Assembly (NCBI RefSeq): GCF_016888005.1 | Contig: NZ_JAFDVE010000022.1 | Span: 62,001-126,000 of the forward strand | DNA length: 64,000 nt | Reading direction: 5' to 3' | Source of the DNA: Phycicoccus sp. CSK15P-2 | GTDB lineage: Bacteria > Actinomycetota > Actinomycetes > Actinomycetales > Dermatophilaceae | Part shown: one piece after another, positions 1 to 64,000 of the stretch | Numbering within the stretch: the stretch's first letter is position 1 | Layout: each line of letters starts with the position of its first letter | Translations under genes and position numbers: made by a program | Notes under the pieces: model-generated | Told to the model about the DNA's origin: nothing | The model's database searches: none | The model's input: the letters and a program-made list of their open reading frames with translations, nothing else

Positions 1-2
1 CC

Positions 3-800
3 GAGCCGCTGTGGGGCGGTAGCCCGAGCAAGCTGCTCGCCTTCCTCGACTGTCCGCGCCGCTACCGGATGCAGTACCTCGACACCCCGCGCCCGCCGGC
101 CCGGCCGCAGCGCGCGCACACCTCGCTCGGCATCGCCGTGCACAACGCACTGCGGGACTGGTGGGACCTGCCCGAGCGCACTCCGGAGGGCGGGGCGCGC
201 CTGGTCGAGAAGGCCTGGATCGACGTCGGCTTCCGGGACGCCGTACAGTCCGGGCGCTGGAGGCAGCGGATGCGGGACGCCGTCGCCGGCTATCTCGAGC
301 GCTCCGGGACGCAGGAGCGGCCGGTCGGCATCGAGCGCACCGTCTCCTTCGTCAGCGACGACCTGCGCGTCCAGGGCCGGGTCGACCGGCTCGACGACCG
401 CGCCGGCGAGCTCGTCGTCGTCGACTACAAGACCTCCCGGCAGGTGCCGACGGATGACGACGCCCGCACGTCGCTGCCGCTCGCGCTCTACGCCGCCGCG
501 GTGTGGAAGATGTTCCGCCGTCCGGTGCACCGGGTCGAGCTGCACCACGTCCCGTCGGGCACCGTCGTCGCCCACGAGCACACGCCCGAGTCGCTCGGCC
601 GGCACGTCGAGCGGGCCCGGTCGATCATGCGCGACGCCCGGAAGGCCGACGCCGACTTCGCACGTCACGGCGTCGGGTCCACGATGTTCCCGCCGGTCAC
701 CGGGCCGCTGTGCGGCTGGTGCGACCTGCGCGAGCACTGCCCCGAGGGGCAGGCCGCCGCACCCGAGAAGTCGGACTGGGCCGCACTCGGGGACGACTGA
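3..800 (+). CDS. RecB-family PD-(D/E)XK exonuclease (5' truncated)
   Basis: The gene enters from outside the window; the frame is open from base 3 and the last 265 residues are visible. It is the carboxy-terminal part of a RecB/Cas4-type exonuclease. The motif CPRRYRMQYL near the left edge gives the first Fe-S cysteine. The nuclease core RVDRLDD...GELVVVDYKTS follows at about bases 380-440. A closing CGWCDLREHC supplies three more cysteines, so a 4Fe-4S-stabilised nuclease fold is expected. It probably acts on DNA ends in repair, but no helicase partner is seen next to it. It converges on etfA with an 11-bp gap and is probably unrelated to the catabolic genes that follow. Confidence 0.85.
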   Translation, partial: EPLWGGSPSKLLAFLDCPRRYRMQYLDTPRPPARPQRAHTSLGIAVHNALRDWWDLPERTPEGGARLVEKAWIDVGFRDAVQSGRWRQRMRDAVAGYLERSGTQERPVGIERTVSFVSDDLRVQGRVDRLDDRAGELVVVDYKTSRQVPTDDDARTSLPLALYAAAVWKMFRRPVHRVELHHVPSGTVVAHEHTPESLGRHVERARSIMRDARKADADFARHGVGSTMFPPVTGPLCGWCDLREHCPEGQAAAPEKSDWAALGDD

Positions 801-811
801 CGGCCCGCGGC

Positions 812-1768
812 TCAGCCCAGCTCCTCGAGCACGGCGGGCAGCACCTCGTGCATGTCGCCGATGACGGCGTAGTCGGCCTTGGTCACCATCGGGGCGTCCG
901 GGTCGGTGTTGACGGCGATGATCGTCCGGCTCGACGCACAGCCCGCCCAGTGCTGGATCGACCCGGAGATGCCGCACGCGAGGTAGAGGTCCGGGGCGAT
1001 CCGGGACCCGGTCTGCCCCACCTGCTCGTGGTGCGGCCGCCAGCCGAGCGAGGTGACGACCCGGGAGACCCCGACGGCGCCGCCCAGCCGCTCCGCCAGC
1101 CGGTCGACCGCGGCGAACCCGTCCGGGCCCCCGGCACCCCGTCCGGCGCCGACGACGACCTTGGCGGCGGTGAGCCCGGAGGTGTCACCGCTCTCGCGCT
1201 TCTCGACCCGGACGACCTGCGCGCGCAGGTCCTGGGGGTCGATCGTCAGGGCGAGGGGTGCCACCCGGGCCGCACCGGGAGCATCGGCGGCCGACGGCTC
1301 GACCGCGTGCCCGGCCATCGTCAGCAGGCGGACCCGGCCGTCGACCGTCGCGCGCTCCAGTGCCGCACCGCCGACGACCTGCCGCTGGACCACGAGTGGT
1401 GCGAGCGACTCGACGGCGACGACGTTGGCGGCCATCCGCAGGTTCCGGCGGGCGGCGACGTGGGCGAGCACCTCGTTGCCACGGCCGGTCCCCGGGGCGA
1501 CGACCAGGTCGGCGCGGGCGGCCCGCCCCGCGGCCTCGACGACTGCGGCCCAGGCAGCGGCGGCGTACCGCTCGAGCGCGGGGTCGCCGGCCTCGTGGAC
1601 GACGGCGACCCCGGCGTCCCGGCAGTCGGCGACCACGGCCTCGGGGGCGGGCCCGACGACGACCGCGTGCAGGTCGCCCGCCCCGAGGGAACGGGCGAAG
1701 GTCAGGGCCTCGCGGGAGACGAGCGAGGCCCGTCCCTCCTCGACCTCGACGAGGACGACGACGCTCAT
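812..1768 (-). CDS. etfA: Electron transfer flavoprotein, alpha subunit
   Basis: This is the 318-residue, FAD-carrying large subunit of ETF, the usual length for the family. The carboxy-terminal FAD domain is clear: CGISGSIQHWAGC, then a VNTDPDAPMVTKADY segment and a DMHEVLP tail. Its ATG overlaps the TGA of etfB (ATGA at 1765-1768), so the subunits are translationally coupled. With etfB it accepts electrons from flavin dehydrogenases and passes them to ETF-quinone oxidoreductase, which is not in the window. Its place directly downstream of a dimethylglycine/sarcosine dehydrogenase-like gene suggests that enzyme is the donor. Whether it is also the cell's general ETF cannot be told from here. 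Confidence 0.95.
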   Translation of the reverse strand: MSVVVLVEVEEGRASLVSREALTFARSLGAGDLHAVVVGPAPEAVVADCRDAGVAVVHEAGDPALERYAAAAWAAVVEAAGRAARADLVVAPGTGRGNEVLAHVAARRNLRMAANVVAVESLAPLVVQRQVVGGAALERATVDGRVRLLTMAGHAVEPSAADAPGAARVAPLALTIDPQDLRAQVVRVEKRESGDTSGLTAAKVVVGAGRGAGGPDGFAAVDRLAERLGGAVGVSRVVTSLGWRPHHEQVGQTGSRIAPDLYLACGISGSIQHWAGCASSRTIIAVNTDPDAPMVTKADYAVIGDMHEVLPAVLEELG

Positions 1769-2538
1769 CCGTGCACCACCTTGAGCTCGCGCAGCACGGC
1801 GACCAGGCCCGGCGCCGCGGCCGTGCCCTCGCCGATGACGGTGACCTCGTTCGGCGGCGGCTCGGGGACCGTGAGCGCCTCGCGGCCGGCGCCGACCGGA
1901 GACCCGGTCCAGCCGAGCGTCTCTACCTCGGCCTTCTTCGCCTTCATCCGCCCCACGACGCTGGGGTACTTCGGGGACACACCGCCCTCGAGGACGGTGG
2001 CGACGGCAGGCAGCGCCACCTCGTAGACCTCGGTGCCCTCGGGACCCTCGCCGCGCAGCGTCGCGACGTCGCCGTCGACCTCGAGGGTCTGGACACCGGC
2101 GACGACCGGACGTCCGAGGAGGTAGGCGAGCCGCACCCCGACCTGGAAGTCGCCGGTGTCGGCGGCGTCGTTGCCGAGCAGGACGAGGCCGTACGTGCGG
2201 CCGGCCTCCTCGCGCACCCGCAGCGCCTCAGCGACCGCCGCCGCGACGTCCGCCGGGCCGAGGAGGTCGGGGTCGGCCTCGACGAGGATGCCGTCGGTCG
2301 CACCCACGGCGATCCCCGCACGGATCTGCTCGACGCTCTCGGCGGCCCCCACCGACAGCACGGTGACCGACCCGCCGGTGGACTCGGCCACCTGGACGGC
2401 GAGGGCGATCGCGGCCTCCTCGTGGGCGCTTGTCGTGTAGCCGGCGTACCGGCCGTCGACGCGCATGCCGTCCGGGGTCAGGACGACCTCGCCCGTGGGG
2501 TCGGGGACCCGCTTGACGCAGACGAGGACGTCGGTCAT
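1765..2538 (-). CDS. etfB: Electron transfer flavoprotein, beta subunit
   Basis: This is a 257-residue small subunit of ETF that binds AMP and docks on the alpha subunit. It begins MTDVLVCVKRVPDP, typical of EtfB. It carries a GNDAADTGDFQVG segment in mid-protein and a KAKKAEV region near residue 205, as in family members. The ATG at 2538 overlaps the stop of the upstream FAD-GcvT gene (ATGA at 2535-2538). The three genes FAD-GcvT, etfB and etfA therefore form a tightly coupled operon on the minus strand. A much longer open frame continues upstream of this start, but it only reads the dehydrogenase gene out of frame. Confidence 0.95.
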   Translation of the reverse strand: MTDVLVCVKRVPDPTGEVVLTPDGMRVDGRYAGYTTSAHEEAAIALAVQVAESTGGSVTVLSVGAAESVEQIRAGIAVGATDGILVEADPDLLGPADVAAAVAEALRVREEAGRTYGLVLLGNDAADTGDFQVGVRLAYLLGRPVVAGVQTLEVDGDVATLRGEGPEGTEVYEVALPAVATVLEGGVSPKYPSVVGRMKAKKAEVETLGWTGSPVGAGREALTVPEPPPNEVTVIGEGTAAAPGLVAVLRELKVVHG

Positions 2539-5060
2539 GCCCGGCCCCGGATGCGGTCGTTGGCCGGGTCGAACAGCGGCGTCGCGTCGACCGCGGCGAC
2601 GGTCACCGGGTAGAGCTCCTCCATGTACGACACGGCGAGCCCGGTGCCGACGACGGCCTGCTCCGGAGGCAGGAAGGCCATGAGGACGTGCTTGCCGAGG
2701 CTCGGCGCGGAGCCCGCGGTCGTCACGTACGGGTGCCGGCCGTGCCCGTCGGTCAGCGTGCCGCCCTCGCGGGTGAGGATCGGCTCGCCACCGAGCATGT
2801 AGCGCTTCACCCCGCTCGCCGAGGTGTGGTCGTCGACCGTCATCGAGCACAGGACGGCCTTCGGCGCCTCGCCCGCCTGCTCGACGACGGCGTCCTTGCC
2901 GATGAAGTCGGCGTCCTTCCACTTCGCCCGGGACATCCCGGTCTCCATCAGGGTGCGCTCGGTGTCGAGCTCGTAGCCGTAGGCGCGGTAGCCCTTCTCG
3001 ATGCGTCCGGTCGTGCCGTAGACGCCGATGCCGACCGGCACCATCCCGAGCGGCGTGCCGGCCTCGAGGAGCCGGTCCCACAGGGCCGCGCCCGCCTCCA
3101 TCGGCAGGTAGAGCTCCCAGCCGTACTCGCCGACGTACGAGATCCGCGAGGCGAGGACGGACAGCGCCCCGACCTCGATCTCGCGGCACGTGCCGAAGGG
3201 GAAGCCCTCGTGCGAGACGTCGGCGTCGGTGACGGACGCGAGGATCTCCTTCGCCTTCGGGCCCCACAGGCCGATCGTCGTCCAGCTCGAGGTGAGGTCG
3301 ACGACGACCGCGCCGCCGTCCTCGGGCATACGGTCCTCGAACCACTTCTTGTCGGCCATCCCGTGGGCGCCACCGGTGACGACCCGGAAGCGGTCGTGGG
3401 CCAGGCGCATGACGGTGAGGTCGGAGCGGAACCCTCCGCGTTCGTCGAGCACCGGGGTGTAGACGACCCGCCCGATCCGCACGTCGGCCTGCGCCACGAT
3501 GATGCGCTGGACGGCCTCGAGCGCCCTCGGCCCGACGACGTCGAAGACCGCGAACGCCGAGAGGTCGACGAGCCCGGCCGTCTCGCGCATCTGGAGGTGC
3601 TCGGCGTTGATGACGGGGGACCACCAGCGGGCGTCCCACTCGTGCTCGCGGGGCATCGTCGCCTCGGGCCCGAACTTCTCGACGAGCCCGGCGTTGCTCT
3701 CGTACCAGTGCGGGCGCTCCCACCCGGCGGCTTCGTAGAACACCGCGCGCAGGGCCTCCTGGGAGGCGTGCATCGGGGCCAGCCGGACGTTCCGGTTGCT
3801 GCCCCACTGCTCGCCGGGGTGGACGATGCCGTACGTCTTGTTGAAGGCCTCCGAGGTGCGCGCCCTGACGTGCGCGCGGGTGCGCTGGAACGGGTAGAAC
3901 CGGGCGATGTCGCTGTGGCCGAGATCGATCTCGGGGTTGCCGTGGGTCATCCACTCGGCGACGGCGCGGGCGGTGCCCGGGCCCTCCTTGATCCACACGG
4001 CGGCGCACGACCAGAGGCCCTTGACCTCGGGGGTCTCGCCGAGGACCGGGTAGCCGTCGGGGGTGAGCGAGAGCAGGCCGTTGATGGCGTAGCGGATCTC
4101 GGCCCGCTCGTCGCCGAGGAGCTCGGGCATGAGCTCGAGGGCCTGCTCGAGCTGCGGGTCGAAGTCGTCCTCGGTGAACGGCATCTCGGTGGGGGAGAGC
4201 TTCGCCTGCTCGATGGACGGGATGTCTTCCGGGTCCCACAGGATCGGGCGGTGGGCGTAGGAGCCGACCTCCATGTCCGAGCCGTGCTGGCGCTCGTAGC
4301 AGAAGGTGTCCATGTCGCGGATGATCGGGAAGGTGATCTCGCCGGGCCGCTCCGCGAGCACCTCGCAGGGCCCGACCGAGATCATCTGGTGCACCGCCGG
4401 GGTGAGCGGGATGCGGGCGCCTGCCATCCGGGCCAGCTTGGGGCTCCACACGCCGCAGGCGATGACGACGGTCTCGGCCTCGATCCGGCCCTGGTCGGTC
4501 TCGACGGCGCGGATCCGGCCGTCCACGACCTCCATCCCGAGGACCTCGACGTTGGGGACGGTCGTCAGCGCGCCCTTCTCGACGGCGCGCTCGCGCATGA
4601 TCGTGCCGGCCCGCAGGCTGTCGACGACGCCCACGGTGGGGAACCACGCGGCGCCGACGATGACGTCCTTGTCGAGGAAGGGGACCTTCTCGGCCACCTG
4701 CTCGGGGGTGACCATCTCGGCGGGGATTCCCCAGGCCTTGGCGCTGCTCATCCGGCGCCGCAGCTCCTCCATCCGCTCCTCGGTGCGGGCCACCTCGTAG
4801 CCGCCGGACTCGGTGAAGACGCCGAGCTCCTTGTACTGGCGCACCGAGTCGAGCGTGATGTCGGCGAACTCGCGCGAGTGGTCCACGGGGAAGATGAAGT
4901 TGCTCGCGTGGCCGGTGGAGCCACCCGGGTTGGGCAGGGGACCCTTGTCGATCTGGACGATGTCGGTCCAGCCCCGCTCGGCGAGGTGGTACGCGAGGGA
5001 GTTCCCGACGATTCCGGCGCCGATGACGACGCAGCGGGCGGAAGCGGGCAGAGCGGCCAT
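2535..5060 (-). CDS. FAD-dependent dimethylglycine/sarcosine dehydrogenase-like protein (DAO-GcvT fusion)
   Basis: This is an 841-residue two-domain enzyme. Residues 1 to about 400 form a D-amino-acid-oxidase-type FAD domain, with the dinucleotide motif VIGAGIVGNSLAYHL at about 12-26 and a GSTGHASN segment whose histidine matches the site of covalent flavin attachment in dimethylglycine dehydrogenases. The rest is a GcvT-like, tetrahydrofolate-binding domain that captures the released one-carbon unit as methylene-THF. Arthrobacter dimethylglycine oxidase is similar in size (about 830 residues), but here etfB and etfA follow with 4-bp overlaps, which favours a dehydrogenase that reduces ETF. 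The ATG at 5060 has an AAGGGA ribosome site. Candidate substrates are dimethylglycine and sarcosine, the products of betaine demethylation by the neighbouring MttB system. Confidence 0.85.
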   Translation of the reverse strand: MAALPASARCVVIGAGIVGNSLAYHLAERGWTDIVQIDKGPLPNPGGSTGHASNFIFPVDHSREFADITLDSVRQYKELGVFTESGGYEVARTEERMEELRRRMSSAKAWGIPAEMVTPEQVAEKVPFLDKDVIVGAAWFPTVGVVDSLRAGTIMRERAVEKGALTTVPNVEVLGMEVVDGRIRAVETDQGRIEAETVVIACGVWSPKLARMAGARIPLTPAVHQMISVGPCEVLAERPGEITFPIIRDMDTFCYERQHGSDMEVGSYAHRPILWDPEDIPSIEQAKLSPTEMPFTEDDFDPQLEQALELMPELLGDERAEIRYAINGLLSLTPDGYPVLGETPEVKGLWSCAAVWIKEGPGTARAVAEWMTHGNPEIDLGHSDIARFYPFQRTRAHVRARTSEAFNKTYGIVHPGEQWGSNRNVRLAPMHASQEALRAVFYEAAGWERPHWYESNAGLVEKFGPEATMPREHEWDARWWSPVINAEHLQMRETAGLVDLSAFAVFDVVGPRALEAVQRIIVAQADVRIGRVVYTPVLDERGGFRSDLTVMRLAHDRFRVVTGGAHGMADKKWFEDRMPEDGGAVVVDLTSSWTTIGLWGPKAKEILASVTDADVSHEGFPFGTCREIEVGALSVLASRISYVGEYGWELYLPMEAGAALWDRLLEAGTPLGMVPVGIGVYGTTGRIEKGYRAYGYELDTERTLMETGMSRAKWKDADFIGKDAVVEQAGEAPKAVLCSMTVDDHTSASGVKRYMLGGEPILTREGGTLTDGHGRHPYVTTAGSAPSLGKHVLMAFLPPEQAVVGTGLAVSYMEELYPVTVAAVDATPLFDPANDRIRGRA

Positions 5061-5092
5061 CTGGTGATCCCTTCGGTCGCGTCACTGGTGCG

Positions 5093-5122
5093 TATCGCGC
5101 AACTCGACGCTCATCGTGCAAC
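5093..5122 (-). promoter_or_regulatory. Direct-repeat operator upstream of the dehydrogenase-ETF operon
   Basis: Read on the minus strand, GTTGCACGATG (5122-5112) and GTTGCGCGATA (5103-5093) are direct repeats 19 bp apart, 33-62 bp upstream of the dehydrogenase start. The same GTTGCRCSAT element occurs twice at the start of the IclR gene just upstream (5985-6013). Two copies at each of two neighbouring promoters suggest a shared operator. That the IclR protein binds here is inference. Confidence 0.45.
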
Positions 5123-5204
5123 ACGTCTGCCCAGCATGACACGCCCGACCCCCGCTGCCAACCGCTGTCCGCGCGTCGTCTCGGACCGGTCGTGGTGGCC
5201 CGCC

Positions 5205-5987
5205 CTACCGGAGTGCGGGCTGGTGGGCCAGGTGCGCCGAGATCTCCCGCGTGGCCGCGAGCAGGAGCGGGACGATCTCCTCGACCCGCTGCGGGTTGAA
5301 GCGGAACGTCGGGCCGGAGACGCTGACGGAGGCCACGACGTCCCCGTGCTCGTCCCGCACCGGAGCGGCGATCGCGGTCAGCCCCACGTCGAGCTCGTCG
5401 GTGGCGAGGGCCCACCCTTGCTCGCGCACCCGCGCCAGCTCGGCGTCCAGGCGCGTGCGCTCGGTGATCGTCGCCGGGGTGTACGCGACGAGCTCGCCGA
5501 GCGTGCGGCCGAGCTCGGGCTCGACGAGCTCGCTCACGAGGACCTTGCCGTTGCTCGTCGCGTGGATCGGGATGTGCTGTCCGACCCAGTTGTACGTCGA
5601 GAGACTCGAGGCGCCGGCCACCTGGTCGACGTAGAGCGCCGCGCCACCGGAGAGCACCGCGAGGTTGACGGTCTCGCCGGTCTCGCCCGCGAGGCGGCGG
5701 ACGACCGGGCGCGCCTCCTGGGCCAGGTCGAGGCGGGCGTTGGTGGCTCCGGCGAGCTTGAGGATGCCGACGCCGAGCCGGTAGCGGCCGCGCTCCTCGA
5801 CCTGTTCGACGAGCCGGCGCCGCTCGAGGGCGGAGACGAGGCGGCTGGCGGTCGACTTGTGCACGCCCAGCTCGCGGGCCAGCTGGGTGACCCCGGCCTC
5901 ACCGTGCAGGGCGAGCAGCTCGAGGATCGTCACCGCCCGGTCGACGGACTGGACGGTGCTGCCGGCTTCACGATCCGTGGTGGGCAT
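5205..5987 (-). CDS. IclR-family transcriptional regulator (dehydrogenase-ETF operon)
   Basis: This is a 260-residue regulator with an amino-terminal winged helix (SVDRAVTILELL...GVTQLARELGVHKSTASRLVSALE, about residues 14-62) and an IclR effector-binding domain ending ISVSGPTFRFNPQRVEE-like (here SVSVSGPTFRF). It lies upstream of, and on the same strand as, the dehydrogenase-etfBA operon, separated by 144 bp. The ATG at 5987 has no Shine-Dalgarno sequence. A TACGGT box ends 6 nt upstream, so the mRNA is probably leaderless. Two GTTGCGCCAT repeats flank that box, which fits autoregulation. An effector such as a methylated glycine derivative is plausible but not shown. Confidence 0.88.
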   Translation of the reverse strand: MPTTDREAGSTVQSVDRAVTILELLALHGEAGVTQLARELGVHKSTASRLVSALERRRLVEQVEERGRYRLGVGILKLAGATNARLDLAQEARPVVRRLAGETGETVNLAVLSGGAALYVDQVAGASSLSTYNWVGQHIPIHATSNGKVLVSELVEPELGRTLGELVAYTPATITERTRLDAELARVREQGWALATDELDVGLTAIAAPVRDEHGDVVASVSVSGPTFRFNPQRVEEIVPLLLAATREISAHLAHQPALR

Positions 5988-6013
5988 GGCGCAACCGTAG
6001 CGAATGGCGCAAC
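5985..6013 (-). promoter_or_regulatory. iclR promoter with two GTTGCGCCAT repeats (leaderless start)
   Basis: On the minus strand GTTGCGCCATT (6013-6003) and GTTGCGCCATG (5995-5985) are near-identical direct repeats 18 bp apart. A TACGGT -10 box lies between them, and its last base is 6 nt before the ATG at 5987. The second repeat overlaps the start codon. The element matches the one at 5093-5122. Protein binding at the two copies would occlude the -10 region. Confidence 0.45.
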
Positions 6014-6142
6014 CTCGGCCGAGCGCCGTGGTCAGGGCAAGAGGAAGCCGATCCGGTCCAGCAGCCAGCGCCAGGCGGTGCGCACGTGTCGCATGGGCCC
6101 CATCGTGCCGTACCGAGGGCTGCGCGGGGCGCAGGACGGCGG

Positions 6143-6691
6143 TCAGCCGCCCCGGCGGTCGCGGCGGAGGAGCCCGTAGACCCAGGAGTCGGAGACCACT
6201 CCATCGACGACGCAGTCCTCGCGCAGGGTGCCCTCGCGGACGAAGCCCAGCTTCTCCAGCACCCGGGCCGACGCCGGGTTGCGGGTGTCGACCTCGGTCT
6301 GCACCCGGTTGAGGTCGAGGGTGCCGTAGGCCCAGGTCAGCAGCGCGCGCGACGACTCCGTGGCGAACCCCTGCCCCCACACGTCCTCGCGGAGGCAGAA
6401 CGTGATGCCTGCGCTGCGGAACCCCGGGTCCCAGTCGATGAGGCCGCACCAGCCGACGAACGTCCCGTCGGCCCGGCGCTCGACCGCGAGCCGGGCCCCG
6501 CCGCCCTCCTCGGCCAGCTGTCGGCATCCGGCGACGAAGCGGTCGGCGCGCTCTCGCTCGGCCCAGGGTGGGGCGTCCCAGTACCGCAGCACCCGGGCGT
6601 CGCTCATCAGCGCGAAGAGCGCGTCGGCGTCACCGTCCTCGACCGGGCGCAGCACCAGTCGGTCGGTGGTCAGGGTCGGCGTCGGGATCAT
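6143..6691 (-). CDS. GNAT-family N-acetyltransferase (RimJ/RimL-like)
   Basis: This is a 182-residue acetyltransferase that starts with TDRLVLRPVEDGDADALFAL, as RimJ/RimL-type proteins do. The acetyl-CoA-binding segment is REDVWGQGFATESSRALLTWAY, followed by NRVQTEVDTRNPASARVLEKLGF, the usual C-terminal helix-strand pair. The ATG at 6691 is preceded by an AGGG-containing ribosome site. It lies between the first iclR and mttB on the same strand, with gaps of 155 and 52 bp. The substrate is unknown and nothing ties it to the betaine genes beyond position. It could acetylate a ribosomal protein, a small amine or an antibiotic. Confidence 0.85.
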   Translation of the reverse strand: MIPTPTLTTDRLVLRPVEDGDADALFALMSDARVLRYWDAPPWAERERADRFVAGCRQLAEEGGGARLAVERRADGTFVGWCGLIDWDPGFRSAGITFCLREDVWGQGFATESSRALLTWAYGTLDLNRVQTEVDTRNPASARVLEKLGFVREGTLREDCVVDGVVSDSWVYGLLRRDRRGG

Positions 6692-6743
6692 GGCCCGACC
6701 CTGCCGAACCGGGGCGAGGGCCGCCAGCGGGTTTCCGGGGTTG

Positions 6744-8183
6744 TCAGTCTCCGAGCTCGGCGCGGCGGCGGACGACGTACTCCTCGAGCTCGGCGCGCAC
6801 GGCCTCGTCCAGGGGCGGCTGCTCGTACGCCTCGACGCGCGTCCGCCAGATCTCGGCGGCCCGGGCCGCGGTGTCCTTCGCCCCGTTCCGTACCCACCGC
6901 TCGTAGTTCTCCGACGAGCTGAGGAACGGCCGGTAGAAGCACGTGCGGAAGCGCTCCATCGTGTGCATCGAGCCGAGGAAGTGCCCGCCGTGCCCGACCT
7001 CCTGGTGGGCGTCGAATGCGAGCGAGCCCTCGTCGATCTCGAGCGGGGTGAACTCGTGCTGGAGCATCTCGACGATCTGGCAGTCGACGACGAACTTCTC
7101 GAACCCCGCGACGAGCCCGCCCTCGAGCCAGCCCGCGGAGTGCATGACCCAGTTGGCGCCCGCGAGGAAGGTCGGCATGAGGGTCATCAGCGCCTCGTAG
7201 CCCGCCTGGGCATCCGGCACCTGCGAGGACGTGAGCCCGCCGCCGGTACGGAACGGCAGCCCGAAGTGACGGGCGATCTGGCCGGTGCAGAGCAGCCCGA
7301 TGCCCGACTCGGGGGTCCCGAACATCGGGGAGCCCGACTGCATGTCGATGTTCGACAGGAACGACCCGAAGACCACCGGGCATCCCGGCCGGACGAGCTG
7401 GGCCAGCGCGATGCCGGACAGTGCCTCGGCGATCTGCTGGACGAGCGCTGCGGGGATGGTCACCGGGGACATCGCACCCATGAGGATGAACGGGGTCAGC
7501 ACGACCGGCTGGGCGGCCCCGGCGTACTCGAAGAGCGCGTCGAGCATCCGGTCGTCCCACCGCAGTGGTGAGTTGCAGTTGACGAGGCTGATCGATGCCG
7601 GGGTCGCCTCGATGGCCTCCCGGCCGCCGAAGAGGATCTCGGACATCGCGATGACGTCGCGCGCGTTCGTGCCGGAGACGACGTTGCCCATGTACACCTT
7701 GTCGGTGAGCGTCATGAGCGCGTACGTCATGTCGAGGTGGCGTGAGTCGAGCGGGGTGTCGTTGGGCTCGCAGACGACACCGCCGGCGGAGTCGAGCACC
7801 GCGAAGGACTGAGCGAGCCGGGCGAAGGTGCGGTAGTCCTCCATCGTCCCGTCGCGGCGCGTGTCACCCTCGCGGACGAACGGCGGGCCGTAGACGGCTC
7901 CGAACGCCATCGAGTCCCCGCCGAGGTGGATGCTGCGCTCCGGGTTGCGCGCCTGGACGTCGAACTCGCGCGGAGCCTTCGCCACCTGCTCGAGGACGAA
8001 CTCGGGGTCGAGGAAGACGGTGTTCTCCTCGACCCGCTGGCCGGCGGCCCGGAAGAGCTCGAGGGCCCGGTCGCTCATGAACTCGACGCCGATCTCGGTG
8101 ACGAGCCGCCGCCAGCCCGCGTCGAGGGCGGCCATGGCGTCGGCCGAGAGGATCTCGTAGCGCGGCATCCGGTTGGTGAACAT
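6744..8183 (-). CDS. MttB-family (trimethylamine methyltransferase-like) corrinoid methyltransferase, non-pyrrolysine
   Basis: This is a 479-residue member of the MttB superfamily, the usual length. These enzymes transfer a methyl group from a quaternary or tertiary amine to a cognate corrinoid protein. Family features include the opening LSADAMAALDAGWRRLVTEIG, the NCNSPLRWDD segment, GCPVVFGSFLSNIDMQSG and the closing H-G-G-H-FLGSMHTMERFR region. The frame is open throughout with no internal TAG, so it is a non-pyrrolysine homologue like glycine betaine (MtgB), proline betaine or carnitine methyltransferases. I chose ATG 8183 because GGAGGG lies 6 nt upstream; a GTG at 8231 gives 16 more residues without such support. 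It is divergent from the operon carrying the corrinoid protein. Glycine betaine is the likely substrate, from the dimethylglycine-type enzyme nearby. Confidence 0.85.
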   Translation of the reverse strand: MFTNRMPRYEILSADAMAALDAGWRRLVTEIGVEFMSDRALELFRAAGQRVEENTVFLDPEFVLEQVAKAPREFDVQARNPERSIHLGGDSMAFGAVYGPPFVREGDTRRDGTMEDYRTFARLAQSFAVLDSAGGVVCEPNDTPLDSRHLDMTYALMTLTDKVYMGNVVSGTNARDVIAMSEILFGGREAIEATPASISLVNCNSPLRWDDRMLDALFEYAGAAQPVVLTPFILMGAMSPVTIPAALVQQIAEALSGIALAQLVRPGCPVVFGSFLSNIDMQSGSPMFGTPESGIGLLCTGQIARHFGLPFRTGGGLTSSQVPDAQAGYEALMTLMPTFLAGANWVMHSAGWLEGGLVAGFEKFVVDCQIVEMLQHEFTPLEIDEGSLAFDAHQEVGHGGHFLGSMHTMERFRTCFYRPFLSSSENYERWVRNGAKDTAARAAEIWRTRVEAYEQPPLDEAVRAELEEYVVRRRAELGD

Positions 8184-8237
8184 GCGCGGCCCTCCGGGGG
8201 ACGAGACGTCGTTGACGGTGAGACGGCGCACATCCTA

Positions 8238-8276
8238 GCCTCATGATATGGGACGCTGAGTTCCATATCATGAGGC
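8238..8276. promoter_or_regulatory. Perfect 14-bp inverted repeat between mttB and iclR (operator)
   Basis: GCCTCATGATATGG at 8238-8251 is the exact reverse complement of CCATATCATGAGGC at 8263-8276, with an 11-bp spacer. The repeat lies in the 119-bp region between the divergent starts of the MttB gene (8183) and the IclR gene (8303). Position, symmetry and AT-rich arms in very GC-rich DNA point to an operator serving both promoters. The neighbouring IclR protein is the natural candidate to bind it. Confidence 0.7.
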
Positions 8277-8302
8277 AGCTCGAGACGACTCCGAGGAGCA
8301 CC

Positions 8303-9070
8303 GTGGGGACCCCACCTGCCGGGACCGGCACCCAGTCCGTCGACCGCGCGGCCGACCTCGTCCACCGCGTCGTGCGCGCGGACGGGCCGTTGACGTTCGG
8401 CGACCTCGCCGAGGCGTCCGGCCTGGCCCGGTCGACGACCTCGCGCCTGCTCGCCGCCCTCGAGCGGGCCGAGCTGCTCGCGCGGGACGAGGAGGGCGGG
8501 TGGGTCCCCGGCGGGCTGTTCGACCTCTACGCCACCCGCCGCACCGACGACGAGCTGCTCATCGAGACCTCGGCCGGCACGATGCACGCCCTCAACGAGC
8601 TGACCCGCGAGACCGTCAACCTCGGGGTGGCGCGTCGCGGCACCGTCGTCCAGATCCACCAGGTGGAGGCCGTCTTCTACCTCGGGTCGCGGGACTGGGT
8701 CGGCACCGACGTCCCCGCCCATTGCTCCGCGCTCGGCAAGGTCCTCTACGCCTTCGACGCCCTGCCGGCCCCCACCGGCCCCCTCGATCAGGTGACCGCG
8801 GACTCACCGGCGTCGGGCGAGGAGCTCGAGGCCCAGCTGCGCACCATCCGCGAGGACGGCTTCGCCGTGACCGTCGACGAGCTCGAGCCGGGGCTGACCG
8901 GCATCGGCGCGCCGGTCCGGCACCGGGGGACGGTCGTCGCCGCCCTCGGGGTCTCCGGGCCGACCTTCCGGCTCGCCGACGACGCGCGCACGACCGGCGC
9001 GCTCGTCGCCGCACACGCCCGGGCCGTCTCCGCCCGGCTCGACCACCATCCGGAGAAAGGTGCCGCATGA
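8303..9070 (+). CDS. IclR-family transcriptional regulator (corrinoid operon)
   Basis: This is a 255-residue IclR regulator with the winged helix SVDRAADLVHRVV...TFGDLAEASGLARSTTSRLLAALE (about residues 10-55) and an effector domain ending LGVSGPTFRLADDARTTGALV. I start it at GTG 8303, which has GAGGAG 4 nt upstream. An ATG at 8243 in the same frame would put the palindrome inside the gene. Its stop overlaps the ATG of the corrinoid-protein gene (ATGA at 9067-9070), so regulator and enzymes are cotranscribed and probably translationally coupled. It is a second IclR paralogue in the island and likely controls both mttB and its own operon. Confidence 0.88.
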   Translation: MGTPPAGTGTQSVDRAADLVHRVVRADGPLTFGDLAEASGLARSTTSRLLAALERAELLARDEEGGWVPGGLFDLYATRRTDDELLIETSAGTMHALNELTRETVNLGVARRGTVVQIHQVEAVFYLGSRDWVGTDVPAHCSALGKVLYAFDALPAPTGPLDQVTADSPASGEELEAQLRTIREDGFAVTVDELEPGLTGIGAPVRHRGTVVAALGVSGPTFRLADDARTTGALVAAHARAVSARLDHHPEKGAA

Positions 9071-9732
9071 CCCCCGACGAGATCCTCCAGGGGCTGTACG
9101 ACGAGACGCTCGTCGGCAACGGCCCCGCGGTGCTGGACCTGACCCACCAGGCGCTGTCCATGGACATGCTGCCCGGGACGCTCCTCTTCGACGCGCTCAT
9201 CCCGGCGCTCGAGGAGGTCGGCGCCCGGTTCGAGCGCGGCGACTTCTTCGTCCCCGAGATGCTCATCGCGGGCCGCGCGATGGCCGGCTCGATGGAGGTG
9301 CTGCGCCCCCTGCTCGCCGACACCGGCGTCGAGACCATCGGGAAGTTCCTCATGGGGACGGTCAAGGGCGACGTGCACGACATCGGCAAGAACCTCGTGA
9401 ACATCATGCTCGAGGGCGCCGGCTTCGAGGTCATCGACCTCGGCGTGCAGGTGGCCCCCGAGAAGTTCGTCGCCGCGATCGAGGAGCACCGGCCCGACAT
9501 CGTCGGGTTCTCGGCGTTCCTCACGACGACGATGCCGATGTTCAAGGCGAACCTCAACGCGCTCGAGAAGGCCGGGCTGCGCGACTCCGTCATCGTCATG
9601 GTCGGCGGCGCGCCCGTCACCCAGGAGTACGCCGACGCCGTGGGCGCCGACGGCTACGCGGCGGACGCCTCCGCCACGGTCAAGCGCGCCAAGGCCCTCC
9701 TGGAGGCGCGGCGCACGGCGGTGCCCGCATGA
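9067..9732 (+). CDS. Corrinoid (cobalamin-binding) methyltransferase carrier protein
   Basis: This is a 221-residue MtbC/MtgC-like protein. A methionine-synthase-type helical cap fills residues 1-90. A Rossmann B12 domain follows, with DVHDIGKNLV at about 102-111; His104 is the lower axial cobalt ligand of the DxHxxG motif. Further B12 motifs are SAFLTT at about 146-151 and VGGAPVT at about 179-185. It carries the methyl group as methyl-Co(III) between MttB and the pterin methyltransferase. Start ATG 9067 overlaps the iclR stop, and the next gene overlaps its stop (ATGA at 9729-9732). The sequence GGAGAAAGG upstream is its ribosome site. The length and domain order match carriers of one-carbon catabolic systems. 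Confidence 0.93.
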   Translation: MTPDEILQGLYDETLVGNGPAVLDLTHQALSMDMLPGTLLFDALIPALEEVGARFERGDFFVPEMLIAGRAMAGSMEVLRPLLADTGVETIGKFLMGTVKGDVHDIGKNLVNIMLEGAGFEVIDLGVQVAPEKFVAAIEEHRPDIVGFSAFLTTTMPMFKANLNALEKAGLRDSVIVMVGGAPVTQEYADAVGADGYAADASATVKRAKALLEARRTAVPA

Positions 9733-10619
9733 GCGCCCCGCTGCGGCACACCGTGCTGCGCTCGGCGACCCGCGAGGTCGTCATCGGGGCCGACCAGCCG
9801 TTCTGCGTCATCGGCGAGCGGATCAACCCCACCGGGCGCCCGGTCTTCCAGGCCGCGCTGCGCGAGGGGGACCTCTCGATCGTCGCCAAGGACGTCGCCG
9901 CGCAGGTCGCCGGCGGGGCGAACGTCCTCGACGTCAACATGGGCGTCCCGCTCACCGACGAGGCCGAGCTGCTCGTCAAGGCCGTGACGATGGTCCAGGA
10001 GCTCACCGACCTGCCGGTCTGCATCGACTCCTCGGTCGTCGAGGCGCTCGAGGCCGGGCTCGCCGCCTACCAGGGGCGCGCGCTCGTCAACTCCGTCACC
10101 GCCGAGGACGACCGGCTCGCCGCCGTCCTCCCGCTCGTCAAGAAGTACGACGCCGCCGTCGTGGCGCTGCCGAACGACGAGGACGAGATCCCGATGGAGG
10201 CCGAGAAGCGCCTCGCGCTGACCGAGAAGATCGTCCGGGTCGCCACCGAGGAGTACGGCATCGCGGTCGACGACATCGTCATCGACCCGCTCGCCATGCC
10301 GATCGGCGCCGACTCGACCGTCGGGCGCAGCACGCTCGAGACGATCCGGGGCATCCGCGAGCGCTGGGGCCTCAACACGACCTGCGGGGCGTCGAACGTC
10401 AGCTTCGGGATGCCGGGGCGGCACGCGATCAACGCGGCGTGGCTGCCGCTCGCGATGTCGGCCGGGATGACGAGCGCCATCATGGACGCCCGCACGCCGC
10501 ACGTCGTCGACGCCGTCCGCGCCGCCGACCTGCTGCTCGGCAACGACGAGTGGGGCATGTCGTGGATCGGGACGCACCGGGCCCGGCAGGCGGCCGAGGC
10601 CGCGGCCGGCACGGCGTGA
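9729..10619 (+). CDS. Methyltetrahydrofolate:corrinoid methyltransferase (MtgA/MetH pterin-domain type)
   Basis: This is a 296-residue TIM-barrel pterin-binding protein. The motifs CVIGERINPTGR at about residues 26-37, GGANVLDVNMGVP at about 63-75 and LPVCIDSS at about 97-104 match the pterin-binding domain of MetH and of MtgA/AcsE/MtvA-like enzymes; the NTTCGASNVSFGMPGR segment near residue 220 is also typical. It transfers a methyl group between corrinoid Co and tetrahydrofolate. In a catabolic setting the flow is from methyl-corrinoid to THF, giving methyl-THF. It overlaps both neighbours by 4 bp, so it is a core member of the operon. The protein has no homocysteine or B12 domain, so it is not MetH. 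Confidence 0.93.
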   Translation: MSAPLRHTVLRSATREVVIGADQPFCVIGERINPTGRPVFQAALREGDLSIVAKDVAAQVAGGANVLDVNMGVPLTDEAELLVKAVTMVQELTDLPVCIDSSVVEALEAGLAAYQGRALVNSVTAEDDRLAAVLPLVKKYDAAVVALPNDEDEIPMEAEKRLALTEKIVRVATEEYGIAVDDIVIDPLAMPIGADSTVGRSTLETIRGIRERWGLNTTCGASNVSFGMPGRHAINAAWLPLAMSAGMTSAIMDARTPHVVDAVRAADLLLGNDEWGMSWIGTHRARQAAEAAAGTA

Positions 10620-12592
10620 GCGAGACCCCCGGACCGGACCAGCCCTTCGGCGACGTCGTCGAGGGGCTGCGCCGGGAAGGGCTGCTCGAGCCGCCCGCCG
10701 CGCTGGTCCCGGACACCGGCGAGGAGGAGCACGAGGGCGTCGGGCGGGTCACCCTGTCCTTCAGCCCCGCAGACCGGGTCGTCCGCGTCCCGCCGGGGGT
10801 CTCGGTGTTCGACGCCGCGTCGTGGAACGGCATCGCCGTCGACTCCACGTGCGGTGGGCACGGCACGTGCCGCAAGTGCCGGGTCCGGCTCACCTCGGGA
10901 ACGGCGCAGGTGACCCGGCACGACGCCCGCACCTTCACGACCGAGCAGCTCGAGGACGGATGGCGCCTCGCCTGCCTGGTCCGGGCCACCTACGACCTCG
11001 GCGTCGAGGTACCACCCCTCGTCACCCGCCCGAAGGCGTCGACGGTCGGGGTGGGGCGACAGGTCATCCTGCGCCCCGCGGTGCAGAAGCGGTACGTCGA
11101 GCTCGACGAGCCGACCCTGGCCGACCAGCGAACCGACCTCGCCCGGTTGCGCGACGCCGTCGACGACCTCACCCTCGAGCCCGACCTGCACGCGCTGCGC
11201 CGGCTGCCGACGGTGCTGCGGCAGAGCGACTTCAAGGTGACCGCCGTCGTCGTCGACGAGGCCCTCGTCGACGTCGAGCCGGGCGACACGACCGGGCGCC
11301 GGCACGCCATCGCCTACGACCTCGGGACGACGACGGTCGTCGCCACCCTGCTCGACCTCGACACCGGGACGCCGGTCGCCGTCTCGTCCGTCCTCAACCG
11401 CCAGCAGCCGTTCGGTGGGGACGTCATCACCCGGATCAGCGCGACGATGATGGATCCCGAGGCGCTGCCCCGGCTCACCGCGCTGGCCCGCGAGACCCTC
11501 GTCGAGCTCGCCGCCGAGGTGTGCGCAGAGGGTGGGGTCGACCCCCTCGAGGTGTACGAGGTCGCGCTCGCCGGGAACGCGACGATGACCGCGCTGCTCC
11601 TCGGTGTCGACCCCGAGCCGCTCGGCGTCGCACCGTTCGTCCAGGCGAGCGCGACCTGGTCCGGGCTGCGCGCCTCGGACCTCGGCCTCGACCTCCATCC
11701 CGGGGCCCGGGCGGTGGTCTTCCCGGCGCTCGGGGCGTACGTGGGCGGCGACATCGTCGCGGGGATGCTCGCGAGCGGGCTCGACCGCGACAAGCGCGTG
11801 CGCCTCTTCGTCGACGTGGGGACGAACTGCGAGATCGCGCTCTCGGACGGCGAGCGCATCGTCACGACCGCCGCCCCGGCGGGCCCGGCGTTCGAGGGCG
11901 GGGCGATCCGCTGCGGGATGCGCGCCGCCGACGGTGCCGTCGAGGTCGTCCGCCTCGACCCGTCGGCGGACGACCCGGCCGCCGCGGTGGCGCTCGGGGT
12001 GATCGGGGACGTCGAGCCGCGCGGGCTGTGCGGCTCCGGGCTCGTCGATGCCGTCTCCGAGCTCGTCCGGGTCGGCCTGCTCGACGCGAGCGGACGGTTC
12101 GTCACCGCCGAGGTCGCGGCGGCCACGGCGCCGGCCCTGGCCGACCGGCTGACGACGGTCGGCGAGGGGGAGCGGGTGTTCGTCCTCCACCGCCCCGTCC
12201 CGGCCGCCACGGCCGAGGAGTCGGTCTACCTCTCCCAGCGCGACGTCCGTGAGCTGCAGTTCGCCAAGGCGGCGATCTCCACCGGATGGACCCTCCTCGT
12301 CGAGGAGCTCGGGTTGGACCCGACGGAGATCCAGCAGGTGCTCCTCGCCGGCTCCTTCGGCTCCTACCTGTCGCCGGCGTCGGCGGTGCGGATCGGGCTC
12401 GTCCCGACGCTCCCCGTCCTGCGGATCGTCTCGGCGGGGAACGTCGCGGGGGAGGGCGCGAAGATGGTCCTCCTGTCGGCCCGGGAGCGGGCCGGTGCCG
12501 ACGCGCTGCTCGAGGAGGTGCGGTATGTCGAGCTCTCCGACCGTCCCGACTTCAACCACCGGTTCGTCGACCAGCTCGCGTTCCCGGGCTGA
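10616..12592 (+). CDS. RACo-type ATP-dependent reductive activator of corrinoid proteins
   Basis: This 658-residue protein uses ATP and an electron donor to reduce inactive Co(II) corrinoid back to Co(I). A plant-type [2Fe-2S] ferredoxin domain lies at about residues 45-135, with Cys79, Cys85, Cys88 and Cys120 in C-x5-C-x2-C-x31-C spacing. Linker and middle domains follow. An ASKHA-like ATPase core begins at AYDLGTTTVVATLLDL (about residue 235) and continues with VDVGTNCEIAL and GLCGSGLVDAVSELV. This is the DUF4445 architecture. The GTG start overlaps the stop of the pterin methyltransferase (GTGA at 10616-10619). Its presence shows that the corrinoid system is expected to suffer oxidative inactivation. 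Confidence 0.93.
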   Translation: MSETPGPDQPFGDVVEGLRREGLLEPPAALVPDTGEEEHEGVGRVTLSFSPADRVVRVPPGVSVFDAASWNGIAVDSTCGGHGTCRKCRVRLTSGTAQVTRHDARTFTTEQLEDGWRLACLVRATYDLGVEVPPLVTRPKASTVGVGRQVILRPAVQKRYVELDEPTLADQRTDLARLRDAVDDLTLEPDLHALRRLPTVLRQSDFKVTAVVVDEALVDVEPGDTTGRRHAIAYDLGTTTVVATLLDLDTGTPVAVSSVLNRQQPFGGDVITRISATMMDPEALPRLTALARETLVELAAEVCAEGGVDPLEVYEVALAGNATMTALLLGVDPEPLGVAPFVQASATWSGLRASDLGLDLHPGARAVVFPALGAYVGGDIVAGMLASGLDRDKRVRLFVDVGTNCEIALSDGERIVTTAAPAGPAFEGGAIRCGMRAADGAVEVVRLDPSADDPAAAVALGVIGDVEPRGLCGSGLVDAVSELVRVGLLDASGRFVTAEVAAATAPALADRLTTVGEGERVFVLHRPVPAATAEESVYLSQRDVRELQFAKAAISTGWTLLVEELGLDPTEIQQVLLAGSFGSYLSPASAVRIGLVPTLPVLRIVSAGNVAGEGAKMVLLSARERAGADALLEEVRYVELSDRPDFNHRFVDQLAFPG

Positions 12593-13205
12593 GCGCACCG
12601 CCCTCGTCGCGTGCGGGGCGCTGGCCCAGCCGGCGCTCGACGCCGTCGCCGCGCACGGCTGGCCGCTCGATGTCCATCCGCTGCCACCGCTCCTGCACAA
12701 CCGCCCCGAGCGGATCGCCGGTGAGGTCGAGCGCCTCGTCGTCGCGCTGCGCGAGGAGTACGGGCGCGTCGTCGTCGGCTACGCGGACTGCGGGACGTAC
12801 GGCGCGCTCGACGCCGTGTGCGAGCGGCTCGAGGTGCAGCGGCTCCCAGGGCTGCACTGCTACGACCTCTTCGCCGGCCCGGCCGAGGTCGAGTCACTCG
12901 CGGACGACGAGCCCGGCACCTACCTGCTCACCGACTTCCTCGTGCGGTCGTTCTCCCGGACCGTCCTCCGCGAGCTCGGGCTCGACCGCCACCCCGAGCT
13001 GCGCGACGACTACTTCCGGCACTACACGCGAGTCGTCTGGCTCGTGCAGACCGACGACCCGGCCGAGCAGGCCGAGCTGCGGGGACTCGCGCAGGAGGCC
13101 GCGGACCGAGTCGGCCTGCCCCTGCAGGTGCGCGCGACCGGCGCCGGGGGCCTCGAGCGTGCGCTCCGCCACCTCGTCGCACCGCGGACGGCGCCTGAGG
13201 GGTGA
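12525..13205 (+). CDS. DUF1638 protein of the corrinoid operon
   Basis: This is a 226-residue DUF1638 protein. The domain starts at LVACGALAQPALDAVAAHGW (about residue 27) and contains HNRPERIAGEVERLV, VVGYADCGTYGALDAVCE and a GLHCYDLFAGP segment; the conserved Cys and His residues could bind metal. Its function is not established, but the family is repeatedly found beside corrinoid methyltransferase genes. I chose ATG 12525 because GAGGAGG lies 6 nt upstream and no other good start exists. This makes it overlap the RACo gene by 68 bp in another frame. The first 25 or so residues are Ser/Thr-rich and encoded in the overlap. It is the last gene of the plus-strand operon and converges on the homocysteine methyltransferase. 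Confidence 0.85.
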   Translation: MSSSPTVPTSTTGSSTSSRSRAERTALVACGALAQPALDAVAAHGWPLDVHPLPPLLHNRPERIAGEVERLVVALREEYGRVVVGYADCGTYGALDAVCERLEVQRLPGLHCYDLFAGPAEVESLADDEPGTYLLTDFLVRSFSRTVLRELGLDRHPELRDDYFRHYTRVVWLVQTDDPAEQAELRGLAQEAADRVGLPLQVRATGAGGLERALRHLVAPRTAPEG

Positions 13206-13212
13206 CCGAGGC

Positions 13213-14106
13213 TCAGCGGTCCCGCAGCGCGGTGGCGATGGCGCGGGTGTGGTCGGGACCGGAGCCGCAGCACGACCCGACGACGTCGATGCCGAGGTCC
13301 TGCAGCTCCACGGCGTGCTCGGCGAGGGCCTCCGGGCCGAGCGTGTAGGCGAACCGGTCGCCGTGGAGCTCCGGGAGGCCGGCGTTCGGCTGGGCGACGA
13401 GGAGGACCTCGCCGGAGCGGGCCGCCACGAGCTGGTCGGCGATGACGCGCATCTCGTCCGGGCCACGGCCGCAGTTGGCGCCGACCCCCTCGGCACCCTC
13501 GCCGACGAGGGCCTGCACGGCCTGTGCGGGCGAGACGCCCATCATCGTGCGCAGGTTGGTGTCGAAGGACAGGGTCGCGACGACCGGCAGGTCGGGCCCG
13601 ACCTCGCGCACGGCGGCCACGGCCGCGAGGGTCTCCTCGAGGTCGCTCATCGTCTCGACGAGGACGAGGTCGGCACCGCCGGCGGCCAGGCCGCGCACCT
13701 GCTCGGCGAAGATCGTCCGGGCGTCGTCCGGGGTCAGCGTGCCGAGCGGCTCGAGGAGCTCGCCGGTGGGGCCGATGTCGCCGGCGACGAGAATGCCGTG
13801 CCGGTCGGCCACTGCCCGGGCGAGCCGGGTGCCGGCCCGGGCGACCTCCTCGGCGCGCCCGGAGAGACCGTGCTGGGCGAGGCGGGGCTCGGTGGCCCCG
13901 AAGGTGTTGGCCGTGAGGATCGTGGCACCCGCTACCGCGTACTCCTCGTGCAGGCCGGTCACGGCGTCCGGGTTCGTGAGGTTCCACGACTCGCCGCACT
14001 CGCCGGGCGGGAGGCCCCGCTCTTGGAGCAGCCAGCCGTAGCCGCCGTCGAAGACCGCGGCGCGTCCGTCGAGCAGGGCGTGCAGCCGGTTCGTCATCGT
14101 CGTCAT
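13213..14106 (-). CDS. Homocysteine S-methyltransferase family protein (BHMT/MmuM type)
   Basis: This is a 297-residue zinc-dependent methyltransferase of the betaine- or S-methylmethionine-homocysteine methyltransferase family. The zinc ligands are visible as Cys212 in GANCG and Cys279/Cys280 in GSCCGSGPDH. It also has the family's VFDGGYGWLLQERG opening, TANTFGATEPRL and GDIGPTG motifs. A BHMT-like role would let the cell make methionine and dimethylglycine directly from betaine, which fits the island; S-methylmethionine is an alternative donor. Its ATG at 14106 overlaps the TGA of metF (ATGA at 14103-14106), so the two are one transcription unit that converges on the corrinoid operon. Confidence 0.88.
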   Translation of the reverse strand: MTTMTNRLHALLDGRAAVFDGGYGWLLQERGLPPGECGESWNLTNPDAVTGLHEEYAVAGATILTANTFGATEPRLAQHGLSGRAEEVARAGTRLARAVADRHGILVAGDIGPTGELLEPLGTLTPDDARTIFAEQVRGLAAGGADLVLVETMSDLEETLAAVAAVREVGPDLPVVATLSFDTNLRTMMGVSPAQAVQALVGEGAEGVGANCGRGPDEMRVIADQLVAARSGEVLLVAQPNAGLPELHGDRFAYTLGPEALAEHAVELQDLGIDVVGSCCGSGPDHTRAIATALRDR

Positions 14107-14969
14107 CCCAGCGGGCGGACCCGGGCCACGGCCGCCTCCTCGAGCATCCGCTCGCGCCAGGCCTCCATGACCTCGACCTGGTTGAAGGTGAAGACGTGCA
14201 GCCCCTCGATGCGCAGCGCCGGGTTGGCGGACAGTGCGGCGACCCGGCTGACGAACCGGTCGGTGGAGAACCCGGGAGCGGCGATCCGGGCGAACACCGA
14301 GCGCTGCTTGCGCAGGAAGCGCAGCGACTCACCGACGCCGATCTTGCCCGCCATGCCGAGCAGCTTGGTCCGCTCGACCGGCCCGGGGACCCCCACGAGG
14401 AGGGGGAGGGCGACGCCGCGGCGGCGGACCCGCTCGCACCACGTGCCGAGTCGCTCGGCGTCGAAGGTCATGTTCGACACGACGTGCGTCGCGTACTGCC
14501 GCTTGTCCCACATCGCCTGGACGGTGACGTCGTCGTCGATCGTGGGGTGCGACTCGGGGTACCCGGTGATCCCGACGTGGGTGAAGGGGTGGTCGAGCCG
14601 GGCGAGGTCGCGCAGGAGGTCGAGAGCGGCGGTGTACTCGCCGGCCGGCGGGTCGGCGTCCCCGCCGGGCACGAAGAGGTCGGCGACACCGGCCTCGGCG
14701 AGGCGCGCGACGATCTCGGCGAGCTCGCCGGGGCCGGTCACCATCCGGGCGGCCAGGTGCGGCACGACCCGGAAGCCGGCGGTTGCCAGGGCGCAGGAGG
14801 TCTCGAGCGTGGCCTCGAGACCCTTGCCGGGGGCGGCGGTGACCGTGACGGGCACGGAGGCGGGGACGTGGGCGACGACCTTCTCGGCGATCGTCGGGGT
14901 GGGCATGACCTCGTAGCGGGCCCCCTCGACGAGACGGGTCAGGGCCACGGTGGGTAGATCGTTGCTCAT
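14103..14969 (-). CDS. metF: Methylenetetrahydrofolate reductase family protein (MetF-like)
   Basis: This is a 288-residue flavoprotein of the MetF family, slightly short and divergent. The catalytic Glu region reads YEVMPTPT instead of the usual FEFFPPK. PHLAARMV replaces PHLTC-type sequence. The VPGGDADPPAGEY, GITGYPESHP and GLHVFTFNQV segments fit MetF (TFN near the C-terminus is characteristic). In this island it would oxidise methyl-THF made by the pterin methyltransferase to methylene-THF, the reverse of biosynthesis. The divergence may mark a catabolic subfamily. I chose ATG 14969, which has AGGG 9 nt upstream; an upstream ATG at 15068 adds 33 residues unlike the family. Two TACGCACC repeats sit just upstream. 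Confidence 0.82.
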   Translation of the reverse strand: MSNDLPTVALTRLVEGARYEVMPTPTIAEKVVAHVPASVPVTVTAAPGKGLEATLETSCALATAGFRVVPHLAARMVTGPGELAEIVARLAEAGVADLFVPGGDADPPAGEYTAALDLLRDLARLDHPFTHVGITGYPESHPTIDDDVTVQAMWDKRQYATHVVSNMTFDAERLGTWCERVRRRGVALPLLVGVPGPVERTKLLGMAGKIGVGESLRFLRKQRSVFARIAAPGFSTDRFVSRVAALSANPALRIEGLHVFTFNQVEVMEAWRERMLEEAAVARVRPLG

Positions 14970-15082
14970 TACGCACCCTGTCTCGTCATACGCACCGGCA
15001 TGGCTCAGCGTAGGGCCGCTCGGGCGTGGGCGCCAGGGGTTGTCCACGGCCGCTCGTCGGTGCCTCATGCGAGGCTTCGGTC

Positions 15083-15514
15083 ATGGACCAGCGCATCTCC
15101 TTCGTGACCCTGGCCGTGACCGACCTCGAGGCGTCCCGGCGCTTCTACGTGGAGGGGCTCGGCTGGACACCCCGTCTCGAGGTGCCCGGCGACGTCGTCA
15201 TGTTCGAGGCCGGGCCGCTGCTCGTCCTCTCCCTGTGGGACCGCGCGGCGTTCGAGGCCGAGGTCGGTGCGCCGGCGATGGGTGGGGCGGGCGTCGTCCC
15301 GATGGTCGTGTCGCACAACGTCCGCACGCGCGACGAGGTCGACGCGGTGCTCGCGACGGCCCGGGACGCCGGTGCCACCGTCGGGGAGGGTGCGGAGCGG
15401 GAGTGGGGTGGCTACACCGGGTACTTCGCGGACCCGGACGGCTTCCGGTGGGAGGTCGCCTGGAACCCGGGCGAGATCGGCGAGTCCGTCCTCCCGGGTG
15501 CGGCGACGCCCTGA
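15083..15514 (+). CDS. VOC (glyoxalase/bleomycin-resistance fold) protein
   Basis: This is a 143-residue single-domain vicinal-oxygen-chelate protein. It opens with ISFVTLAVTDLEASRRFYVEGLGW and closes with GYTGYFADPDGFRWEVAWNP, the standard paired beta-alpha-beta-beta-beta modules. A longer frame exists upstream, but ATG 15083 aligns with the family start; GAGG lies about 10 nt before it. It is divergent from metF across 113 bp. The ligand and reaction are unknown; such proteins include dioxygenases, isomerases and drug-binding proteins. Confidence 0.82.
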   Translation: MDQRISFVTLAVTDLEASRRFYVEGLGWTPRLEVPGDVVMFEAGPLLVLSLWDRAAFEAEVGAPAMGGAGVVPMVVSHNVRTRDEVDAVLATARDAGATVGEGAEREWGGYTGYFADPDGFRWEVAWNPGEIGESVLPGAATP

Positions 15515-15521
15515 CGTCCGG

Positions 15522-15788
15522 TCAGTAGCCGGCCGCCTGACGCAGGCCGGTACGGGTCTCCCAGTAGCTCTGCAGGTTCGCGTGGAGGATGCCGCGGATG
15601 GTCGCCGCCTCGGCGACGTCGACGCCCCGTGCCTCCTGGGCGTCGACCATGGCGAGGAGGTCCTCGATCTCCGACGGGCTGCGGTACGTGGCCAGTTCGC
15701 GGCGCAGGGAGCGAATGGCCCGTCGCCGCTCACGGCGCTCCTGCAGCCCGTCCGTGAAGGTGGTCCAGAAGCTGGTGTTCGTCGTCAT
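15522..15788 (-). CDS. Small hypothetical protein next to a LysR gene
   Basis: This is an 88-residue protein that I do not recognise. It has no signal peptide or membrane segment. Residues 17-32 (ERRERRRAIRSLRREL) form a strongly basic helix, followed by an acidic helical part (SPSEIEDLLAMVDAQEARGVDVAE). It overlaps nothing and converges on the VOC gene. It is divergent from the LysR-type regulator across a 76-bp, locally AT-rich region. LysR regulators often control the divergent neighbour, so this small gene may be the target. Confidence 0.6.
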   Translation of the reverse strand: MTTNTSFWTTFTDGLQERRERRRAIRSLRRELATYRSPSEIEDLLAMVDAQEARGVDVAEAATIRGILHANLQSYWETRTGLRQAAGY

Positions 15789-15852
15789 GCGTCAAGTGTC
15801 GATCGCTGCGCACGTATGCGTCCAATGAAAGTAGATCATACGTCATATGCGA

Positions 15853-15858
15853 TATGGT
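15853..15858 (+). promoter_or_regulatory. -10 box of a leaderless lysR mRNA
   Basis: TATGGT at 15853-15858 ends exactly 6 nt before ATG 15865, and no Shine-Dalgarno sequence precedes the start. The flanking stretch 15831-15862 is AT-rich for this genome and contains overlapping CATATG/ATATGG-like words, a likely LysR binding region shared with the divergent small gene. Confidence 0.5.
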
Positions 15859-15864
15859 CATGCA

Positions 15865-16770
15865 ATGGAGACGGACGCGCTGCGCTGGTTCCAGCTCGTC
15901 GCGGACGGTGCCACGGTCACCGAGGTCAGCGACATCTTCGGGGTCAGCCAGCCCGGCGTGTCCCGCGCACTGGCCCGCCTCGAGGACGAGGTCGGTACCG
16001 CCCTCCTGCACCGGCAGGGCCGGGTGCTGCGGATGACCCACGCGGGCGTCGCGTTCAAGCGGCACGTCGACGCGCTCGTCTACAGCCTCGACGACGGCCT
16101 CGCGGCGGTCTCGGCCCTCGTCGACCCCGAGGGGGGCGTCGTGCGGCTCGCGTACCCGCTGAGCCTCGGCAGCTGGCTCGTGCCCGGTCTCGTCGGGGCG
16201 TTCCGCCGTGATCACCCGCGGGTGCGGTTCACCCTCGAGCAGACGGTCGTGAGCGAGCACGGGCGCATCTCCTCACAGCTCTCGACCCGGCGGGCCGACC
16301 TCGAGCTGACCACCTACCGGGTCGCCGGCCAGGGCGTGCTGTGGCAGCGCGTGCTCATCGAGCCCCTCGTCCTGGCCGTCCGGCTCGGTCATCGGCTGGC
16401 CGGCCGCGAGGCCGTGGCGCTCGAGGAGGTCGCGGACGAGCCGTTCGTCCTCCGGGCGGCACCGTCCGGGATGCGGGGTCGCACCCTCGAGCTCTGTCGT
16501 GACGCCGGCTTCTCCCCGGACGTCGCGGTGGAGGCCGACGACCTGCCCACCGTCCGGGGGTTCGTCGCGGCGGGGCTCGGGGTGGCCGTCGTCCCCGCCC
16601 AGGGGCTGCCCGTGCCGACGACGTTCGCCCGGACCCGGCTGCTCCCCCTGAGCGACGAGGACGCCCATCGCGAGGTCGGCCTCGCCTGGGTCGAGGGTCG
16701 TCCGCTCCTGCCGTCGGCGGAGGCGTTCCGCAGGTTCGTGCTCGCGAGGGACGCGGCGGGTGCCGGGTGA
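15865..16770 (+). CDS. LysR-family transcriptional regulator
   Basis: This is a 301-residue LysR regulator. The amino-terminal helix-turn-helix runs ALRWFQLVADGATVTEVSDIFGVSQPGVSRALARLEDEVG (about residues 4-43). The substrate-binding domain begins near GVVRLAYPLSLGSWLVPGLVGAF (about residue 91) and includes GLGVAVVPAQGLP. ATG 15865 fits the family start and follows a TATGGT box at leaderless spacing; an in-frame ATG at 15847 would add only six residues. The ligand is unknown. The divergent 88-residue gene is the most likely target. Confidence 0.88.
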   Translation: METDALRWFQLVADGATVTEVSDIFGVSQPGVSRALARLEDEVGTALLHRQGRVLRMTHAGVAFKRHVDALVYSLDDGLAAVSALVDPEGGVVRLAYPLSLGSWLVPGLVGAFRRDHPRVRFTLEQTVVSEHGRISSQLSTRRADLELTTYRVAGQGVLWQRVLIEPLVLAVRLGHRLAGREAVALEEVADEPFVLRAAPSGMRGRTLELCRDAGFSPDVAVEADDLPTVRGFVAAGLGVAVVPAQGLPVPTTFARTRLLPLSDEDAHREVGLAWVEGRPLLPSAEAFRRFVLARDAAGAG

Positions 16771-16813
16771 GAGAATCGCGGGAACCGGTGCACCGACCCG
16801 AAAGGCCCGTCCC

Positions 16814-17587
16814 ATGGCGGCCAGCCGCAAGGCTCCCATCCTCGCTCTCGCCAACCAGAAGGGCGGCGTCGCGAAGACGACCTCCGTGGCGTCCCTCGGG
16901 GCCGCCTTCGCCGAGGCCGGCCGGCGCGTCCTCCTCGTCGACCTCGACCCCCAGGCCTCACTGACCTTCAGCCTGGGCATCGACCCGGACGCCGTCGAGG
17001 CGTCCGTTCACGACGTCCTCGTCGGCGGCACCGACCTGCGCGACGTCGTCCTCGGGTGCGCCGACGGCGTCGACCTCGTCCCGAGCTCCATCGAGCTCGC
17101 CGGGGCGGAGGCCGTCCTGCTCGGCCGTCCCGCCCGCGAGTACGCCCTGCGCGACGCGCTCGACCCGGTGCGCCGTTCCTACGACGTCGTCGTGCTCGAC
17201 TGCAGCCCCAGCCTCGGCGTGCTCACGCTCAACGCGCTGACCGCCGCCCAGGGCATCGTCGTCCCGATGCCCTGCGAGATGCTCAGCCACCGCGGCGTCG
17301 GCCAGCTGCTCGACACCGTCGCGGACGTCAAGCGGATCCTCAACAAGAAGCTCAAGGTGCTGGGCATCCTCCCGACGCTCTACGACGGCCGCAGCACGCA
17401 CAGCCGGGAGGTGCTCGAGGACGTCGGCGGCAGGTACGGTCTGCCGGTGCTCAGCCCGCCGATCCCCAAGACCGTGCGGTTCGCCGAGGCGCCGGCCGTG
17501 GGGCGGTCGATCCTCGCGACCGCCCGGTCCTCGAAGGGCGCCAAGGCCTACCGAGAGGTCGCGGCGGAGCTGCTCGAACAGCTCTGA
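16814..17587 (+). CDS. ParA/Soj-family ATPase (orphan)
   Basis: This is a 257-residue deviant-Walker ATPase of the ParA/MinD class. The Walker A motif KGGVAKTT is at residues 16-23 with the signature Lys16. Walker A' is VLLVDLDPQASLT and Walker B is VVVLDCSPSLG. ATG 16814 has GAAAGG 8 nt upstream. No parB or parS is next to it, and it lies far from any replication-origin genes in view, so it is an orphan ParA of the kind found near the DEAD-box helicase in many actinobacteria (Rv3213c-like). It may position a cell component, but its cargo is not known. Confidence 0.88.
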   Translation: MAASRKAPILALANQKGGVAKTTSVASLGAAFAEAGRRVLLVDLDPQASLTFSLGIDPDAVEASVHDVLVGGTDLRDVVLGCADGVDLVPSSIELAGAEAVLLGRPAREYALRDALDPVRRSYDVVVLDCSPSLGVLTLNALTAAQGIVVPMPCEMLSHRGVGQLLDTVADVKRILNKKLKVLGILPTLYDGRSTHSREVLEDVGGRYGLPVLSPPIPKTVRFAEAPAVGRSILATARSSKGAKAYREVAAELLEQL

Positions 17588-17616
17588 GCTGCGCCGGGAG
17601 GCTGCGCAGAAGATGG

Positions 17617-17657
17617 GCGACGGCCGCCGGCATCCCTCTTGTACCGGCGACCGTCGC
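17617..17657 (+). terminator. Stem-loop after the parA-like gene
   Basis: Bases 17617-17630 pair with 17644-17657 (14 bp, one mismatch) around a 13-nt loop containing a CCCTCTT tract. The element lies 30 bp past the parA-like stop, between convergent genes, and may serve both. No U-tract follows, as is common in actinobacteria. Confidence 0.5.
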
Positions 17658-17736
17658 TGTCACGATGCCACGGGCGGTCACCCTCGCGTGGCGGCTTGAC
17701 CAAGTCTTGACCGGACGATGAACGCGCCCGGCCGGG

Positions 17737-19266
17737 TCAGCCCTGGGACTGCTCGCCCGCGGGTCGTCCGCCGCGGGTGCGACGGCGGTTGCGGCGCCGG
17801 CGAGGGCGTTCCGAGCCCTCGCGCTGCTCGCTGCCGCGGCCCTCCGAGCGCTCGCCCCGGCCGCCCCGGCCTCGGCCCCCGTCGCGGTTGCCACGCCCGG
17901 CGTCGCGGCCACCGCCGCGAGGGCCGCGACCCCCGGACCGGCCGGTCTCGCCGAGGTCCTCGAGCTCTTCGGCGTCCAGGCCGGCGCGGGTGCGCAGCGC
18001 CCGTGGCAGCCGGCCCTTGGCGGCCTCGGGGATGCCGAGGTCGGCGTACAGGTGCGGGGAGGAGGAGTAGGTCTCCTGCGGCTCGGGGATCCCGAGATCG
18101 AGCGCCTTGTTGATGAGGGCCCAGCGGTGCAGGTCGTCCCAGTCGACGAAGGTGATGGCGACCCCGGTGTTGCCCGCGCGGCCGGTGCGGCCCGTGCGGT
18201 GGAGGTAGGTCTTCTCGTCCTCGGGGCACTGGTAGTTCACGACATGCGTCACGTTGGTGACGTCGATCCCGCGGGCCGCGACGTCGGTGGCGACGAGGAC
18301 GTCGACCTTGCCGCCCCGGAAGGCGCGCAGGGCCTGCTCACGAGCACCCTGGCCGAGGTCGCCGTGCAGCGGCGCGGCGGCGAAGCCGCGGTCGACGAGG
18401 TCGTCGGCGACCTTGGCCGCGGTGCGCTTGGTGCGGGTGAAGACGATCGTGAGGCCCCGGCCCTCGGCCTGGAGCATCCGGGCGAGCATCTCGACCTTGT
18501 CCATCGCGTGCGCGCGGTAGACGAACTGCTCGATGGCCTTGACCGTCGCGCGGTCGTCGCCGTCGTCGTCGGACATCGCGCGGATATGTGTGGGCTGGTC
18601 CATGTACCGCCGGGCCAGGGTGACGACCGCGCCCGGCATCGTCGCGGAGAAGAGCATCGTCTGGCGCCCGGCCGGGGTCATCGCGAGGATCTTCTCGACG
18701 TCGGGCAGGAAGCCGAGGTCGAGCATCTCGTCGGCCTCGTCGAGCACGACGGTGCGCGCGTGGCCCAGCTGGAGGTGCCCCTGCTGGGCGAGGTCGATGA
18801 GCCGGCCCGGCGTCCCGACGACGACCTCGACGCCCTTGCGCAGCGCCTCGATCTGCGGCTCGTAGGCGCGGCCGCCGTACACGGTGAGCACGCGGATGCC
18901 GCGCTTCCTCCCGGCGCGCTCGAGGTCGCCGGACACCTGGACGGCGAGCTCACGGGTGGGGGCCACGGCGAGCGCCTGGGGCTTGCCCGGGGCGGCGAGG
19001 GCGTCGAAGCCGTCGTCGCCGGGGGCGGTGACCCGGTTGAGCAGCGGCACGCCGAAGCCGAGGGTCTTGCCGGTGCCGGTCTTGGCCTGGCCGATGATGT
19101 CGTGTCCGCCGAGCGCGACCGGCATGGTCATCGCCTGGATCGGGAAGGGCGTGATGATGCCGGCGTCGGCGAGGGCGCCGACGATGTCCGGGTGGACGGG
19201 GAAGTCGGCGAAGGTCGGTTCGGTCGTGGCCTCGGGGGCCGTGGGGGCGTCGGTGACGTCGGTCAT
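17737..19266 (-). CDS. DEAD-box ATP-dependent RNA helicase
   Basis: This is a 509-residue RNA helicase. Visible motifs are the Q-motif PFPIQ (40-44), Walker A AKTGTGKT (61-68), PTRELAVQ (103-110), TPGRLID (152-158), DEAD (176-179), SAT (207-209) and HRTGRTGRAG in the second RecA domain. The last 70 or so residues are Arg/Gly-rich and very basic, a typical RNA-binding tail. ATG 19266 has GGAAAG upstream. It probably remodels rRNA or mRNA, as RhlE/CshA-like proteins do. It is divergent from the ferritin-like gene across 181 bp, an arrangement conserved in actinobacteria. Confidence 0.93.
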   Translation of the reverse strand: MTDVTDAPTAPEATTEPTFADFPVHPDIVGALADAGIITPFPIQAMTMPVALGGHDIIGQAKTGTGKTLGFGVPLLNRVTAPGDDGFDALAAPGKPQALAVAPTRELAVQVSGDLERAGRKRGIRVLTVYGGRAYEPQIEALRKGVEVVVGTPGRLIDLAQQGHLQLGHARTVVLDEADEMLDLGFLPDVEKILAMTPAGRQTMLFSATMPGAVVTLARRYMDQPTHIRAMSDDDGDDRATVKAIEQFVYRAHAMDKVEMLARMLQAEGRGLTIVFTRTKRTAAKVADDLVDRGFAAAPLHGDLGQGAREQALRAFRGGKVDVLVATDVAARGIDVTNVTHVVNYQCPEDEKTYLHRTGRTGRAGNTGVAITFVDWDDLHRWALINKALDLGIPEPQETYSSSPHLYADLGIPEAAKGRLPRALRTRAGLDAEELEDLGETGRSGGRGPRGGGRDAGRGNRDGGRGRGGRGERSEGRGSEQREGSERPRRRRNRRRTRGGRPAGEQSQG

Positions 19267-19447
19267 GGACTTCTTTCCGGTCGGCGGGCGCGCGGAGCGC
19301 ACCAGCGCACTGGCTGCGGGCCGATCGGGGGTCTGCGGGGGCGGGGGCGGTGCCCTGGGGCACCGGGTGCCGCCCGACTTCGTCACTCGTCGTCTGTGCC
19401 GACCGGGCACCGTGGACGCCTCATCGTACCCGTTACGCTCGGTGGTC

Positions 19448-20134
19448 ATGGAGCACACCCCGGGGCCGACCACGTCGGCCTCCGCCGACGCGGTCCTGCC
19501 GGACGCCGTCGTCGACCTCCTCGGCGTCCTCGCCTACGGCGAGCTGACCGCCTTCATCCGGATGGCCGTCGACTGCGACCTCGCGCCCACGCTGGCGCTG
19601 AAGTCCTCCATGGGACGCCTCGCGACGGTCGACTTCGAGCACTACGGCCAGCTGGTCGACCACATGCGGGAGCGTGGGATCGACCCCGAGGCCGCAATGG
19701 CGCCGTTCGTCGCCCCCATCGCGTCCTACCACGAGCGCACCCGCCCACGGGGATGGCTCGAGGGGCTGGTCAAGGCGTACGTGGGCGAGGGGATCGCCAA
19801 GGACTTCTACCGGGAGATGTCGGCGCTCGTCGACGAGCAGACCCGCACCGTCATGCACCGTGCGCTCGAGGACGGCGGGCACTCCGACTTCGTCGTCGAG
19901 ATCGTCAGGGACACCATCCGCACCGACCGCACCGCGGCCGGCCGGCTGGCCCTCTGGGGCCGGCGGCTCCTCGGCGAGGCGCTGTCCCAGGCACAGGCCG
20001 TCGCGGTCGAGCGGGACGCGATGTCGGCGCTGCTCGTCGGCGGTGGCGTCGACCTCGGCGAGGTGGGGCGGATGTTCACCCGGCTCACCGACAACCACCA
20101 GCGTCGGATGGCGCGGATGGGTCTCGAGGCCTGA
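19448..20134 (+). CDS. Ferritin-like-fold protein (tRNA-hydroxylase-like)
   Basis: This is a 228-residue all-helical protein of the ferritin-like-domain family conserved in actinobacteria and distantly related to MiaE. Candidate di-iron ligands are the Glu in AYGELTAF and the Glu/His in VDFEHYGQL, with further acidic residues in LVKAYVGEGIAKDFYREM and a DEQTRTVMHRALED segment. The ATG at 19448 follows a TACGCT box 8 nt away and lacks a Shine-Dalgarno sequence, so a short or absent leader is likely. It may be an oxygenase or iron protein; no substrate is known. A strong hairpin terminator follows. Confidence 0.8.
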   Translation: MEHTPGPTTSASADAVLPDAVVDLLGVLAYGELTAFIRMAVDCDLAPTLALKSSMGRLATVDFEHYGQLVDHMRERGIDPEAAMAPFVAPIASYHERTRPRGWLEGLVKAYVGEGIAKDFYREMSALVDEQTRTVMHRALEDGGHSDFVVEIVRDTIRTDRTAAGRLALWGRRLLGEALSQAQAVAVERDAMSALLVGGGVDLGEVGRMFTRLTDNHQRRMARMGLEA

Positions 20135-20147
20135 GGGTTCGCACACG

Positions 20148-20187
20148 GCACGAGGCCCCCGCCGGGCTACCGGCGGGGGCCTCGTGC
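20148..20187. terminator. Bidirectional terminator
   Basis: Bases 20148-20165 and 20170-20187 form a perfect 18-bp stem with the 4-nt loop GCTA. It lies between the convergent ferritin-like gene (stop 20134) and the GlsB-type gene (stop 20204), so it can end transcription from both sides. Confidence 0.85.
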
Positions 20188-20203
20188 TCTTGCGTCGGCG
20201 GCG

Positions 20204-20464
20204 TCAGGCCTTGCGCGAGGCGATGACCCGCTCGTAGACGACGACGAAGACGGCAGCGGCGATGACCGAGGTGATCCAACGGAGCCAGTCGATGCTGCCG
20301 TCGTCCTTGGGGGCTCCCCAGATCCAGTAGCCCACCAGGGCGCCCAGGATGCCGAGCACGACCGTCATCAGAGCGCTGATGTTCTGCCGCCCGGGAAGGA
20401 CGAGCCGTGCGAGGACGCCGATGATGGCACCGAAGATGATGGTGCCGATGATGCCGAGGACCAC
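20204..20464 (-). CDS. GlsB/YeaQ/YmgE-family stress-response membrane protein
   Basis: This is an 86-residue transglycosylase-associated-type membrane protein with three predicted hydrophobic segments: VLGIIGTIIFGAIIGVLARL (about 2-21), ISALMTVVLGILGALVGYWI (about 31-50) and WITSVIAAAVFVVVYERVI (about 63-81). The family is linked to general stress, but its activity is unclear. I chose GTG 20464, with AAAGGAG 6 nt upstream; the longer upstream frame is proline/arginine-rich noise. Its promoter region (20557-20608) carries unusual overlapping palindromes, so tight regulation is likely. Confidence 0.85.
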   Translation of the reverse strand: MVLGIIGTIIFGAIIGVLARLVLPGRQNISALMTVVLGILGALVGYWIWGAPKDDGSIDWLRWITSVIAAAVFVVVYERVIASRKA

Positions 20465-20556
20465 TGGAGTCTCCTTTCGGGGCCCTGCGCCCCTTGATCG
20501 CTCCGGTCGCGGCGCGGGCCGCGGCGAAGGGTGCCGGGGTGCCGGCACCGCGCTCG

Positions 20557-20608
20557 ACGCTAGACCTTCGACGAACTTTCGTCAAACCTTTGACACGAGA
20601 TTCTCGTG
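20557..20608 (-). promoter_or_regulatory. glsB promoter with three overlapping palindromes
   Basis: On the minus strand TTGACG (20585-20580) and TAGCGT (20562-20557) are spaced 17 bp, a good housekeeping-type promoter about 90 bp upstream of the GlsB start. Over the -35 side lie three contiguous palindromes: GACGAACTTTCGTC (20570-20583), GTCAAACCTTTGAC (20581-20594) and CACGAGATTCTCGTG (20594-20608). Each is perfect apart from a 1-2 base centre. They look like operator sites. Confidence 0.55.
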
Positions 20609-20666
20609 CCGGTGTCTGCCCAGGTCAGGGCGGGGGAGGTGTCGAGTCCGACGGCGGCGACGCCGA

Positions 20667-20894
20667 TCAGACGGCGCCGAAGCCGACCTTGCCCTTCTCG
20701 GACTCGCCGACCTGGACCCAGCCGACGGCCCGGCCCGGCACGAGGACCGTACGGCCCTTGGTGTCGACGAGCCGCAGCACGGCGTCGGGCGAGGCGAGTG
20801 CGGCGTCGACGGCCTGGGCGACCTCGTCGGCGGCGGCGTCGGTCTCGACGGTGAGCTCGCGGGCGACGTTCTGGACGCCGATGGTGACCTCCAC
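20667..20894 (-). CDS. DUF3107 protein (TB9.4-like)
   Basis: This is a 75-residue small cytoplasmic protein of the DUF3107 family, conserved across actinobacteria (Rv3208A/TB9.4 in M. tuberculosis). It starts EVTIGVQNVARELTVETD and has a VPGRAVGWVQVGESEKGKVGFG ending that marks the family. The start is GTG 20894, with AAAGG upstream. Function is unknown. It usually neighbours the TetR regulator and the ferritin-like gene, as here. Confidence 0.9.
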   Translation of the reverse strand: MEVTIGVQNVARELTVETDAAADEVAQAVDAALASPDAVLRLVDTKGRTVLVPGRAVGWVQVGESEKGKVGFGAV

Positions 20895-21010
20895 AGGGCA
20901 CGACCTTTCGATTCGTGGGGCGGGCGCTGCCCGCCGGGACGGTTGCTGCGCTCAGGCTAACGGCCCCGGTCCCGGGGCTGTTCCGCCGGCGGGTCGTGTT
21001 CGCCCCGGGC

Positions 21011-21631
21011 TCAGCCGTCGACCATCGGGAAGGACCCGAGGCCGCGCCAGGCGAGGGTGCTGATGAGCTCCGCGGCGTCCGGCTCGGGGATGTCGCCGTC
21101 CTGCGCGAGCCAGTGCCGCGCGGCCACCTGGGCCATCCCCGCGAGCGCCGAGCCGAGCAGGAGCGCCCGCTCGTCGTCGACGCCGGTGTCTTCGGCGATG
21201 ACCTCGGAGATCGCCTCGGCGCAGGCCATCTCGACGCCGTCGAGCCGGGCGCGGACCTGCGGGACGCTCGTGAGGTCGGACTCGAAGACCATCCGGAACG
21301 CGGCGTCCTCGCGGGTCACGAAGTCGAAGTACGCGGCGACGGTGGCCCGGACCCGGACCTCGTTGTCGCCCTCGGTGGTCTCCAGCGCCTGCCGGACGAG
21401 CTGCTCGAGGGTGTCGCAGTGGGTGTCGAGCAGTGCGAGGTAGAGGTCGAGCTTGCCGGGGAAGTGCTGGTAGAGGACCGGCTTGGAGACGCCCGCCCGC
21501 TCGGCGATCTCGTCCATCGCGGCGGCGTGGTAGCCGGACTGGACGAAGACGGCCTGCGCGGCGTCGAGCAGCTGGGCACGCCGCTCGCTGCGTGGCATCC
21601 GCTGGCTGCGGGGTGCTGTCGTGCTGGTCAT
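21011..21631 (-). CDS. TetR/AcrR-family transcriptional regulator
   Basis: This is a 206-residue TetR regulator. The DNA-binding domain RRAQLLDAAQAVFVQSGYHAAAMDEIAERAGVSKPVLYQHFPGK spans about residues 16-59, followed by a helical ligand domain. ATG 21631 has GGAGGAG 3-4 nt upstream. It is divergent from moeZ across 90 bp and lies 116 bp upstream of DUF3107 on the same strand. The position matches Rv3208 of the mycobacterial order. Its ligand and regulon are unknown. Confidence 0.88.
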   Translation of the reverse strand: MTSTTAPRSQRMPRSERRAQLLDAAQAVFVQSGYHAAAMDEIAERAGVSKPVLYQHFPGKLDLYLALLDTHCDTLEQLVRQALETTEGDNEVRVRATVAAYFDFVTREDAAFRMVFESDLTSVPQVRARLDGVEMACAEAISEVIAEDTGVDDERALLLGSALAGMAQVAARHWLAQDGDIPEPDAAELISTLAWRGLGSFPMVDG

Positions 21632-21721
21632 GGCTCCTCCGGGGGCTTCCTGGCCCGTCATCCTACGGACGGGTAGGCGGACGCCGGGAACGGTGGCCCG
21701 GCGTGGTGCTAGGTTCCGGAC

Positions 21722-22903
21722 ATGGCGCGACCCCCGCTGGTTCCCCGCGGGCCCGAGCTCACCGCCGCCGAGCGCACCCGCTTCGCCCGCCATCTCCTCC
21801 TGCCCGCCCTGGGGGTCGACGGCCAACGGCGCCTCCGCAGTGCCCGGGTGCTCGTCGTCGGGGCCGGCGGGCTCGGGTCTCCGGCCTTGCTGTACCTCGC
21901 GGCCGCCGGGGTGGGCACGCTCGGGGTCGTCGACGACGACGTCGTCGAGACGACGAACCTCCAGCGGCAGGTCGTGCACGGCGTCGGCGACGTGGGGCGG
22001 GCGAAGGTCGACTCGGCCGCGGACAGCGTCGCGGAGATCTCACCCGACACCGCCGTCGTGCGGCACGGGGAGCGGCTGGACCCCCGGACGGCGATGGAGG
22101 TCGTCGCCGACTACGACATCGTCCTCGACGGCGCAGACAACTTCCCCACTCGCTACCTCGTGGGCGACGCCTGCGCCCGGCTGGGCGTCCCGCACGTGTG
22201 GGGGTCGGTGTACCGCTTCGACGGCCAGGTCTCGGTCTGGTGGGCCGGCGAGGGCCCGTGCTACGCCTGCGTCTTCCCGCAGCAGCCCGCGCCGGACGTC
22301 GTGCCCTCGTGCGCGGTCGGCGGGGTGCTCGGTGCCGTGTGCGCGTCCGTCGGGTCGGTCATGGCCACGGAGGCCGTCAAGCTCGTCACGGGTGTCGGTG
22401 ACCCACTCGTCGGGCGGCTGCTCGTCCACGACGCCCTGCGCCAGACCTGGGACGAGCTGCCGGTCCGCCGCGACCCGGACTGCGCCGTGTGCGGGTCGGG
22501 CGCGGACGTGGCGCGGCCACTGGGGTGGGCGACGCAGCGCCCGGAGGAGGACGCCGCGGAGGCCCCGTCCGGCTCCCGGCCGAGCGTCGGCGTCACGGAG
22601 CTCGCCCGGCTGCTCGGCGACCGGGACGCCGGGTCGGCCGACTTCGTCCTCCTCGACGTGCGCGAGCCGGGCGAGGCCGACGTCGCCGCCATCCCCGGGG
22701 CCGTGCTGCACCCGGTCGGCCGGGTCCGCGCGGGTGAGGACGTCCCGGGTGCCGGGCAGCGCGTGTACGTGCACTGCAAGTCCGGCGGGCGCTCCGCCGA
22801 GGCGGTCGACCTCCTGCGGGCGCGAGGCGTGGACGCCGTGGACGTCGAGGGCGGCATCCTCGCGTGGTCCCGCGACGTCGACCCGGCCGTCCCGACGTAC
22901 TGA
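21722..22903 (+). CDS. moeZ: Adenylyltransferase/sulfurtransferase MoeZ
   Basis: This 393-residue protein has an E1-like ThiF/MoeB domain (residues 1 to about 255) and a rhodanese domain (about 288-390). ATP site GAGGLG is at 47-52. Zinc is bound by C180/C183 and C254/C257, the adenylation-domain Cys is C197, and the rhodanese active Cys is C352 in VHCKSGGRS. MoeZ adenylates and thiocarboxylates sulfur carriers such as MoaD and CysO/ThiS for molybdopterin, cysteine and thiamine synthesis. No Shine-Dalgarno sequence is present; TAGGTT at 21710-21715 ends 6 nt before ATG 21722, so it is probably leaderless. MoaE, a user of the sulfurated carrier, is at 44708. Confidence 0.93.
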   Translation: MARPPLVPRGPELTAAERTRFARHLLLPALGVDGQRRLRSARVLVVGAGGLGSPALLYLAAAGVGTLGVVDDDVVETTNLQRQVVHGVGDVGRAKVDSAADSVAEISPDTAVVRHGERLDPRTAMEVVADYDIVLDGADNFPTRYLVGDACARLGVPHVWGSVYRFDGQVSVWWAGEGPCYACVFPQQPAPDVVPSCAVGGVLGAVCASVGSVMATEAVKLVTGVGDPLVGRLLVHDALRQTWDELPVRRDPDCAVCGSGADVARPLGWATQRPEEDAAEAPSGSRPSVGVTELARLLGDRDAGSADFVLLDVREPGEADVAAIPGAVLHPVGRVRAGEDVPGAGQRVYVHCKSGGRSAEAVDLLRARGVDAVDVEGGILAWSRDVDPAVPTY

Positions 22904-22909
22904 GACTTC

Positions 22910-23335
22910 GTGAGCGCCGACGTGTCGCGGTTCGTCGCCGCCCAGGACGCCGGCGGCACCTACGACGGGGCGCTGGCCGAGCTGCGGGCGGGGCGCAAGC
23001 GTGGGCACTGGATCTGGTTCGTGCTCCCACAGGTGGCGGGTCTCGGGCAGAGCCCCACCTCCCGGTACTACGGGATCCTCGGCCTGGAGGAGGCGCGGGC
23101 CTACCTCGCGCACCCCGTACTCGGACCGCGGCTGCGGGAGTGCGCCGACGCGCTGCTCGCGCTGGACGGCGACGACCCCGTGGCCGTGCTCGGCGGGATC
23201 GACGCCGTCAAGCTGCGCTCGTCGATGACGCTCTTCGCGCACGCCGCCGAGGATGCGGACGCCGCGCTCTTCCCCGCGGTCCTGGACCGCTACTTCGGCG
23301 GCGAGGAGGACCCGGCGACGCTCGCGCGGATCTGA
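22910..23335 (+). CDS. DUF1810 family protein
   Basis: This is a 141-residue DUF1810 protein with the family hallmarks GRKRGHWIWFVLPQVAGLGQSPTSRYYGI and LRSSMTLFAHA. The GTG start is 6 bp past the moeZ stop, so they are probably cotranscribed. DUF1810 proteins are calpastatin-like in annotation only and have no settled function. The gene is not part of the mycobacterial order and is likely a local insertion. Confidence 0.85.
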   Translation: MSADVSRFVAAQDAGGTYDGALAELRAGRKRGHWIWFVLPQVAGLGQSPTSRYYGILGLEEARAYLAHPVLGPRLRECADALLALDGDDPVAVLGGIDAVKLRSSMTLFAHAAEDADAALFPAVLDRYFGGEEDPATLARI

Positions 23336-23379
23336 CCCGTCAACCGCCGAGGAGCGCCCGGAGTGCTTCGTGAGGGTCC

Positions 23380-23461
23380 CGGGCGGATCGACCCGAGCAC
23401 CGGTGACGCGGACGAAGAGGCGGACGTCCCCGAGGTCCAGGACCTCGCCGGCCCACGTCAC
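23380..23461 (-). pseudogene. Remnant of an alpha/beta-hydrolase amino terminus
   Basis: On the minus strand GTG 23461 opens a frame that reads VTWAGEVLDLGDVRLFVRV and continues TGARVDPP, which resembles the first strands of actinobacterial alpha/beta-hydrolases. The similarity then stops, and the frame continues into sequence antisense to DUF1810 and moeZ. There is no nucleophile elbow and no catalytic triad. It looks like the 5' end of a deleted hydrolase gene. Hydrolase genes do occur in this neighbourhood in related genomes, but this call rests on pattern memory only. Confidence 0.4.
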
Positions 23462-23545
23462 CGCAGCATCGTGACACGGGCCCCGGCCACCGGTGCGTCC
23501 GGTCGCCCGGCAAGATCCATCGGGGGACGTGGCCACGCCTTGAGA

Positions 23546-23568
23546 TCGGACACATGTTCGATTAAGAT
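23546..23568 (+). promoter_or_regulatory. SOS (LexA) box and leaderless promoter
   Basis: TCGGACACATGTTCGA at 23546-23561 matches the actinobacterial SOS box TCGAAC-N4-GTTCGA with one difference. TAAGAT (23563-23568) is a -10 box whose end is 6 nt before ATG 23575. LexA bound here would cover the promoter of the HNH endonuclease gene. Confidence 0.7.
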
Positions 23569-23574
23569 GCTCAT

Positions 23575-25116
23575 ATGAACAGGGGGACGGTCAGCGGCCG
23601 CATCGCGGCGTTGCGGGCGGAGTGTGTGGCGCTCGGGCGTGAGCTGGTCGAGCATGGGCGGTCGCTCGACGCCGTGGAGGCGTTCGAGGTGGCGGGTGAG
23701 CTGCAGGGGGTGGTGAACGCCGCGGAGGGGGCGCAGGCGGTGGTGGCGGCGTTCGGGGCGCGGGTGGAGACGACGATGTACGAGTCTCGGCCGTGGGGGC
23801 GGGTGCATCCGGTGGGGTTCGTGGATGCGATGGCGGCTGCGGAGATGTCGTTGGCGACGGGGGTGACCGAGGGGGTCGCGGGGCGGAAGGTCGCTCTGGG
23901 CGCGGCCCTGGCCGAGCGGTTCCCGGGGGTGCGGGGTCTCGTGTTGGCCGGTGACCTGCCGGCGGTCAGTGCGCACAGGGTGGTCGATGCGTGCGCGGGC
24001 CTGGACATCGAGGCGTGCGAGCGGGTGGACGCCGAGCTGGCGCCGCGGCTGTCCGGCCTGGACCCGGCTCGGGTGACTGCCGAGGCCCGGCGGGTGGCCG
24101 CCCGGGTGGCCGGCGACCAGGTCGCTGCGCAGGCCGAGCGGGCGAAGCGCTCGCGGTGTGTGGAGGTGCGTGCGGGGGAGGACGGGTTGACCGACTGGTT
24201 CGCGTCGCTGCCGACGGCCACCAGTGCCGCGATGTGGTCGGCGGTCGAGTCGCTGGCGGGTGAGCGCCGGGCACTCGAGCCTGGGATGTCCGTGCCGGAG
24301 TCCCGCGCTGATGCCCTGAGCGACCTCGTGCTGCGTAACGTGAGCGTGTCGGCGCAGGTGACCTTGGGGCTCCCGGTGGTCGCTGGGCCCGGTGCGCCGG
24401 AACCCGTGCCGGCCGGTCCGGGGGCGGACGTCGCCTGGGACCTCGTCCAGCACGAGGACGACGAGACCTTCGTGGACGCTGAAACCGGAGCCCTGGTGCG
24501 TTACGGCGACCTCGACCCCGAGGCGCGGGAGGCGGCGTCGTGGCACCCGCGTTCCCCCGAGATGGTCGAGCCCGACGTCGTGGTCGACGGCCCGTGGGGT
24601 GAGCAGGTCGTCGTCGACCCACGGCGCGCCACGATGTGCCCGGTCGACAGCCCTGGGGCCGGTGCCCTGTCGGGCAGGGTGGTCTCCGGTGCCGAGCTCC
24701 CCGGCCTGGGCTGGGTCGACGCCGCCACGATGGCGGCCCTGCTCTCCACCGTGCCGTTCCAGGTCGCCCGCGCTGTGCTCGACGCCGACACCGGCACCCT
24801 GCTTTCCCACACCACAGGCGCGTACGTCCCCCCGAAGGCGCTTCGCGAGTACGTCACCAGCCGCGACGGCATCTGCCGGATGTGGGGCTGCGCCAGACCC
24901 GCCGAACGCTGCGATCTGGACCACGCCCGTCCCTGGCCTGCCGGGGACACCACTCCGGGCAACCTCGTCGCGCTCTGCCGGCGCCACCACCGGATGAAGC
25001 AACGCGGCCGCTGGCGGCCGGTCCTCGACGACGACGGCACCCTCACCTGGCACAGCCCCACCGGGCAACAACGCGTCACCGAACCGATGCACCGCGTCTC
25101 CGTATCCTCGCGATGA
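23575..25116 (+). CDS. DUF222/13E12-type HNH endonuclease
   Basis: This is a 513-residue protein with an amino-terminal DUF222 domain (residues 1 to about 330) and a carboxy-terminal HNH nuclease. The nuclease reads GCARPAERCDLDHARPW, then GNLVALCRRHHRMK; the cysteines C-x6-C and C-x2-HH suggest a structural zinc, and the His in CDLDH is the catalytic one. It belongs to the 13E12 repeat family, which is abundant and multicopy in actinobacteria. Some mycobacterial members are LexA-regulated, which fits the SOS box found here. The biological role is not settled (mobile element or DNA-damage function). The first half is rich in G-ending codons and the second half in C-ending ones, unlike its neighbours. 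Confidence 0.88.
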   Translation: MNRGTVSGRIAALRAECVALGRELVEHGRSLDAVEAFEVAGELQGVVNAAEGAQAVVAAFGARVETTMYESRPWGRVHPVGFVDAMAAAEMSLATGVTEGVAGRKVALGAALAERFPGVRGLVLAGDLPAVSAHRVVDACAGLDIEACERVDAELAPRLSGLDPARVTAEARRVAARVAGDQVAAQAERAKRSRCVEVRAGEDGLTDWFASLPTATSAAMWSAVESLAGERRALEPGMSVPESRADALSDLVLRNVSVSAQVTLGLPVVAGPGAPEPVPAGPGADVAWDLVQHEDDETFVDAETGALVRYGDLDPEAREAASWHPRSPEMVEPDVVVDGPWGEQVVVDPRRATMCPVDSPGAGALSGRVVSGAELPGLGWVDAATMAALLSTVPFQVARAVLDADTGTLLSHTTGAYVPPKALREYVTSRDGICRMWGCARPAERCDLDHARPWPAGDTTPGNLVALCRRHHRMKQRGRWRPVLDDDGTLTWHSPTGQQRVTEPMHRVSVSSR

Positions 25117-25128
25117 CACCCTGAAGGC

Positions 25129-25947
25129 ATGCTGGCCCCACCTCCCGATGTCCTGCAGTCGTTCGGCGTCGGTGGTGAGCCGACGCGCCTCGCGGGCGGG
25201 CAGGAGACGTCCTGGCGGGCCGGCGACCTCGTCCTCAAGCCGCACGTCGACGCCCGCCTGCAGGAGTGGTTCGCGCACCTCCCCGCGTCGGCCGGGCCCG
25301 ACGGCCGAGTGACCACCGTCGAGGTCGTCCGCAGCCGGGACGGCCGGTGGGCGGTCGACGGCTGGGGAGCCACCCGCTTCGTCCCCGACGCGCGGCCGCT
25401 CCTCGACCGGCGCGACTGGGGCGGCATCCTCGCGTCCGGGCGTGCCCTCCACCGGGGCTGGGCCGGCGTCGAACGGCCGCGGTTCCTCGATCACCGGGAC
25501 GACCCCTGGCAGCATGCGGACCGGGCCGCCTGGGGCGAGCTCCACACCTCGGTGCACCCCGACCTCGTGGAACCGGCCGAACGTCTCCGCGCCGGGCTCG
25601 AGGACCTCGGGCCACCGACGCCCGCTGAGCGGGAGCGGCTGGTGCACGGCGACCTGACCGGCAACGTGCTGGCTCGCCCCGACGGTTCGGTGGTCGTCAT
25701 CGACCTCTCGCCCTACTGGCGCCCCCCGACCTACGCAGAGGGGGTCGTCGTCGCGGACGCGCTCACCTGGCACGGCGCGGCGCCCGACCTCGGGGACACG
25801 CTCGGGGTGCCCGTCCCATCGGTCCTCCGAGCACTGCTCTTCAGGGTGCTCGCGAGCAGCGAGCTCGCGCGGGGTCGGTCGGGCGGAGCCGTCGCCGCCG
25901 GGAACGTCGAGCGGTACCGGCGGACGGTCGAGGCGCTCAGGCTCTGA
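25129..25947 (+). CDS. TIGR02569-type, aminoglycoside-phosphotransferase-like protein
   Basis: This is a 272-residue protein of the actinobacterial TIGR02569 family, distantly kinase-like. The catalytic-loop-like motif VHGDLTGNVL (about residues 172-181) and the metal-binding-like VVIDLSPYWRPP (about 189-200) resemble APH-fold kinases. It is usually next to moeZ (Rv3205c in M. tuberculosis); here moeZ is separated from it by DUF1810, the hydrolase remnant and the HNH gene. GAAGG lies just before the ATG. Substrate is unknown. Its last 11 bp overlap the convergent VOC gene. Confidence 0.8.
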   Translation: MLAPPPDVLQSFGVGGEPTRLAGGQETSWRAGDLVLKPHVDARLQEWFAHLPASAGPDGRVTTVEVVRSRDGRWAVDGWGATRFVPDARPLLDRRDWGGILASGRALHRGWAGVERPRFLDHRDDPWQHADRAAWGELHTSVHPDLVEPAERLRAGLEDLGPPTPAERERLVHGDLTGNVLARPDGSVVVIDLSPYWRPPTYAEGVVVADALTWHGAAPDLGDTLGVPVPSVLRALLFRVLASSELARGRSGGAVAAGNVERYRRTVEALRL

Positions 25948-26647
25948 CGCAGAACTCGCTGCCGTCGGGGTCGGTGAGGACGACCCGCGAGGTGCTGCTC
26001 CGCTCCTCGACGCGTTCCGCACCGAGGTCCATCAGCCGCTCGACCTCGGCCTCGAGCTCCCCGCCGTCGACGATGCGCAGGTCGAGATGGACGCGGTTCC
26101 GCGGCGGCCTCGGGTTGAGCGGGCGCCCGCCCCAGGTCACCTTCGGCCCGCCGTGCGGCGAGCGGACCGCGGTCTCCTCGCCCTCGTCCCAGACGAGCGG
26201 CCACCCGAGCGCCTCGCTCCAGAACACCCCCACCTCGTGCGTGCCGTCGCCGGAGAGCGCCCCGAGGAAGCCGCAGTCGGCGAGAAACCGGTTACCCGCG
26301 GGCAGCACGCAGAACTCGTTGCCCTCCGGATCCGCGAGGACGACGTGCTCGGCATCCGAGCCCTGCCCGACGTCGAGGTGACTCGCGCCGAGCTCGATCG
26401 CCCGAACCACCGTCGCGTCCTGGTCCTCGGGCGTGGCGCTCGTCAGGTCGTAGTGGAAGAGGTTCGGCAGGGACCTCGGCGCGCCCGACCGGAGGAACCG
26501 GATGCGCAGCCCCGTGTCGTCCGTCGGGTCCAGGGCCATGCCGCACGGGTCGTCGACGACCGGCCACCCGAACAGCTCGGACCAGAAGCCGGCGAGCGCG
26601 GCGGGGTCGGCCGCATCGACGCAGAACGCCTCGAGGGTCACGGACAT
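25937..26647 (-). CDS. Two-domain VOC (glyoxalase-like) protein
   Basis: This is a 236-residue protein with two VOC-like halves. The first begins LEAFCVDAADPAALAGFWSELFGW and ends VVLADPEGNEFCVLP. The second contains GVFWSEALGWPLVWDEGEETAV and ends VVLTDPDGSEFCVRA. Both repeats carry the DPxGxEFCV ending. No substrate can be assigned. The long frame upstream of ATG 26647 runs antisense to adnA and is not real. The gene is divergent from adnA across 99 bp. Confidence 0.82.
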   Translation of the reverse strand: MSVTLEAFCVDAADPAALAGFWSELFGWPVVDDPCGMALDPTDDTGLRIRFLRSGAPRSLPNLFHYDLTSATPEDQDATVVRAIELGASHLDVGQGSDAEHVVLADPEGNEFCVLPAGNRFLADCGFLGALSGDGTHEVGVFWSEALGWPLVWDEGEETAVRSPHGGPKVTWGGRPLNPRPPRNRVHLDLRIVDGGELEAEVERLMDLGAERVEERSSTSRVVLTDPDGSEFCVRA

Positions 26648-26746
26648 GCCCGGGACGCTAGGGGGTCCGCGACCCGGCTGGCAAGGACGACCCGTGCGAC
26701 GGCGACCGACGTCGCCCTGTCGGGCGGGCGTGGTGGAATCGCTCGC

Positions 26747-29700
26747 GTGCTCGTCCTCACCCGCCCGACCCTCGACGCGTCCGACCCGGTCGTCCCGGAC
26801 GCGTCGCAGCAGGCCGTCGTCGAGCACCGTGGACCGGCCCTGCGCGTCCTCGGCGCGCCAGGCACCGGGCGATCCACCACCGCCGTCGAGGTCGTGGCGC
26901 ACCGTGTCCTGGCCGGGGAGGTGCGCGCCGACGCCTCTCTGGTCCTCGCCCCCACCCGGCTCGCCGCCGCCCGCCTCCGCGACGCCCTCACGACCCGGGT
27001 CGGCGGCACGACGACGACCCCACTGGCCCGCACCCACCAGTCCTTCGGTTTCGGACTGCTGCGCGAGGCCGCGGCCCTCGCCGGCGAGCCCACTCCTCGC
27101 CTGCTCAGCGGGCCGGAACAGGACGTCGTCCTGGCCGAGCTCCTCCGCGGCCACGCCGTCGGCGACACCCCCGCACCTCCCTGGCCGCCCGGTCTCGACC
27201 TCGCGCTGCCCACGCGCACCTTCCGCGGCGAGCTCCGCGACCTCCTCATGCGCGCCGTCGAGCTCGGGCTCGAGCCGCACGACCTCACCGCCCTCGGTCA
27301 CGAGCACGACCGCCCCGAGTGGGTCGCCGCCGCCCACCTCCTGCGCGAGTACGACGAGGTCACCGCGCTCTCCGCCCCCGGCGCCTTCGACCCGGCCTGG
27401 GTGCTCGGTGCCGCCGCCGACCTCCTCGAGGACGACCTTGCGGCTCTCGACCGGCTCCGGGCCCGGCTGCGGCTCGTCGTCGTCGACGACGCCCAGGACC
27501 TCACCCCTGCCGGGCTCCGCCTGCTCCGCACGGTCACGGGCGAGGGCGCCGTCCCGCTCGTCCTCCTCGGCGACCCGGACGCGGCCACCCAGACCTTCCG
27601 CGGCGCCGACCCCCGCCTCTTCCTCGATGCCTGGCCGGACGCCCCGACGCTCGTCCTCGGCCACGGCCACCGCTGCCCGCCGGCCGTGCAGGAGGCCGCC
27701 GACCGCGTCGCCGCGCACATCGGCGTGGTCGGCGGGACCTCGCACCGTGGGGTGCATCCCACCCCGTCGTCCGGGCCGGGCCACGTCGCCGTGCACCTCG
27801 TCCGCACCGCCGCCCAGGAGGCCGCCCTCGTCGCCGGGATGCTCCGCCGGGCCCGCCTCCACGACGGCCTGCCCTGGTCCTCGATGGCGGTGCTCGTCCG
27901 CGGCGCGGCCCGGAGCGCCACGCTGCGCCGGGTGCTCCAGCAGTCCGGCGTCCCGGTGGCCACGTCCACGGCCGACCTGCCGGTCCGCGACGAGCCGGCC
28001 GTGCGTCCGTTCCTCACCCTGTTGCGGTGCGCGCTCGACGTCCACGCCGGTGCCGAGGCGCTGGACCCGCAGGACGTCGTCGACGTCCTCACCTCGCCCG
28101 TCGGTGGCGCCGACTCCGTCGCCCTGCGCCGGCTGCGGCGGGCCCTGCGCCGCCTCGAGCTCGAGTCCGGGGGGAGCCGGCCGAGCGACGTCCTGCTCGC
28201 CGAGACCGTCCTCACCCCGGCCGCTCTGGACCACGTCGGCCCGGAGGCGGCCTCGGCCCGCCGGGTCGCCCGGGTCCTCGCTGCGGCGACCACTGCGCTG
28301 CGCGACGGCGCCGGGGTCGAGGACGTGCTCTGGGCGATGTGGCGGTCCTCCGGCCTTGCCGAGCCGTGGCGCGAGACCGCGCTGCACGGGGGTCCCGCCG
28401 GTCGCCGCGCCGACCGTGACCTCGACGCCGTCCTCGGGCTCTTCGACGCCGCCGAGCGCTTCGTCGAACGCCTCCCCGCCGCCCCGGCGCGGGAGTTCCT
28501 CGACCACCTGCTCTCCCAGGACGTCGCGGGCGACAGCCTCGTCGCACGGGCGCCGGAGGGCGACGCGGTGGCGCTGCTCACCCCCGCGGCGTCGGCCGGG
28601 CGGGAGTGGGACCTCGTCGTCGTCGCCGGCGTGCAGGAGGGCTCCTGGCCCGACCTGCGGCTGCGCGGCTCGCTGCTGCGCTCCTCGGAGCTCGTCGATG
28701 TCGTCACCGGGCGCGCGGGTGACGTCCGCTCGGCCCGTGCCGCCGTGCGTCACGACGAGACCCGCCTCTTCCACGTGGCGGTGACCCGTGCTCGGAGCCG
28801 GCTCGTCGTCACCGCCGTCCGGAGCGAGGACGAGCAGCCCTCGCCCTACCTCGACGTCGTCGATCCCCGGCCGGAGGTCCGTCCGTTCACCGACGTCCCC
28901 CGCCCGCTCACCCTGCCCGGCCTCGTCGCCGAGCTGCGACGCGAGCTGGTGGCACCCGACCCGCAGGTACGCGCGGCGGCCGTCACCGCGCTGGCCCGGC
29001 TCGCCGTCGCCCGGGTGCCGGGGGCCGACCCGGCCCAGTGGTGGGCGCTGCGCGGGCTCACCGACGACCGCCCGCGCCGCGCCCCCGAGGCTCCCGTCAC
29101 CGTCTCGCCCTCGGCCATCGACCGCTTCACCCGGTGCGGCCTGCAGTGGGCCCTGCGGACCGCCGGCGGTGAGGGCCCGTCGATCGGGGCCGCCGACATC
29201 GGCACCCTCGTCCACGAGGTCGCCCACGACCTCGGCGACACCGACGCCGCCACCTACGCCGCCGAGATCGAGCGCCGCTGGGGCCGGCTCGGGATGCCGA
29301 CCGGATGGCTCTCCCGGCGCGACCTCGCCCGCGCCCAGGGGATGGCCGCCCGGCTCGCCACGTACCTCGACGAGGCCACGGCCGCCGGATGGCGGCGCGC
29401 GGCGTCCGAGGCCTCGATCCGCGCCGCACTCGGCCGCGCCGAGCTCACCGGCCGGGTCGACCGCGTCGAGGTCGACCCCCACGGCCGGGTCCGCGTCGTC
29501 GACCTCAAGACCGGGTCGTCCAAGCCCAGGGCCGACGAGGTCACCCGCCACGGCCAGCTCGGCGCCTACCAGCTCGCCGTGCGCGAGGGCGCCCTCGCCG
29601 AGCACGGCCGCGACTCCGGTGGCGCGGCGCTGCTCCAGCTCGGCAAGGCGGCGAACAAGGCCACGACCCTCCAGGTGCAGGTGCCGCTCGCCGACGACCC

Positions 29701-29845
29701 CGAGCCGGGATGGGCCGACGAGCTCGTCACCACCACGGCGGACGCCATGGGGGCCGCCACGTTCACCGCCACCCCGGGCGACTGGTGCGGCGCCTGCCAG
29801 CTGCAGTCGTCCTGCCCGGCCCGCGAGGAGGGGCGACGCCTGTGA
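26747..29845 (+). CDS. adnA: AdnA, helicase-nuclease subunit for double-strand-break resection
   Basis: This is a 1032-residue UvrD-like helicase domain followed by a RecB-type nuclease; mycobacterial AdnA is about 1055. The Walker A motif reads GAPGTGRST (36-44), with Arg42 in place of the usual Lys. Walker B is VVVDDAQDL (about 244-252) rather than D-E-x-Q. The nuclease domain has RVDRVEV and VVDLKTGSS, and four cysteines (RCGLQW, then CGACQ and SSCP) for an Fe-S cluster. With AdnB it forms the end-processing motor-nuclease that replaces RecBCD in many actinobacteria. GTG 26747 follows a TGGAAT box by 7 nt with no ribosome site. AdnB overlaps its stop by 4 bp. The altered Walker motifs suggest a weak or inactive motor. 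Confidence 0.9.
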   Translation: MLVLTRPTLDASDPVVPDASQQAVVEHRGPALRVLGAPGTGRSTTAVEVVAHRVLAGEVRADASLVLAPTRLAAARLRDALTTRVGGTTTTPLARTHQSFGFGLLREAAALAGEPTPRLLSGPEQDVVLAELLRGHAVGDTPAPPWPPGLDLALPTRTFRGELRDLLMRAVELGLEPHDLTALGHEHDRPEWVAAAHLLREYDEVTALSAPGAFDPAWVLGAAADLLEDDLAALDRLRARLRLVVVDDAQDLTPAGLRLLRTVTGEGAVPLVLLGDPDAATQTFRGADPRLFLDAWPDAPTLVLGHGHRCPPAVQEAADRVAAHIGVVGGTSHRGVHPTPSSGPGHVAVHLVRTAAQEAALVAGMLRRARLHDGLPWSSMAVLVRGAARSATLRRVLQQSGVPVATSTADLPVRDEPAVRPFLTLLRCALDVHAGAEALDPQDVVDVLTSPVGGADSVALRRLRRALRRLELESGGSRPSDVLLAETVLTPAALDHVGPEAASARRVARVLAAATTALRDGAGVEDVLWAMWRSSGLAEPWRETALHGGPAGRRADRDLDAVLGLFDAAERFVERLPAAPAREFLDHLLSQDVAGDSLVARAPEGDAVALLTPAASAGREWDLVVVAGVQEGSWPDLRLRGSLLRSSELVDVVTGRAGDVRSARAAVRHDETRLFHVAVTRARSRLVVTAVRSEDEQPSPYLDVVDPRPEVRPFTDVPRPLTLPGLVAELRRELVAPDPQVRAAAVTALARLAVARVPGADPAQWWALRGLTDDRPRRAPEAPVTVSPSAIDRFTRCGLQWALRTAGGEGPSIGAADIGTLVHEVAHDLGDTDAATYAAEIERRWGRLGMPTGWLSRRDLARAQGMAARLATYLDEATAAGWRRAASEASIRAALGRAELTGRVDRVEVDPHGRVRVVDLKTGSSKPRADEVTRHGQLGAYQLAVREGALAEHGRDSGGAALLQLGKAANKATTLQVQVPLADDPEPGWADELVTTTADAMGAATFTATPGDWCGACQLQSSCPAREEGRRL

Positions 29846-32800
29846 CCGCGCCCATCGCCGCCGTGCCGCGCTGGTCGGCCGTCGCCCTCGCCAAGGCGCT
29901 CGGTCAGGAGTACGCCCCGACCGTCGAGCAGGCTCGGGTCATCGAGGCCCCCGTCGACCGCCCGATGCTCGTCGTCGCCGGCGCAGGGTCGGGCAAGACC
30001 GAGACGATGGCGGCGCGGGTCGTCTGGCTCGTCGCCAACGGGCTCGTCCGCCCGGACGAGATCCTCGGGCTCACCTTCACCCGCAAGGCCGCCGGAGAGC
30101 TCGGCGAGCGGCTCGGTGCCCGGCTCACCGCCCTGCGCGCGGCCGGGCTCTGGTCCCCGGAGGACGAGGACGGCGCCGCCCTCCTCGACGACGGCCCCAC
30201 CGTCTCCACCTACCACGCGTACGCCGCCGGCATCGTCCGCGAGCACGGGGCCCGGCTCGGCGTCGAGTCCGAGAGCCGGCTGCTCAGCGAAGCCGCGGCC
30301 TGGCAGTTCGCGCACGAGGCCGTCGTCTCCTGGGACGAGGACGTCGTCGGCGTCGACAAGGCCGAGTCCACGGTGACGACCGCACTCGTCGACCTCAGCG
30401 GCGAGATGGCCGAGCACCTCGTGGACGTCGACACCCTCGCCGCCCACCTCGACGACGTCCTCGCCGCGCTCGAGGCCGTGCCGCAGGGGACCACCCGCAA
30501 GAAGAGGAGCCCGGCCGAGACGCTCGAGATCCTGCCCCGGCTGCGTGAGCGACGGGCCGTCCTGCCCCTCGTCGCCCGGTACGCCGAGCTCAAGGGCTCC
30601 CGCGACGCGATGGACTTCGCCGACCAGATGGCCCTCGCCGCGCGCATCGCCCGGGCCGTCCCGGAGGTCGGGCGCGGGGAGCGGGCACGCTACCGGGCCG
30701 TCCTCCTCGACGAGTTCCAGGACACCTCCGAGGCCCAGCTGCAGCTGCTGCGCCACCTCTTCGTCGCGCCGGGCGAGCCGGTGCCGGTCACCGCCGTCGG
30801 CGACCCGCACCAGTCCATCTACGGCTGGCGGGGCGCGTCGTCCACGACGCTCGTGCAGTTCCGCCGCGACTTCGCCGACACCGAGCCGGCCCGGGTCGAG
30901 AACCTCTCGACGAGCTGGCGCAACGACGAGGCGGTGCTCGCCGCCGCGAACCACGTCGCGGCACCGCTGCGCGCCGGCGCCCACGTCCCCGTCGAGCCGC
31001 TCCACGCCCGGGCCACCGCCGGCCCCGGCCGGGTCGAGTGCGCCCGCCTGCACACCGTCGAGGACGAGGGGGCACACGTCGCCGACTGGCTCGTCGGCCA
31101 CGGCGCCGGGCGGGGCGGCACGACCGCCGCGGTGCTGTGCCGCAAGCGCTCGCAGTTCCAGCCGGTCGTCGACGCCCTCGAGGAGCGCGGCGTCCCCTAC
31201 GAGGTCGTCGGTCTCGGCGGGCTGCTGCACACCCCGGAGGTCGCCGACCTCGTCGCCATGCTGTGGGTCGTCCAGGACCCCACCCGCGGCGACCACCTCA
31301 TGCGGCTGCTCACCGGCCCCGTCTGCCACCTCGGGGCGGCCGACCTCGACGGCCTCGGCGAGTGGGCCCGGCTGCGCCAGCGCGCCGCCCGTGCCGACAT
31401 CGCCCGGGACCGGCGCGACCTCGCCCCCGACGCCGGCGAGCGCGCGAGCATCGTCGAGGCGCTCGACGACCTGCCGCAGGCGGAGTGGGTGGGGGAGGAC
31501 GGCCAGCGCATCTCTCCTGTCGCGCTCGAGCGGCTCGCAGGGCTCGGGGTCGCCGTCCGTCGGCTCCGCTCGCTCACCGGTCTCGGCCTCGCGGAGCTCG
31601 CGGTGGAGGCGGAGACGGCGCTCGGTCTCGACGTCGAGGTCCTCGCCCGCCCCGAGTGGTCGCCCGGTGCGGCCCGTGCCCACCTCGACGCCTTCGCCGA
31701 CGTCGCGGCCACCTTCACGGCGAGCGCCGACCGCACCTCGCTCGGCGGCTTCCTCTCGTGGCTCGACGCCGCGGTCGACGAGGAGCGCGGCCTCGACCTC
31801 GGCTGGGTGGAGGCCCGCCCGGACGCCGTCCAGGTGATGACCGTGCACGCCGCGAAGGGCCTCGAGTGGGACCTCGTCGCCGTGCCCGGCCTCGTCGAGG
31901 CATCGTTCCCGGTCCACTCGTGCAGCACGACCTCACCGACCGGCGACACCGACGACGGCTGGGGGCACGGCACCCCCAAGGAGCGGGGATGGCTCACCGG
32001 GCTCGCCTCGCTGCCGTACGACCTGCGCGGCGACGTCGACGGCCTGCCCCGGTTCGGCTGGCGGGAGGCCGCCGACTGGGACGACCTCGCCGCCCGCTAC
32101 GACGACTACGTCGCCCGAGGGGCGCAGCACGCCGTCACCGAGGAGCGGAGGCTCGCCTACGTCGCCGTCACCCGGGCGCGCCGCGACCTCCTCCTCAGCG
32201 CGCACGTGTGGGGCGACCAGGTGACGCCGCGGGTCACGTCCCGCTTCCTGCGCGAGGTCCGCGACGCCGGGCTCGCCGTCACCGGCCCGTGGGAGCCCCT
32301 GCCCCCCACGGAGGCCCCCAAGCCACCGAACCCGCGCACCGCCGAGCCGGTCTCAGTCATCTGGCCGGCGCCGCCACGGGCCGAGCGGCGGGCCCGGATG
32401 GTCGGGCCGGCCACGCAGGTCGAGCAGGCTGTCGCGGCCGTCCGGTCCGACGGCCCGGGCGAGACGCGCTCCCGGTGGGACGCCGAGGCGGTCGTGCTCC
32501 TCGCCGAGCGCGACGCGCGCCGGCGTGGCGGCGACGTCGAGGTCGATCTCCCGCCGCACCTCTCGACCTCCGCGCTCGTCGCGCTCGCCGACGACCCGCA
32601 GGCCTGGACGGCCGCGCTGCGCCGGCCGATGCCGCAGCCGCCCGCCCTGGCGGCGCGCCGCGGCACCACCTTCCACGCGTGGGTCGAGCAGCACTACGCC
32701 CGCGCCGCCATCGTCGACGTCGACGCCCTACCCGGGTCCGCCGACGACGGCGGCGGGGTCGCCGACCTCGAACCCCTCCGCGCGGCGTTCCTCGCCTCCG

Positions 32801-33150
32801 AGTGGGCCGACCGGCAGCCCGCGGAGGTCGAGACCAGCGTCGAGACCGTCGTCGACGGCATCGCCGTCCGGGGTCGCATCGACGCCGTCTTCGAGGACGC
32901 CGGTGACGACGGAGAACCCACCTGGACGGTCGTCGACTGGAAGACCGGCCCCCCGGCGTCCGGCGAGCGGGCGAACGCCCGAGCCCTCCAGCTCGGCGCC
33001 TACCGGCTGGCGTGGGCCCGGCTGCGCGGCGTCGACCCGAAGCGGGTGCGCGGCGCGTTCTTCCACGCGGCCACCGGCGAGACCGTGTGGCCGGACCTGC
33101 CGGGGGAGGACGGGATCAGCCGAGCCCTCGCCGCCGCTCGTGCTCGCTGA
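29842..33150 (+). CDS. adnB: AdnB, lead motor-nuclease subunit
   Basis: This is a 1102-residue protein, matching mycobacterial AdnB (about 1100). The helicase motor is intact: GAGSGKTE (47-54), LTFTRKAAGEL, Walker B VLLDEFQDTS (about 288-297), GDPHQSIYGWRG, VMTVHAAKGLEWD and YVAVTRARRDL. The carboxy-terminal nuclease has TTFHAWVEQHY, GRIDAVFED and VVDWKTGPP, without the cysteine cluster seen in AdnA. GTG 29842 overlaps the adnA stop (GTGA), so the subunits are coupled. The pair resects double-strand breaks for recombination. The 3' end overlaps a convergent phosphotransferase gene by 35 bp. Confidence 0.93.
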   Translation: MTAPIAAVPRWSAVALAKALGQEYAPTVEQARVIEAPVDRPMLVVAGAGSGKTETMAARVVWLVANGLVRPDEILGLTFTRKAAGELGERLGARLTALRAAGLWSPEDEDGAALLDDGPTVSTYHAYAAGIVREHGARLGVESESRLLSEAAAWQFAHEAVVSWDEDVVGVDKAESTVTTALVDLSGEMAEHLVDVDTLAAHLDDVLAALEAVPQGTTRKKRSPAETLEILPRLRERRAVLPLVARYAELKGSRDAMDFADQMALAARIARAVPEVGRGERARYRAVLLDEFQDTSEAQLQLLRHLFVAPGEPVPVTAVGDPHQSIYGWRGASSTTLVQFRRDFADTEPARVENLSTSWRNDEAVLAAANHVAAPLRAGAHVPVEPLHARATAGPGRVECARLHTVEDEGAHVADWLVGHGAGRGGTTAAVLCRKRSQFQPVVDALEERGVPYEVVGLGGLLHTPEVADLVAMLWVVQDPTRGDHLMRLLTGPVCHLGAADLDGLGEWARLRQRAARADIARDRRDLAPDAGERASIVEALDDLPQAEWVGEDGQRISPVALERLAGLGVAVRRLRSLTGLGLAELAVEAETALGLDVEVLARPEWSPGAARAHLDAFADVAATFTASADRTSLGGFLSWLDAAVDEERGLDLGWVEARPDAVQVMTVHAAKGLEWDLVAVPGLVEASFPVHSCSTTSPTGDTDDGWGHGTPKERGWLTGLASLPYDLRGDVDGLPRFGWREAADWDDLAARYDDYVARGAQHAVTEERRLAYVAVTRARRDLLLSAHVWGDQVTPRVTSRFLREVRDAGLAVTGPWEPLPPTEAPKPPNPRTAEPVSVIWPAPPRAERRARMVGPATQVEQAVAAVRSDGPGETRSRWDAEAVVLLAERDARRRGGDVEVDLPPHLSTSALVALADDPQAWTAALRRPMPQPPALAARRGTTFHAWVEQHYARAAIVDVDALPGSADDGGGVADLEPLRAAFLASEWADRQPAEVETSVETVVDGIAVRGRIDAVFEDAGDDGEPTWTVVDWKTGPPASGERANARALQLGAYRLAWARLRGVDPKRVRGAFFHAATGETVWPDLPGEDGISRALAAARAR

Positions 33151-34267
33151 GGTCGATGACGTCGGTGTCGGCGCCGCGGGAGGCCGGCTCGGGGTCGTCG
33201 TCCGACGACGGGTCACCCACCTCGACCTCCGGCAGCTCGTCCTCGTCCTCGTCGTCGACCACGAGCTGTGGAGGCGGAGTGGGCCTGGACCGGACCCCGG
33301 CCGGGCGCAGCGAGGTGCGGTGGTAGTCGTCGCCCTCCTCGGACAGGTGGACCTCGTCGTCGAGCCGGCGAAGCTGGGTCGCGAGGACCTCGACCGCCCC
33401 GGAGTCCTTGCGGTCGAGGGCGTCCATGAGCCGGGCCAGCAGCCCGAGCTCGGCGCCCAGCCGGGCCCGGACGAGGAGGTTGCCGTCAGGGCGCTCGACC
33501 CGGGCGTGCGCGTAGGCCTCGAGCACGGTCTCGACGGCTGCCGGCGGCGCTTCGTCGACGAGCGCCGCGAAGTCGTCCGCGGGGTCGGCGACCTTGGCGT
33601 CCTCCCACCCGGTCATCGCCTTGACCCGGCCGGTGGCGGCGTCCTGCTCGTCGTCGAACACGACGAGCACGTGGTCGCCGGCCAGGGCGCCGTGGACCGG
33701 GGTGGCGGCGAACCGCCACAGCGAGACGTCCTCGAGCGCGGTCTCCCAGCGGGACAGCAGTGCGGTCGGCACCCGTCCGGTGGCGGCGGCGGTGTCGAGC
33801 TCGGCCAGCCGACGGGTCCGGTAGGCGTCGGCGTCGTAGGCCGGTAGCCCGGCCTCCTCGAACAGCGCGGGGTCGGTGTTGTGCAGCGCCGCGAGGGCAC
33901 GACCGAGCTCGGCGGCCAGGCCCTTGCCCCACGGCAGCTCGGCGAGCTCGAGGGGATGCCCCGGCAGGTACGGGTAGACGGCCGCGCGGCCGCCCTCCTC
34001 GAGCGCGACGAAGCCCTTGGGGGCCGGGACGGCGAAGGGCAGGCGGCGCCCGAGCAGCCCCAGCAGCGCCACCGTGCGGTCCATCTCGGCCCCGGCCGCG
34101 TCGGTGCGCGGTGCACGCACGACCCAGCGACGGTGCTCGGCGTCCTGGACGAAGGCGAGGTCGAAGGCATGGCCCGGCAGGCTCGGGAGCGCCTCGACAC
34201 TCACCGGCTCGAGCCCGGGGACCGCCGCGCTGGCGAGGGCGGCGAGGAAGGCGGGGCTGCGGTCCAC
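33116..34267 (-). CDS. Phosphotransferase (macrolide/aminoglycoside kinase-like) with acidic tail
   Basis: This is a 383-residue APH-fold protein. Features are WVVRAPRTDAAGAEMDRTVALLG in the amino lobe, YPYLPGHPLEL, an ELGRALAALHNTDP helix, and a catalytic-loop region changed to PVHGALAGDHVLVVFDDE, followed by GWEDAKVADPADDFAAL. The canonical HGDxxxxN is altered to HGALAGDH, so kinase activity is uncertain. The last 75 residues are very acidic (VVDDEDEDELPEVEVGD). The GTG at 34267 lies 6 nt after a TACCGT box, suggesting a leaderless start; GTG 34270 is the alternative. It is divergent from nudC across 41 bp. Relatives are found between adnB and nudC in other actinobacteria. Confidence 0.78.
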   Translation of the reverse strand: MDRSPAFLAALASAAVPGLEPVSVEALPSLPGHAFDLAFVQDAEHRRWVVRAPRTDAAGAEMDRTVALLGLLGRRLPFAVPAPKGFVALEEGGRAAVYPYLPGHPLELAELPWGKGLAAELGRALAALHNTDPALFEEAGLPAYDADAYRTRRLAELDTAAATGRVPTALLSRWETALEDVSLWRFAATPVHGALAGDHVLVVFDDEQDAATGRVKAMTGWEDAKVADPADDFAALVDEAPPAAVETVLEAYAHARVERPDGNLLVRARLGAELGLLARLMDALDRKDSGAVEVLATQLRRLDDEVHLSEEGDDYHRTSLRPAGVRSRPTPPPQLVVDDEDEDELPEVEVGDPSSDDDPEPASRGADTDVIDLSEHERRRGLG

Positions 34268-34308
34268 CACTCCACGGTAGGCCGAACAGCGGCCGTACGC
34301 TGGGACCC

Positions 34309-35235
34309 GTGGCCCGAGCCGACCGAAGTCTTCTGCCGCAGGTCGCACTGACGGCGACGGCGCTCGACCGCCGCGCCGAGCTCCGCGGCGACGACGGCCT
34401 CCTCCCGCGGCTCCTGGCCGACCCCGCGACCCGGGTCGTCCGGCTGCGGGGCGACGCGCTCGCCGTCGAGGAGCGCGACGGCGACCTCCGGCTGGCGCTC
34501 GGGCCGCCCGAGCCGGACGACGCGTCGCGCTTCGCCGTCTACCTCGGGGAGGCCGGCGGCGTCGCGCACGTCGGGGTCGTCGCGAACGCGCCGGGGGAGG
34601 AGGACGCGTCACTGCGCACGCTGCGCCAGGTCGGCGCCCACCTCGACGACGTCGGGGCCGCGCTCTTCGCCACCACCCTCGCCCTCGCCAACTGGCACCG
34701 GACGCACCCGTTCTGCCCGCGCTGCGGCACGCAGACCGTCCCCGCGCAGTCCGGATGGGTCCGCCGTTGCCCCCGTGACGACAGCGAGCACTACCCGCGC
34801 ACCGACGTCGCGGTCATCATGGCCGTCGTCGACGACGCCGACCGGCTGCTCCTCGCGCAGAACTCCGGCTTCCGACGCGGCGGGATGTCGGTGCTGGCCG
34901 GCTTCGTCGAGCCGGGGGAGACCCTCGCCGCGGCCGTCGCCCGCGAGGTCGACGAGGAGGTCGGGGTCGCCGTCACCGAGGTGCGCTACCGGGGGGACCA
35001 GCCGTGGCCCTTCCCGTCCTCGCTCATGGTCGGGTTCACGGCCCGGGCGACCACGACCTCGATCACCCTGCGCGACGGCGAGATCGCCGCGGCGCGCTGG
35101 TTCGGCAGGGACGAGCTCGTGTCCGCCGTCGCGGACGGGTCCGTGGTCGTCCCCGGGCGGGTGTCGATCGCCCGGCGGCTCATCGAGCTCTGGTTCGGCG
35201 GTCCCCTCGAGGCGCCCGAGGCCGCGCTGCGCTGA
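34309..35235 (+). CDS. nudC: NAD+ diphosphatase / NAD-cap decapping Nudix hydrolase
   Basis: This is a 308-residue NudC. The order is an amino-terminal domain, a zinc ribbon (CPRCGTQTVPAQSGWVRRC near residue 135), then the Nudix box GFVEPGETLAAAVAREVDEE (about 199-218), and the NudC-specific SQPWPFPxS motif, here DQPWPFPSS. The ribbon shows three cysteines; the fourth position is an acidic RDD stretch. NudC hydrolyses NAD(H) and removes NAD caps from RNA. GTG 34309 is 7 nt after TACGCT and lacks a ribosome site, so it is probably leaderless. Its place near uvrD2 and a mycoredoxin matches mycobacteria. Confidence 0.92.
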   Translation: MARADRSLLPQVALTATALDRRAELRGDDGLLPRLLADPATRVVRLRGDALAVEERDGDLRLALGPPEPDDASRFAVYLGEAGGVAHVGVVANAPGEEDASLRTLRQVGAHLDDVGAALFATTLALANWHRTHPFCPRCGTQTVPAQSGWVRRCPRDDSEHYPRTDVAVIMAVVDDADRLLLAQNSGFRRGGMSVLAGFVEPGETLAAAVAREVDEEVGVAVTEVRYRGDQPWPFPSSLMVGFTARATTTSITLRDGEIAAARWFGRDELVSAVADGSVVVPGRVSIARRLIELWFGGPLEAPEAALR

Positions 35236-35278
35236 GGGCCCCGGCCGGCCAGCGCTCGGGACGTCCACCGTCGGTGTG

Positions 35279-35539
35279 TCAGGCGAGCCGCTCGGCGACC
35301 TCCGCGCCCGACGGGTTGGTCAGTGTCGAGCCGTCCGGGAAGAGGACGGTGGGGACGGTCCGGTTCCCGCCGTTGGCCAGCATGACGAACTCGGCGGCAT
35401 CAGGCCTGCGGTCGACGTCGACCTCGGTGAAGTCGACGCCTTGGCGCTCCAGCGCGGTGCGCAGCATCCGGCAGAACGGACACCAGGAGGTCATGAAGAC
35501 GGTGACCGTGCCGGCCGTGGGTGGGGCGGGGGTGCTCAT
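35279..35539 (-). CDS. Mycoredoxin / glutaredoxin-like protein
   Basis: This is an 86-residue thioredoxin-fold protein. The redox motif is CPFC in FMTSWCPFCRMLRTAL (about residues 14-29), with the cis-Pro element NRTVPTVLFPDGS. In actinobacteria proteins of this type use mycothiol rather than glutathione; in M. tuberculosis the mycoredoxin lies beside uvrD2, as here. ATG 35539 has GAGGAG 5 nt upstream. It is divergent from uvrD2 across 101 bp. Confidence 0.88.
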   Translation of the reverse strand: MSTPAPPTAGTVTVFMTSWCPFCRMLRTALERQGVDFTEVDVDRRPDAAEFVMLANGGNRTVPTVLFPDGSTLTNPSGAEVAERLA

Positions 35540-35640
35540 CGGGCTCCTCGGGTCGGTGGCTCGCCCACGGCAACGCCGCGGAGGCTGCCATCCTTCCCGC
35601 TCGCCACCCGGTCGGTGTGCCGACCTAGGATCGGACGGCG

Positions 35641-37761
35641 ATGACGACCCTCCCCGTGCACCCCGGCGCCGACGCGGTCCTCGATGCCCTCGACCCCGAG
35701 CAGCGCGAGGTCGCGGCACACCCGCGCGGCCCGATGTGCGTCCTGGCCGGTGCGGGCACCGGCAAGACCCGGGCCATCACGCACCGCATCGCCTACGGGG
35801 TGCTGTCCGGCACCTACCAGCCGCAGCGGGTGCTCGCCGTCACGTTCACGGCGCGCGCCGCGGGCGAGATGCGCACCCGGCTGCGCGACCTCGGGGTCGG
35901 CGGGGTCCAGGCGCGCACCTTCCACGCAGCCGCGCTCCGGCAGCTGCACTACTTCTGGCCTCAGGCCGTCGGCGGCGCCGCGCCCGAGGTCATGCCGCAC
36001 AAGGCGGGGGCGGTGGCCGAGGCGGGCGGCCGGCTCCGGCTGCGCCTCGACTCTCCGGCGGTGCGCGACCTCGCGGCCGAGATCGAGTGGGCGAAGGTCT
36101 CGATGCTCACCCCCGACTCCTACGCCGCGGCCGCCACCGCTCAGCGCCGGGAGGCTCCCGCGGGCCTCGACGCCACCGCGATGGCCCGGCTGATGGCCAC
36201 CTACGAGGACGTCAAGTCCGACCGCGGCGTCATCGACTTCGAGGACGTCCTCCTGCTCACCGCGGGCATCCTGGGCGAGCACGCCGAGGTCGCCCGCGCC
36301 GTCCGCGGCCAGTACCGGCACTTCGTCGTCGACGAGTACCAGGACGTCAACCGGCTGCAGCAGACCCTCCTCGAGCTCTGGCTCGGTGAGCGCGACGACC
36401 TGTGCGTCGTCGGCGACCCGGCGCAGACCATCTACTCGTTCACGGGGGCCTCGCCCGAGCACCTCCTCGGCTTCCGCACCCGCCACCCGCAGGCGCGCAC
36501 CGTCGAGCTCGTCCGCAACTACCGGTCCACGCCGCAGGTCGTCGGCCTCGCCAACCTCGTGCTGCGGGCGCCGGGCGGCGGTCGCCGGGCCGGGTCGGTC
36601 GAGCTGCGTGCCCAGCGCGACGACGGCGTGGTGCCCGAGCTCGTCGTCGCCGACGACGACCCCGCGGAGGCCGAGCAGGTCGCCGGACGCATCGCCGCGC
36701 TCGTCGCGGACGGTCATCCGGCCTCGGAGGTCGCGGTCCTCTTCCGCACCAACGGCCAGAGCGAGCAGCTCGAGTCGGCACTCACCGAGCGGGGCATCCC
36801 GTACCTCGTGCGGGGCGGGCAGCGGTTCTTCGCGCGCAAGGAGGTCCGTGACGCCGTGCTCCTCCTGCGCGGTGCCGCGCGGACGGACGACGGCTCGGTG
36901 CCGCTGCCCGACCTCGTCCGGGACATCCTCGTCGGCGCCGGATGGACCCGCGAGGCGCCGACCACGGGTGGGGCCGCGCGGGAGAGATGGGAGTCCCTCG
37001 CGGCACTCGCGGCGCTCTCCGACGACCTCGTCGCCACGGATGCCGAGGCCCGGCTGCCCGCCTTCGTCCGCGAGCTCGACGAGCGGGCCGCCGCCCAGCA
37101 CGCCCCGACCGTCCAGGGCGTCACGCTCGCATCCCTCCACGCCGCCAAGGGCCTGGAGTGGGACACCGTGTTCGTCGTCGGCTGCTCCGACGGCCTGCTG
37201 CCGATCACGATGGCCGAGACCGCCGACGAGGTCGAGGAGGAGCGCCGGCTGCTCTACGTCGGGGTCACCCGGGCCCGCGAGCGGCTCGTCCTCTCCTACG
37301 CCCGGGCCCGCACGCCCGGTGCCAAGGGCACCCGTCGTCCCTCCCGGTTCCTCCACGGCACCGAGTCGGTGCTCGGTGCCGCCGCCGGTGGCCAGCCCCG
37401 TCGCACCCGCTCGCGCGGCGGCAGGGAGAAGGCTCCGCTGCGATCCACCTGCCGGGTCTGCGGGGGTGACCTCACGACCGCCAAGGAGCGCACCATCGGA
37501 CGCTGCACGCTCTGCCCGCCGTCCATGGACGAGCAGCTCTTCGAGGCCCTGCGGGAGTGGCGGCTCACCACCGCGAAGGATGCCGACGTGCCGGCCTACG
37601 TCGTCTTCACCGACGCCACCCTCACCGCGATCGCGGAACGGGTGCCGGGCGACACCGCGGAGCTCTCCCGGATCCCCGGTGTCGGGCCGGTGAAGATCGA
37701 ACGGTTCGGCGACGCCGTCCTGGCCCTCGTCAGAGATTTTTCCGAGTCCCGATCCGACTGA
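35641..37761 (+). CDS. uvrD2: ATP-dependent DNA helicase UvrD2
   Basis: This is a 706-residue superfamily 1 helicase. Motor motifs are GAGTGKTRAI (about 38-47), VTFTARAAGEMR, Walker B FVVDEYQDVN, GDPAQTIYSFTGA, LASLHAAKGLEWD and YVGVTRARERL. After the motor comes a tetracysteine element (CRVCGGDL, then CTLCPPS) and an HRDC-like domain (about 620-700, TDATLTAIAERVPGDTAELSRIPGVG). This order is the UvrD2 signature; the protein is a 3'-to-5' helicase needed for viability in mycobacteria. A TAGGAT box ends 9 nt before ATG 35641. The whiB7 leader begins about 100 bp after its stop. Confidence 0.93.
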   Translation: MTTLPVHPGADAVLDALDPEQREVAAHPRGPMCVLAGAGTGKTRAITHRIAYGVLSGTYQPQRVLAVTFTARAAGEMRTRLRDLGVGGVQARTFHAAALRQLHYFWPQAVGGAAPEVMPHKAGAVAEAGGRLRLRLDSPAVRDLAAEIEWAKVSMLTPDSYAAAATAQRREAPAGLDATAMARLMATYEDVKSDRGVIDFEDVLLLTAGILGEHAEVARAVRGQYRHFVVDEYQDVNRLQQTLLELWLGERDDLCVVGDPAQTIYSFTGASPEHLLGFRTRHPQARTVELVRNYRSTPQVVGLANLVLRAPGGGRRAGSVELRAQRDDGVVPELVVADDDPAEAEQVAGRIAALVADGHPASEVAVLFRTNGQSEQLESALTERGIPYLVRGGQRFFARKEVRDAVLLLRGAARTDDGSVPLPDLVRDILVGAGWTREAPTTGGAARERWESLAALAALSDDLVATDAEARLPAFVRELDERAAAQHAPTVQGVTLASLHAAKGLEWDTVFVVGCSDGLLPITMAETADEVEEERRLLYVGVTRARERLVLSYARARTPGAKGTRRPSRFLHGTESVLGAAAGGQPRRTRSRGGREKAPLRSTCRVCGGDLTTAKERTIGRCTLCPPSMDEQLFEALREWRLTTAKDADVPAYVVFTDATLTAIAERVPGDTAELSRIPGVGPVKIERFGDAVLALVRDFSESRSD

Positions 37762-37811
37762 GCCGCAAGCGTTCTCGTGTACCGGGACACCTCCACGACG
37801 ACCCGTCCGGG

Positions 37812-37850
37812 TTAAATGCGTTGCCGGGCCCGATCGGGGCCCAATACAGT
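37812..37850 (+). promoter_or_regulatory. whiB7 promoter with AT-rich element upstream of -35
   Basis: TTAAAT (37812-37817) lies 3 bp upstream of a TTGCCG -35 box (37821-37826). An 18-bp spacer leads to TACAGT (37845-37850), giving a start near 37857. WhiB7-dependent promoters characteristically have an AT-rich patch just upstream of -35, bound by the AT-hook, so this fits autoregulation. The leader to the whiB7 ATG is then about 540 nt. Confidence 0.65.
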
Positions 37851-37921
37851 TCTCGGCAGCAAGACCTCGCGTGCCCGTCCGGGTGCGTGACACCGCGAGA
37901 CCCGTGAGGAGGGGTGGACCG

Positions 37922-38155
37922 ATGGAGACGACGACGAAGACCGACGCGGCGATGACCGCTGCCGGTGTGACGTGCGCGCGGACCTGGGCCGGTTCCACCA
38001 CGCTCCACGCGGGCACCAGCGGTCGTCTCCAGGGGACCGGTCTGTCCGTCGTCGGGATCGACGTCCGTGACCGCGGCTACGCCTTCAACGCCGCCGCCGC
38101 CGATGCCCCGGCCATGGGATCCGCGTCCCCACGCCTCGAGGGGCCGCCTGTCTAG
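37922..38155 (+). CDS. Upstream ORF (leader peptide) of whiB7
   Basis: A 77-codon ORF lies in the whiB7 leader. ATG 37922 has a very strong ribosome site (GAGGAGGGG at 37906-37914), so it should be translated efficiently. The peptide is Thr/Ala/Gly-rich with no recognisable domain; an in-frame GTG at 37871 could extend it. Its stop codon (TAG, 38153-38155) lies just downstream of bases 38116-38125, which can pair with one arm of the terminator that follows. Ribosomes completing or stalling on it can thus control the leader fold. Related whiB7 genes have regulatory uORFs, though usually shorter. Confidence 0.65.
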   Translation: METTTKTDAAMTAAGVTCARTWAGSTTLHAGTSGRLQGTGLSVVGIDVRDRGYAFNAAAADAPAMGSASPRLEGPPV

Positions 38156-38209
38156 ACGCACAGGCGCCACCACCTCGAGGCCGCGGATCCCACCAGGGAT
38201 CCGCGGCCT
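38116..38209 (+). promoter_or_regulatory. whiB7: whiB7 transcription attenuator (terminator and antiterminator)
   Basis: Bases 38178-38191 and 38196-38209 form a perfect 14-bp stem with an ACCA loop, ending in TT. The upstream segment 38116-38125 (GGGATCCGCG), inside the uORF, can instead pair over 10 bp with 38182-38191 and so block that stem. A further 6-bp hairpin (38145-38150 with 38161-38166) spans the uORF stop, and CCTCGAGG occurs twice (38134, 38173). These are the alternative folds expected of attenuation linked to ribosome stalling by antibiotics. Confidence 0.7.
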
Positions 38210-38397
38210 TCGTCGTATCCCCACCGACCTTCACGCCTCCAGACCCACAGACGCACCAGACACGCGAGGACCAGGACATGACGACCAGGAGCGAGCGGCG
38301 CGACCACGACCGCCCACCCCATACCCAGCGCCCGACCGGGCGTGACGGAGCCCACCAGCGCCACACCCGGCGTGACGACCACGGAGGTGAGACCCCC

Positions 38398-38682
38398 ATG
38401 CTGACCGAGCTGATCGACCTGCACGCGGTGGCCGTCCGCGACGGCCAGGGGATCCCCTGCCGAGAGGACGAGCCCGAGCTGTGGTTCGCCGACACCCCCG
38501 AGGGAGTCGAGTTCGCCAAGGCACTCTGCCGGACCTGCCCGGTCCGCGAGCAGTGCCTGGACGGCGCACTGGGCCGGCGGGAGCCGTGGGGCGTCTGGGG
38601 CGGCGAGCTGTTCGTCCAGGGCGTCGTCGTGGCCCGCAAGCGGCCCCGGGGCCGGCCGCGCAAGACCGAGGTCGCCGCCTGA
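38398..38682 (+). CDS. whiB7: WhiB7 redox-sensitive antibiotic-resistance regulator
   Basis: This is a 94-residue Wbl protein. The 4Fe-4S ligands are Cys21, Cys44, Cys47 and Cys53 (C-x2-C-x5-C spacing for the last three). The EPWGVWGGE turn is at 62-70 and an AT-hook RGRPRK at 84-89; the AT-hook separates WhiB7 from other Wbl proteins. It binds the housekeeping sigma factor and activates intrinsic resistance genes to ribosome-targeting drugs. ATG 38398 has GGAGGTGA 7 nt upstream; an in-frame ATG at 38278 would add 40 low-complexity residues absent from the family. Location just after uvrD2 matches Rv3197A. Confidence 0.95.
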   Translation: MLTELIDLHAVAVRDGQGIPCREDEPELWFADTPEGVEFAKALCRTCPVREQCLDGALGRREPWGVWGGELFVQGVVVARKRPRGRPRKTEVAA

Positions 38683-38720
38683 CCGGCGGCCACCACCAGA
38701 CCTTCCGACAGGAGAGAGCC

Positions 38721-38852
38721 ATGTACCACCGACGGATGCAGCAGGTCCGTCGCGTCGTGCACCGGCGTCGCGTCCACGAGGCGCAGCGCTTGGAGCGCGA
38801 GGCGGCGAACCGCGAGCAGATCCGCGCGGTCGTCCACGCGATCGTCCGATGA
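38721..38852 (+). CDS. Small Arg-rich protein downstream of whiB7
   Basis: This is a 43-residue ORF with the strong ribosome site CAGGAGAG before ATG 38721, 38 bp after the whiB7 stop and ahead of the terminator at 38878-38908. It is therefore expected in the whiB7 transcript. Twelve of 43 residues are Arg; it reads as one basic amphipathic helix (MYHRRMQQVRRVVHRRR, then EAQRLEREAANREQIR). It could bind nucleic acid or be a membrane-active peptide, but nothing is known. I do not recognise a family. Confidence 0.5.
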   Translation: MYHRRMQQVRRVVHRRRVHEAQRLEREAANREQIRAVVHAIVR

Positions 38853-38877
38853 CGTCCGTCCACGACGCGCCCGCACG

Positions 38878-38908
38878 CACCGCCCCCGACGCCGCGTCGG
38901 GGGCGGTG
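38878..38908 (+). terminator. Terminator of the whiB7 unit
   Basis: Bases 38878-38891 and 38895-38908 form a perfect 14-bp GC-rich stem around a 3-nt loop. It lies 25 bp after the small Arg-rich ORF and 77 bp before the next gene. No U-tract follows. Confidence 0.7.
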
Positions 38909-38985
38909 CCCGTCCCGGTGCCGGCGCTGCGTGCCCGCGACTTCTGGCGGGCCGTGGCCGGCGAGCTGCTGGCTACGCTGGCGTC

Positions 38986-39558
38986 ATGGCCACGTTGACG
39001 ATCGCCCAGGACCCCACCGCCGACAAGGTGCTGTCCGAGGACCCGTTCGCCCTCCTCACCGGGATGCTGCTGGACCAGCAGTTCCCGATGGAGCGCGCGT
39101 TCGCCGGGCCGGCCAAGGTCCTCGACCGGTTCGGCACCCTCGACCCGGCCGCGGTGGCCGCCGCCGAGCCCGAGGCCTTCGCCGACCTCTGCGCCACGCC
39201 GCCTGCCATCCACCGCTACGGCAGGTCCATGGCCGGACGCATCCAGGCCCTGGCCGTCGTCGTCCGGGACGAGTACGGCGGCGATGCGAGCGCGATCTGG
39301 ACCGGCGTGGTCGATGGCCGCGAGCTCGTCGCCCGGCTCAAGGCGCTGCCGGGGTTCGGTGACCAGAAGGCCCGGATCTTCGCGGCCCTGCTGGGCAAGC
39401 AGCTCGGCGTGCGGCCCGACGGCTGGGAGGACGCCTGCGGCGCCTACGCCGAGCACGGGTCGTTCCGGTCGGTGGCCGACGTCGTCGACGAGGGCTCGCT
39501 GCAGAAGGTGCGGGAGTTCAAGAAGGCCGCGAAGGCGGCGGCCAAGGCCAAGGGCTGA
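38986..39558 (+). CDS. HhH-GPD-type base-excision repair protein
   Basis: This is a 190-residue protein of the small actinobacterial HhH-GPD family (TIGR03252-like). It opens ADKVLSEDPFALLTGMLLDQQFPMERAF; the LLDQQ helix is typical of the glycosylase fold. The helix-hairpin-helix is LKALPGFGDQKARIFAALL (about 118-136). The usual catalytic Lys/Asp is not obvious, so activity on damaged bases is unproven. A Lys/Ala-rich tail ends it. TACGCT (38974-38979) ends 6 nt before ATG 38986 and there is no ribosome site, so it is probably leaderless. Confidence 0.85.
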   Translation: MATLTIAQDPTADKVLSEDPFALLTGMLLDQQFPMERAFAGPAKVLDRFGTLDPAAVAAAEPEAFADLCATPPAIHRYGRSMAGRIQALAVVVRDEYGGDASAIWTGVVDGRELVARLKALPGFGDQKARIFAALLGKQLGVRPDGWEDACGAYAEHGSFRSVADVVDEGSLQKVREFKKAAKAAAKAKG

Positions 39559-39560
39559 CC

Positions 39561-39749
39561 GTGCCCGACCCCGCGGGAGGCACGCCGCCCGTCTGCGCGG
39601 TCTGCGGCGCGACGCCGGAGGACGAGGTGCGGGCCCGCATCGCCTGGACCCGCGGGACCGAGGCCGGACGGGACGTCTGGACCTGCACCGCCTGCAGCCG
39701 TGAGCACCTGCGCAGCATCGAGGGCAAGCTCGACTCCGCGTGGTGGTGA
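39561..39749 (+). CDS. Small zinc-ribbon protein
   Basis: This is a 62-residue protein with two CxxC pairs, CAVCG (about 12-16) and CTACSREHLRSIE (about 42-54), which should hold one zinc. The GTG start is 2 bp past the HhH-GPD stop, with AAGGGC upstream, so the two genes are cotranscribed. Similar small cysteine-paired proteins occur in actinobacteria without known function. It converges on the AarF-like gene. Confidence 0.75.
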   Translation: MPDPAGGTPPVCAVCGATPEDEVRARIAWTRGTEAGRDVWTCTACSREHLRSIEGKLDSAWW

Positions 39750-39755
39750 CGCAGG

Positions 39756-41105
39756 TCAGACGCTGCTCGGGTCCGGGGGGATGCGGGACTCGTCGACGCC
39801 CGGGAGGTACGCGCACACCATGTCGCGCAGCGGCACGGTGCCGCCGATCTGGCTGAGCACCCCGATCCCGCCGAGCCACACCCGGTGGATCAGCAGGTAC
39901 TCCGGCGGCAGGTTGAGCTTGAGCCCGACGAGGAACTGCGGCCGCCGGGGGTCCTGGATCTGCGCCGCCGCACCCCGCAGCCACTCGCGCGTCGGGGTGA
40001 ACTCCTCGTGGAGGATCGGCTCGACGAGCGGCTCGAGGTACTCGACGAGCCCGTCCGGGTCGATGTCGATGCCACGCTTGATGAACCCCTCGGCCCGCAG
40101 CACCCGGACGAGCTCCTCGCCGTCCCCGGCCAGCGCGGACGTGAGGATGCCGCCCATCTCGACGGGGAGACCCTCCGGCAGCCGGTTCACGGCCCCGAAG
40201 TCGAGCACACCGAGCCGGCCGTCCGGGGTGATCCGGAAGTTCCCGGGGTGCGGGTCGGCGTGCAGCAGCCGCGCGAGCGTCGGCGCCCGGAGCTGGAACT
40301 CGAGGTAGAGCGTCGCGGCCTGGTCCCGCTCGGCCTGCGTGCCGTCGGCGATGACCCGGGCGAGCGGCGTGCCCTCGACCCACTCGGTGACGATCACCTG
40401 GGGCGACTCGACGAGGACGTCGGGGACGAGGACGTCCTCGTCGTCGCGGAACGCGCGCGCGAAGTGCCGCTGGTGCCGCGCCTCGAGGCCGTAGTCGAGC
40501 TCCTCGGACATCCGCGCCCGGAGCTCGTCCATGATCGGCTTGATGTCGATACCCGGGACCCACGACCCGGCGACCCGCGCGACCCGGGAGATCTGGTTGA
40601 GGTCGGACAGCAAGGCCTTCGCGGCGCCGGGGTACTGGATCTTGACCGCGACCTCCCGGCCGTCGCGCCAGGTCGCGCGGTGCACCTGCCCGATCGAGGC
40701 GGCCGCCGCCGGCACGTCGTCGAACTCGACGAGCTTCGTGCCGGCCCATCGGGGCCCGAGCTCCTCGGCCAGGATGGCGTGGACCCGGTCGGCGCCCATC
40801 GGGGGCCCGGACTCCTGGAGCTTGGTGAGCGTCGCCCGGTACGGTGCCGCGAGCTCCTCCGGCATCGCGGCCTCCATGACCGACAGCGCCTGGCCGAACT
40901 TCATCGCACCCCCCTTGAGCTGGCCCAGGACGGCGAACATCTGCTCGGCCGTGCGCGCTTGCAGCTCGGCGGCCACGGCCTCGGCGGGGCGCCCACCGAC
41001 GCGCTTGCCGACGCCGAGCGCCGCCCGCCCGGCGTGGCCCAGGGGGAGACCGGCGAGGCGGGCCGCGCGGGCGATCGACGACCCGGGGATCTCGCGCTCG
41101 CTCAC
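39756..41105 (-). CDS. AarF/ABC1/UbiB-family kinase-like protein
   Basis: This is a 449-residue ABC1 atypical kinase. Hallmarks are KGGAMKFGQALS (the KxGQ motif), PAAAASIGQVHRATW (the Ala-rich nucleotide loop), VAVKIQYPG (catalytic Lys), LLHADPHPGNF (catalytic loop) and GVLDFGAVNRLP (DFG). In bacteria and mitochondria the family supports quinone synthesis through an ATPase activity; actinobacteria use menaquinone, so the exact role is open. The GTG at 41105 overlaps the stop of the upstream TOMM-like gene (GTGA at 41102-41105). Position matches Rv3197. Confidence 0.9.
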   Translation of the reverse strand: MSEREIPGSSIARAARLAGLPLGHAGRAALGVGKRVGGRPAEAVAAELQARTAEQMFAVLGQLKGGAMKFGQALSVMEAAMPEELAAPYRATLTKLQESGPPMGADRVHAILAEELGPRWAGTKLVEFDDVPAAAASIGQVHRATWRDGREVAVKIQYPGAAKALLSDLNQISRVARVAGSWVPGIDIKPIMDELRARMSEELDYGLEARHQRHFARAFRDDEDVLVPDVLVESPQVIVTEWVEGTPLARVIADGTQAERDQAATLYLEFQLRAPTLARLLHADPHPGNFRITPDGRLGVLDFGAVNRLPEGLPVEMGGILTSALAGDGEELVRVLRAEGFIKRGIDIDPDGLVEYLEPLVEPILHEEFTPTREWLRGAAAQIQDPRRPQFLVGLKLNLPPEYLLIHRVWLGGIGVLSQIGGTVPLRDMVCAYLPGVDESRIPPDPSSV

Positions 41106-41659
41106 CCCACCATTCTCACCGACCGGCACCCGCACCCGGGCCGGGAGGTCCAGAACCGGTGCGCGACCGTCCACCCACGACCCGAGATCTCGGTCGAGAT
41201 GCCGGCCAGCGACGGGTCTCCACCGAGCACCGACAGCACGGTGACGGTGGAGACGGCGGCGGCGAGGACCACCGCGCCGGGCGAGGGCCAGGCCGCCCCG
41301 TCGTCCCGGGCGGGTACCGCCCCGGAGACGCAGCCGAGGCACGGCGACGTGCCGGGGACGACGAGCGGGCCGACGACCACGCGACCGGAGAGGCCGACCA
41401 CGGGTAGCTGGGGCACCGCACGACCCGACCAGGGCGCCGCGACCGACGGTGACCTCACCCACGAGGGCCGGTCGCCCTCGGTGACGAGGACGACGGCTCC
41501 CGGCGCCGGGCCGCCGGTCTCGGCCTCGAGCTCCGCGGCGTCGGCGGCGAGACCGCCGGCGCGGACCCGGACCCCGGAGCGCCGCAGCTGGCTCGTCGTC
41601 TCGTCGGCGAGCCGGCCCCAGCCGTCGACGACGACGTGCCCCTGCTCGCGCGCCACCAC
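41102..41659 (-). CDS. Short TOMM precursor leader-binding (ThiF/cyclodehydratase-like) protein
   Basis: This is a 185-residue protein. The central LPVVGLSGRVVVGPLVVPGTSPCLGC segment and the closing RPGCGC match the orphan 'TOMM leader peptide-binding' family found next to AarF in actinobacteria (Rv3196-like). Those proteins are nearer 300 residues, so this one is short at the amino terminus. The cysteines CLGC and CGC can bind zinc. No adenylation site or precursor peptide is visible, so thiazole/oxazole synthesis is unlikely. I chose GTG 41659, with GGAGGAGGG upstream. The reading frame further upstream is compositionally unlike a protein. Confidence 0.65.
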   Translation of the reverse strand: MVAREQGHVVVDGWGRLADETTSQLRRSGVRVRAGGLAADAAELEAETGGPAPGAVVLVTEGDRPSWVRSPSVAAPWSGRAVPQLPVVGLSGRVVVGPLVVPGTSPCLGCVSGAVPARDDGAAWPSPGAVVLAAAVSTVTVLSVLGGDPSLAGISTEISGRGWTVAHRFWTSRPGCGCRSVRMVG

Positions 41660-41741
41660 AGCCCTCCTCCACGTCCGACCCCGCCATCCTGCCGGGCCGG
41701 GCGCCAGGCCGCGGCGCGTCGTCCACAGGCCCGGACACGGC

Positions 41742-41773
41742 GACGGCCCCGCACCACGAGGGTCGGGGCCGTC
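41742..41773 (-). terminator. Terminator after the DUF5679 gene
   Basis: Bases 41742-41751 and 41764-41773 pair over 10 bp around a 12-nt loop. The element begins 20 bp after the stop of the minus-strand DUF5679 gene and lies upstream of the next gene on that strand. Confidence 0.55.
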
Positions 41774-41792
41774 CGCCGGTGTCGGGAAGGGG

Positions 41793-41954
41793 TCAGACCT
41801 TGCCGAGGATGCGGTTGAGGTTCGTCCCACACACGGGGCACTGGCCCTTGGCCATCCGCCGTCCGTTGTCGGAGACCACGACCTTGCCCTCCGCCTCGCG
41901 CTTCTCCTTGCACTTCACGCAGTAGAACTCGCCCTTGTAGGTCTCATCGGCCAT
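41793..41954 (-). CDS. DUF5679 zinc-ribbon protein
   Basis: This is a 53-residue protein with two CxxC pairs (YCVKCKEKREAEG and GQCPVCGTNLNRILG), typical of DUF5679. It should bind one zinc and possibly nucleic acid. ATG 41954 has GGAGAAAC upstream. It is divergent from the YgjP-like peptidase gene across 200 bp, which contains that gene's promoter. No function is known; it resembles the small ribbons that accompany rRNA or DNA-binding proteins. Confidence 0.88.
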   Translation of the reverse strand: MADETYKGEFYCVKCKEKREAEGKVVVSDNGRRMAKGQCPVCGTNLNRILGKV

Positions 41955-42154
41955 CGCCGTTTCTCCGTTCGTGCAGGTCGGGGAGCCCACCGACCGCGGG
42001 TGAGGCCGCCGAAGCGGCCAGGACCGTCTCACGATATCGACGGGCACGCGTGACTCAGGCCCAGGACGCGGGCGGGTCCCGGGCCGAAGGCGCCCCGTCA
42101 GCCACACCGTCACCATCCACCACACGAGTGCTCCCGGGCGGCTACCATCCTGCC

Positions 42155-42703
42155 GTGGGGAGACCGGACGTCGAGGTCCGCCGCAGCAGGCGGCGCCGCC
42201 GCACCGTGAGCGCCTACCGGGACGGTGGGCGCACCGTCGTGCTCATCCCCGCGAGCTTCTCCTCCGCCGAGGAGGCGCGCTGGGTCGACCGCATGCTCGA
42301 GCGTCTCGCACGGGGCGAACGGCGCCGGGCGCTCGGTGACGACGATCTCGAGGCCCGCGCGGCCCGCCTCTCCGAGCGCTACCTCGGCGGCCATGCCCGG
42401 CCCGCGTCCGTGCGCTGGGTGTCGACGATGGAGAAGCGATGGGGCTCGTGCACCCCGGCGGACTCCTCCATCCGCGTCTCGGACCGGCTGCGCGACGCCC
42501 CCGGCTACGTCCTCGACTACGTGTTGCTGCACGAGCTCGCCCACCTGCTCGTCTCCGGCCACGGGCCGGCGTTCTGGCGGCTGCTCGGCTCCTACCCCCG
42601 GCTGGAGCGGGCCCGAGGCTTCCTCGAGGGCTGGTCCCGCGCGCCCGGGGCCGCGACCTCAGCCGAGACCGAGAGCCCGGCGGGCGAGGTCGACGAGGGG
42701 TGA
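42155..42703 (+). CDS. M48/YgjP-like metallopeptidase (DUF45)
   Basis: This is a 182-residue metallopeptidase-like protein. The zinc motif HELAHLLVSGHGPAFW has the HExxH and downstream His of YgjP/M48 proteins; STMEKRWGSCTP is the family's WGSC motif. No membrane segments are present. The protein starts VEVRRSRRRRRTVSAYRDG after two or three residues, as relatives do, so I use GTG 42155. A TACCAT box ends 6 nt upstream and no ribosome site exists, so the mRNA is probably leaderless. A GTG at 42050 would add 35 unlikely residues. The last 45 bp overlap a convergent NUDIX gene. Confidence 0.85.
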   Translation: MGRPDVEVRRSRRRRRTVSAYRDGGRTVVLIPASFSSAEEARWVDRMLERLARGERRRALGDDDLEARAARLSERYLGGHARPASVRWVSTMEKRWGSCTPADSSIRVSDRLRDAPGYVLDYVLLHELAHLLVSGHGPAFWRLLGSYPRLERARGFLEGWSRAPGAATSAETESPAGEVDEG

Positions 42704-43249
42704 GAGCTCGCCCCGCGTGCCCTCGGGCAGGGCGTCCACCGGCCACCACCGCAGGTCGAGCGACTCGGGACCGACCTGCGGGGCCGCGCCCTCCGTAGCC
42801 ATCGCCGCGTACCGGACGTCCAGGTGCTCCCGGCAACGGCCGAAGTCGCCGGCGAGGACGTGACGGTCCAGCTGGACGGGCTCGGGCAGCGGCTCCACGC
42901 CGAGGATGCCGGACTCCTCGCGGGCCTCCCGCGCGGCCGCCGCCCACAGCCCGCGATCGCCCTGCTCGAGGTGCCCGCCGAGCTGGAACCACCGCCCGGC
43001 ACGGCGGTGGTGGGTGAGGAGCACGTTCCGTCCTGCGGAGTCCAGGACGACGCAGGACGCGGTGAGGTGTGCGGGCGGCCCGGTCTTCGCCACCCCGTCA
43101 GGGAACGAGGCGAGGTGCTCGAGGTAGGAGCGGCGCAGCGCCTCCTGCCGGGCGTCGGGCGCCGACCAGGCCCCGAGGACGGTGGCGGCGTCCCGGACGA
43201 GATGCGCGTGCGCCCGGGCGACCTCGGCCGACGTCGACGGCGCGTTCAC
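42659..43249 (-). CDS. NUDIX hydrolase
   Basis: This is a 196-residue Nudix protein. The Nudix box is GHLEQGDRGLWAAAAREAREESGI (split as GHLEQGD and REAREESG), close to GX5EX7REUXEEXGU with Glu/Asp metal ligands. VLLTHHRRAGRWFQLG precedes it, as in substrate-binding strands of the family. The GTG start overlaps the stop of the DUF2342 gene (GTGA at 43246-43249), so it is the second gene of a two-gene unit. The substrate is unknown. Confidence 0.85.
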   Translation of the reverse strand: MNAPSTSAEVARAHAHLVRDAATVLGAWSAPDARQEALRRSYLEHLASFPDGVAKTGPPAHLTASCVVLDSAGRNVLLTHHRRAGRWFQLGGHLEQGDRGLWAAAAREAREESGILGVEPLPEPVQLDRHVLAGDFGRCREHLDVRYAAMATEGAAPQVGPESLDLRWWPVDALPEGTRGELSPLVDLARRALGLG

Positions 43250-44610
43250 GCCTCGCCCTCGCCGCGCAGCAGCGCGTCGAGCTCGGCGTCCAGGGCGTCG
43301 GTGTCGCTGCTCGATGACCGCTCGACGTAGCCCAGAGGGTCGTCGAGGTCGGCACCGGAGGGGGCGAGGTCCGGATGCCGCCACGCGGCGTCCCGCGCGG
43401 CGGCGCCCCCCGAGTCCTCGAGGGCGCGGAAGAGGTTGGCCGCGTCCCGGAGCCGGCGTGGACGGAGCTCGAGGCCCACGAGTGCCCCGAAGGCCTTCTC
43501 CGCCGGCCCGCCCGTCGCCCGGCGGCGGCGCACCGCCTCGCCGAGGGCGTCGGCCGACGGGAGGTGCCCGGCGACCGCCTGCTCGGCCACGACGTCGACC
43601 CATCCCTCGACGAGCGCGAGCAGGGTCTCGAGACGGGCGAGCGCCGCCTGCTGGGCGGGGGAGTGCTCGGGGGCGAACATCCGCCCCTGGAGGGCCTCCT
43701 GGACCGCCTGGGGGTCGGACGGGTCGATGGACCGCACGGCCTCCTCGATGGCATCGGTGTCGATCGCGATGTCGGCGGCGTAGTCCCGGACGGCCGCCAG
43801 GAGCCCGGGAGCGAGCCAGGGGACCGCGTGGAACAGCCGGACCCGGGCCACCTCTCGGACGGCGAGGTACAGCCGGGTCTGGGGCTCGTCGACCTCGAGG
43901 CCCTCGGCGAAGGCCCGGACGGCGGTCGGCATGAGGACGACGTCGGGCGGGGCCACGAGGGGGAGGGAGACCTCGTCGCCGGTGAGCACCTCGCCGGCGA
44001 GGGCGCCGACGCCCTGCCCGAGCTGCAACGAGAACAGGGACCCGTGCATGCGCCGGAGCATCGGGGCGGCCTGGTCGAGCATCCCGGCCATCCCGGCCGG
44101 GACGGCGTCCTCCGGCAGGTTCTCGAGCTGGCGGGCCATCGCCGAGGAGACGGCGTCGGTGACCCCTTCCGCGACCGGCTCGACGAGCCCGGCCCAGACG
44201 GGGACGGTGGCCTCGACCCACTCGGCCAGGCTCCACGCCGTGCCCCGGAGCCCTGCGGCGTCGAGGTCGGTGACCGCCGAGAGCCACAGGCCGGCGACCT
44301 GGACGGCCTCGGCGGCCGCGCGACGGTCGGCGTCGCTCGCGAGGACGTCACCGGCGGCCGCGACCGTCTTGCGGGCGATGTCCGTGGAGGTCGTGACGTC
44401 GACCTCGGTGTCGCCGGCCGGCGCCTCGAACATCTGCTGGACCTGGCCCATGACCATCCGGAGCATCTGCGGGTCGACCTGGTCCAGTCCCATGCCGCGC
44501 ATCATCGACACGAGCTGAGGGTCGAGCTCGCCACCCCCGCCGAGGTCGCGCAACATCTGCTCGAGCTCCGGCGGGAGGTCGGGGGTGTCGTCGTCGGCGG
44601 GGTCGCTCAC
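43246..44610 (-). CDS. DUF2342 'zincin-like' protein
   Basis: This is a 454-residue protein of the actinobacterial DUF2342/TIGR03624 family (Rv3195-like), annotated in general as zinc-dependent metallopeptidases. Typical parts are MLDQAAPMLRRMHGSLFSLQLGQ, VLTGDEVSLPL and YLAVREVARVRLFHAVPWL. No HExxH is present anywhere; REVARVRLF occupies the expected site, so protease activity looks doubtful. A Met/Gln-rich region lies at residues 40-70. GTG 44610 has CAGGAGA upstream. It is divergent from moaE across 97 bp. Confidence 0.85.
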   Translation of the reverse strand: MSDPADDDTPDLPPELEQMLRDLGGGGELDPQLVSMMRGMGLDQVDPQMLRMVMGQVQQMFEAPAGDTEVDVTTSTDIARKTVAAAGDVLASDADRRAAAEAVQVAGLWLSAVTDLDAAGLRGTAWSLAEWVEATVPVWAGLVEPVAEGVTDAVSSAMARQLENLPEDAVPAGMAGMLDQAAPMLRRMHGSLFSLQLGQGVGALAGEVLTGDEVSLPLVAPPDVVLMPTAVRAFAEGLEVDEPQTRLYLAVREVARVRLFHAVPWLAPGLLAAVRDYAADIAIDTDAIEEAVRSIDPSDPQAVQEALQGRMFAPEHSPAQQAALARLETLLALVEGWVDVVAEQAVAGHLPSADALGEAVRRRRATGGPAEKAFGALVGLELRPRRLRDAANLFRALEDSGGAAARDAAWRHPDLAPSGADLDDPLGYVERSSSSDTDALDAELDALLRGEGEA

Positions 44611-44707
44611 TGCCGGTCTCCTGCGCGTCGGGTGAGAGGATGGGGTCATCACTACCCAACCACTCCCGCGCGCGAATCGTTCCGCCGCGGGCCCCCGAGG
44701 AGCCCCT

Positions 44708-45142
44708 TTGGCCACCGATGACGCTGCGGTCGCGCTCGTCGACGTCCGTGACGAGCCGCTGTCCGTCGACGAGTCCCTCGCCGCCGTCCGGCACCCCCGC
44801 TGCGGAGGAGTCGCCCTCTTCGTCGGCGTCGTCCGCGACCACGACCACGGTGACGGCGTGACCGCCCTCGACTACTCGGCCCACCCACAGGCCGTGGCCA
44901 CGATGCGAGAGGTGTGCGCCGAGGTGCTGGCCGGGTCCGAGGCCCTCCGCGTCGCGGCCGTCCACCGCACGGGGTCCCTCGCCGTCGGTGACCTCGCGGT
45001 CGTCGTCGCCGCCGCGGCCCCGCACCGGGGGCAGGCCTTCGACGCCTGCCGGCAGCTCATCGACACCCTCAAGGCGCGGACCCCGATCTGGAAGCACCAG
45101 CACCTCGACGACGGCTCGCACGAGTGGGTGGGCCTGCCGTGA
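44708..45142 (+). CDS. moaE: Molybdopterin synthase catalytic subunit MoaE
   Basis: This is a 144-residue MoaE, the large subunit that converts precursor Z (cPMP) to molybdopterin with thiocarboxylated MoaD. Visible are VALFVGVVRDHDHGD near residue 36, YSAHPQA, and the catalytic KARTPIWKHQ (about 124-133). TTG 44708 is the start, with GAGGAG 6 nt upstream. The next gene overlaps its stop (GTGA at 45139-45142). No moaD is nearby, while moeZ, which sulfurates MoaD, is at 21722. Confidence 0.92.
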   Translation: MATDDAAVALVDVRDEPLSVDESLAAVRHPRCGGVALFVGVVRDHDHGDGVTALDYSAHPQAVATMREVCAEVLAGSEALRVAAVHRTGSLAVGDLAVVVAAAAPHRGQAFDACRQLIDTLKARTPIWKHQHLDDGSHEWVGLP

Positions 45143-46248
45143 GCGACCGCGCCGAGCCACGCGTCGGGCCCGACGCCGCGCCCCACGAGCCCCTCGGCCC
45201 CGCGCGGCCGGGCCGGTTCGCGACGGCCTCGCTGACCACCGTCTTCCTCCTCGTCATCGTCGCCGCGGGCCTCACGTTCGTCGGCCTGCCGTACGTCGTC
45301 CTCTCCCCGGGACCGGCGACGAACGTCCTGGGTTCGGTCGACGGCAAGCCGGTCCTCACGGTGGAGGGCGCGCAGACCTACCCGACCGAGGGCGCGCTCG
45401 ACTTCACCACCGTCTCCTTCGACGGCGGGCCCGGCCGGACCGTCACCGTCTACGAGCTGCTCGAGGCCTGGGTGCGCGACGACGTCGAGGCCGCGTCCGA
45501 GGACCTCTACTTCCCGCCGGAGGCCACGGAGGACCAGATCGAGGCCGAGAACGCCGAGATGATGAACGACTCCCAGGTCGTCGCGGCCGCGACCGCACTG
45601 CGGGCCCTCGGGACGGACGTCCCGACCTCCGTGGCCATCGCCGACGTCCCCGCCGGCGGTCCCGCGGAGGGGAGGATCGAGCCCGGGGACGTCCTCGTGT
45701 CCGTCGACGGCGAGAAGGCCTCGGACACCGGTGCGGTGCGCGCCGCGGTCCAGGCGCGCAGCCCGGGTGAGGACGTCAGTGTCCGGCTGCGCCGCGACGG
45801 CGAGGAGCAGACCGTGACCGTCCCGACCGTCGACACCGGGGGCCGGGCCGTCATCGGCGTCCTGCTGCGGACCCAGTACGACCTGCCCGTCCAGGTGACG
45901 CTCAACACCGGACGGGTCGGGGGGCCCTCGGCCGGGCTGATGTTCAGCCTGGCCATCTACGACTCCCTGACCCCCGGCTCGCTGACCGGCGGGGAGCGGG
46001 TGGCCGGCACCGGCACGATCCTGGACGACGGCAGCGTCGGCCCGATCAGCGGTATCCGCCAGAAGATGGTCGGGGCGCACGAGGCCGGGGCGCGCTACTT
46101 CCTGTCGCCGGAGGGTGACTGCGCGGACGCGGTCGGTCACGTGCCGGACGGGATGGAGCTGTTCAAGGTGACGAGCTTCGACGACGCCCGGGTCGCCGTG
46201 GAGGCGATCGCGACGGGCGAGGTCGCGGGCCTCCCGCGCTGCGGCTGA
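45139..46248 (+). CDS. Membrane-anchored PDZ and Lon-like serine protease (YlbL type)
   Basis: This is a 369-residue protein. One transmembrane helix lies near residues 33-54 (SLTTVFLLVIVAAGLTFVGL). A PDZ domain follows at about 165-240 (VPAGGPAEGRIEPGDVLVSVDG). The Lon-type catalytic domain has the Ser/Lys dyad in GGPSAGLMFSL and GIRQKMVGAHEAGA. It faces outside the cytoplasm by the single-anchor topology. The GTG overlaps the moaE stop. Its position beside the PPA1309 and UPF0182 genes matches Rv3194c-Rv3193c. Substrates are unknown. Confidence 0.9.
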   Translation: MSDRAEPRVGPDAAPHEPLGPARPGRFATASLTTVFLLVIVAAGLTFVGLPYVVLSPGPATNVLGSVDGKPVLTVEGAQTYPTEGALDFTTVSFDGGPGRTVTVYELLEAWVRDDVEAASEDLYFPPEATEDQIEAENAEMMNDSQVVAAATALRALGTDVPTSVAIADVPAGGPAEGRIEPGDVLVSVDGEKASDTGAVRAAVQARSPGEDVSVRLRRDGEEQTVTVPTVDTGGRAVIGVLLRTQYDLPVQVTLNTGRVGGPSAGLMFSLAIYDSLTPGSLTGGERVAGTGTILDDGSVGPISGIRQKMVGAHEAGARYFLSPEGDCADAVGHVPDGMELFKVTSFDDARVAVEAIATGEVAGLPRCG

Positions 46249-46307
46249 GCCATACGAGGCGGTCGACGACAGCCCAGCCCCTCAGGCTGCGTCGTCGGTC
46301 CGCACGG

Positions 46308-46841
46308 TCAGTCGAAGGTGGCGCGCAGGGCGTGGACCAGGCCCGGCGCGATGTCCTCGCCGAGGGCCACCCGGTCGTCGGAGTCGAAGGCACGCTGCCG
46401 CAGCAGGCACCGGGCGGTCCCGTCGCGGGTCACGGCGACGACGAGCCGGACGTCCTGACGGTCGGCGTGCGCGGCGACCGCCTCGAGAGCCCGGGTCGGG
46501 TCGTCGGGCAGGTCCCGCTCCGCGGCGGGGGGGACGACGATGCGCTCCAGCGCCAGCGCGCATCCCGCCACCTGCTCGGGCCACGCGATCCGGGCGAGCA
46601 GGTCCTCCACGCCGTCCGCCTCGGGCAGGTCGTCCTGCTCCACGGCCGACAGCGCGCCCTCGGCCGTGTCGTGCGTCTCCAGCCCTGCGGCGAGCTGCGG
46701 CTCCTGCGCCACGAGCTCGGCCGTGGGCACCAGGGCGAAGAGGCGCAGCGGCTGGTCCCACCCCGCCCGGGCCACGTGCCGCTCGGTGTCGAGGGCGGCG
46801 AGGGTCAGAGGGTCGGTCACGGGCTGCGGGTCCGGGCTCAC
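46308..46841 (-). CDS. PPA1309-family protein
   Basis: This is a 177-residue cytoplasmic protein of the actinobacterial PPA1309 family. Typical are DTERHVARAGWDQPLRLFALVPTAEL near the start, AWPEQVAGCALALERIV in the middle and the DVRLVVAVTRDGTARCLLR ending. GTG 46841 fits the family's start. Function is not known. It lies between the PDZ/Lon-like protease and UPF0182 genes, its usual place, and is divergent from UPF0182 across 122 bp. Confidence 0.85.
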   Translation of the reverse strand: MSPDPQPVTDPLTLAALDTERHVARAGWDQPLRLFALVPTAELVAQEPQLAAGLETHDTAEGALSAVEQDDLPEADGVEDLLARIAWPEQVAGCALALERIVVPPAAERDLPDDPTRALEAVAAHADRQDVRLVVAVTRDGTARCLLRQRAFDSDDRVALGEDIAPGLVHALRATFD

Positions 46842-46963
46842 CGCCCCATCGTGCCCGACGCGCCGCTCGCGAACTCCGGGCGCCGCTCGCACGTTCAGGC
46901 CTGCGAGGTAGGTTTTCACTGCCGCACGACGACGACCCCGCGCTCCGCGGGACGAGGAGAGCT

Positions 46964-49900
46964 GTGAGCCGCTCGGACTGGTTCGACGGACCGAAGGGAC
47001 CCGACGGCGGGTCTGCTGGCCCCGGTGACGGCGAGACCGCCGGCCCCCGCCCCCCCGCCCCACCACGGCGCCGGCGCGGGCCGCTCGTCCCGACGCTCGT
47101 CGTTCTCGGCCTGATGGCCGTCTTCGCCGGGCTCGCGGCCGATGTCGTCACCGACATCTGGTGGTACGACTCGGTCGGTTTCCGCAACGTGTTCTTCACC
47201 GAGCTCCTCACCAAGGCCGTGATCTTCGTCGTCGCGACCCTGCTCACCGCCGGGGCGGTCGCCGCCAGCCTCGTCATCGCCTTCCGTACCCGACCCATCT
47301 ACGTCCCGGTGACCCCGGCCCAGCAGGTGCTCGAGCAGTACCGCCAGGCCATCGAGCCGCTGCGCAAGATCGCCGTCTTCGCCATCCCCGGTGTCCTCGG
47401 CCTCCTCGCCGGCTCGGGCTCGGTCGGAGCGTGGCGCACGTACCTGCTGTGGGCCAACGGAGGCTCCTTCGGGGTCGAGGACCCCCAGTTCGGGCTCGAC
47501 GTCGGCTTCTTCGTCTTCACCCTGCCGTGGCTGCGCTTCCTCGTCAGCTTCGTCACCGTCGTGCTCGTCCTTGCGTTCCTCGCGGCGGCCTTCACGCACT
47601 ACGTGTACGGAGGCCTGCAGCTGCCCGGCCGTGGCCCCTCGACCCGGGCGGCCTTCGTCCACCTCGGGATCCTCGGCGCCCTCATCGCGCTGACCCGTGC
47701 CGGCTCCTACTGGCTCGACCGCTACTCCCTGTCGACGCAGAAGGGGTCGCTGCTCACCGGCATCACCTACACCGACGCCAACGCGGTCCTGCCGACGAAG
47801 GCCATCCTCGCGGTGGCCGCCGTCATGTGCGCGGGGTTCTTCCTCGCCGCCATCTGGAGCCGCAGCTGGCGGCTGCCCACCATCGGGGTCGGGCTGCTGC
47901 TCGTCACCGCGGTCCTCGTCGGAACGGTGTACCCGGCGCTCATCCAGTCCCTGCGGGTCAAGCCGTCCGAGAAGTCGCTCGAGGCCCAGTACCTCGGTCG
48001 CAACATCTCGGCGACCCGCTCGGCCTTCGGGCTCGACCGCGTCGAGCGGGTCCCGAACCCCGCGCCGTCGGAGGAGCGCGACGACGACGCCCTGCGGACG
48101 AGTGCCGAGGCGATTCCCGGCGTCCGAGTCATCGACCCCAATGTCGTCTCGCAGAGCTTCCGCCAGCTCGAGGGCGACCGAGACTTCTACGCGTTCCCCG
48201 ACACCCTGGACGTCGACCGCTACTCCATCGGTGACCAGGGCAGCGACGCCGTGGTGGCCGTTCGCGAGATCAACCTCGACGGCCTGCCCGACAACCAGCG
48301 CAACTGGATCAACGAGCACACCGTCTACACCCACGGCTACGGCTTCTACGCCGCGTACGGCAACCGGCGCACTCCCCAGGGTGACCCGGAGTTCTTCGAG
48401 GGCGGCGACCGCAACGAGCTCGGGGAGTACGAGCCGCGGATCTACTTCGGAGAGCTCAGCCCGGACTACTCCGTCGTCGGGGCCGCCGAAGGGGCGAGCC
48501 CACGGGAGTTCGACTACCCGGCGGGCGACGACGGCAACGTGTCGGTGCAGAACACGTACCAGGGCGACGGAGGGGTGCCCATCGGGTCGACGCTGCGCCG
48601 GCTCGCCTACGCGATCAAGTACCGCGAGGCCAACTTCCTCCTCTCCGACGCCGTCAACGGCGACTCCCGCATCCTCGACCACCGCACTCCCAAGGAGCGG
48701 GTAGAGCGGGTGGCCCCCTGGCTCCAGCTCGACGGCAACATCTATCCCGCCGTCGTCGACGGGCGGGTTCAGTGGATCGTCGACGGCTTCACGACCTCGT
48801 CCGACTACCCCAACAGCCGTCTGCTCGACCTCGCGGAGGCGACCTCGGACGCCGTGGCCCAGCGCTCGAACGTCGTCCAGGTGCGCTCCGGCGAGGTCAA
48901 CTACGTCCGCAACGCCGTCAAGGCCACCGTCGACGCCCACAGCGGCGAGGTGCGTCTGTACGCCTGGGACACCGGTGACCCGGTCCTCGAGGCCTGGCAG
49001 GGTGCGTTCAGCGGCTCGGTGCGGCCGCTCTCCGAGCTCTCCGGCGACCTCATGTCGCACATCCGCTACCCGCAGGACCTGCTCAAGGTCCAGCGCGAGC
49101 TGCTCACCGAGTACCACGTGACCGACCCGGGAGACTTCTACTCCAACTCCGACCGGTGGCGGGTGCCGACCGACCCGGCGCAGGACAGCGGACCAGTGGA
49201 CCAGCCGGTCGTCTTCCAGTCCATCGCGCTCCCCGGTGAGGAAGAGCCCTCGTTCTCGATCACGACGCCGTTCGTCCCGAACAGCAACAGCGAGTCCGGG
49301 CGTGAGATCCTCCGTGGTCTCCTGGCCGTCAACGCCGATGCCGGGGCAGAGCAGGGCAGACCTGCGGACGGCTACGGCTCACTGCGCCTGCTCGAGTACG
49401 GGTCCCAGACCCCACCCGGGCCCGGACAGGTGATCAACCAGATCAAGAACTCCACCGAGCGCTCGCAGAACCCCGCCGAGCCGCTCAACCTCGCGCAGTA
49501 CATCACCAACAACTCCGGCGCCGGCAAGCAGCTGACGTACGGCAATCTCCTCACCTTCCCGCTCCGTGGCCAGATGTTCTACGTCCAGCCCATCTACGTG
49601 CAGGCGTCCAGCGGTGCCGGGTCGTTCCCGCAGAACAAGGTGACCGTCGCGCTCTACGGCACTCAGGTCGCGTGGGGTGACACGCTCGACCAGGCCATCA
49701 CCGGTCTCTTCGGCGAGGGCTCCGGTGATGCCGGCGACGATGACGCCGGTGACGACGGTGGGGGAGACGGCGGCGGCGACGCGGACGACGGCGGGTCGAG
49801 CGCGACGCTCGAGCAGCAGCTCGCGACGGCCATCGCCGAGATCCGCGCGGCCTACCAGGAGGGCCAGGACGCCCTGAGCGAGGGTGACTTCGCGGCCTAC

Positions 49901-50035
49901 GGCGAGGCGCAGAAGCGGCTGGACGCGGCCATCGGCCAGGCCAACGGGCTCGCGGCACGGCTCGGTGCCGACGTTCCGGCCCCGGACGCCACCGCCTCTC
50001 CGGCGCCGAGCCCGAGCCCGTCGCCCACCGGCTGA
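46964..50035 (+). CDS. UPF0182 family membrane protein
   Basis: This is a 1023-residue membrane protein, within the usual size of the UPF0182 family (Rv3193c). A proline-rich cytoplasmic start (about 1-40) is followed by seven transmembrane segments to about residue 330, for example LVVLGLMAVFAGLAADVV and VFFTELLTKAVIFVVATLL. A large extracytoplasmic domain covers about residues 330-920, then an Asp/Gly-rich linker and a helical, Ala/Glu-rich tail. GTG 46964 has GAGGAGAG upstream; a TAGGTT box is at 46909-46914. Function is unknown; a surface role is likely. Confidence 0.92.
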   Translation: MSRSDWFDGPKGPDGGSAGPGDGETAGPRPPAPPRRRRGPLVPTLVVLGLMAVFAGLAADVVTDIWWYDSVGFRNVFFTELLTKAVIFVVATLLTAGAVAASLVIAFRTRPIYVPVTPAQQVLEQYRQAIEPLRKIAVFAIPGVLGLLAGSGSVGAWRTYLLWANGGSFGVEDPQFGLDVGFFVFTLPWLRFLVSFVTVVLVLAFLAAAFTHYVYGGLQLPGRGPSTRAAFVHLGILGALIALTRAGSYWLDRYSLSTQKGSLLTGITYTDANAVLPTKAILAVAAVMCAGFFLAAIWSRSWRLPTIGVGLLLVTAVLVGTVYPALIQSLRVKPSEKSLEAQYLGRNISATRSAFGLDRVERVPNPAPSEERDDDALRTSAEAIPGVRVIDPNVVSQSFRQLEGDRDFYAFPDTLDVDRYSIGDQGSDAVVAVREINLDGLPDNQRNWINEHTVYTHGYGFYAAYGNRRTPQGDPEFFEGGDRNELGEYEPRIYFGELSPDYSVVGAAEGASPREFDYPAGDDGNVSVQNTYQGDGGVPIGSTLRRLAYAIKYREANFLLSDAVNGDSRILDHRTPKERVERVAPWLQLDGNIYPAVVDGRVQWIVDGFTTSSDYPNSRLLDLAEATSDAVAQRSNVVQVRSGEVNYVRNAVKATVDAHSGEVRLYAWDTGDPVLEAWQGAFSGSVRPLSELSGDLMSHIRYPQDLLKVQRELLTEYHVTDPGDFYSNSDRWRVPTDPAQDSGPVDQPVVFQSIALPGEEEPSFSITTPFVPNSNSESGREILRGLLAVNADAGAEQGRPADGYGSLRLLEYGSQTPPGPGQVINQIKNSTERSQNPAEPLNLAQYITNNSGAGKQLTYGNLLTFPLRGQMFYVQPIYVQASSGAGSFPQNKVTVALYGTQVAWGDTLDQAITGLFGEGSGDAGDDDAGDDGGGDGGGDADDGGSSATLEQQLATAIAEIRAAYQEGQDALSEGDFAAYGEAQKRLDAAIGQANGLAARLGADVPAPDATASPAPSPSPSPTG

Positions 50036-50044
50036 GGAGCGGAT

Positions 50045-50073
50045 TTGAGTCGGCGGCCACGCTCGCGTAACCT
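50045..50073 (+). promoter_or_regulatory. Promoter of the initiator tRNA
   Basis: TTGAGT (50045-50050) and TAACCT (50068-50073) are spaced 17 bp, close to the housekeeping consensus. The start would fall near 50080, about 37 nt before the tRNA. Confidence 0.6.
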
Positions 50074-50116
50074 CGGGGTCGTACCGAGCACGGTCTTCGG
50101 ATCGTGACTCACTCGA

Positions 50117-50190
50117 CGCGGGGTGGAGCAGCTCGGTAGCTCGCCGGGCTCATAACCCGGAGGTCGCAGGTTCAAATCCTGCCCCCGCTA
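50117..50190 (+). tRNA. Initiator tRNA-fMet (CAU)
   Basis: The 74-nt cloverleaf has acceptor arms 50117-50123 and 50183-50189. The anticodon CAT sits in the loop CTCATAA, and the T arm is GCAGG/CCTGC. Two initiator hallmarks are visible: the first acceptor pair is a C-T (C1-U72) mismatch, and the anticodon stem ends in three G-C pairs (GGG/CCC). The discriminator is A and CCA is not encoded. Confidence 0.95.
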
Positions 50191-50195
50191 CTGCT

Positions 50196-50241
50196 CGACG
50201 AAGGCCCTGGACCGGTGGAATCCGGTTCAGGGCCTTCGTCG
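50196..50241 (+). terminator. Strong terminator after the initiator tRNA
   Basis: Bases 50196-50215 and 50222-50241 form a 20-bp stem with a single G-T wobble and a 6-nt loop. It begins 6 nt after the tRNA and ends 45 bp before the ndh start. Confidence 0.85.
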
Positions 50242-50286
50242 TTCGCGCACGGACTATTCGGCACCGCGGCGGTCGTTGGACCGCAC

Positions 50287-51642
50287 ATGACGAGCACATC
50301 CATCGGCCGCAAGCACCGCATCGTCGTCATCGGCTCGGGCTTCGGCGGCCTCTTCGGCACCCAGGCCCTGAGGAAGCGCGACGACGTCGAGATCACGCTC
50401 GTCGCGAGAACCGCGCAGCACCTGTTCCAGCCGCTGCTGTACCAGGTCGCGACCGGCATCCTCTCCGAGGGAGAGATCGCACCGAGCACCCGGGAGATCC
50501 TCGCCCGGCAGAAGAACGCGCGGGTCATCCTCGGAGAGGTCACCGGCATCGACCTCGAGGCCCGCACCGTGACCTCCCGGCTGCTCGACCGGGACACCGT
50601 GACCGAGTACGACTCGCTGCTCGTCTCGGCGGGAGCGGGGCAGTCGTACTTCGGCAACGACCACTTCGCCGAGCACGCTCCCGGGATGAAGTCGGTCGAC
50701 GACGCCCTCGAGCTGCGCGGCCGGATCTTCGGCGCCTTCGAGCTCGCCGAGCTCGCGCGGACCGACGAGGAGGCTCGGCGGGCGCTGACCTTCGTCGTCG
50801 TGGGGGCGGGCCCGACCGGGGTCGAGATGGCCGGCCAGATCGCCGAGCTCGCCGGGCGCACGCTCAAGCACGACTTCCGGCGGATCGACCCCACCCAGGC
50901 GCACGTCCTCCTCCTCGACGCAGCCGACACGGTGCTGCCGTCCTTCGGCGAGCGGCTCGGCGGGGCGGCCCGGCGTCGTCTCACCGAGATGGGCGTCGAC
51001 GTCCGCACCGGGTCGATGGTCACCGACGTCGACGAGACCGGGCTCACCTACCGCGACGGCGACGGCGGGACGGTCCGCCTCGAGGCGCTGACGAAGATCT
51101 GGGCCGCGGGCGTCCAGGCGAGTCCGCTCGGCCGGCAGCTGGCCGAGCAGTCCGGGGCCGAGACCGACCGGGCGGGTCGCGTGCAGGTACTCCCGGACCT
51201 CACGCTCCCCGGCCACCCGGAGGTCTTCGTCGTCGGCGACATGATCGCGCTCGACGACCTGCCCGGGGTGGCCCAGGTGGCCATCCAGGGGGCACGCTTC
51301 GCCGCACGGGAGATCGAGAGCCGTCTCGACGGCGAGCCGTCGCAGGGCGAGTTCCACTACCGCGACAAGGGCTCGATGGCGACCGTCTCGCGGTTCAGCG
51401 CCGTCGCATCCGTGGGTCGGCTGCGCTTCCACGGGTTCCTCGCCTGGGTGCTCTGGCTCGGTGTGCACCTCGTCTACATCATCGGCTTCAAGAACCGCGT
51501 GACGACCCTCCTGCACTGGGCGGTGAGCTTCCTCGGCCGGGGGCGGGCCGAACGGGTGGCCACCGAGCAGCAGGTCTTCGCCCGACGGGCCATCGAGCAG
51601 GCGTCCCGTGGGGTCCCCGACGAGCTGAAGGAGAGCGGCTGA
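50287..51642 (+). CDS. ndh: Type II NADH:quinone oxidoreductase (NDH-2)
   Basis: This is a 451-residue flavoprotein with two dinucleotide motifs: VVIGSGFGGLFGTQAL for FAD (about 13-28) and VVVGAGPTGVEMAGQIAEL for NADH (about 172-190). VFVVGDMIAL is the third FAD contact. The carboxy-terminal FHGFLAWVLWLGVHLVYIIGF segment (about 381-401) anchors the enzyme to the membrane. It oxidises NADH and reduces menaquinone without pumping protons. ATG 50287 is chosen because the frame upstream crosses the tRNA terminator. The ribosome site is weak. Confidence 0.93.
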   Translation: MTSTSIGRKHRIVVIGSGFGGLFGTQALRKRDDVEITLVARTAQHLFQPLLYQVATGILSEGEIAPSTREILARQKNARVILGEVTGIDLEARTVTSRLLDRDTVTEYDSLLVSAGAGQSYFGNDHFAEHAPGMKSVDDALELRGRIFGAFELAELARTDEEARRALTFVVVGAGPTGVEMAGQIAELAGRTLKHDFRRIDPTQAHVLLLDAADTVLPSFGERLGGAARRRLTEMGVDVRTGSMVTDVDETGLTYRDGDGGTVRLEALTKIWAAGVQASPLGRQLAEQSGAETDRAGRVQVLPDLTLPGHPEVFVVGDMIALDDLPGVAQVAIQGARFAAREIESRLDGEPSQGEFHYRDKGSMATVSRFSAVASVGRLRFHGFLAWVLWLGVHLVYIIGFKNRVTTLLHWAVSFLGRGRAERVATEQQVFARRAIEQASRGVPDELKESG

Positions 51643-51688
51643 CCGGGGTCTCGGACGGGGGAGCGCGCCGTGACGTACGGTGACCCGC

Positions 51689-52981
51689 ATGCCGCTGGAC
51701 TACCCGATCCACCGACGCACCCTGCCCAACGGGCTGCGGGTCCTCGTCTCGCCGGACCACACGGTCCCGAACGTCACGCTCAACCTCTGGGTCGGGGTCG
51801 GCTCGCGCCACGAGGAGACGGGGCGCACCGGGTTCGCGCACCTCTTCGAGCACCTCATGTTCCAGGGCTCCCGCGACGTCCGCAGCGGTGAGCACTTCGA
51901 GGCGCTCATGGCCGAGGGCGGCCGGCTCAACGCGACGACGTGGTTCGACCGGACGAACTACTTCGAGACGGTCCCGTCCGGCGCGCTCGAGCTCGCGCTC
52001 TGGCTCGAGGCCGACCGGCACGGCCGGCTCCTCGACGCCGTGACCCAGGAGAACCTCGACAACCAGCGCGACGTCGTCAAGGAGGAGAAGCGCCAGCGGT
52101 ACGACAACCAGCCGTACGGCACCGCCCTCGTCGACGTCTACGCCGCGGTCTTCCCCGAGGGCCACCCCTACCACCACCCGACGATCGGCTCCATGGAGGA
52201 CCTCGACGCCGCGAGCCTCCAGGACGTCCACGCCTTCTTCCGCCGCTACTACGCGCCGGACAACACGGTTCTCACCGTCTGCGGGGACGTCGAGCCCGAG
52301 GAGGCCTTCATCCTGGTCGAACGGCATTTCGGCCCGCTGGACGCGCAGCGTCGGCCCGCCCGCGCCGACCTCGCACAGCTCGAGCCGCTCACCGCCCCGG
52401 TGCGGGTGGAGCGTCGCAGGTCGGTCCCCAACGACCGGCTGCACGTCGCCTTCCGGCTCCCCGTCGACGGCACCGACGAGCTCGTCGCCGCGACGGTCGC
52501 GCTCGACTGCCTCGGCGGGCTCTCCACGTCGCGTCTCGTCCGTCGTCTCGTGCGGCGCGAGCAGGTCGCGGTCGGGGTGCACGCCACCGCCTGGGGGTTC
52601 GTCGACGGCGTCTCGCTCGGGTTCGTCGTCCTCGACATCGCGCCGGACGCCGACCCGGAGACCGCCGAGCTCGCGCTCGTCGAGGAGCTCGACCGCCTCG
52701 CCACGGACGGTCCGACGGCCGCCGAGCTCGAGGCGTCCCTCGCGCAGAACGAGCGGGCCTGGCTCAGCGCGCTCGCGAGCCAGGAGGAGCGTGCCGACCT
52801 CATCAGCCGGTCCACCCTGCTGCACGACGACCCGGGCATCGTCAACACCCACCTCGACCGGGTCCGCGCCGTCACCCCGGAGAGAGTGGCGGAGGCCACG
52901 AGGCGCTGGCTCGCGCCCGACAGCCGGGCCGTCGTCGCCTACCTCACCGACGACGTCGCCGACGAGGAGGCGGTCGCGTGA
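51689..52981 (+). CDS. M16-family zinc peptidase, active subunit
   Basis: This is a 430-residue M16B protease of the mitochondrial-processing-peptidase type. The inverted zinc motif is HLFEH (51-55, HxxEH) in GFAHLFEHLMFQGS; the distal Glu is expected in the NQRDVVKEEKRQR helix. ATG 51689 follows a TACGGT box by 7 nt without a ribosome site, so it is probably leaderless; GTG 51680 is an alternative. The stop overlaps the next M16 gene (GTGA at 52978-52981), so the two form one complex. Confidence 0.9.
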   Translation: MPLDYPIHRRTLPNGLRVLVSPDHTVPNVTLNLWVGVGSRHEETGRTGFAHLFEHLMFQGSRDVRSGEHFEALMAEGGRLNATTWFDRTNYFETVPSGALELALWLEADRHGRLLDAVTQENLDNQRDVVKEEKRQRYDNQPYGTALVDVYAAVFPEGHPYHHPTIGSMEDLDAASLQDVHAFFRRYYAPDNTVLTVCGDVEPEEAFILVERHFGPLDAQRRPARADLAQLEPLTAPVRVERRRSVPNDRLHVAFRLPVDGTDELVAATVALDCLGGLSTSRLVRRLVRREQVAVGVHATAWGFVDGVSLGFVVLDIAPDADPETAELALVEELDRLATDGPTAAELEASLAQNERAWLSALASQEERADLISRSTLLHDDPGIVNTHLDRVRAVTPERVAEATRRWLAPDSRAVVAYLTDDVADEEAVA

Positions 52982-54321
52982 CCCGGCCGGAGGTCGCTCC
53001 GCCGCGTCCCTGGACCTTTCCCGCGCCGCGCGAGACCGTCCTGCGCAACGGCATCCGGGTGCTCCTGCACGACCTGCCCGGGCAGTACGTCCACTCCCTT
53101 CGCGTGGTCATCCCCTCCTCGCTGGCCACCGAGCCTCCCGGTCTGGACGGCGTCTCGGCGATGACCGCCCGCCTCCTCGACGAGGGGACCTCCGAGCACA
53201 CGGCCGAGGAGCTCGCCGAGCTCATGGAGCGGAACGGGATGGTCCTCGGCGCCGCGGTCTCCGACGGCGGGTACCTCGTCGACGTCGACGTGCCCGCGTC
53301 CCGGCTGTCGACCGCGGCCGGGCTGCTCACGGCGGCCCTCTCCGACCCCGTCTTCCCCGAGACGGAGGTCCGGCGCATCGTGCGCAGCCGGCTCGCCGAG
53401 ATCGAGCAGGAGCGGGCATCCGCGGGCGTCCGTGCCGCACGTGAGATGGCCCGCACCCTCTGGGACCCCGCCGACCGCGCGGCCCGGCCGGGCGCCGGCT
53501 CGGCGGACTCGGTCCGCGCCCTCACCCGCGACGACGTCGTCGCCCATCACGCCCGCACCATCGGGCCGTCCGGAGCCACCGTCGTCCTGGCTGGTGACCT
53601 CAGCGACCTGGACCCCGAACGGATCCTCGACGAGACCCTCGGTGGGTGGACCTCGTCCACCCACGAGCCGGCACCTGCGGCCGTCGCGCCGGTCCCTGCC
53701 GCGGACCGTAGCCGGGTCGTCGTCGTCGACCGGCCGGGCTCGGTCCAGACCGAGATCGTGGTCGCCTGCCCCGGCCCGGACCGCTCGACCCCGCACGGAT
53801 GGGCGCCCCATCCCGTCCTGTCCTTCGTGGTCGGAGGGTCGCCGGGCGCCCGGCTCGACGCCGTGCTCCGGGAGGACAAGGGGTACACGTACGGCATCCG
53901 CTGCGCCTTCCGCCCCCGGGTGGCCGGGGGATCGTTCGTCACGTCCGGGTCGGTGCGCACCGAGGTCACGGGTGAGGCAGTGCAGCTGGTTCTCGGGATC
54001 CTGGACGACGTGCGGGACGGCCTGACCGACGCCGAGACGCGCGCCGGGGTCGACTACGTCTCGAAGACGGCCCCCGGCCGCTACGCGACGGCGGACACGG
54101 TCGCCGACGAGTCGGCGGCTCTCGCGCTCGAGGGGCTGCCGCCGGACTTCACGACCTGCAACCTGCGAGCGGTCGCCGAGCTCACCCCGGAGTCGCTCGC
54201 CGAGGCCTACCGGCGCACGGTGACCGGCGAGTGGTCGGTCGTCCTCGTCGGCGACGCCGAGTCGGTCGTCCCCGCCCTCGACGGCGTGGTGCCCGGGACG
54301 GTGACCACGGTCGATGTCTGA
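52978..54321 (+). CDS. M16-family peptidase homologue, non-catalytic subunit
   Basis: This is a 447-residue M16 fold protein. The zinc motif is lost: the equivalent site reads [22 protein letters not shown], without HxxEH. The family's [10 protein letters not shown] motif (here [13 protein letters not shown]), needed for substrate handling, is kept. Such proteins pair with an active M16 subunit, as in mitochondrial peptidase alpha/beta. The GTG start overlaps the stop of the active subunit, and its own end overlaps ogt by 8 bp. Confidence 0.88.
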
Positions 54322-54829
54322 CCCCGTGGGGGAGATCTCGGTCGTCGTCGCGTCGCCGGTCGGCCCGTTGGAGCTCGTCGCCGTGGCCGGGGCCCTGCGC
54401 ACCATCCGGTTCGACGCACCGGCCGACCGGGTCGTCGCCGAGGTGCCGGACGACCTCGCGGCTCCCCTCGCACGGACCGCGCGCCAGCTGGCGGAGTACT
54501 TCGCCGGGACCCGGCGGGTGTTCGACCTGCCGCTCGCCCCGGTCGGGACGGACTTCCGGCGGCGCGTGTGGGACGTGCTCGCGACCGTGCCGTGGGGCAC
54601 GACCACGACCTACGGCGAGATCGCCTCGCGGCTCGGGCTCCCTCCGGGGGCGTCGCGGGCCGTCGGTGCCGCGAACGGGGCGAACCCGCTGCCGGTCGTC
54701 CTGCCGTGCCATCGGGTGGTCGGCAGCGACGGTACCCTCACCGGCTACGCCGGTGGCCTGGGTCGCAAGGCCACGCTGCTACGGCTGGAGCACGTCGCCA
54801 CGGAGGCCGACCAGACCGCCCTGTTCTAG
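54314..54829 (+). CDS. ogt: Methylated-DNA-protein-cysteine methyltransferase
   Basis: This is a 171-residue O6-alkylguanine-DNA alkyltransferase. The acceptor is Cys132 in [19 protein letters not shown]. Arg residues of the helix-turn-helix lie in [24 protein letters not shown], and NPLPVVLPC is the classic lead-in. It removes methyl from O6-methylguanine in one suicidal step. It overlaps the M16 partner gene by 8 bp, so it is cotranscribed with the peptidases, although a functional link is not obvious. It converges on hisN with a 6-bp gap. Confidence 0.93.
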
Positions 54830-54835
54830 CGCGTC

Positions 54836-55618
54836 TCAGGACCCCAGTCGGCCGAGGACCTCGTCGTGGAGGTGGCCGTTCGTGGCGACGGCGTTGCCTC
54901 CGAAGGGCCCGTCCTCGCCGTCGAGGGAGGTGAAGCGGCCCCCGGCCTCGACGACGATCGGCACGAGGGCGGCCATGTCGTAGAGCTCGAGCTCGGGCTC
55001 GGCCGCGATGTCCACGGCCCCCTCGGCGACGAGCATGTACGACCAGAAGTCGCCGTAGGCGCGCTCGCGCCAGCAGGACCGGGCGAGGTCCAGCACGGCG
55101 TCGAGGCGACCGGCCGCCTCCCACGAGGTGGTGCTCGAGATGGACAGCGAGGCGTCGTCCAGGGAGGACACCTTCGAGACGTGGATGCGCTTGGCGCTCG
55201 TCAGGCTGCGACCTGACCACGCGCCCGAGCCGGTGGCAGCCCACCAGCGCCGGCCGAGGGCCGGGGCGGCGACGAGGCCGAGGACGGGCACCCCGTCGTC
55301 GACGAGGGCGATGAGCGTCCCCCACACCGGCACACCGCGGACGAAGCTGTGGGTGCCGTCGATGGGGTCGACGACCCACTGCCGGCTGCCGGAACCCGTC
55401 CGGGGCATCTCCTCGCCGACGACGGCATCGCGTGGGCGGGTGCGCCTCAGCTGGGCCCGGATGAGCTCCTCGACCTCACGGTCGGCGTCGCTGACGAGGG
55501 TGAGGTCGGGCTTGGTCTCGACGCGCAGGTCCTCGGCGCGGAAGCGGCTCACGGTGACGCGTTCGGCGGCATCGGCCAGGACGTGGGCCAGTCGGAGATC
55601 GTCGTCGTAGCCGGGCAC
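54836..55618 (-). CDS. hisN: Histidinol-phosphatase of the inositol monophosphatase family
   Basis: This is a 260-residue IMPase-fold phosphatase. Metal site motifs are VVGEEMP, WVVDPIDGTHSFVRG and the late ELELYDMAALVPIVVEAGG. It most likely hydrolyses histidinol phosphate in histidine synthesis, the usual assignment for actinobacterial members near rsgA and aroA. I prefer GTG 55618: a TACGGT box (55631-55626) ends 7 nt upstream, giving a leaderless start. GTG 55627 in the same frame overlaps that box and adds only three residues. Confidence 0.88.
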   Translation of the reverse strand: MPGYDDDLRLAHVLADAAERVTVSRFRAEDLRVETKPDLTLVSDADREVEELIRAQLRRTRPRDAVVGEEMPRTGSGSRQWVVDPIDGTHSFVRGVPVWGTLIALVDDGVPVLGLVAAPALGRRWWAATGSGAWSGRSLTSAKRIHVSKVSSLDDASLSISSTTSWEAAGRLDAVLDLARSCWRERAYGDFWSYMLVAEGAVDIAAEPELELYDMAALVPIVVEAGGRFTSLDGEDGPFGGNAVATNGHLHDEVLGRLGS

Positions 55619-55856
55619 GGGGCTCACCGTACCGGCCGGCGCCGAAGATCTTGCGGCACACCGGGCGAGTCGGTCGCGCTTCGGTCACAATCAGGTCTCG
55701 GGGCGCCACGGACCTTCCCTGTGAGGCCCGCATGGTCTTTAGTGGATCCGGCACGCTCCGGAGGGGCGAGCCCCGAGACGCCCAGACCGGGAGGGTCTCG
55801 GTGATGGCCCACCGTGCCGTTCGGGGGCCGGAACACATCCACGTAGGAGGACATCC

Positions 55857-57479
55857 ATGCGAGGAACCACTCGCAAGGTCGCCGTCGCGGCCGTGTCGGC
55901 CGTTGCGCTGCTCGCCGCTGGTTGCGGCGGCGGTGACGGGGACAGCAGCGACAGCGCGGCTGCCGGCGCCGAGGGCGGCGAGATCACCATCCGAGGCTGC
56001 AACCCGGAGAACACCCTGGTGGCCGGCAATACCGCCGAGACCTGTGGCGGTGACGTGCTGAACGTGCTGATCTCCACCCTCGTGCACTACGACCCCGAGA
56101 GCGCCGAGCCGTCGAACGACATCGCCGAGTCCATCGAGACCGACGACAACCAGAACTTCACGGTGAAGATCAAGCAGGGCTACATGTTCCACGACGGGAC
56201 CGAGGTCAAGGCCAAGAACTTCGTCGACGCCTGGAACTACACCGCCTTCGGCCCGAACGGCCAAGAGGGCTCCTACTTCATGAGCGTCATCGAGGGCGCT
56301 GAGGAGGTCGGCGCCGAGGACTCCACGACCGAGGAGATGTCCGGCCTCGCGGTGGTCGACGACTACACCTTCACGATCAAGACGACCGAGAAGGTCTCGA
56401 ACCTCCCGATCCGTCTCGGCTACACCGCGTTCGCGCCGCAGCCCGACTCGTTCTTCGAGGACCCGGAGGCATTCGGCAAGAACCCGGTCGGCGCCGGTCC
56501 GTACAAGTTCGACTCGTGGACCGAGAACCAGGCGATCGTCGTCTCGAAGTTCGCCGACTACGCGGGCGAGTTCGGCGGAAACGTCGACCAGATCACCTTC
56601 CGGATCTTCCAGGACAGCGGCGCCGCCTACAGCGAGGTCGTCGCCGGGAACCTGGACCTCACGGACGACATCCCGACCAGCGCGCTGATCGACAACATCT
56701 ACCAGTCCGACCTCCCGGACCGGAACGCCGCGAAGGCCACGTCGTACTACGGGTACATCGGCATCAACCCCGAGGTCGACAAGGACCTGTCGAACCCGGA
56801 CGTGCGCCGCGCGATCTCGATGGCGATCGACCGTCAGCAGATCGTCGACACCGTGTACAACGGCACCTACACGCCGGCCACCGGCTGGGTCTCCCCGGTC
56901 GTCGACGGCTACCAGGCCGACGTCTGCGGCGAGTCCTGCGTCTTTGACCCGGAGGCCGCCAAGGCGATGCTCGAGGAGGCCGGTGGCTTCCCGGGCGACA
57001 AGCTCACCCTCAGCTACAACGCGGACAGCGACCACAAGGCGTGGACCGAGGCGACGTGCAACTCGATCAAGAACACTCTCGAGATCGACTGTGTCGCGAC
57101 CCCGCTGGTCGACTTCTCCACCTTCCTGACCAAGCTGAGCGACCGTGAGATGAAGGGCCTGTTCCGCTCCGCGTGGGTCATGGACTACCCGTCGATCGAG
57201 AACTACCTGGGGCCGATCTATGGCAAGGGTGCCGGCTCGAACTACTTCGACTACGACAGCGACGAGTTCAACAGCCTGCTCAGCCAGGCCGCGGGCGCCG
57301 AGGACCTCGAGGAGGCCAACTCCCTGTACCAGCAGGCCGAGCAGGTCCTCGCTCAGGACTTCCCGACGATCCCGCTCTGGTACGGCGAGTCGAAGGCCGG
57401 CTGGTCCGAGCGCGTCGACAACGTCGTCATCACGCCGTTCGGCCGCCCCGACCTGCGGGTGCTGACCGTCTCGGAGTGA
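55857..57479 (+). CDS. Peptide/solute ABC transporter substrate-binding lipoprotein (SBP family 5)
   Basis: This is a 540-residue DppA/OppA-type lipoprotein. The signal peptide has the basic start MRGTTRKVAV, a hydrophobic core and a lipobox LLAAGC with Cys23 as the lipid site. Family 5 features are SIETDDNQNFTVKIKQGYMFHDG, GAGPYKFDSW and the RRAISMAIDRQQIVD segment. It is first in a five-gene operon with two permeases and two ATPases. ATG 55857 has GTAGGAGG upstream. It is the extracellular receptor; oligopeptides are likely ligands, but dipeptides, glutathione or nickel chelates cannot be excluded. Confidence 0.93.
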   Translation: MRGTTRKVAVAAVSAVALLAAGCGGGDGDSSDSAAAGAEGGEITIRGCNPENTLVAGNTAETCGGDVLNVLISTLVHYDPESAEPSNDIAESIETDDNQNFTVKIKQGYMFHDGTEVKAKNFVDAWNYTAFGPNGQEGSYFMSVIEGAEEVGAEDSTTEEMSGLAVVDDYTFTIKTTEKVSNLPIRLGYTAFAPQPDSFFEDPEAFGKNPVGAGPYKFDSWTENQAIVVSKFADYAGEFGGNVDQITFRIFQDSGAAYSEVVAGNLDLTDDIPTSALIDNIYQSDLPDRNAAKATSYYGYIGINPEVDKDLSNPDVRRAISMAIDRQQIVDTVYNGTYTPATGWVSPVVDGYQADVCGESCVFDPEAAKAMLEEAGGFPGDKLTLSYNADSDHKAWTEATCNSIKNTLEIDCVATPLVDFSTFLTKLSDREMKGLFRSAWVMDYPSIENYLGPIYGKGAGSNYFDYDSDEFNSLLSQAAGAEDLEEANSLYQQAEQVLAQDFPTIPLWYGESKAGWSERVDNVVITPFGRPDLRVLTVSE

Positions 57480-57522
57480 CCCACCGCGGCTCCGGCCGCA
57501 ACCGCTGAACACAGAGACCCGT

Positions 57523-57557
57523 CGCTGGCCGGCCACCCACCCGGTGGTCGGCCAGCG
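57523..57557 (+). terminator. Intercistronic stem-loop after the substrate-binding protein gene
   Basis: Bases 57523-57537 and 57543-57557 form a 15-bp stem with one G-T pair and a 5-nt loop. It lies in the 251-bp gap between the substrate-binding protein and the first permease. Such hairpins protect or partly end the upstream message, so the binding protein is made in excess over the membrane parts. Confidence 0.6.
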
Positions 57558-57730
57558 GCCGGTCCGCTCCGGGGCGACGCCTCCGCGACGCCGCCGGAGA
57601 CAGCCCGTGTGACAGAGTTGACCCCTGTCTCGACGTTCGGGGTCGGTCCACGGCTGCCCCACCCGTAGCGACACGGCTTCCGCGCACCCTTGCGGACAGC
57701 GGTGCCCGCCTGTGACCCTCGGAGGTGAAC

Positions 57731-58657
57731 GTGGGCAAGTACATCGTCCGTCGGCTGTTGCAGATGATCCCGGTCGTGCTCGGCGCGACGTTCCTCATCT
57801 ATGCCATGGTCTTCGCCCTCCCCGGCGATCCCACCGCCGGCAAGTGCGGTGAACGGGAGTGCTCGGAGGCGTACAAGGCCGCCTTCTACGAGAAGTACAA
57901 CCTCAACGACCCCCTGCCGATCCAGTACGGCAAGTACATGGCCAACGTCGTGCAGGGCGACCTCGGCGAGAACCAGTACGGCAACGACGTGGCGGGCGAG
58001 CTGGGTGACCGGTACCTCGTCACGGGGAAGCTCGCGCTCATGGCGCTGCTCTGGGAGGGAGTCATCGGCATCGCCGCGGGAGCCCTGGCCGGAATCCGCA
58101 AGGGCGGGTTCATGGACAGTCTCGTGCTCGTGAGCACCCTGTTCCTCATCTCCATCCCCGTGTTCGTTACCGGCGTGGTGTCGCAGTTCTTCCTCGGCGT
58201 CAAGTGGGGCGTCGCCTCCGTCACCGTGTCCGCCGACGCCACCGTCTACGAGCTGCTGCTGCCCTCCTTCGTCCTGGGCTCGCTGTCCATGGCCTACATC
58301 GCCCGGCTCACCCGGACCAACCTCGCCGAGAACCTGCGCGCCGACTACGTCCGCACGGCCAAGGCCAAGGGCCTGACGCCCCAGCGCACGGTCGGGCTGC
58401 ACGCGTTGCGGAACTCGCTCATCCCGGTCGTCACCTTCATGGGCTACGACTTCGGGGCACTGCTCGGCGGCGCCATCGTGACCGAGGGCATCTTCAACAT
58501 CCAGGGCGTCGGCGGATACATCTTCCGTGGTGTGAACAACCGCGACGGCGTGGCAGTCGTCGGTGCGGTGACGGTGCTCGTCGTCGCCTACCTGCTCGTC
58601 AACCTGCTCGTGGACCTCTTGTACGGTCTGCTCGACCCGAGGATCAGCCATGACTGA
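57731..58657 (+). CDS. DppB-type ABC transporter permease
   Basis: This is a 308-residue inner-membrane permease. It begins GKYIVRRLLQMIPVVLGATFLIY, the typical first helix of DppB/OppB, and carries the EAA-loop motif region RADYVRTAKAKGLTPQRTVGLHALRNSL near residue 210. Six membrane helices are expected. I chose GTG 57731 with GGAGGTGA upstream; GTG 57725 is possible but overlaps the ribosome site. The 3' end overlaps the next permease by 8 bp. Confidence 0.92.
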   Translation: MGKYIVRRLLQMIPVVLGATFLIYAMVFALPGDPTAGKCGERECSEAYKAAFYEKYNLNDPLPIQYGKYMANVVQGDLGENQYGNDVAGELGDRYLVTGKLALMALLWEGVIGIAAGALAGIRKGGFMDSLVLVSTLFLISIPVFVTGVVSQFFLGVKWGVASVTVSADATVYELLLPSFVLGSLSMAYIARLTRTNLAENLRADYVRTAKAKGLTPQRTVGLHALRNSLIPVVTFMGYDFGALLGGAIVTEGIFNIQGVGGYIFRGVNNRDGVAVVGAVTVLVVAYLLVNLLVDLLYGLLDPRISHD

Positions 58658-59621
58658 GACCAGCCGGCACGTCACCGACGGCGAGGACGTCGCGCCCACC
58701 GACGACAGCCAGCGGGCGATGGTCGACGAGACCCTGCGCGCCGAGGGCGACATCGGCGAGGCCAGGTCGCTGACCCAGGACGCCTGGCGCCAGCTGCGGC
58801 GCAGCCCGCTGTTCTGGGTCTCCGCGGCGATGATCACGGTGTTCGTGCTCATGGCCGTCGCCCCGTCCCTCTTCACATCCCTGGACCCGGCCAAGGGTGA
58901 CCTATCCCGCTCCCGTGAGACCCCCAACGCCGCCGCGTGGTTCGGCCGCGACCTCCAGGGCTACGACATCTTCGCGCGCTGCATCTACGGCGCCCGGGCG
59001 TCCATCCTCGTCGGTGTGTTCGCCACCCTCGGCACCTCGGTGGTGGGCTCGGTGACCGGCATGCTTGCCGGGTACTTCGGAGGTCTGGCCGACACCCTCA
59101 TCAGCCGCATCGGCGACATCTTCTTCGCCATCCCGCTGCTGCTCGGCGCCATCGTGTTCCTCTCGAGCTTCCGCGGCGACGACCCGGGCTACTTCCAGGT
59201 CGTCTTCCAGGTCGTCCTCGTCCTGGTCGTCTTCGGCTGGCCCAGCATCATGCGGCTCATGCGCTCCTCGGTACTGCAGATCAAGCCGAACGACTACGTC
59301 TCCGCGGCCCGGGCCCTCGGCGCGTCGCCCGTGCGGATCCTGCGGTCGCATGTGTTCCCCAACGCTGTGGCGCCGGTCATCGTCGTCTCGACGATCAACC
59401 TCGGGGTCTACATCGCCGTCGAGGCCACACTCTCGTTCCTCGGCATCGGCCTGATCCCCCCCACCATCTCGTGGGGGGTCATGGTCAGCGACGGCCTGCC
59501 GCTGCTGCGGGCCTCGCCGCACGTCCTGCTCTTCCCCGCCGTCTTCCTCAGCCTGGCGGTCCTGGCGTTCATCATGTTCGGCGACGCCGTCCGCGACGCC
59601 TTCGACCCGAAGTCCCGCTGA
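58650..59621 (+). CDS. DppC-type ABC transporter permease
   Basis: This is a 323-residue permease. A cytoplasmic acidic start (about 1-55, with EARSLTQDAWRQLRRSPLF) precedes the first helix SAAMITVFVLMAVAPSLF. The AWFGRDLQGYDIFARCIYGARASI segment is the usual DppC extracytoplasmic/TM2 entry. EAA-loop residues are YVSAARALGASPVRILRSHVFPN (about 218-240). It pairs with the DppB-type protein to form the pore. The ATG overlaps the previous gene by 8 bp. Confidence 0.93.
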   Translation: MTETSRHVTDGEDVAPTDDSQRAMVDETLRAEGDIGEARSLTQDAWRQLRRSPLFWVSAAMITVFVLMAVAPSLFTSLDPAKGDLSRSRETPNAAAWFGRDLQGYDIFARCIYGARASILVGVFATLGTSVVGSVTGMLAGYFGGLADTLISRIGDIFFAIPLLLGAIVFLSSFRGDDPGYFQVVFQVVLVLVVFGWPSIMRLMRSSVLQIKPNDYVSAARALGASPVRILRSHVFPNAVAPVIVVSTINLGVYIAVEATLSFLGIGLIPPTISWGVMVSDGLPLLRASPHVLLFPAVFLSLAVLAFIMFGDAVRDAFDPKSR

Positions 59622-59634
59622 GGTGAGAGACACC

Positions 59635-60663
59635 ATGACCACAGTCACGACGGACCCGTCCGCCAAGCAGTACCGCCCGGAGAACGGCCGGCTCCTCGAC
59701 GTCGAGGAGCTGCACGTCGAGTTCCACACCCAGGAGGGCGTCGCCCGAGCGCTCAACGGGGTCAACATCTACCTCGACCAGGGGGAGACCCTCGCGATCC
59801 TCGGCGAGTCGGGCTCGGGGAAGTCGGTGACCGCGCAGACCGTCATGGGCATCCTCGACATCCCGCCCGCGAAGATCACCGGTGGCGCCATCAGGTACTG
59901 CGGGCAGGACCTGCTGCAGATGGGCGAGGAGCAGCGCCGCGAGATCCGCGGCCCGGAGATCTCGATGATCTTCCAGGACGCGCTCTCCGCCCTGAACCCG
60001 GTCTTCCCGGTGGGCTGGCAGATCGCCGAGATGTTCCGGGTCCACCGCGGACTGAACAAGTCCGACGCGCTCGACCAGGCCGTGCACCTCATGGAGCGGG
60101 TCCAGATCCCCGGGGCGCGCGACCGCGTGAAGGCCTACCCGCACCAGTTCTCCGGCGGCATGCGGCAGCGGATCATGATCGCCATGGCCATCGCGCTCGA
60201 CCCGGCCGTTCTCATCGCCGACGAGCCGACCACCGCGCTGGACGTCACCGTGCAGGCGCAGATCATGGGACTGCTCAAGGAGCTCCAGGAGGAGCGCCAG
60301 ATGGGGCTCATCCTCATCACCCACGACCTCGGGGTCGTCGCCGACGTCGCCGACCGCATCTCCGTCATGTACGCCGGCCGGATCGTCGAGAAGGCCGCCG
60401 TGCACGACATCTACGCGAACCCGGCGCACCCGTACACCGAGGGCCTGCTCGCGTCGATCCCTCGCCTGGACCGGAAGGGGCAGGAGCTCTACGCGATCGG
60501 GGGTCTCCCGCCGAACCTGACCCGAATGCCACCCGGGTGTCCGTTCCATCCGCGGTGCGGCCGGGCCCGTGACATCTGCAGCTCGGACGACCCGGACCTG
60601 CTCGAGGTCGTTCCCGGTCGGTTGAGTGCGTGCCACTTCAGCGAGGAGGTGCTCAATGGCTGA
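59635..60663 (+). CDS. DppD-type ABC transporter ATPase
   Basis: This is a 342-residue nucleotide-binding protein. Walker A is GESGSGKS, the signature is FSGGMRQR, Walker B is [12 protein letters not shown] and the switch His is in ITHDLGVV. The carboxy end [24 protein letters not shown] is the oligopeptide-ATPase tail, whose cysteines can hold an Fe-S cluster. I use ATG 59635 with GAGGTGAGAG upstream; GTG 59623 would overlap that site. It overlaps the next ATPase gene by 8 bp. Confidence 0.92.
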
Positions 60664-61687
60664 GGTCGTGCTCGAAGCCAGGGACATCGTCAAGCACTAC
60701 CCCATCAAGACCGGGGTCCTGCGCCGCACCACGGGCTGGGTCAAGGCGGTCGACGGGGTGTCGTTCGACCTGCACAAGGGCGAGACGCTCGGCATCGTCG
60801 GCGAGTCCGGCTGTGGCAAGTCGACCCTCGGCCGGATGCTCATGCGCCTCGAGGAGCCGACCAGCGGCAGCCTGCAGTTCGACGGCGTGGACATGTACGC
60901 GCAGTCGACGTCGGACATGCGGCGCCTGCGGCGTGACATCCAGATCGTCTTCCAGGACCCGTACACCTCGCTCAACCCGCGCAAGACGGTCGGCGACATC
61001 GTCGGGGAGCCGTTCGACATCCACCCCGATGTCGTGCCGAAGCAGGGCCGGCGCCAGCGGGTCCAGGAGCTGCTCGACCTCGTGGGGCTCAACCCCGAGC
61101 ACATCAACCGCTACCCGCACCAGTTCTCCGGCGGCCAGCGGCAGCGGATCGGCATCGCGCGAGGCATCGCGCTCAACCCGAAGGTGCTCATCTGCGACGA
61201 GCCCGTCTCGGCGCTCGACGTGTCGGTGCAGGCGCAGGTCGTCAACCTCATGGAGAAGCTCCAGGACGAGCTGGGGCTGGCGTACGTGTTCATCGCGCAC
61301 GACCTGTCCGTGGTGCGGCACATCTCCGACCGCGTCGGCGTCATGTACCTCGGCAAGCTCGCCGAGCTGGGGGAGGAGGACGAGGTCTACACCCGTCCGA
61401 CCCACCCCTACACCCAGGCGCTGCTCTCGGCCGTGCCCGTGCCCGACCCCGTGCTGCGGGGCAAGCGCGAGCAGATCGTCCTGGAGGGTGACGTGCCCTC
61501 GCCGGCGAACCCGCCGACCGGCTGCCGCTTCCACACCCGGTGCTGGAAGGCACAGGACAGGTGCACGACCGAGGAGCCCGGGCTGACGATGCGGGGCGAC
61601 GGCGTGGCCGAGCACCTGTCGGCGTGCCACTTCGCCGAGGCGCGCGCGGTGGTCGAGACGACGGACATGTCCGACCACTCGGGCTGA
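60656..61687 (+). CDS. DppF-type ABC transporter ATPase
   Basis: This is a 343-residue partner ATPase. Walker A is GESGCGKST, the signature FSGGQRQR, Walker [13 protein letters not shown] and the switch His AHDLSVV. The carboxy-terminal [14 protein letters not shown] repeats the cysteine tail of the DppD-type protein. The [20 protein letters not shown] opening is typical of DppF. ATG 60656 has GAGGAGG. It completes the operon at 61687 and converges on rsgA with a 13-bp gap; no terminator hairpin is obvious. Confidence 0.93.
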
Positions 61688-61700
61688 GGGTCTCGAGTGC

Positions 61701-62726
61701 TCAGTCCTCCGAGGCGGGCAGCCGGGTCCGGAGCAGGCGCCGCAGGGACTCCAGCCGGGACGGCCCGGCCGGTCCCGCGGCGCCGCCCTCGACCCACGCG
61801 TCGAGGGCGCACTCCTCCTCGTCGTGCGTGCAGCCGCGCGGGCACCCGTCCGTTCCCGGCTCGAGGTCCGGGAAGTGGGTGACGATCCGGTCGGGGTCCA
61901 CGTGCGCCAGCCCGAACGAGCGCACCCCCGGGGTGTCGATGACCCAGCCGTCGTCGTGCGGCAGGGCCAGGGCGACCGCGGACGTCGACGTGTGCCGGCC
62001 CCGTCCCGTGACGTCGTTGACGACCCCGGTGGCGCGAGCGGCGTCGGGGACCAGGGCGTTGACGAGGGTGGACTTGCCGACACCGGAGTGGCCGACGAGG
62101 ACGCTCACCCGGCCGGCGAGCACGTCGTGGACGGCGTCGAGGCCGACGGTCCGGCCGTCCTCCCGGGCGGTCACCACGTGGGGTACGGACAGCGGGGCGT
62201 ACTGCTCGAGGAACGGGGCCGGGTCGGTGAGGTCGGCCTTGGTGAGGACGAGCAGGGGGTCCATCCCGGCGTCGTACGCGGCGACGAGACAGCGGTCGAT
62301 GAGCCGGGGCCGCGGCTCGGGGTTGGCCAGGGCCGAGACGACGACGAGCTGGTCGGCGTTGGCGACGAGCACCCGCTCGACGGGGTCGGTGTCGTCCGCG
62401 GTGCGCCGGAGCAGGGTCTCGCGTTCCTCGACGCGCACGATCCGGGCCAGCGAGCCGTGAGCGCCCGAGGTGTCCCCGACGAGCGCGACCCGGTCCCCGA
62501 CGACGATGCCCTTGCGCCCGAGCTCACGAGCCCGCATGGCGATGACGACACGGCCGTCCCGATCGTCGCCCACGAGGGTCGTGTACCGGCCGCGGTCGAC
62601 CGTGAGCACGCGCCCGGGGAGGGCGTCCTCGTGCTTGGGGCGGTCCTTGGTGCGGGGCCGTGAGCCGCGGCGGTTCGGCCGGATGCGGACGTCGGACTCG
62701 TCGTAGTCCCGCGCCGACCGCGCCAT
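61701..62726 (-). CDS. rsgA: Ribosome small-subunit-dependent GTPase A
   Basis: This is a 341-residue circularly permuted GTPase. An OB-fold domain (about 40-110) precedes the G domain, whose motif order is permuted: TKAD (G4) comes before the P-loop GHSGVGKST (G1) and DTPGVRSF (G3). The zinc domain follows, C-x4-C-x-H-x5-C (CPRGCTHDEEEC). It assists late 30S maturation. The ATG overlaps the last base of the aroA stop (TGATG at 62724-62728), so they are one unit. Confidence 0.93.
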   Translation of the reverse strand: MARSARDYDESDVRIRPNRRGSRPRTKDRPKHEDALPGRVLTVDRGRYTTLVGDDRDGRVVIAMRARELGRKGIVVGDRVALVGDTSGAHGSLARIVRVEERETLLRRTADDTDPVERVLVANADQLVVVSALANPEPRPRLIDRCLVAAYDAGMDPLLVLTKADLTDPAPFLEQYAPLSVPHVVTAREDGRTVGLDAVHDVLAGRVSVLVGHSGVGKSTLVNALVPDAARATGVVNDVTGRGRHTSTSAVALALPHDDGWVIDTPGVRSFGLAHVDPDRIVTHFPDLEPGTDGCPRGCTHDEEECALDAWVEGGAAGPAGPSRLESLRRLLRTRLPASED

Positions 62727-64000
62727 CAGGCCTCCGCGCCGACCCGCTCGGCGAGCATCCGGCCCCAGAGGGTCGTGAACTCCGGCATCGTCTTGGCGAC
62801 CGTCCCGACGTCCTCGACGACGACGCCCGGGACGACCAGGCCGAGCACGGCCGCGGCCATGACCATGCGGTGGTCCGCGTAGGTGCGGAACGTCCTGCCC
62901 CGCAACGGTTCCGGTGTGATTCGCAGCCCGTCGTCGGTCTCCTCCACGCCTGCCCCGAGCCGGGTGAGCTCGGTGTGCAGGGCGGCGAGCCGGTCGGTCT
63001 CGTGGCCCCGGACGTGGGCCACCCCGCGGATGATGCTCGGGCCGTCGGCGAGCGCGCACAGCGCTGCGACGACGGGTGTCAGCTCGCTCGAGTCGTGGAG
63101 GTCGACGTCGACCCCGAGGATGCTGCCGCCGCCGGTGACGGTGAGCCCGGAGCGGTCGAGGAGGACCTCGGCGCCCATCATGTCGAGGACCTCGCGGACG
63201 TAGTCGCCGCCCTGGGTCGTGTACTGCGGCCAGCCGGGTACGTGCACGCGGCCGCCGGTGACGAGCGCCGCCGCGAGGAACTGCGCGGCGTTCGAGAGGT
63301 CGGGCTCGACCTGGACGTCGAGCGCGTTGACCTCGCTCGGCTCGACCCGCCAGGTGTGCACGTCCCCGTCGTCGACGACGACGCCCGCGTCGCGCAGCGT
63401 CTCGACCGTCATCTCGATGTGCGGCAGGCTCGGCACGGCCTCGCCGTCGTGGTGGACCGTCACGCCCCCCTCGAACCGTGCGGCCGAGAGCAGCAGCCCC
63501 GAGACGAACTGGCTCGAGGCAGAGGCGTCGATCGTCACCGAGCCGCCGCGCACCCGGCCCTCGCCGTGGACCGTGAACGGCAGACCGCCGCGGCCGTCGT
63601 CCTCGACCCGCACACCGAGCGCTCCAAGGGCTCCGAGCACGGGGGCCATGGGCCGCCGACCGGCCTCCGGATCGCCGTCGAACGCGACGGGGCCGTCGGC
63701 GAGGCCCGCGAGTGGCGGGACGAAGCGCATGACGTTCCCGGCGAGGCCGCAGTCGATGCGGCCACCGCCCCGGAACGGGCCCGGCGTGACGACCCAGTCG
63801 CCGTCGTCGACGTCCGCGACGTCGGCCCCCAGGGTCCGGAGGGCCTCGGCCATGAGCAGGGTGTCCCGGGAGCGCAGCGGCGCCCGGAGGCGAGAGACGT
63901 CCGACGCGAGGGCGGCGAGGACGAGGTACCTGTTGGTGAGCGACTTGCTCCCGGGCAGGACGACGTGGGCGTCGACCGCCCCCTCGGCGACGGGGGCGTC
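62726..64000 (-). CDS. aroA: 5-enolpyruvylshikimate-3-phosphate synthase (5' end outside the window)
   Basis: This gene is cut by the right edge, so its start is not visible; 424 residues are seen. The amino-terminal [17 protein letters not shown] matches the phosphoenolpyruvate/shikimate-3-phosphate site (residues SK and R). [17 protein letters not shown] is the second conserved segment, and [18 protein letters not shown] near the end has the family DHR motif. It catalyses the sixth step of the shikimate pathway. The AGNVMRF sequence replaces the usual AGTAMRF (glycine-to-threonine region), a variation worth noting for inhibitor binding. It is followed directly by rsgA. Confidence 0.93.

What the first reader, a model, noticed from the sequence alone, without database searches (positions are those of the whole stretch)
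2535..14969. Candidate complete aerobic corrinoid-dependent betaine demethylation island in an actinobacterium
Sequence shows an MttB-family methyltransferase, corrinoid carrier, pterin methyltransferase, RACo reactivator, DUF1638, homocysteine methyltransferase, MetF-like protein, a dimethylglycine-dehydrogenase-like FAD-GcvT fusion and its ETF, with two IclR regulators, within 12.4 kb. Such corrinoid systems are best known from anaerobes (for example MtgB in Desulfitobacterium). Here ndh and the other housekeeping genes suggest a respiratory aerobe. The inferred path is betaine to dimethylglycine by MttB, methyl to THF by MtgA, oxidation by MetF, then further demethylation by the FAD enzyme with electrons to ETF.
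Basis: partly seen in the sequence, partly recalled or inferred. Interest (0 to 1): 0.8.

Follow-up and report, generated by a model that had tools for sequence, protein, structure and literature searches.

The report
Betaine demethylation island in Phycicoccus-like bacterium
An actinobacterium carries a gene island that looks built to take up choline and betaine and strip off methyl groups with a vitamin-B12 methyltransferase; this kind of system was published in 2025 for other bacteria that breathe oxygen, and what is added here is its recurrence in related actinobacteria and a likely two-switch control circuit.

Summary
The window is from a Phycicoccus-like actinobacterium and encodes a non-pyrrolysine MttB-family enzyme, corrinoid carrier, pterin methyltransferase, RACo, DUF1638, homocysteine module, divergent MetF, a DMG oxidase/dehydrogenase-like FAD-GcvT fusion, ETF and two IclR regulators. 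Just outside, the same contig carries BetT, BetA, a BetB-like gene, serine dehydratase and PurU, pointing to glycine betaine. The core cassette recurs in 63 or 64 of 64 relatives' loci with enough DNA. It is, however, the aerobic MtgBCDE system published in 2025 (PMC12478193): a new member of a known kind. Two points go beyond what I found in print. (1) This genome keeps a full MetH and only 9 of 64 cassettes carry the homocysteine module, so demethylation is probably a catabolic route, not the methionine synthase. (2) Two conserved operators: a palindrome between mtgB and iclR2 (75 of 80 loci) and a box before iclR1, metF2 and dmgdh (65 of 70, 55 of 59, 13 of 14). A tandem form of that box also precedes the unlinked formate-THF ligase gene, in the own genome and several relatives. 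Activity, substrate and regulator binding are inferred, not measured.

The parts
812..1768 (-). ETF alpha subunit
   Evidence: ETF_alpha 100.7 bits, ETF 77.9 bits
1765..2538 (-). ETF beta subunit; overlaps etfA and the DMG enzyme gene by 4 bases each
   Evidence: ETF domain 75 bits; start from the translation
2535..5060 (-). FAD-GcvT fusion, dimethylglycine oxidase/dehydrogenase-like
   Evidence: GCV_T 237.1, DAO 181.4 bits; nearest solved structure DMG oxidase 1pj5 528.9 bits, DMG dehydrogenase 4pab 280.3 bits
5087..5122 (-). second (IclR1-type) box in the dmgdh promoter
   Evidence: tandem form, 0 mismatches; palindrome form, 0 mismatches
5205..5987 (-). IclR regulator 1
   Evidence: IclR_C 154.1, HTH_IclR 53 bits
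5979..6013 (-). two IclR1-type boxes over and before the iclR1 start
   Evidence: 1-mismatch matches at 5979-5995 and 5997-6013
6143..6691 (-). GNAT acetyltransferase, found in 1 of 80 relatives' loci; probably a passenger
6744..8183 (-). mtgB-like: non-pyrrolysine MttB-family quaternary amine:corrinoid methyltransferase
   Evidence: MTTB 629.7 bits; 4yyc 428.9, 2qne 397, 9yce 395.7, pyrrolysine MttB 136.6 bits
8238..8276 (.). palindromic operator between mtgB and iclR2
   Evidence: arms of 17 nt, 94% complementary; only perfect site in the own genome; 75 of 80 mtgB upstreams
8270..9070 (+). IclR regulator 2 (start uncertain)
   Evidence: IclR_C 92.8 bits
9067..9732 (+). mtgC: corrinoid-binding protein
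   Evidence: B12-binding 105.8, B12-binding_2 53.3 bits; best NCBIfam MtgC_2 192.4 bits, below its cut-off 370
9729..10619 (+). mtgD: methyl-corrinoid:THF methyltransferase (pterin-binding)
   Evidence: Pterin_bind 93.9 bits; NF005719 methyl-THF:corrinoid/iron-sulfur protein methyltransferase 324.6 bits, cut-off 259
10616..12592 (+). RACo/RamA-like corrinoid reductive activator with N-terminal 2Fe-2S domain
   Evidence: RACo_C_ter 244.3, Raco_middle 177.2, Fer2 40.7 bits
12525..13205 (+). DUF1638 protein (ATG 12525; start uncertain)
   Evidence: DUF1638 81.1 bits; frame and ATG
13213..14106 (-). mtgE-like homocysteine S-methyltransferase module
   Evidence: S-methyl_trans 220.7 bits; best MetH 174.1 bits vs best BHMT 87.8 bits
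14103..14969 (-). metF2: divergent methylene-THF reductase family protein, probably run towards oxidation
   Evidence: MTHFR 41.1 bits for the longer ORF; nearest solved structure 7xg9 100.9 bits, next 33.5
14961..14996 (-). second (IclR1-type) box over and before the metF2 start
   Evidence: tandem form, 0 mismatches; palindrome form 2 mismatches

Best explanation
The island is a glycine betaine catabolic system of the MtgBCDE kind. Choline is taken up (BetT) and oxidised to glycine betaine (BetA, BetB-like). MtgB moves one methyl of betaine to Co(I) on MtgC, leaving dimethylglycine. MtgD moves it to THF. MetF2 oxidises methyl-THF to methylene-THF. The FAD-GcvT enzyme oxidises dimethylglycine, passing the carbon to THF and electrons to ETF; a second FAD-GcvT enzyme elsewhere in the genome may take another methyl. 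C1 units leave via serine (SdaA) and via formyl-THF and formate (formate-THF ligase, PurU). RACo with DUF1638 rereduces oxidised corrinoid. IclR2 acts at the mtgB/iclR2 operator; IclR1 acts at iclR1, dmgdh-etfBA, metF2-mtgE and the unlinked formate-THF ligase. Shown: genes, order, conservation, boxes. Inferred: every reaction, substrate, direction and regulator-site pairing.
For: Families of all parts. BetT 835.6 bits (cut-off 695), BetA 821.7 (732), SdaA 664.6 (345), PurU 338.8 (286) beside the window. In relatives betaine-type ABC transporter genes and BCCT (L008), and BCCT, aldehyde dehydrogenase and formate-THF ligase (L041) in the same stretch. Core cassette iclR2, mtgC, mtgD, RACo, DUF1638, metF2 each in 63 or 64 of 64 loci with 6.3 kb of DNA on that side. 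Four residues predicted by docking to bind betaine in MtgB (Y94, N199, R309, H345; passages of PMC6855144) correspond by my counting to Y99, N203, R313, H349, kept in 84 of 84 aligned MtgBs; I read other residues at all four in pyrrolysine MttB. Same gene set in a Sinorhizobium replicon (mtgE, B, C, DUF1638, D, RACo at 32-53% identity), like the S. meliloti cluster described in PMC12478193. CbiC/CobH and formate-THF ligase present. Operators.
Against: No activity, growth or expression data; aerobic life of this host was not tested. The betB-like protein (556.1 bits) is below the BADH cut-off 668.6; MtgC is below both MtgC model cut-offs. F353 of the anaerobic MtgB is a glycine here, with a tryptophan four residues earlier, so the pocket differs. 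2qne and 9yce appear to be the same protein, so they are one yardstick, not two. No second-type box before the own betT, betA, betB, sdaA or purU genes. The genome-wide scan with the palindrome form alone is at chance (43 matches, 46 for the reversed pattern). A related Paracoccus cluster lies near carnitine 3-dehydrogenase, so other supply routes or substrates occur. A betaine monooxygenase (GbcAB) in this genome was not searched for.
Confidence: 0.82

Rival explanations
1. The MttB-family enzyme acts on another quaternary amine (carnitine, gamma-butyrobetaine, proline betaine or choline itself) and the choline/DMG genes nearby serve a separate betaine route.
For: The MttB superfamily covers several substrates in Eubacterium (stated in PMC12478193); a related cluster in Paracoccus methylovorus lies near carnitine 3-dehydrogenase; a pocket aromatic differs from the anaerobic MtgB.
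Against: One MttB gene in the own genome and one match in each of the 28 positive family genomes; choline-to-betaine genes and a DMG enzyme, which a betaine demethylase would feed, stand close by; dmgdh, metF2 and iclR1 share a box.
Confidence: 0.1
2. The locus is mainly a split methionine synthase (MtgC, D, E) with MtgB as a side activity.
For: mtgE-like gene in the window, closer to MetH homocysteine domains than to BHMT; the split methionine synthase of Phaeobacter uses the same modules (PMC5764234).
Against: Own genome has a full MetH: 1277-aa frame with homocysteine, pterin, B12 and activation domains; only 9 of 64 cassettes carry the homocysteine module; mtgE is joined to metF2 under the second box, not to the mtgCD operon.
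Confidence: 0.04
3. Betaine degradation by the monooxygenase GbcAB exists as well, and the corrinoid cassette is a minor or low-oxygen route.
For: GbcAB was not searched in this genome; oxygen dependence was not tested.
Against: PMC12478193 shows the role of the related set in R. pomeroyi by mutants; the cassette keeps its own operators in relatives (75 of 80; 65 of 70 and 55 of 59).
Confidence: 0.05

Closest known systems
MtgBCD(E) with RamA, DUF1638 and MetF2 of Ruegeria pomeroyi, and the co-located cluster of Sinorhizobium (PMC12478193; abstract, results and discussion read)
   Same: Same modules: MttB-family MtgB, split corrinoid protein, pterin methyltransferase, homocysteine module, RamA-like activator, DUF1638, second MetF, DMG genes, BCCT transporter, serine dehydratase.
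   Different: Actinobacterial host; core genes in one divergent cassette with two IclR regulators; full MetH kept (as in some groups in that paper, such as Hyphomicrobiales); homocysteine module mostly absent from the cassette (9 of 64).
MtgB/MtgC of Desulfitobacterium hafniense (2qne is its MtgB, PMC6855144 passages)
   Same: MtgB homologue, 397 bits; the predicted betaine-binding Y, N, R, H kept.
   Different: MtgC below both NCBIfam MtgC cut-offs; pocket F353 replaced; DMG enzyme and ETF nearby.
Split methionine synthase of Phaeobacter inhibens with RamA-like and DUF1638 proteins (PMC5764234, passages read)
   Same: Same modules and both reactivation genes.
   Different: Here MetH is intact, as in S. 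meliloti, a co-occurrence those authors called unexplained; a betaine role would explain it.
N,N-dimethylglycine oxidase 1pj5 (from Arthrobacter, recalled)
   Same: Whole-length FAD-GcvT homologue, 528.9 bits.
   Different: Gene overlaps ETF subunit genes, so probably a dehydrogenase with ETF as acceptor (inference).
Methyl-THF-oxidising MTHFR subfamily, Sphingobium SYK-6 (PMC13001107, one passage read)
   Same: metF2's nearest solved relative is 7xg9 (100.9 bits); that 7xg9 is the SYK-6 enzyme is recalled.
   Different: Methyl donor here is a corrinoid system, not an aromatic O-demethylase.

Membership tests
Aerobic MtgBCD(E) betaine demethylation system | PF06253 MtgB without in-frame stop (non-pyrrolysine) | tested here: met
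   629.4 bits, no stops
Aerobic MtgBCD(E) betaine demethylation system | Separate B12-binding MtgC and pterin-binding MtgD close to it | tested here: met
   64 and 63 of 64 relatives' loci
Aerobic MtgBCD(E) betaine demethylation system | RamA/RACo-like activator and DUF1638 | tested here: met
   64 and 63 of 64
Aerobic MtgBCD(E) betaine demethylation system | Second MetF (MetF2) | tested here: inconclusive
   Divergent MetF-like gene present, 63 of 64; the canonical MetF of this genome was not searched for, and direction of reaction cannot be tested here
Aerobic MtgBCD(E) betaine demethylation system | Homocysteine module MtgE giving a dual role in methionine synthesis | tested here: inconclusive
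   Present in the window, 41% identical to the Sinorhizobium one, but 9 of 64 at the locus and a full MetH in the genome
Aerobic MtgBCD(E) betaine demethylation system | MtgC and MtgD needed for growth on betaine | not testable with these tools
   needs mutants
Aerobic MtgBCD(E) betaine demethylation system | MtgC in the roseobacter-type clade near CmuA | tested here: inconclusive
   No tree made; among 30 of 133 plasmid records listed, 42-48% to four alphaproteobacterial carriers, 35% to a CmuA, 30-36% to MetH entries
Aerobic MtgBCD(E) betaine demethylation system | Host lives aerobically | not tested
   recalled for Phycicoccus only
Pyrrolysine trimethylamine methyltransferase MttB | TIGR02369 above cut-off, pyrrolysine codon | tested here: not met
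   283.6 of 525 bits, no in-frame stop
Betaine-homocysteine methyltransferase (BHMT) | Closer to BHMT than to the MetH homocysteine domain | tested here: not met
   MetH 174.1 bits vs BHMT 87.8; PRK07534 252.5 of 338. Residue-level betaine-site check not done
Dimethylglycine oxidase/dehydrogenase | DAO + FAO_M + GCV_T + GCV_T_C in one chain | tested here: met
   acceptor (O2 or ETF) not testable here

The most novel reading that the evidence does not exclude
In Nocardioidaceae and Intrasporangiaceae the corrinoid betaine demethylase is uncoupled from methionine synthesis and run as a catabolic C1 route under two separate IclR switches: IclR2 senses substrate at mtgB, while IclR1 senses a later intermediate and jointly controls DMG oxidation, methyl-THF oxidation and release of formate (formate-THF ligase in Phycicoccus, purU or purU-ligase in Nocardioides), even where the ligase gene is unlinked.
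Probability: 0.45. Interest if true: 0.5.

Novelty: new member of a known kind. Interest (0 to 1): 0.42.

Why it matters
It extends the 2025 system, shown in marine Proteobacteria, to many actinobacteria (331 confirmed stretches in the scan, the best 80 read here, mostly Nocardioides and Phycicoccus relatives). It would explain why some bacteria with a complete MetH keep a RamA-like activator and DUF1638, a point left open in PMC5764234, and it gives concrete operator sites and a regulon to test.

Tried and rejected
Rejected: pyrrolysine TMA methyltransferase (no in-frame stop, far below the TIGR02369 cut-off). Rejected: BHMT as the demethylase. Says nothing: the SoxG search found no match, but no control genome rang either. 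Upstream regions of the own betT, betA, betB, sdaA and purU hold no second-type box. The palindrome form of that box is at chance level as a bare pattern (window: 14 found, 10.24 expected; own genome: 43 found, 46 reversed), so it was used only with position and conservation. A PDB search with the DUF1638 profile gave 8 weak hits (best E 0.016, viral glycoprotein L), taken as chance. No tree of MtgB or MtgC was made. AlphaFold of DUF1638 could not be run.

Own errors, corrected: DUF1638 was first searched in a wrong reading frame ('47 of 80' and '0 families' there are void, and so are the DUF1638 lines) and redone in the right frame (66 of 80; 63 of 64 with enough DNA). The formate-THF ligase was first cut in a wrong frame and redone. 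iclR1 counts without an identity limit include cross-hits to iclR2; at 55% identity or more it is 70 of 80.
Full report
What is there. The window lies at C3:62001-126000 of a 3.9-Mb, 45-contig genome. Its nearest named relatives by MtgB are Phycicoccus strains and a Micrococcales MAG (92-93% identity); Phycicoccus is in Intrasporangiaceae in the NCBI taxonomy. From left to right: etfA, etfB, the FAD-GcvT fusion, iclR1, a GNAT gene and mtgB (all minus strand), then divergently iclR2, mtgC, mtgD, RACo and DUF1638 (plus; successive genes overlap), then mtgE-like and metF2 (minus). MtgC shows DVHDIG, which fits the DxHxxG cobalamin motif (motif recalled), and RACo has an N-terminal 2Fe-2S domain.

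Beyond the window. On the same contig, ending 106 bases before the window starts, is SdaA (664.6 bits, cut-off 345), and further out a methionine aminopeptidase, a betaine-aldehyde-dehydrogenase-like protein (556.1 bits, below the BADH cut-off of 668.6), choline dehydrogenase BetA (821.7, cut-off 732), choline transporter BetT (835.6, cut-off 695) and PurU (338.8, cut-off 286). A PD-(D/E)XK nuclease gene and others interrupt the series. In relatives I scanned 8 chosen ORFs from 3 loci: betaine-type ABC transporter genes and a BCCT in L008, formate-THF ligase, aldehyde dehydrogenase and a BCCT in L041, and one unrelated protein in L070. This makes glycine betaine the most likely substrate.

Conservation. 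The genome-contig scan gave 331 confirmed stretches, of which the best 80 were kept, so the set is biased to close relatives. Of these, 64 have at least 6.3 kb of DNA on the cassette side. In those 64 (tblastn, at least half length and 35% identity): mtgC 64, RACo 64, iclR2 63, mtgD 63, DUF1638 63, metF2 63, mtgE-like 9, dmgdh 13. Loci reach at most 10 kb beyond mtgB, so dmgdh further away would be missed. In the whole family, 28 of 186 genomes have MttB, 29 have RACo, 27 both. G101 has MttB only; G155 and G071 have RACo only. In G155 RACo lies at the contig's first bases, so mtgB may be cut off. G165 has only fragments of both. The unnamed-genome loci partly repeat the named ones (equal contig lengths), so the two sets are not independent.

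Substrate pocket. MtgB's solved relatives are 4yyc (428.9 bits), 2qne (397) and 9yce, named glycine betaine methyltransferase (395.7; by its printed letters the same protein as 2qne), against 136.6 for pyrrolysine MttB. Four residues predicted by docking to bind betaine (Y94, N199, R309, H345; PMC6855144, passages) correspond, by my counting on the printed alignment with an offset of 19, to Y99, N203, R313, H349, kept in 84 of 84 sequences (window, 80 loci, 3 plasmid-collection records). In pyrrolysine MttB I read V, L, Y and Y there. F353 is not kept: G in 83 of 84, with W (83) or F (1) four residues earlier. These residues mark the quaternary-amine type; they do not separate betaine from carnitine.

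Methionine. The genome has a 1277-aa frame with homocysteine, pterin-binding, B12-binding and activation domains, that is a full MetH, and two MetE-like matches of 55 and 40 bits. The homocysteine module in the window is closer to MetH domains (174 bits) than to BHMT (88 bits). So the published dual role is possible but not needed here.

C1 oxidation. metF2 is a divergent MTHFR (41 bits to Pfam) whose nearest solved structure, 7xg9, scores 100.9 bits against 33.5 for the next. That 7xg9 is the Sphingobium enzyme is recalled; PMC13001107 (one passage) says a subfamily, with SYK-6 as exemplar, prefers methyl-THF oxidation. A second FAD-GcvT gene lies at C5:83680-86118 (35% identity) and is closer to DMG dehydrogenase (435 bits) than to DMG oxidase (318); the window enzyme shows the reverse (280 vs 529). 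Which one takes sarcosine is open. A formate-THF ligase and a cobalamin biosynthesis gene are present.

First operator. Between mtgB and iclR2 lies a near-perfect palindrome (8238-8276). A pattern written after seeing it and its relatives is met with at most 3 substitutions in 75 of 80 mtgB upstream regions and in 3 of 5220 control windows of the same loci. The perfect match is the only one in the own genome; there are 2 further 3-mismatch sites, against 2 for the reversed pattern. The five misses are L021, L023, L034, L036 and L070; L070 is also the one of 64 loci without iclR2.

Second operator. The box GTTGCG-N5-CGCAAC (up to 2 substitutions) stands before iclR1 in 65 of 70, metF2 in 55 of 59 and dmgdh in 13 of 14 loci, against 0 of 71 for RACo, 0 of 9 for mtgE, 5 of 80 for mtgB and 258 of 6777 of all 220-base windows, which include the true sites. 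As a bare pattern in the own genome a related palindrome is at chance (43 matches, 46 reversed), but its four best places (0-1 mismatch) include the dmgdh site and two at iclR1, and one 2-mismatch place lies just upstream of the formate-THF ligase on another contig. A tandem pattern written from the dmgdh, metF2 and ligase sites has those three perfect matches in the own genome, three 1-mismatch ones elsewhere, and none reversed; being written from them, this is not independent. The more independent part: in the eight genus members with MttB or RACo the same search gave 48 matches (14 reversed). By my reading 8 are at metF2, 7 at dmgdh and 6 genomes have one at the ligase: G157, G158, G160, G161 and G163 with 82-85 bases between site and ligase match, as in the own genome (83), and G155 about 80 bases away but in the opposite orientation. 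G162's candidate lies at a contig end and G156 showed none at the ligase; about half of the 48 lie elsewhere. The three genus members without MttB and RACo had 1, 2 and 5 matches (0, 6 and 1 reversed). In the 80 named loci the ligase itself has the box in 1 of 19, but purU in 37 of 52; purU stands directly before the ligase in 17 of the 18 loci that hold both. Own betT, betA, betB, sdaA and purU have none. Part of the conservation is common descent; the contrast with RACo upstream regions argues for function. That IclR1 and IclR2 are the binders is inferred from neighbourhood.

What is known. PMC12478193 (abstract, results, discussion read) shows MtgC and MtgD are needed for both methionine synthesis and betaine use in R. 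pomeroyi, with RamA, DUF1638 and MetF2 more abundant on betaine and related compounds, describes the S. meliloti cluster, and assigns 5% of marine mtgC reads to Actinomycetota. I recovered such a cluster from a Sinorhizobium replicon and a plasmid one in Paracoccus methylovorus. PMC5764234 (passages) notes as unexplained that RamA-like and DUF1638 genes occur with an intact MetH in S. meliloti. My searches for MtgB in Actinobacteria, Nocardioides or Phycicoccus, and for IclR control of betaine demethylation, listed no paper on this beyond PMC12478193 (open-licence library only; one search listed one wetland metagenome paper that I did not open).

DUF1638. C10, C69, C92, H38 and H91 are invariant in 10 of 10 actinobacterial and alphaproteobacterial copies aligned, which suggests a metal or cofactor site; PMC5764234 makes no specific proposal for its function and the fold could not be predicted here.

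Noticed in passing
window 12525-13205 and alignments A1, A2: DUF1638 has five Cys/His residues (C10, H38, C69, H91, C92 counted from base 12585) invariant in 10 of 10 copies from two phyla; possible metal or cofactor site.
   Followed up: partly
L113 (G165:C8:109072-109498): One family genome has only the last 83 positions of MttB and a 60-position piece of RACo side by side on opposite strands, looking like a remnant of a deleted cassette.
   Followed up: no
L182 (Terrarubrum flagellatum plasmid, 10458-14038): A corrinoid protein, DUF1638 and a RACo-like protein annotated 'virulence factor' stand together with no MttB match in the 23 kb read: the substrate enzyme is something else or elsewhere.
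   Followed up: no
L114 (Paracoccus methylovorus plasmid, 2294-16440): An MtgBCD-RACo-DUF1638-MetF cluster lies near carnitine 3-dehydrogenase.
   Followed up: partly
G000:C5:83680-86118: Second FAD-GcvT fusion gene, closer to DMG dehydrogenase, outside the island.
   Followed up: partly
window 55857-60663: Oligopeptide-type ABC transporter genes (SBP_bac_5, permease, ATPase) in a stretch of lower G+C (0.66-0.71) than most of the window.
   Followed up: no
window 46964-51642: UPF0182 protein of unknown function, then a tRNA-Met gene and a pyridine nucleotide-disulphide oxidoreductase.
   Followed up: no
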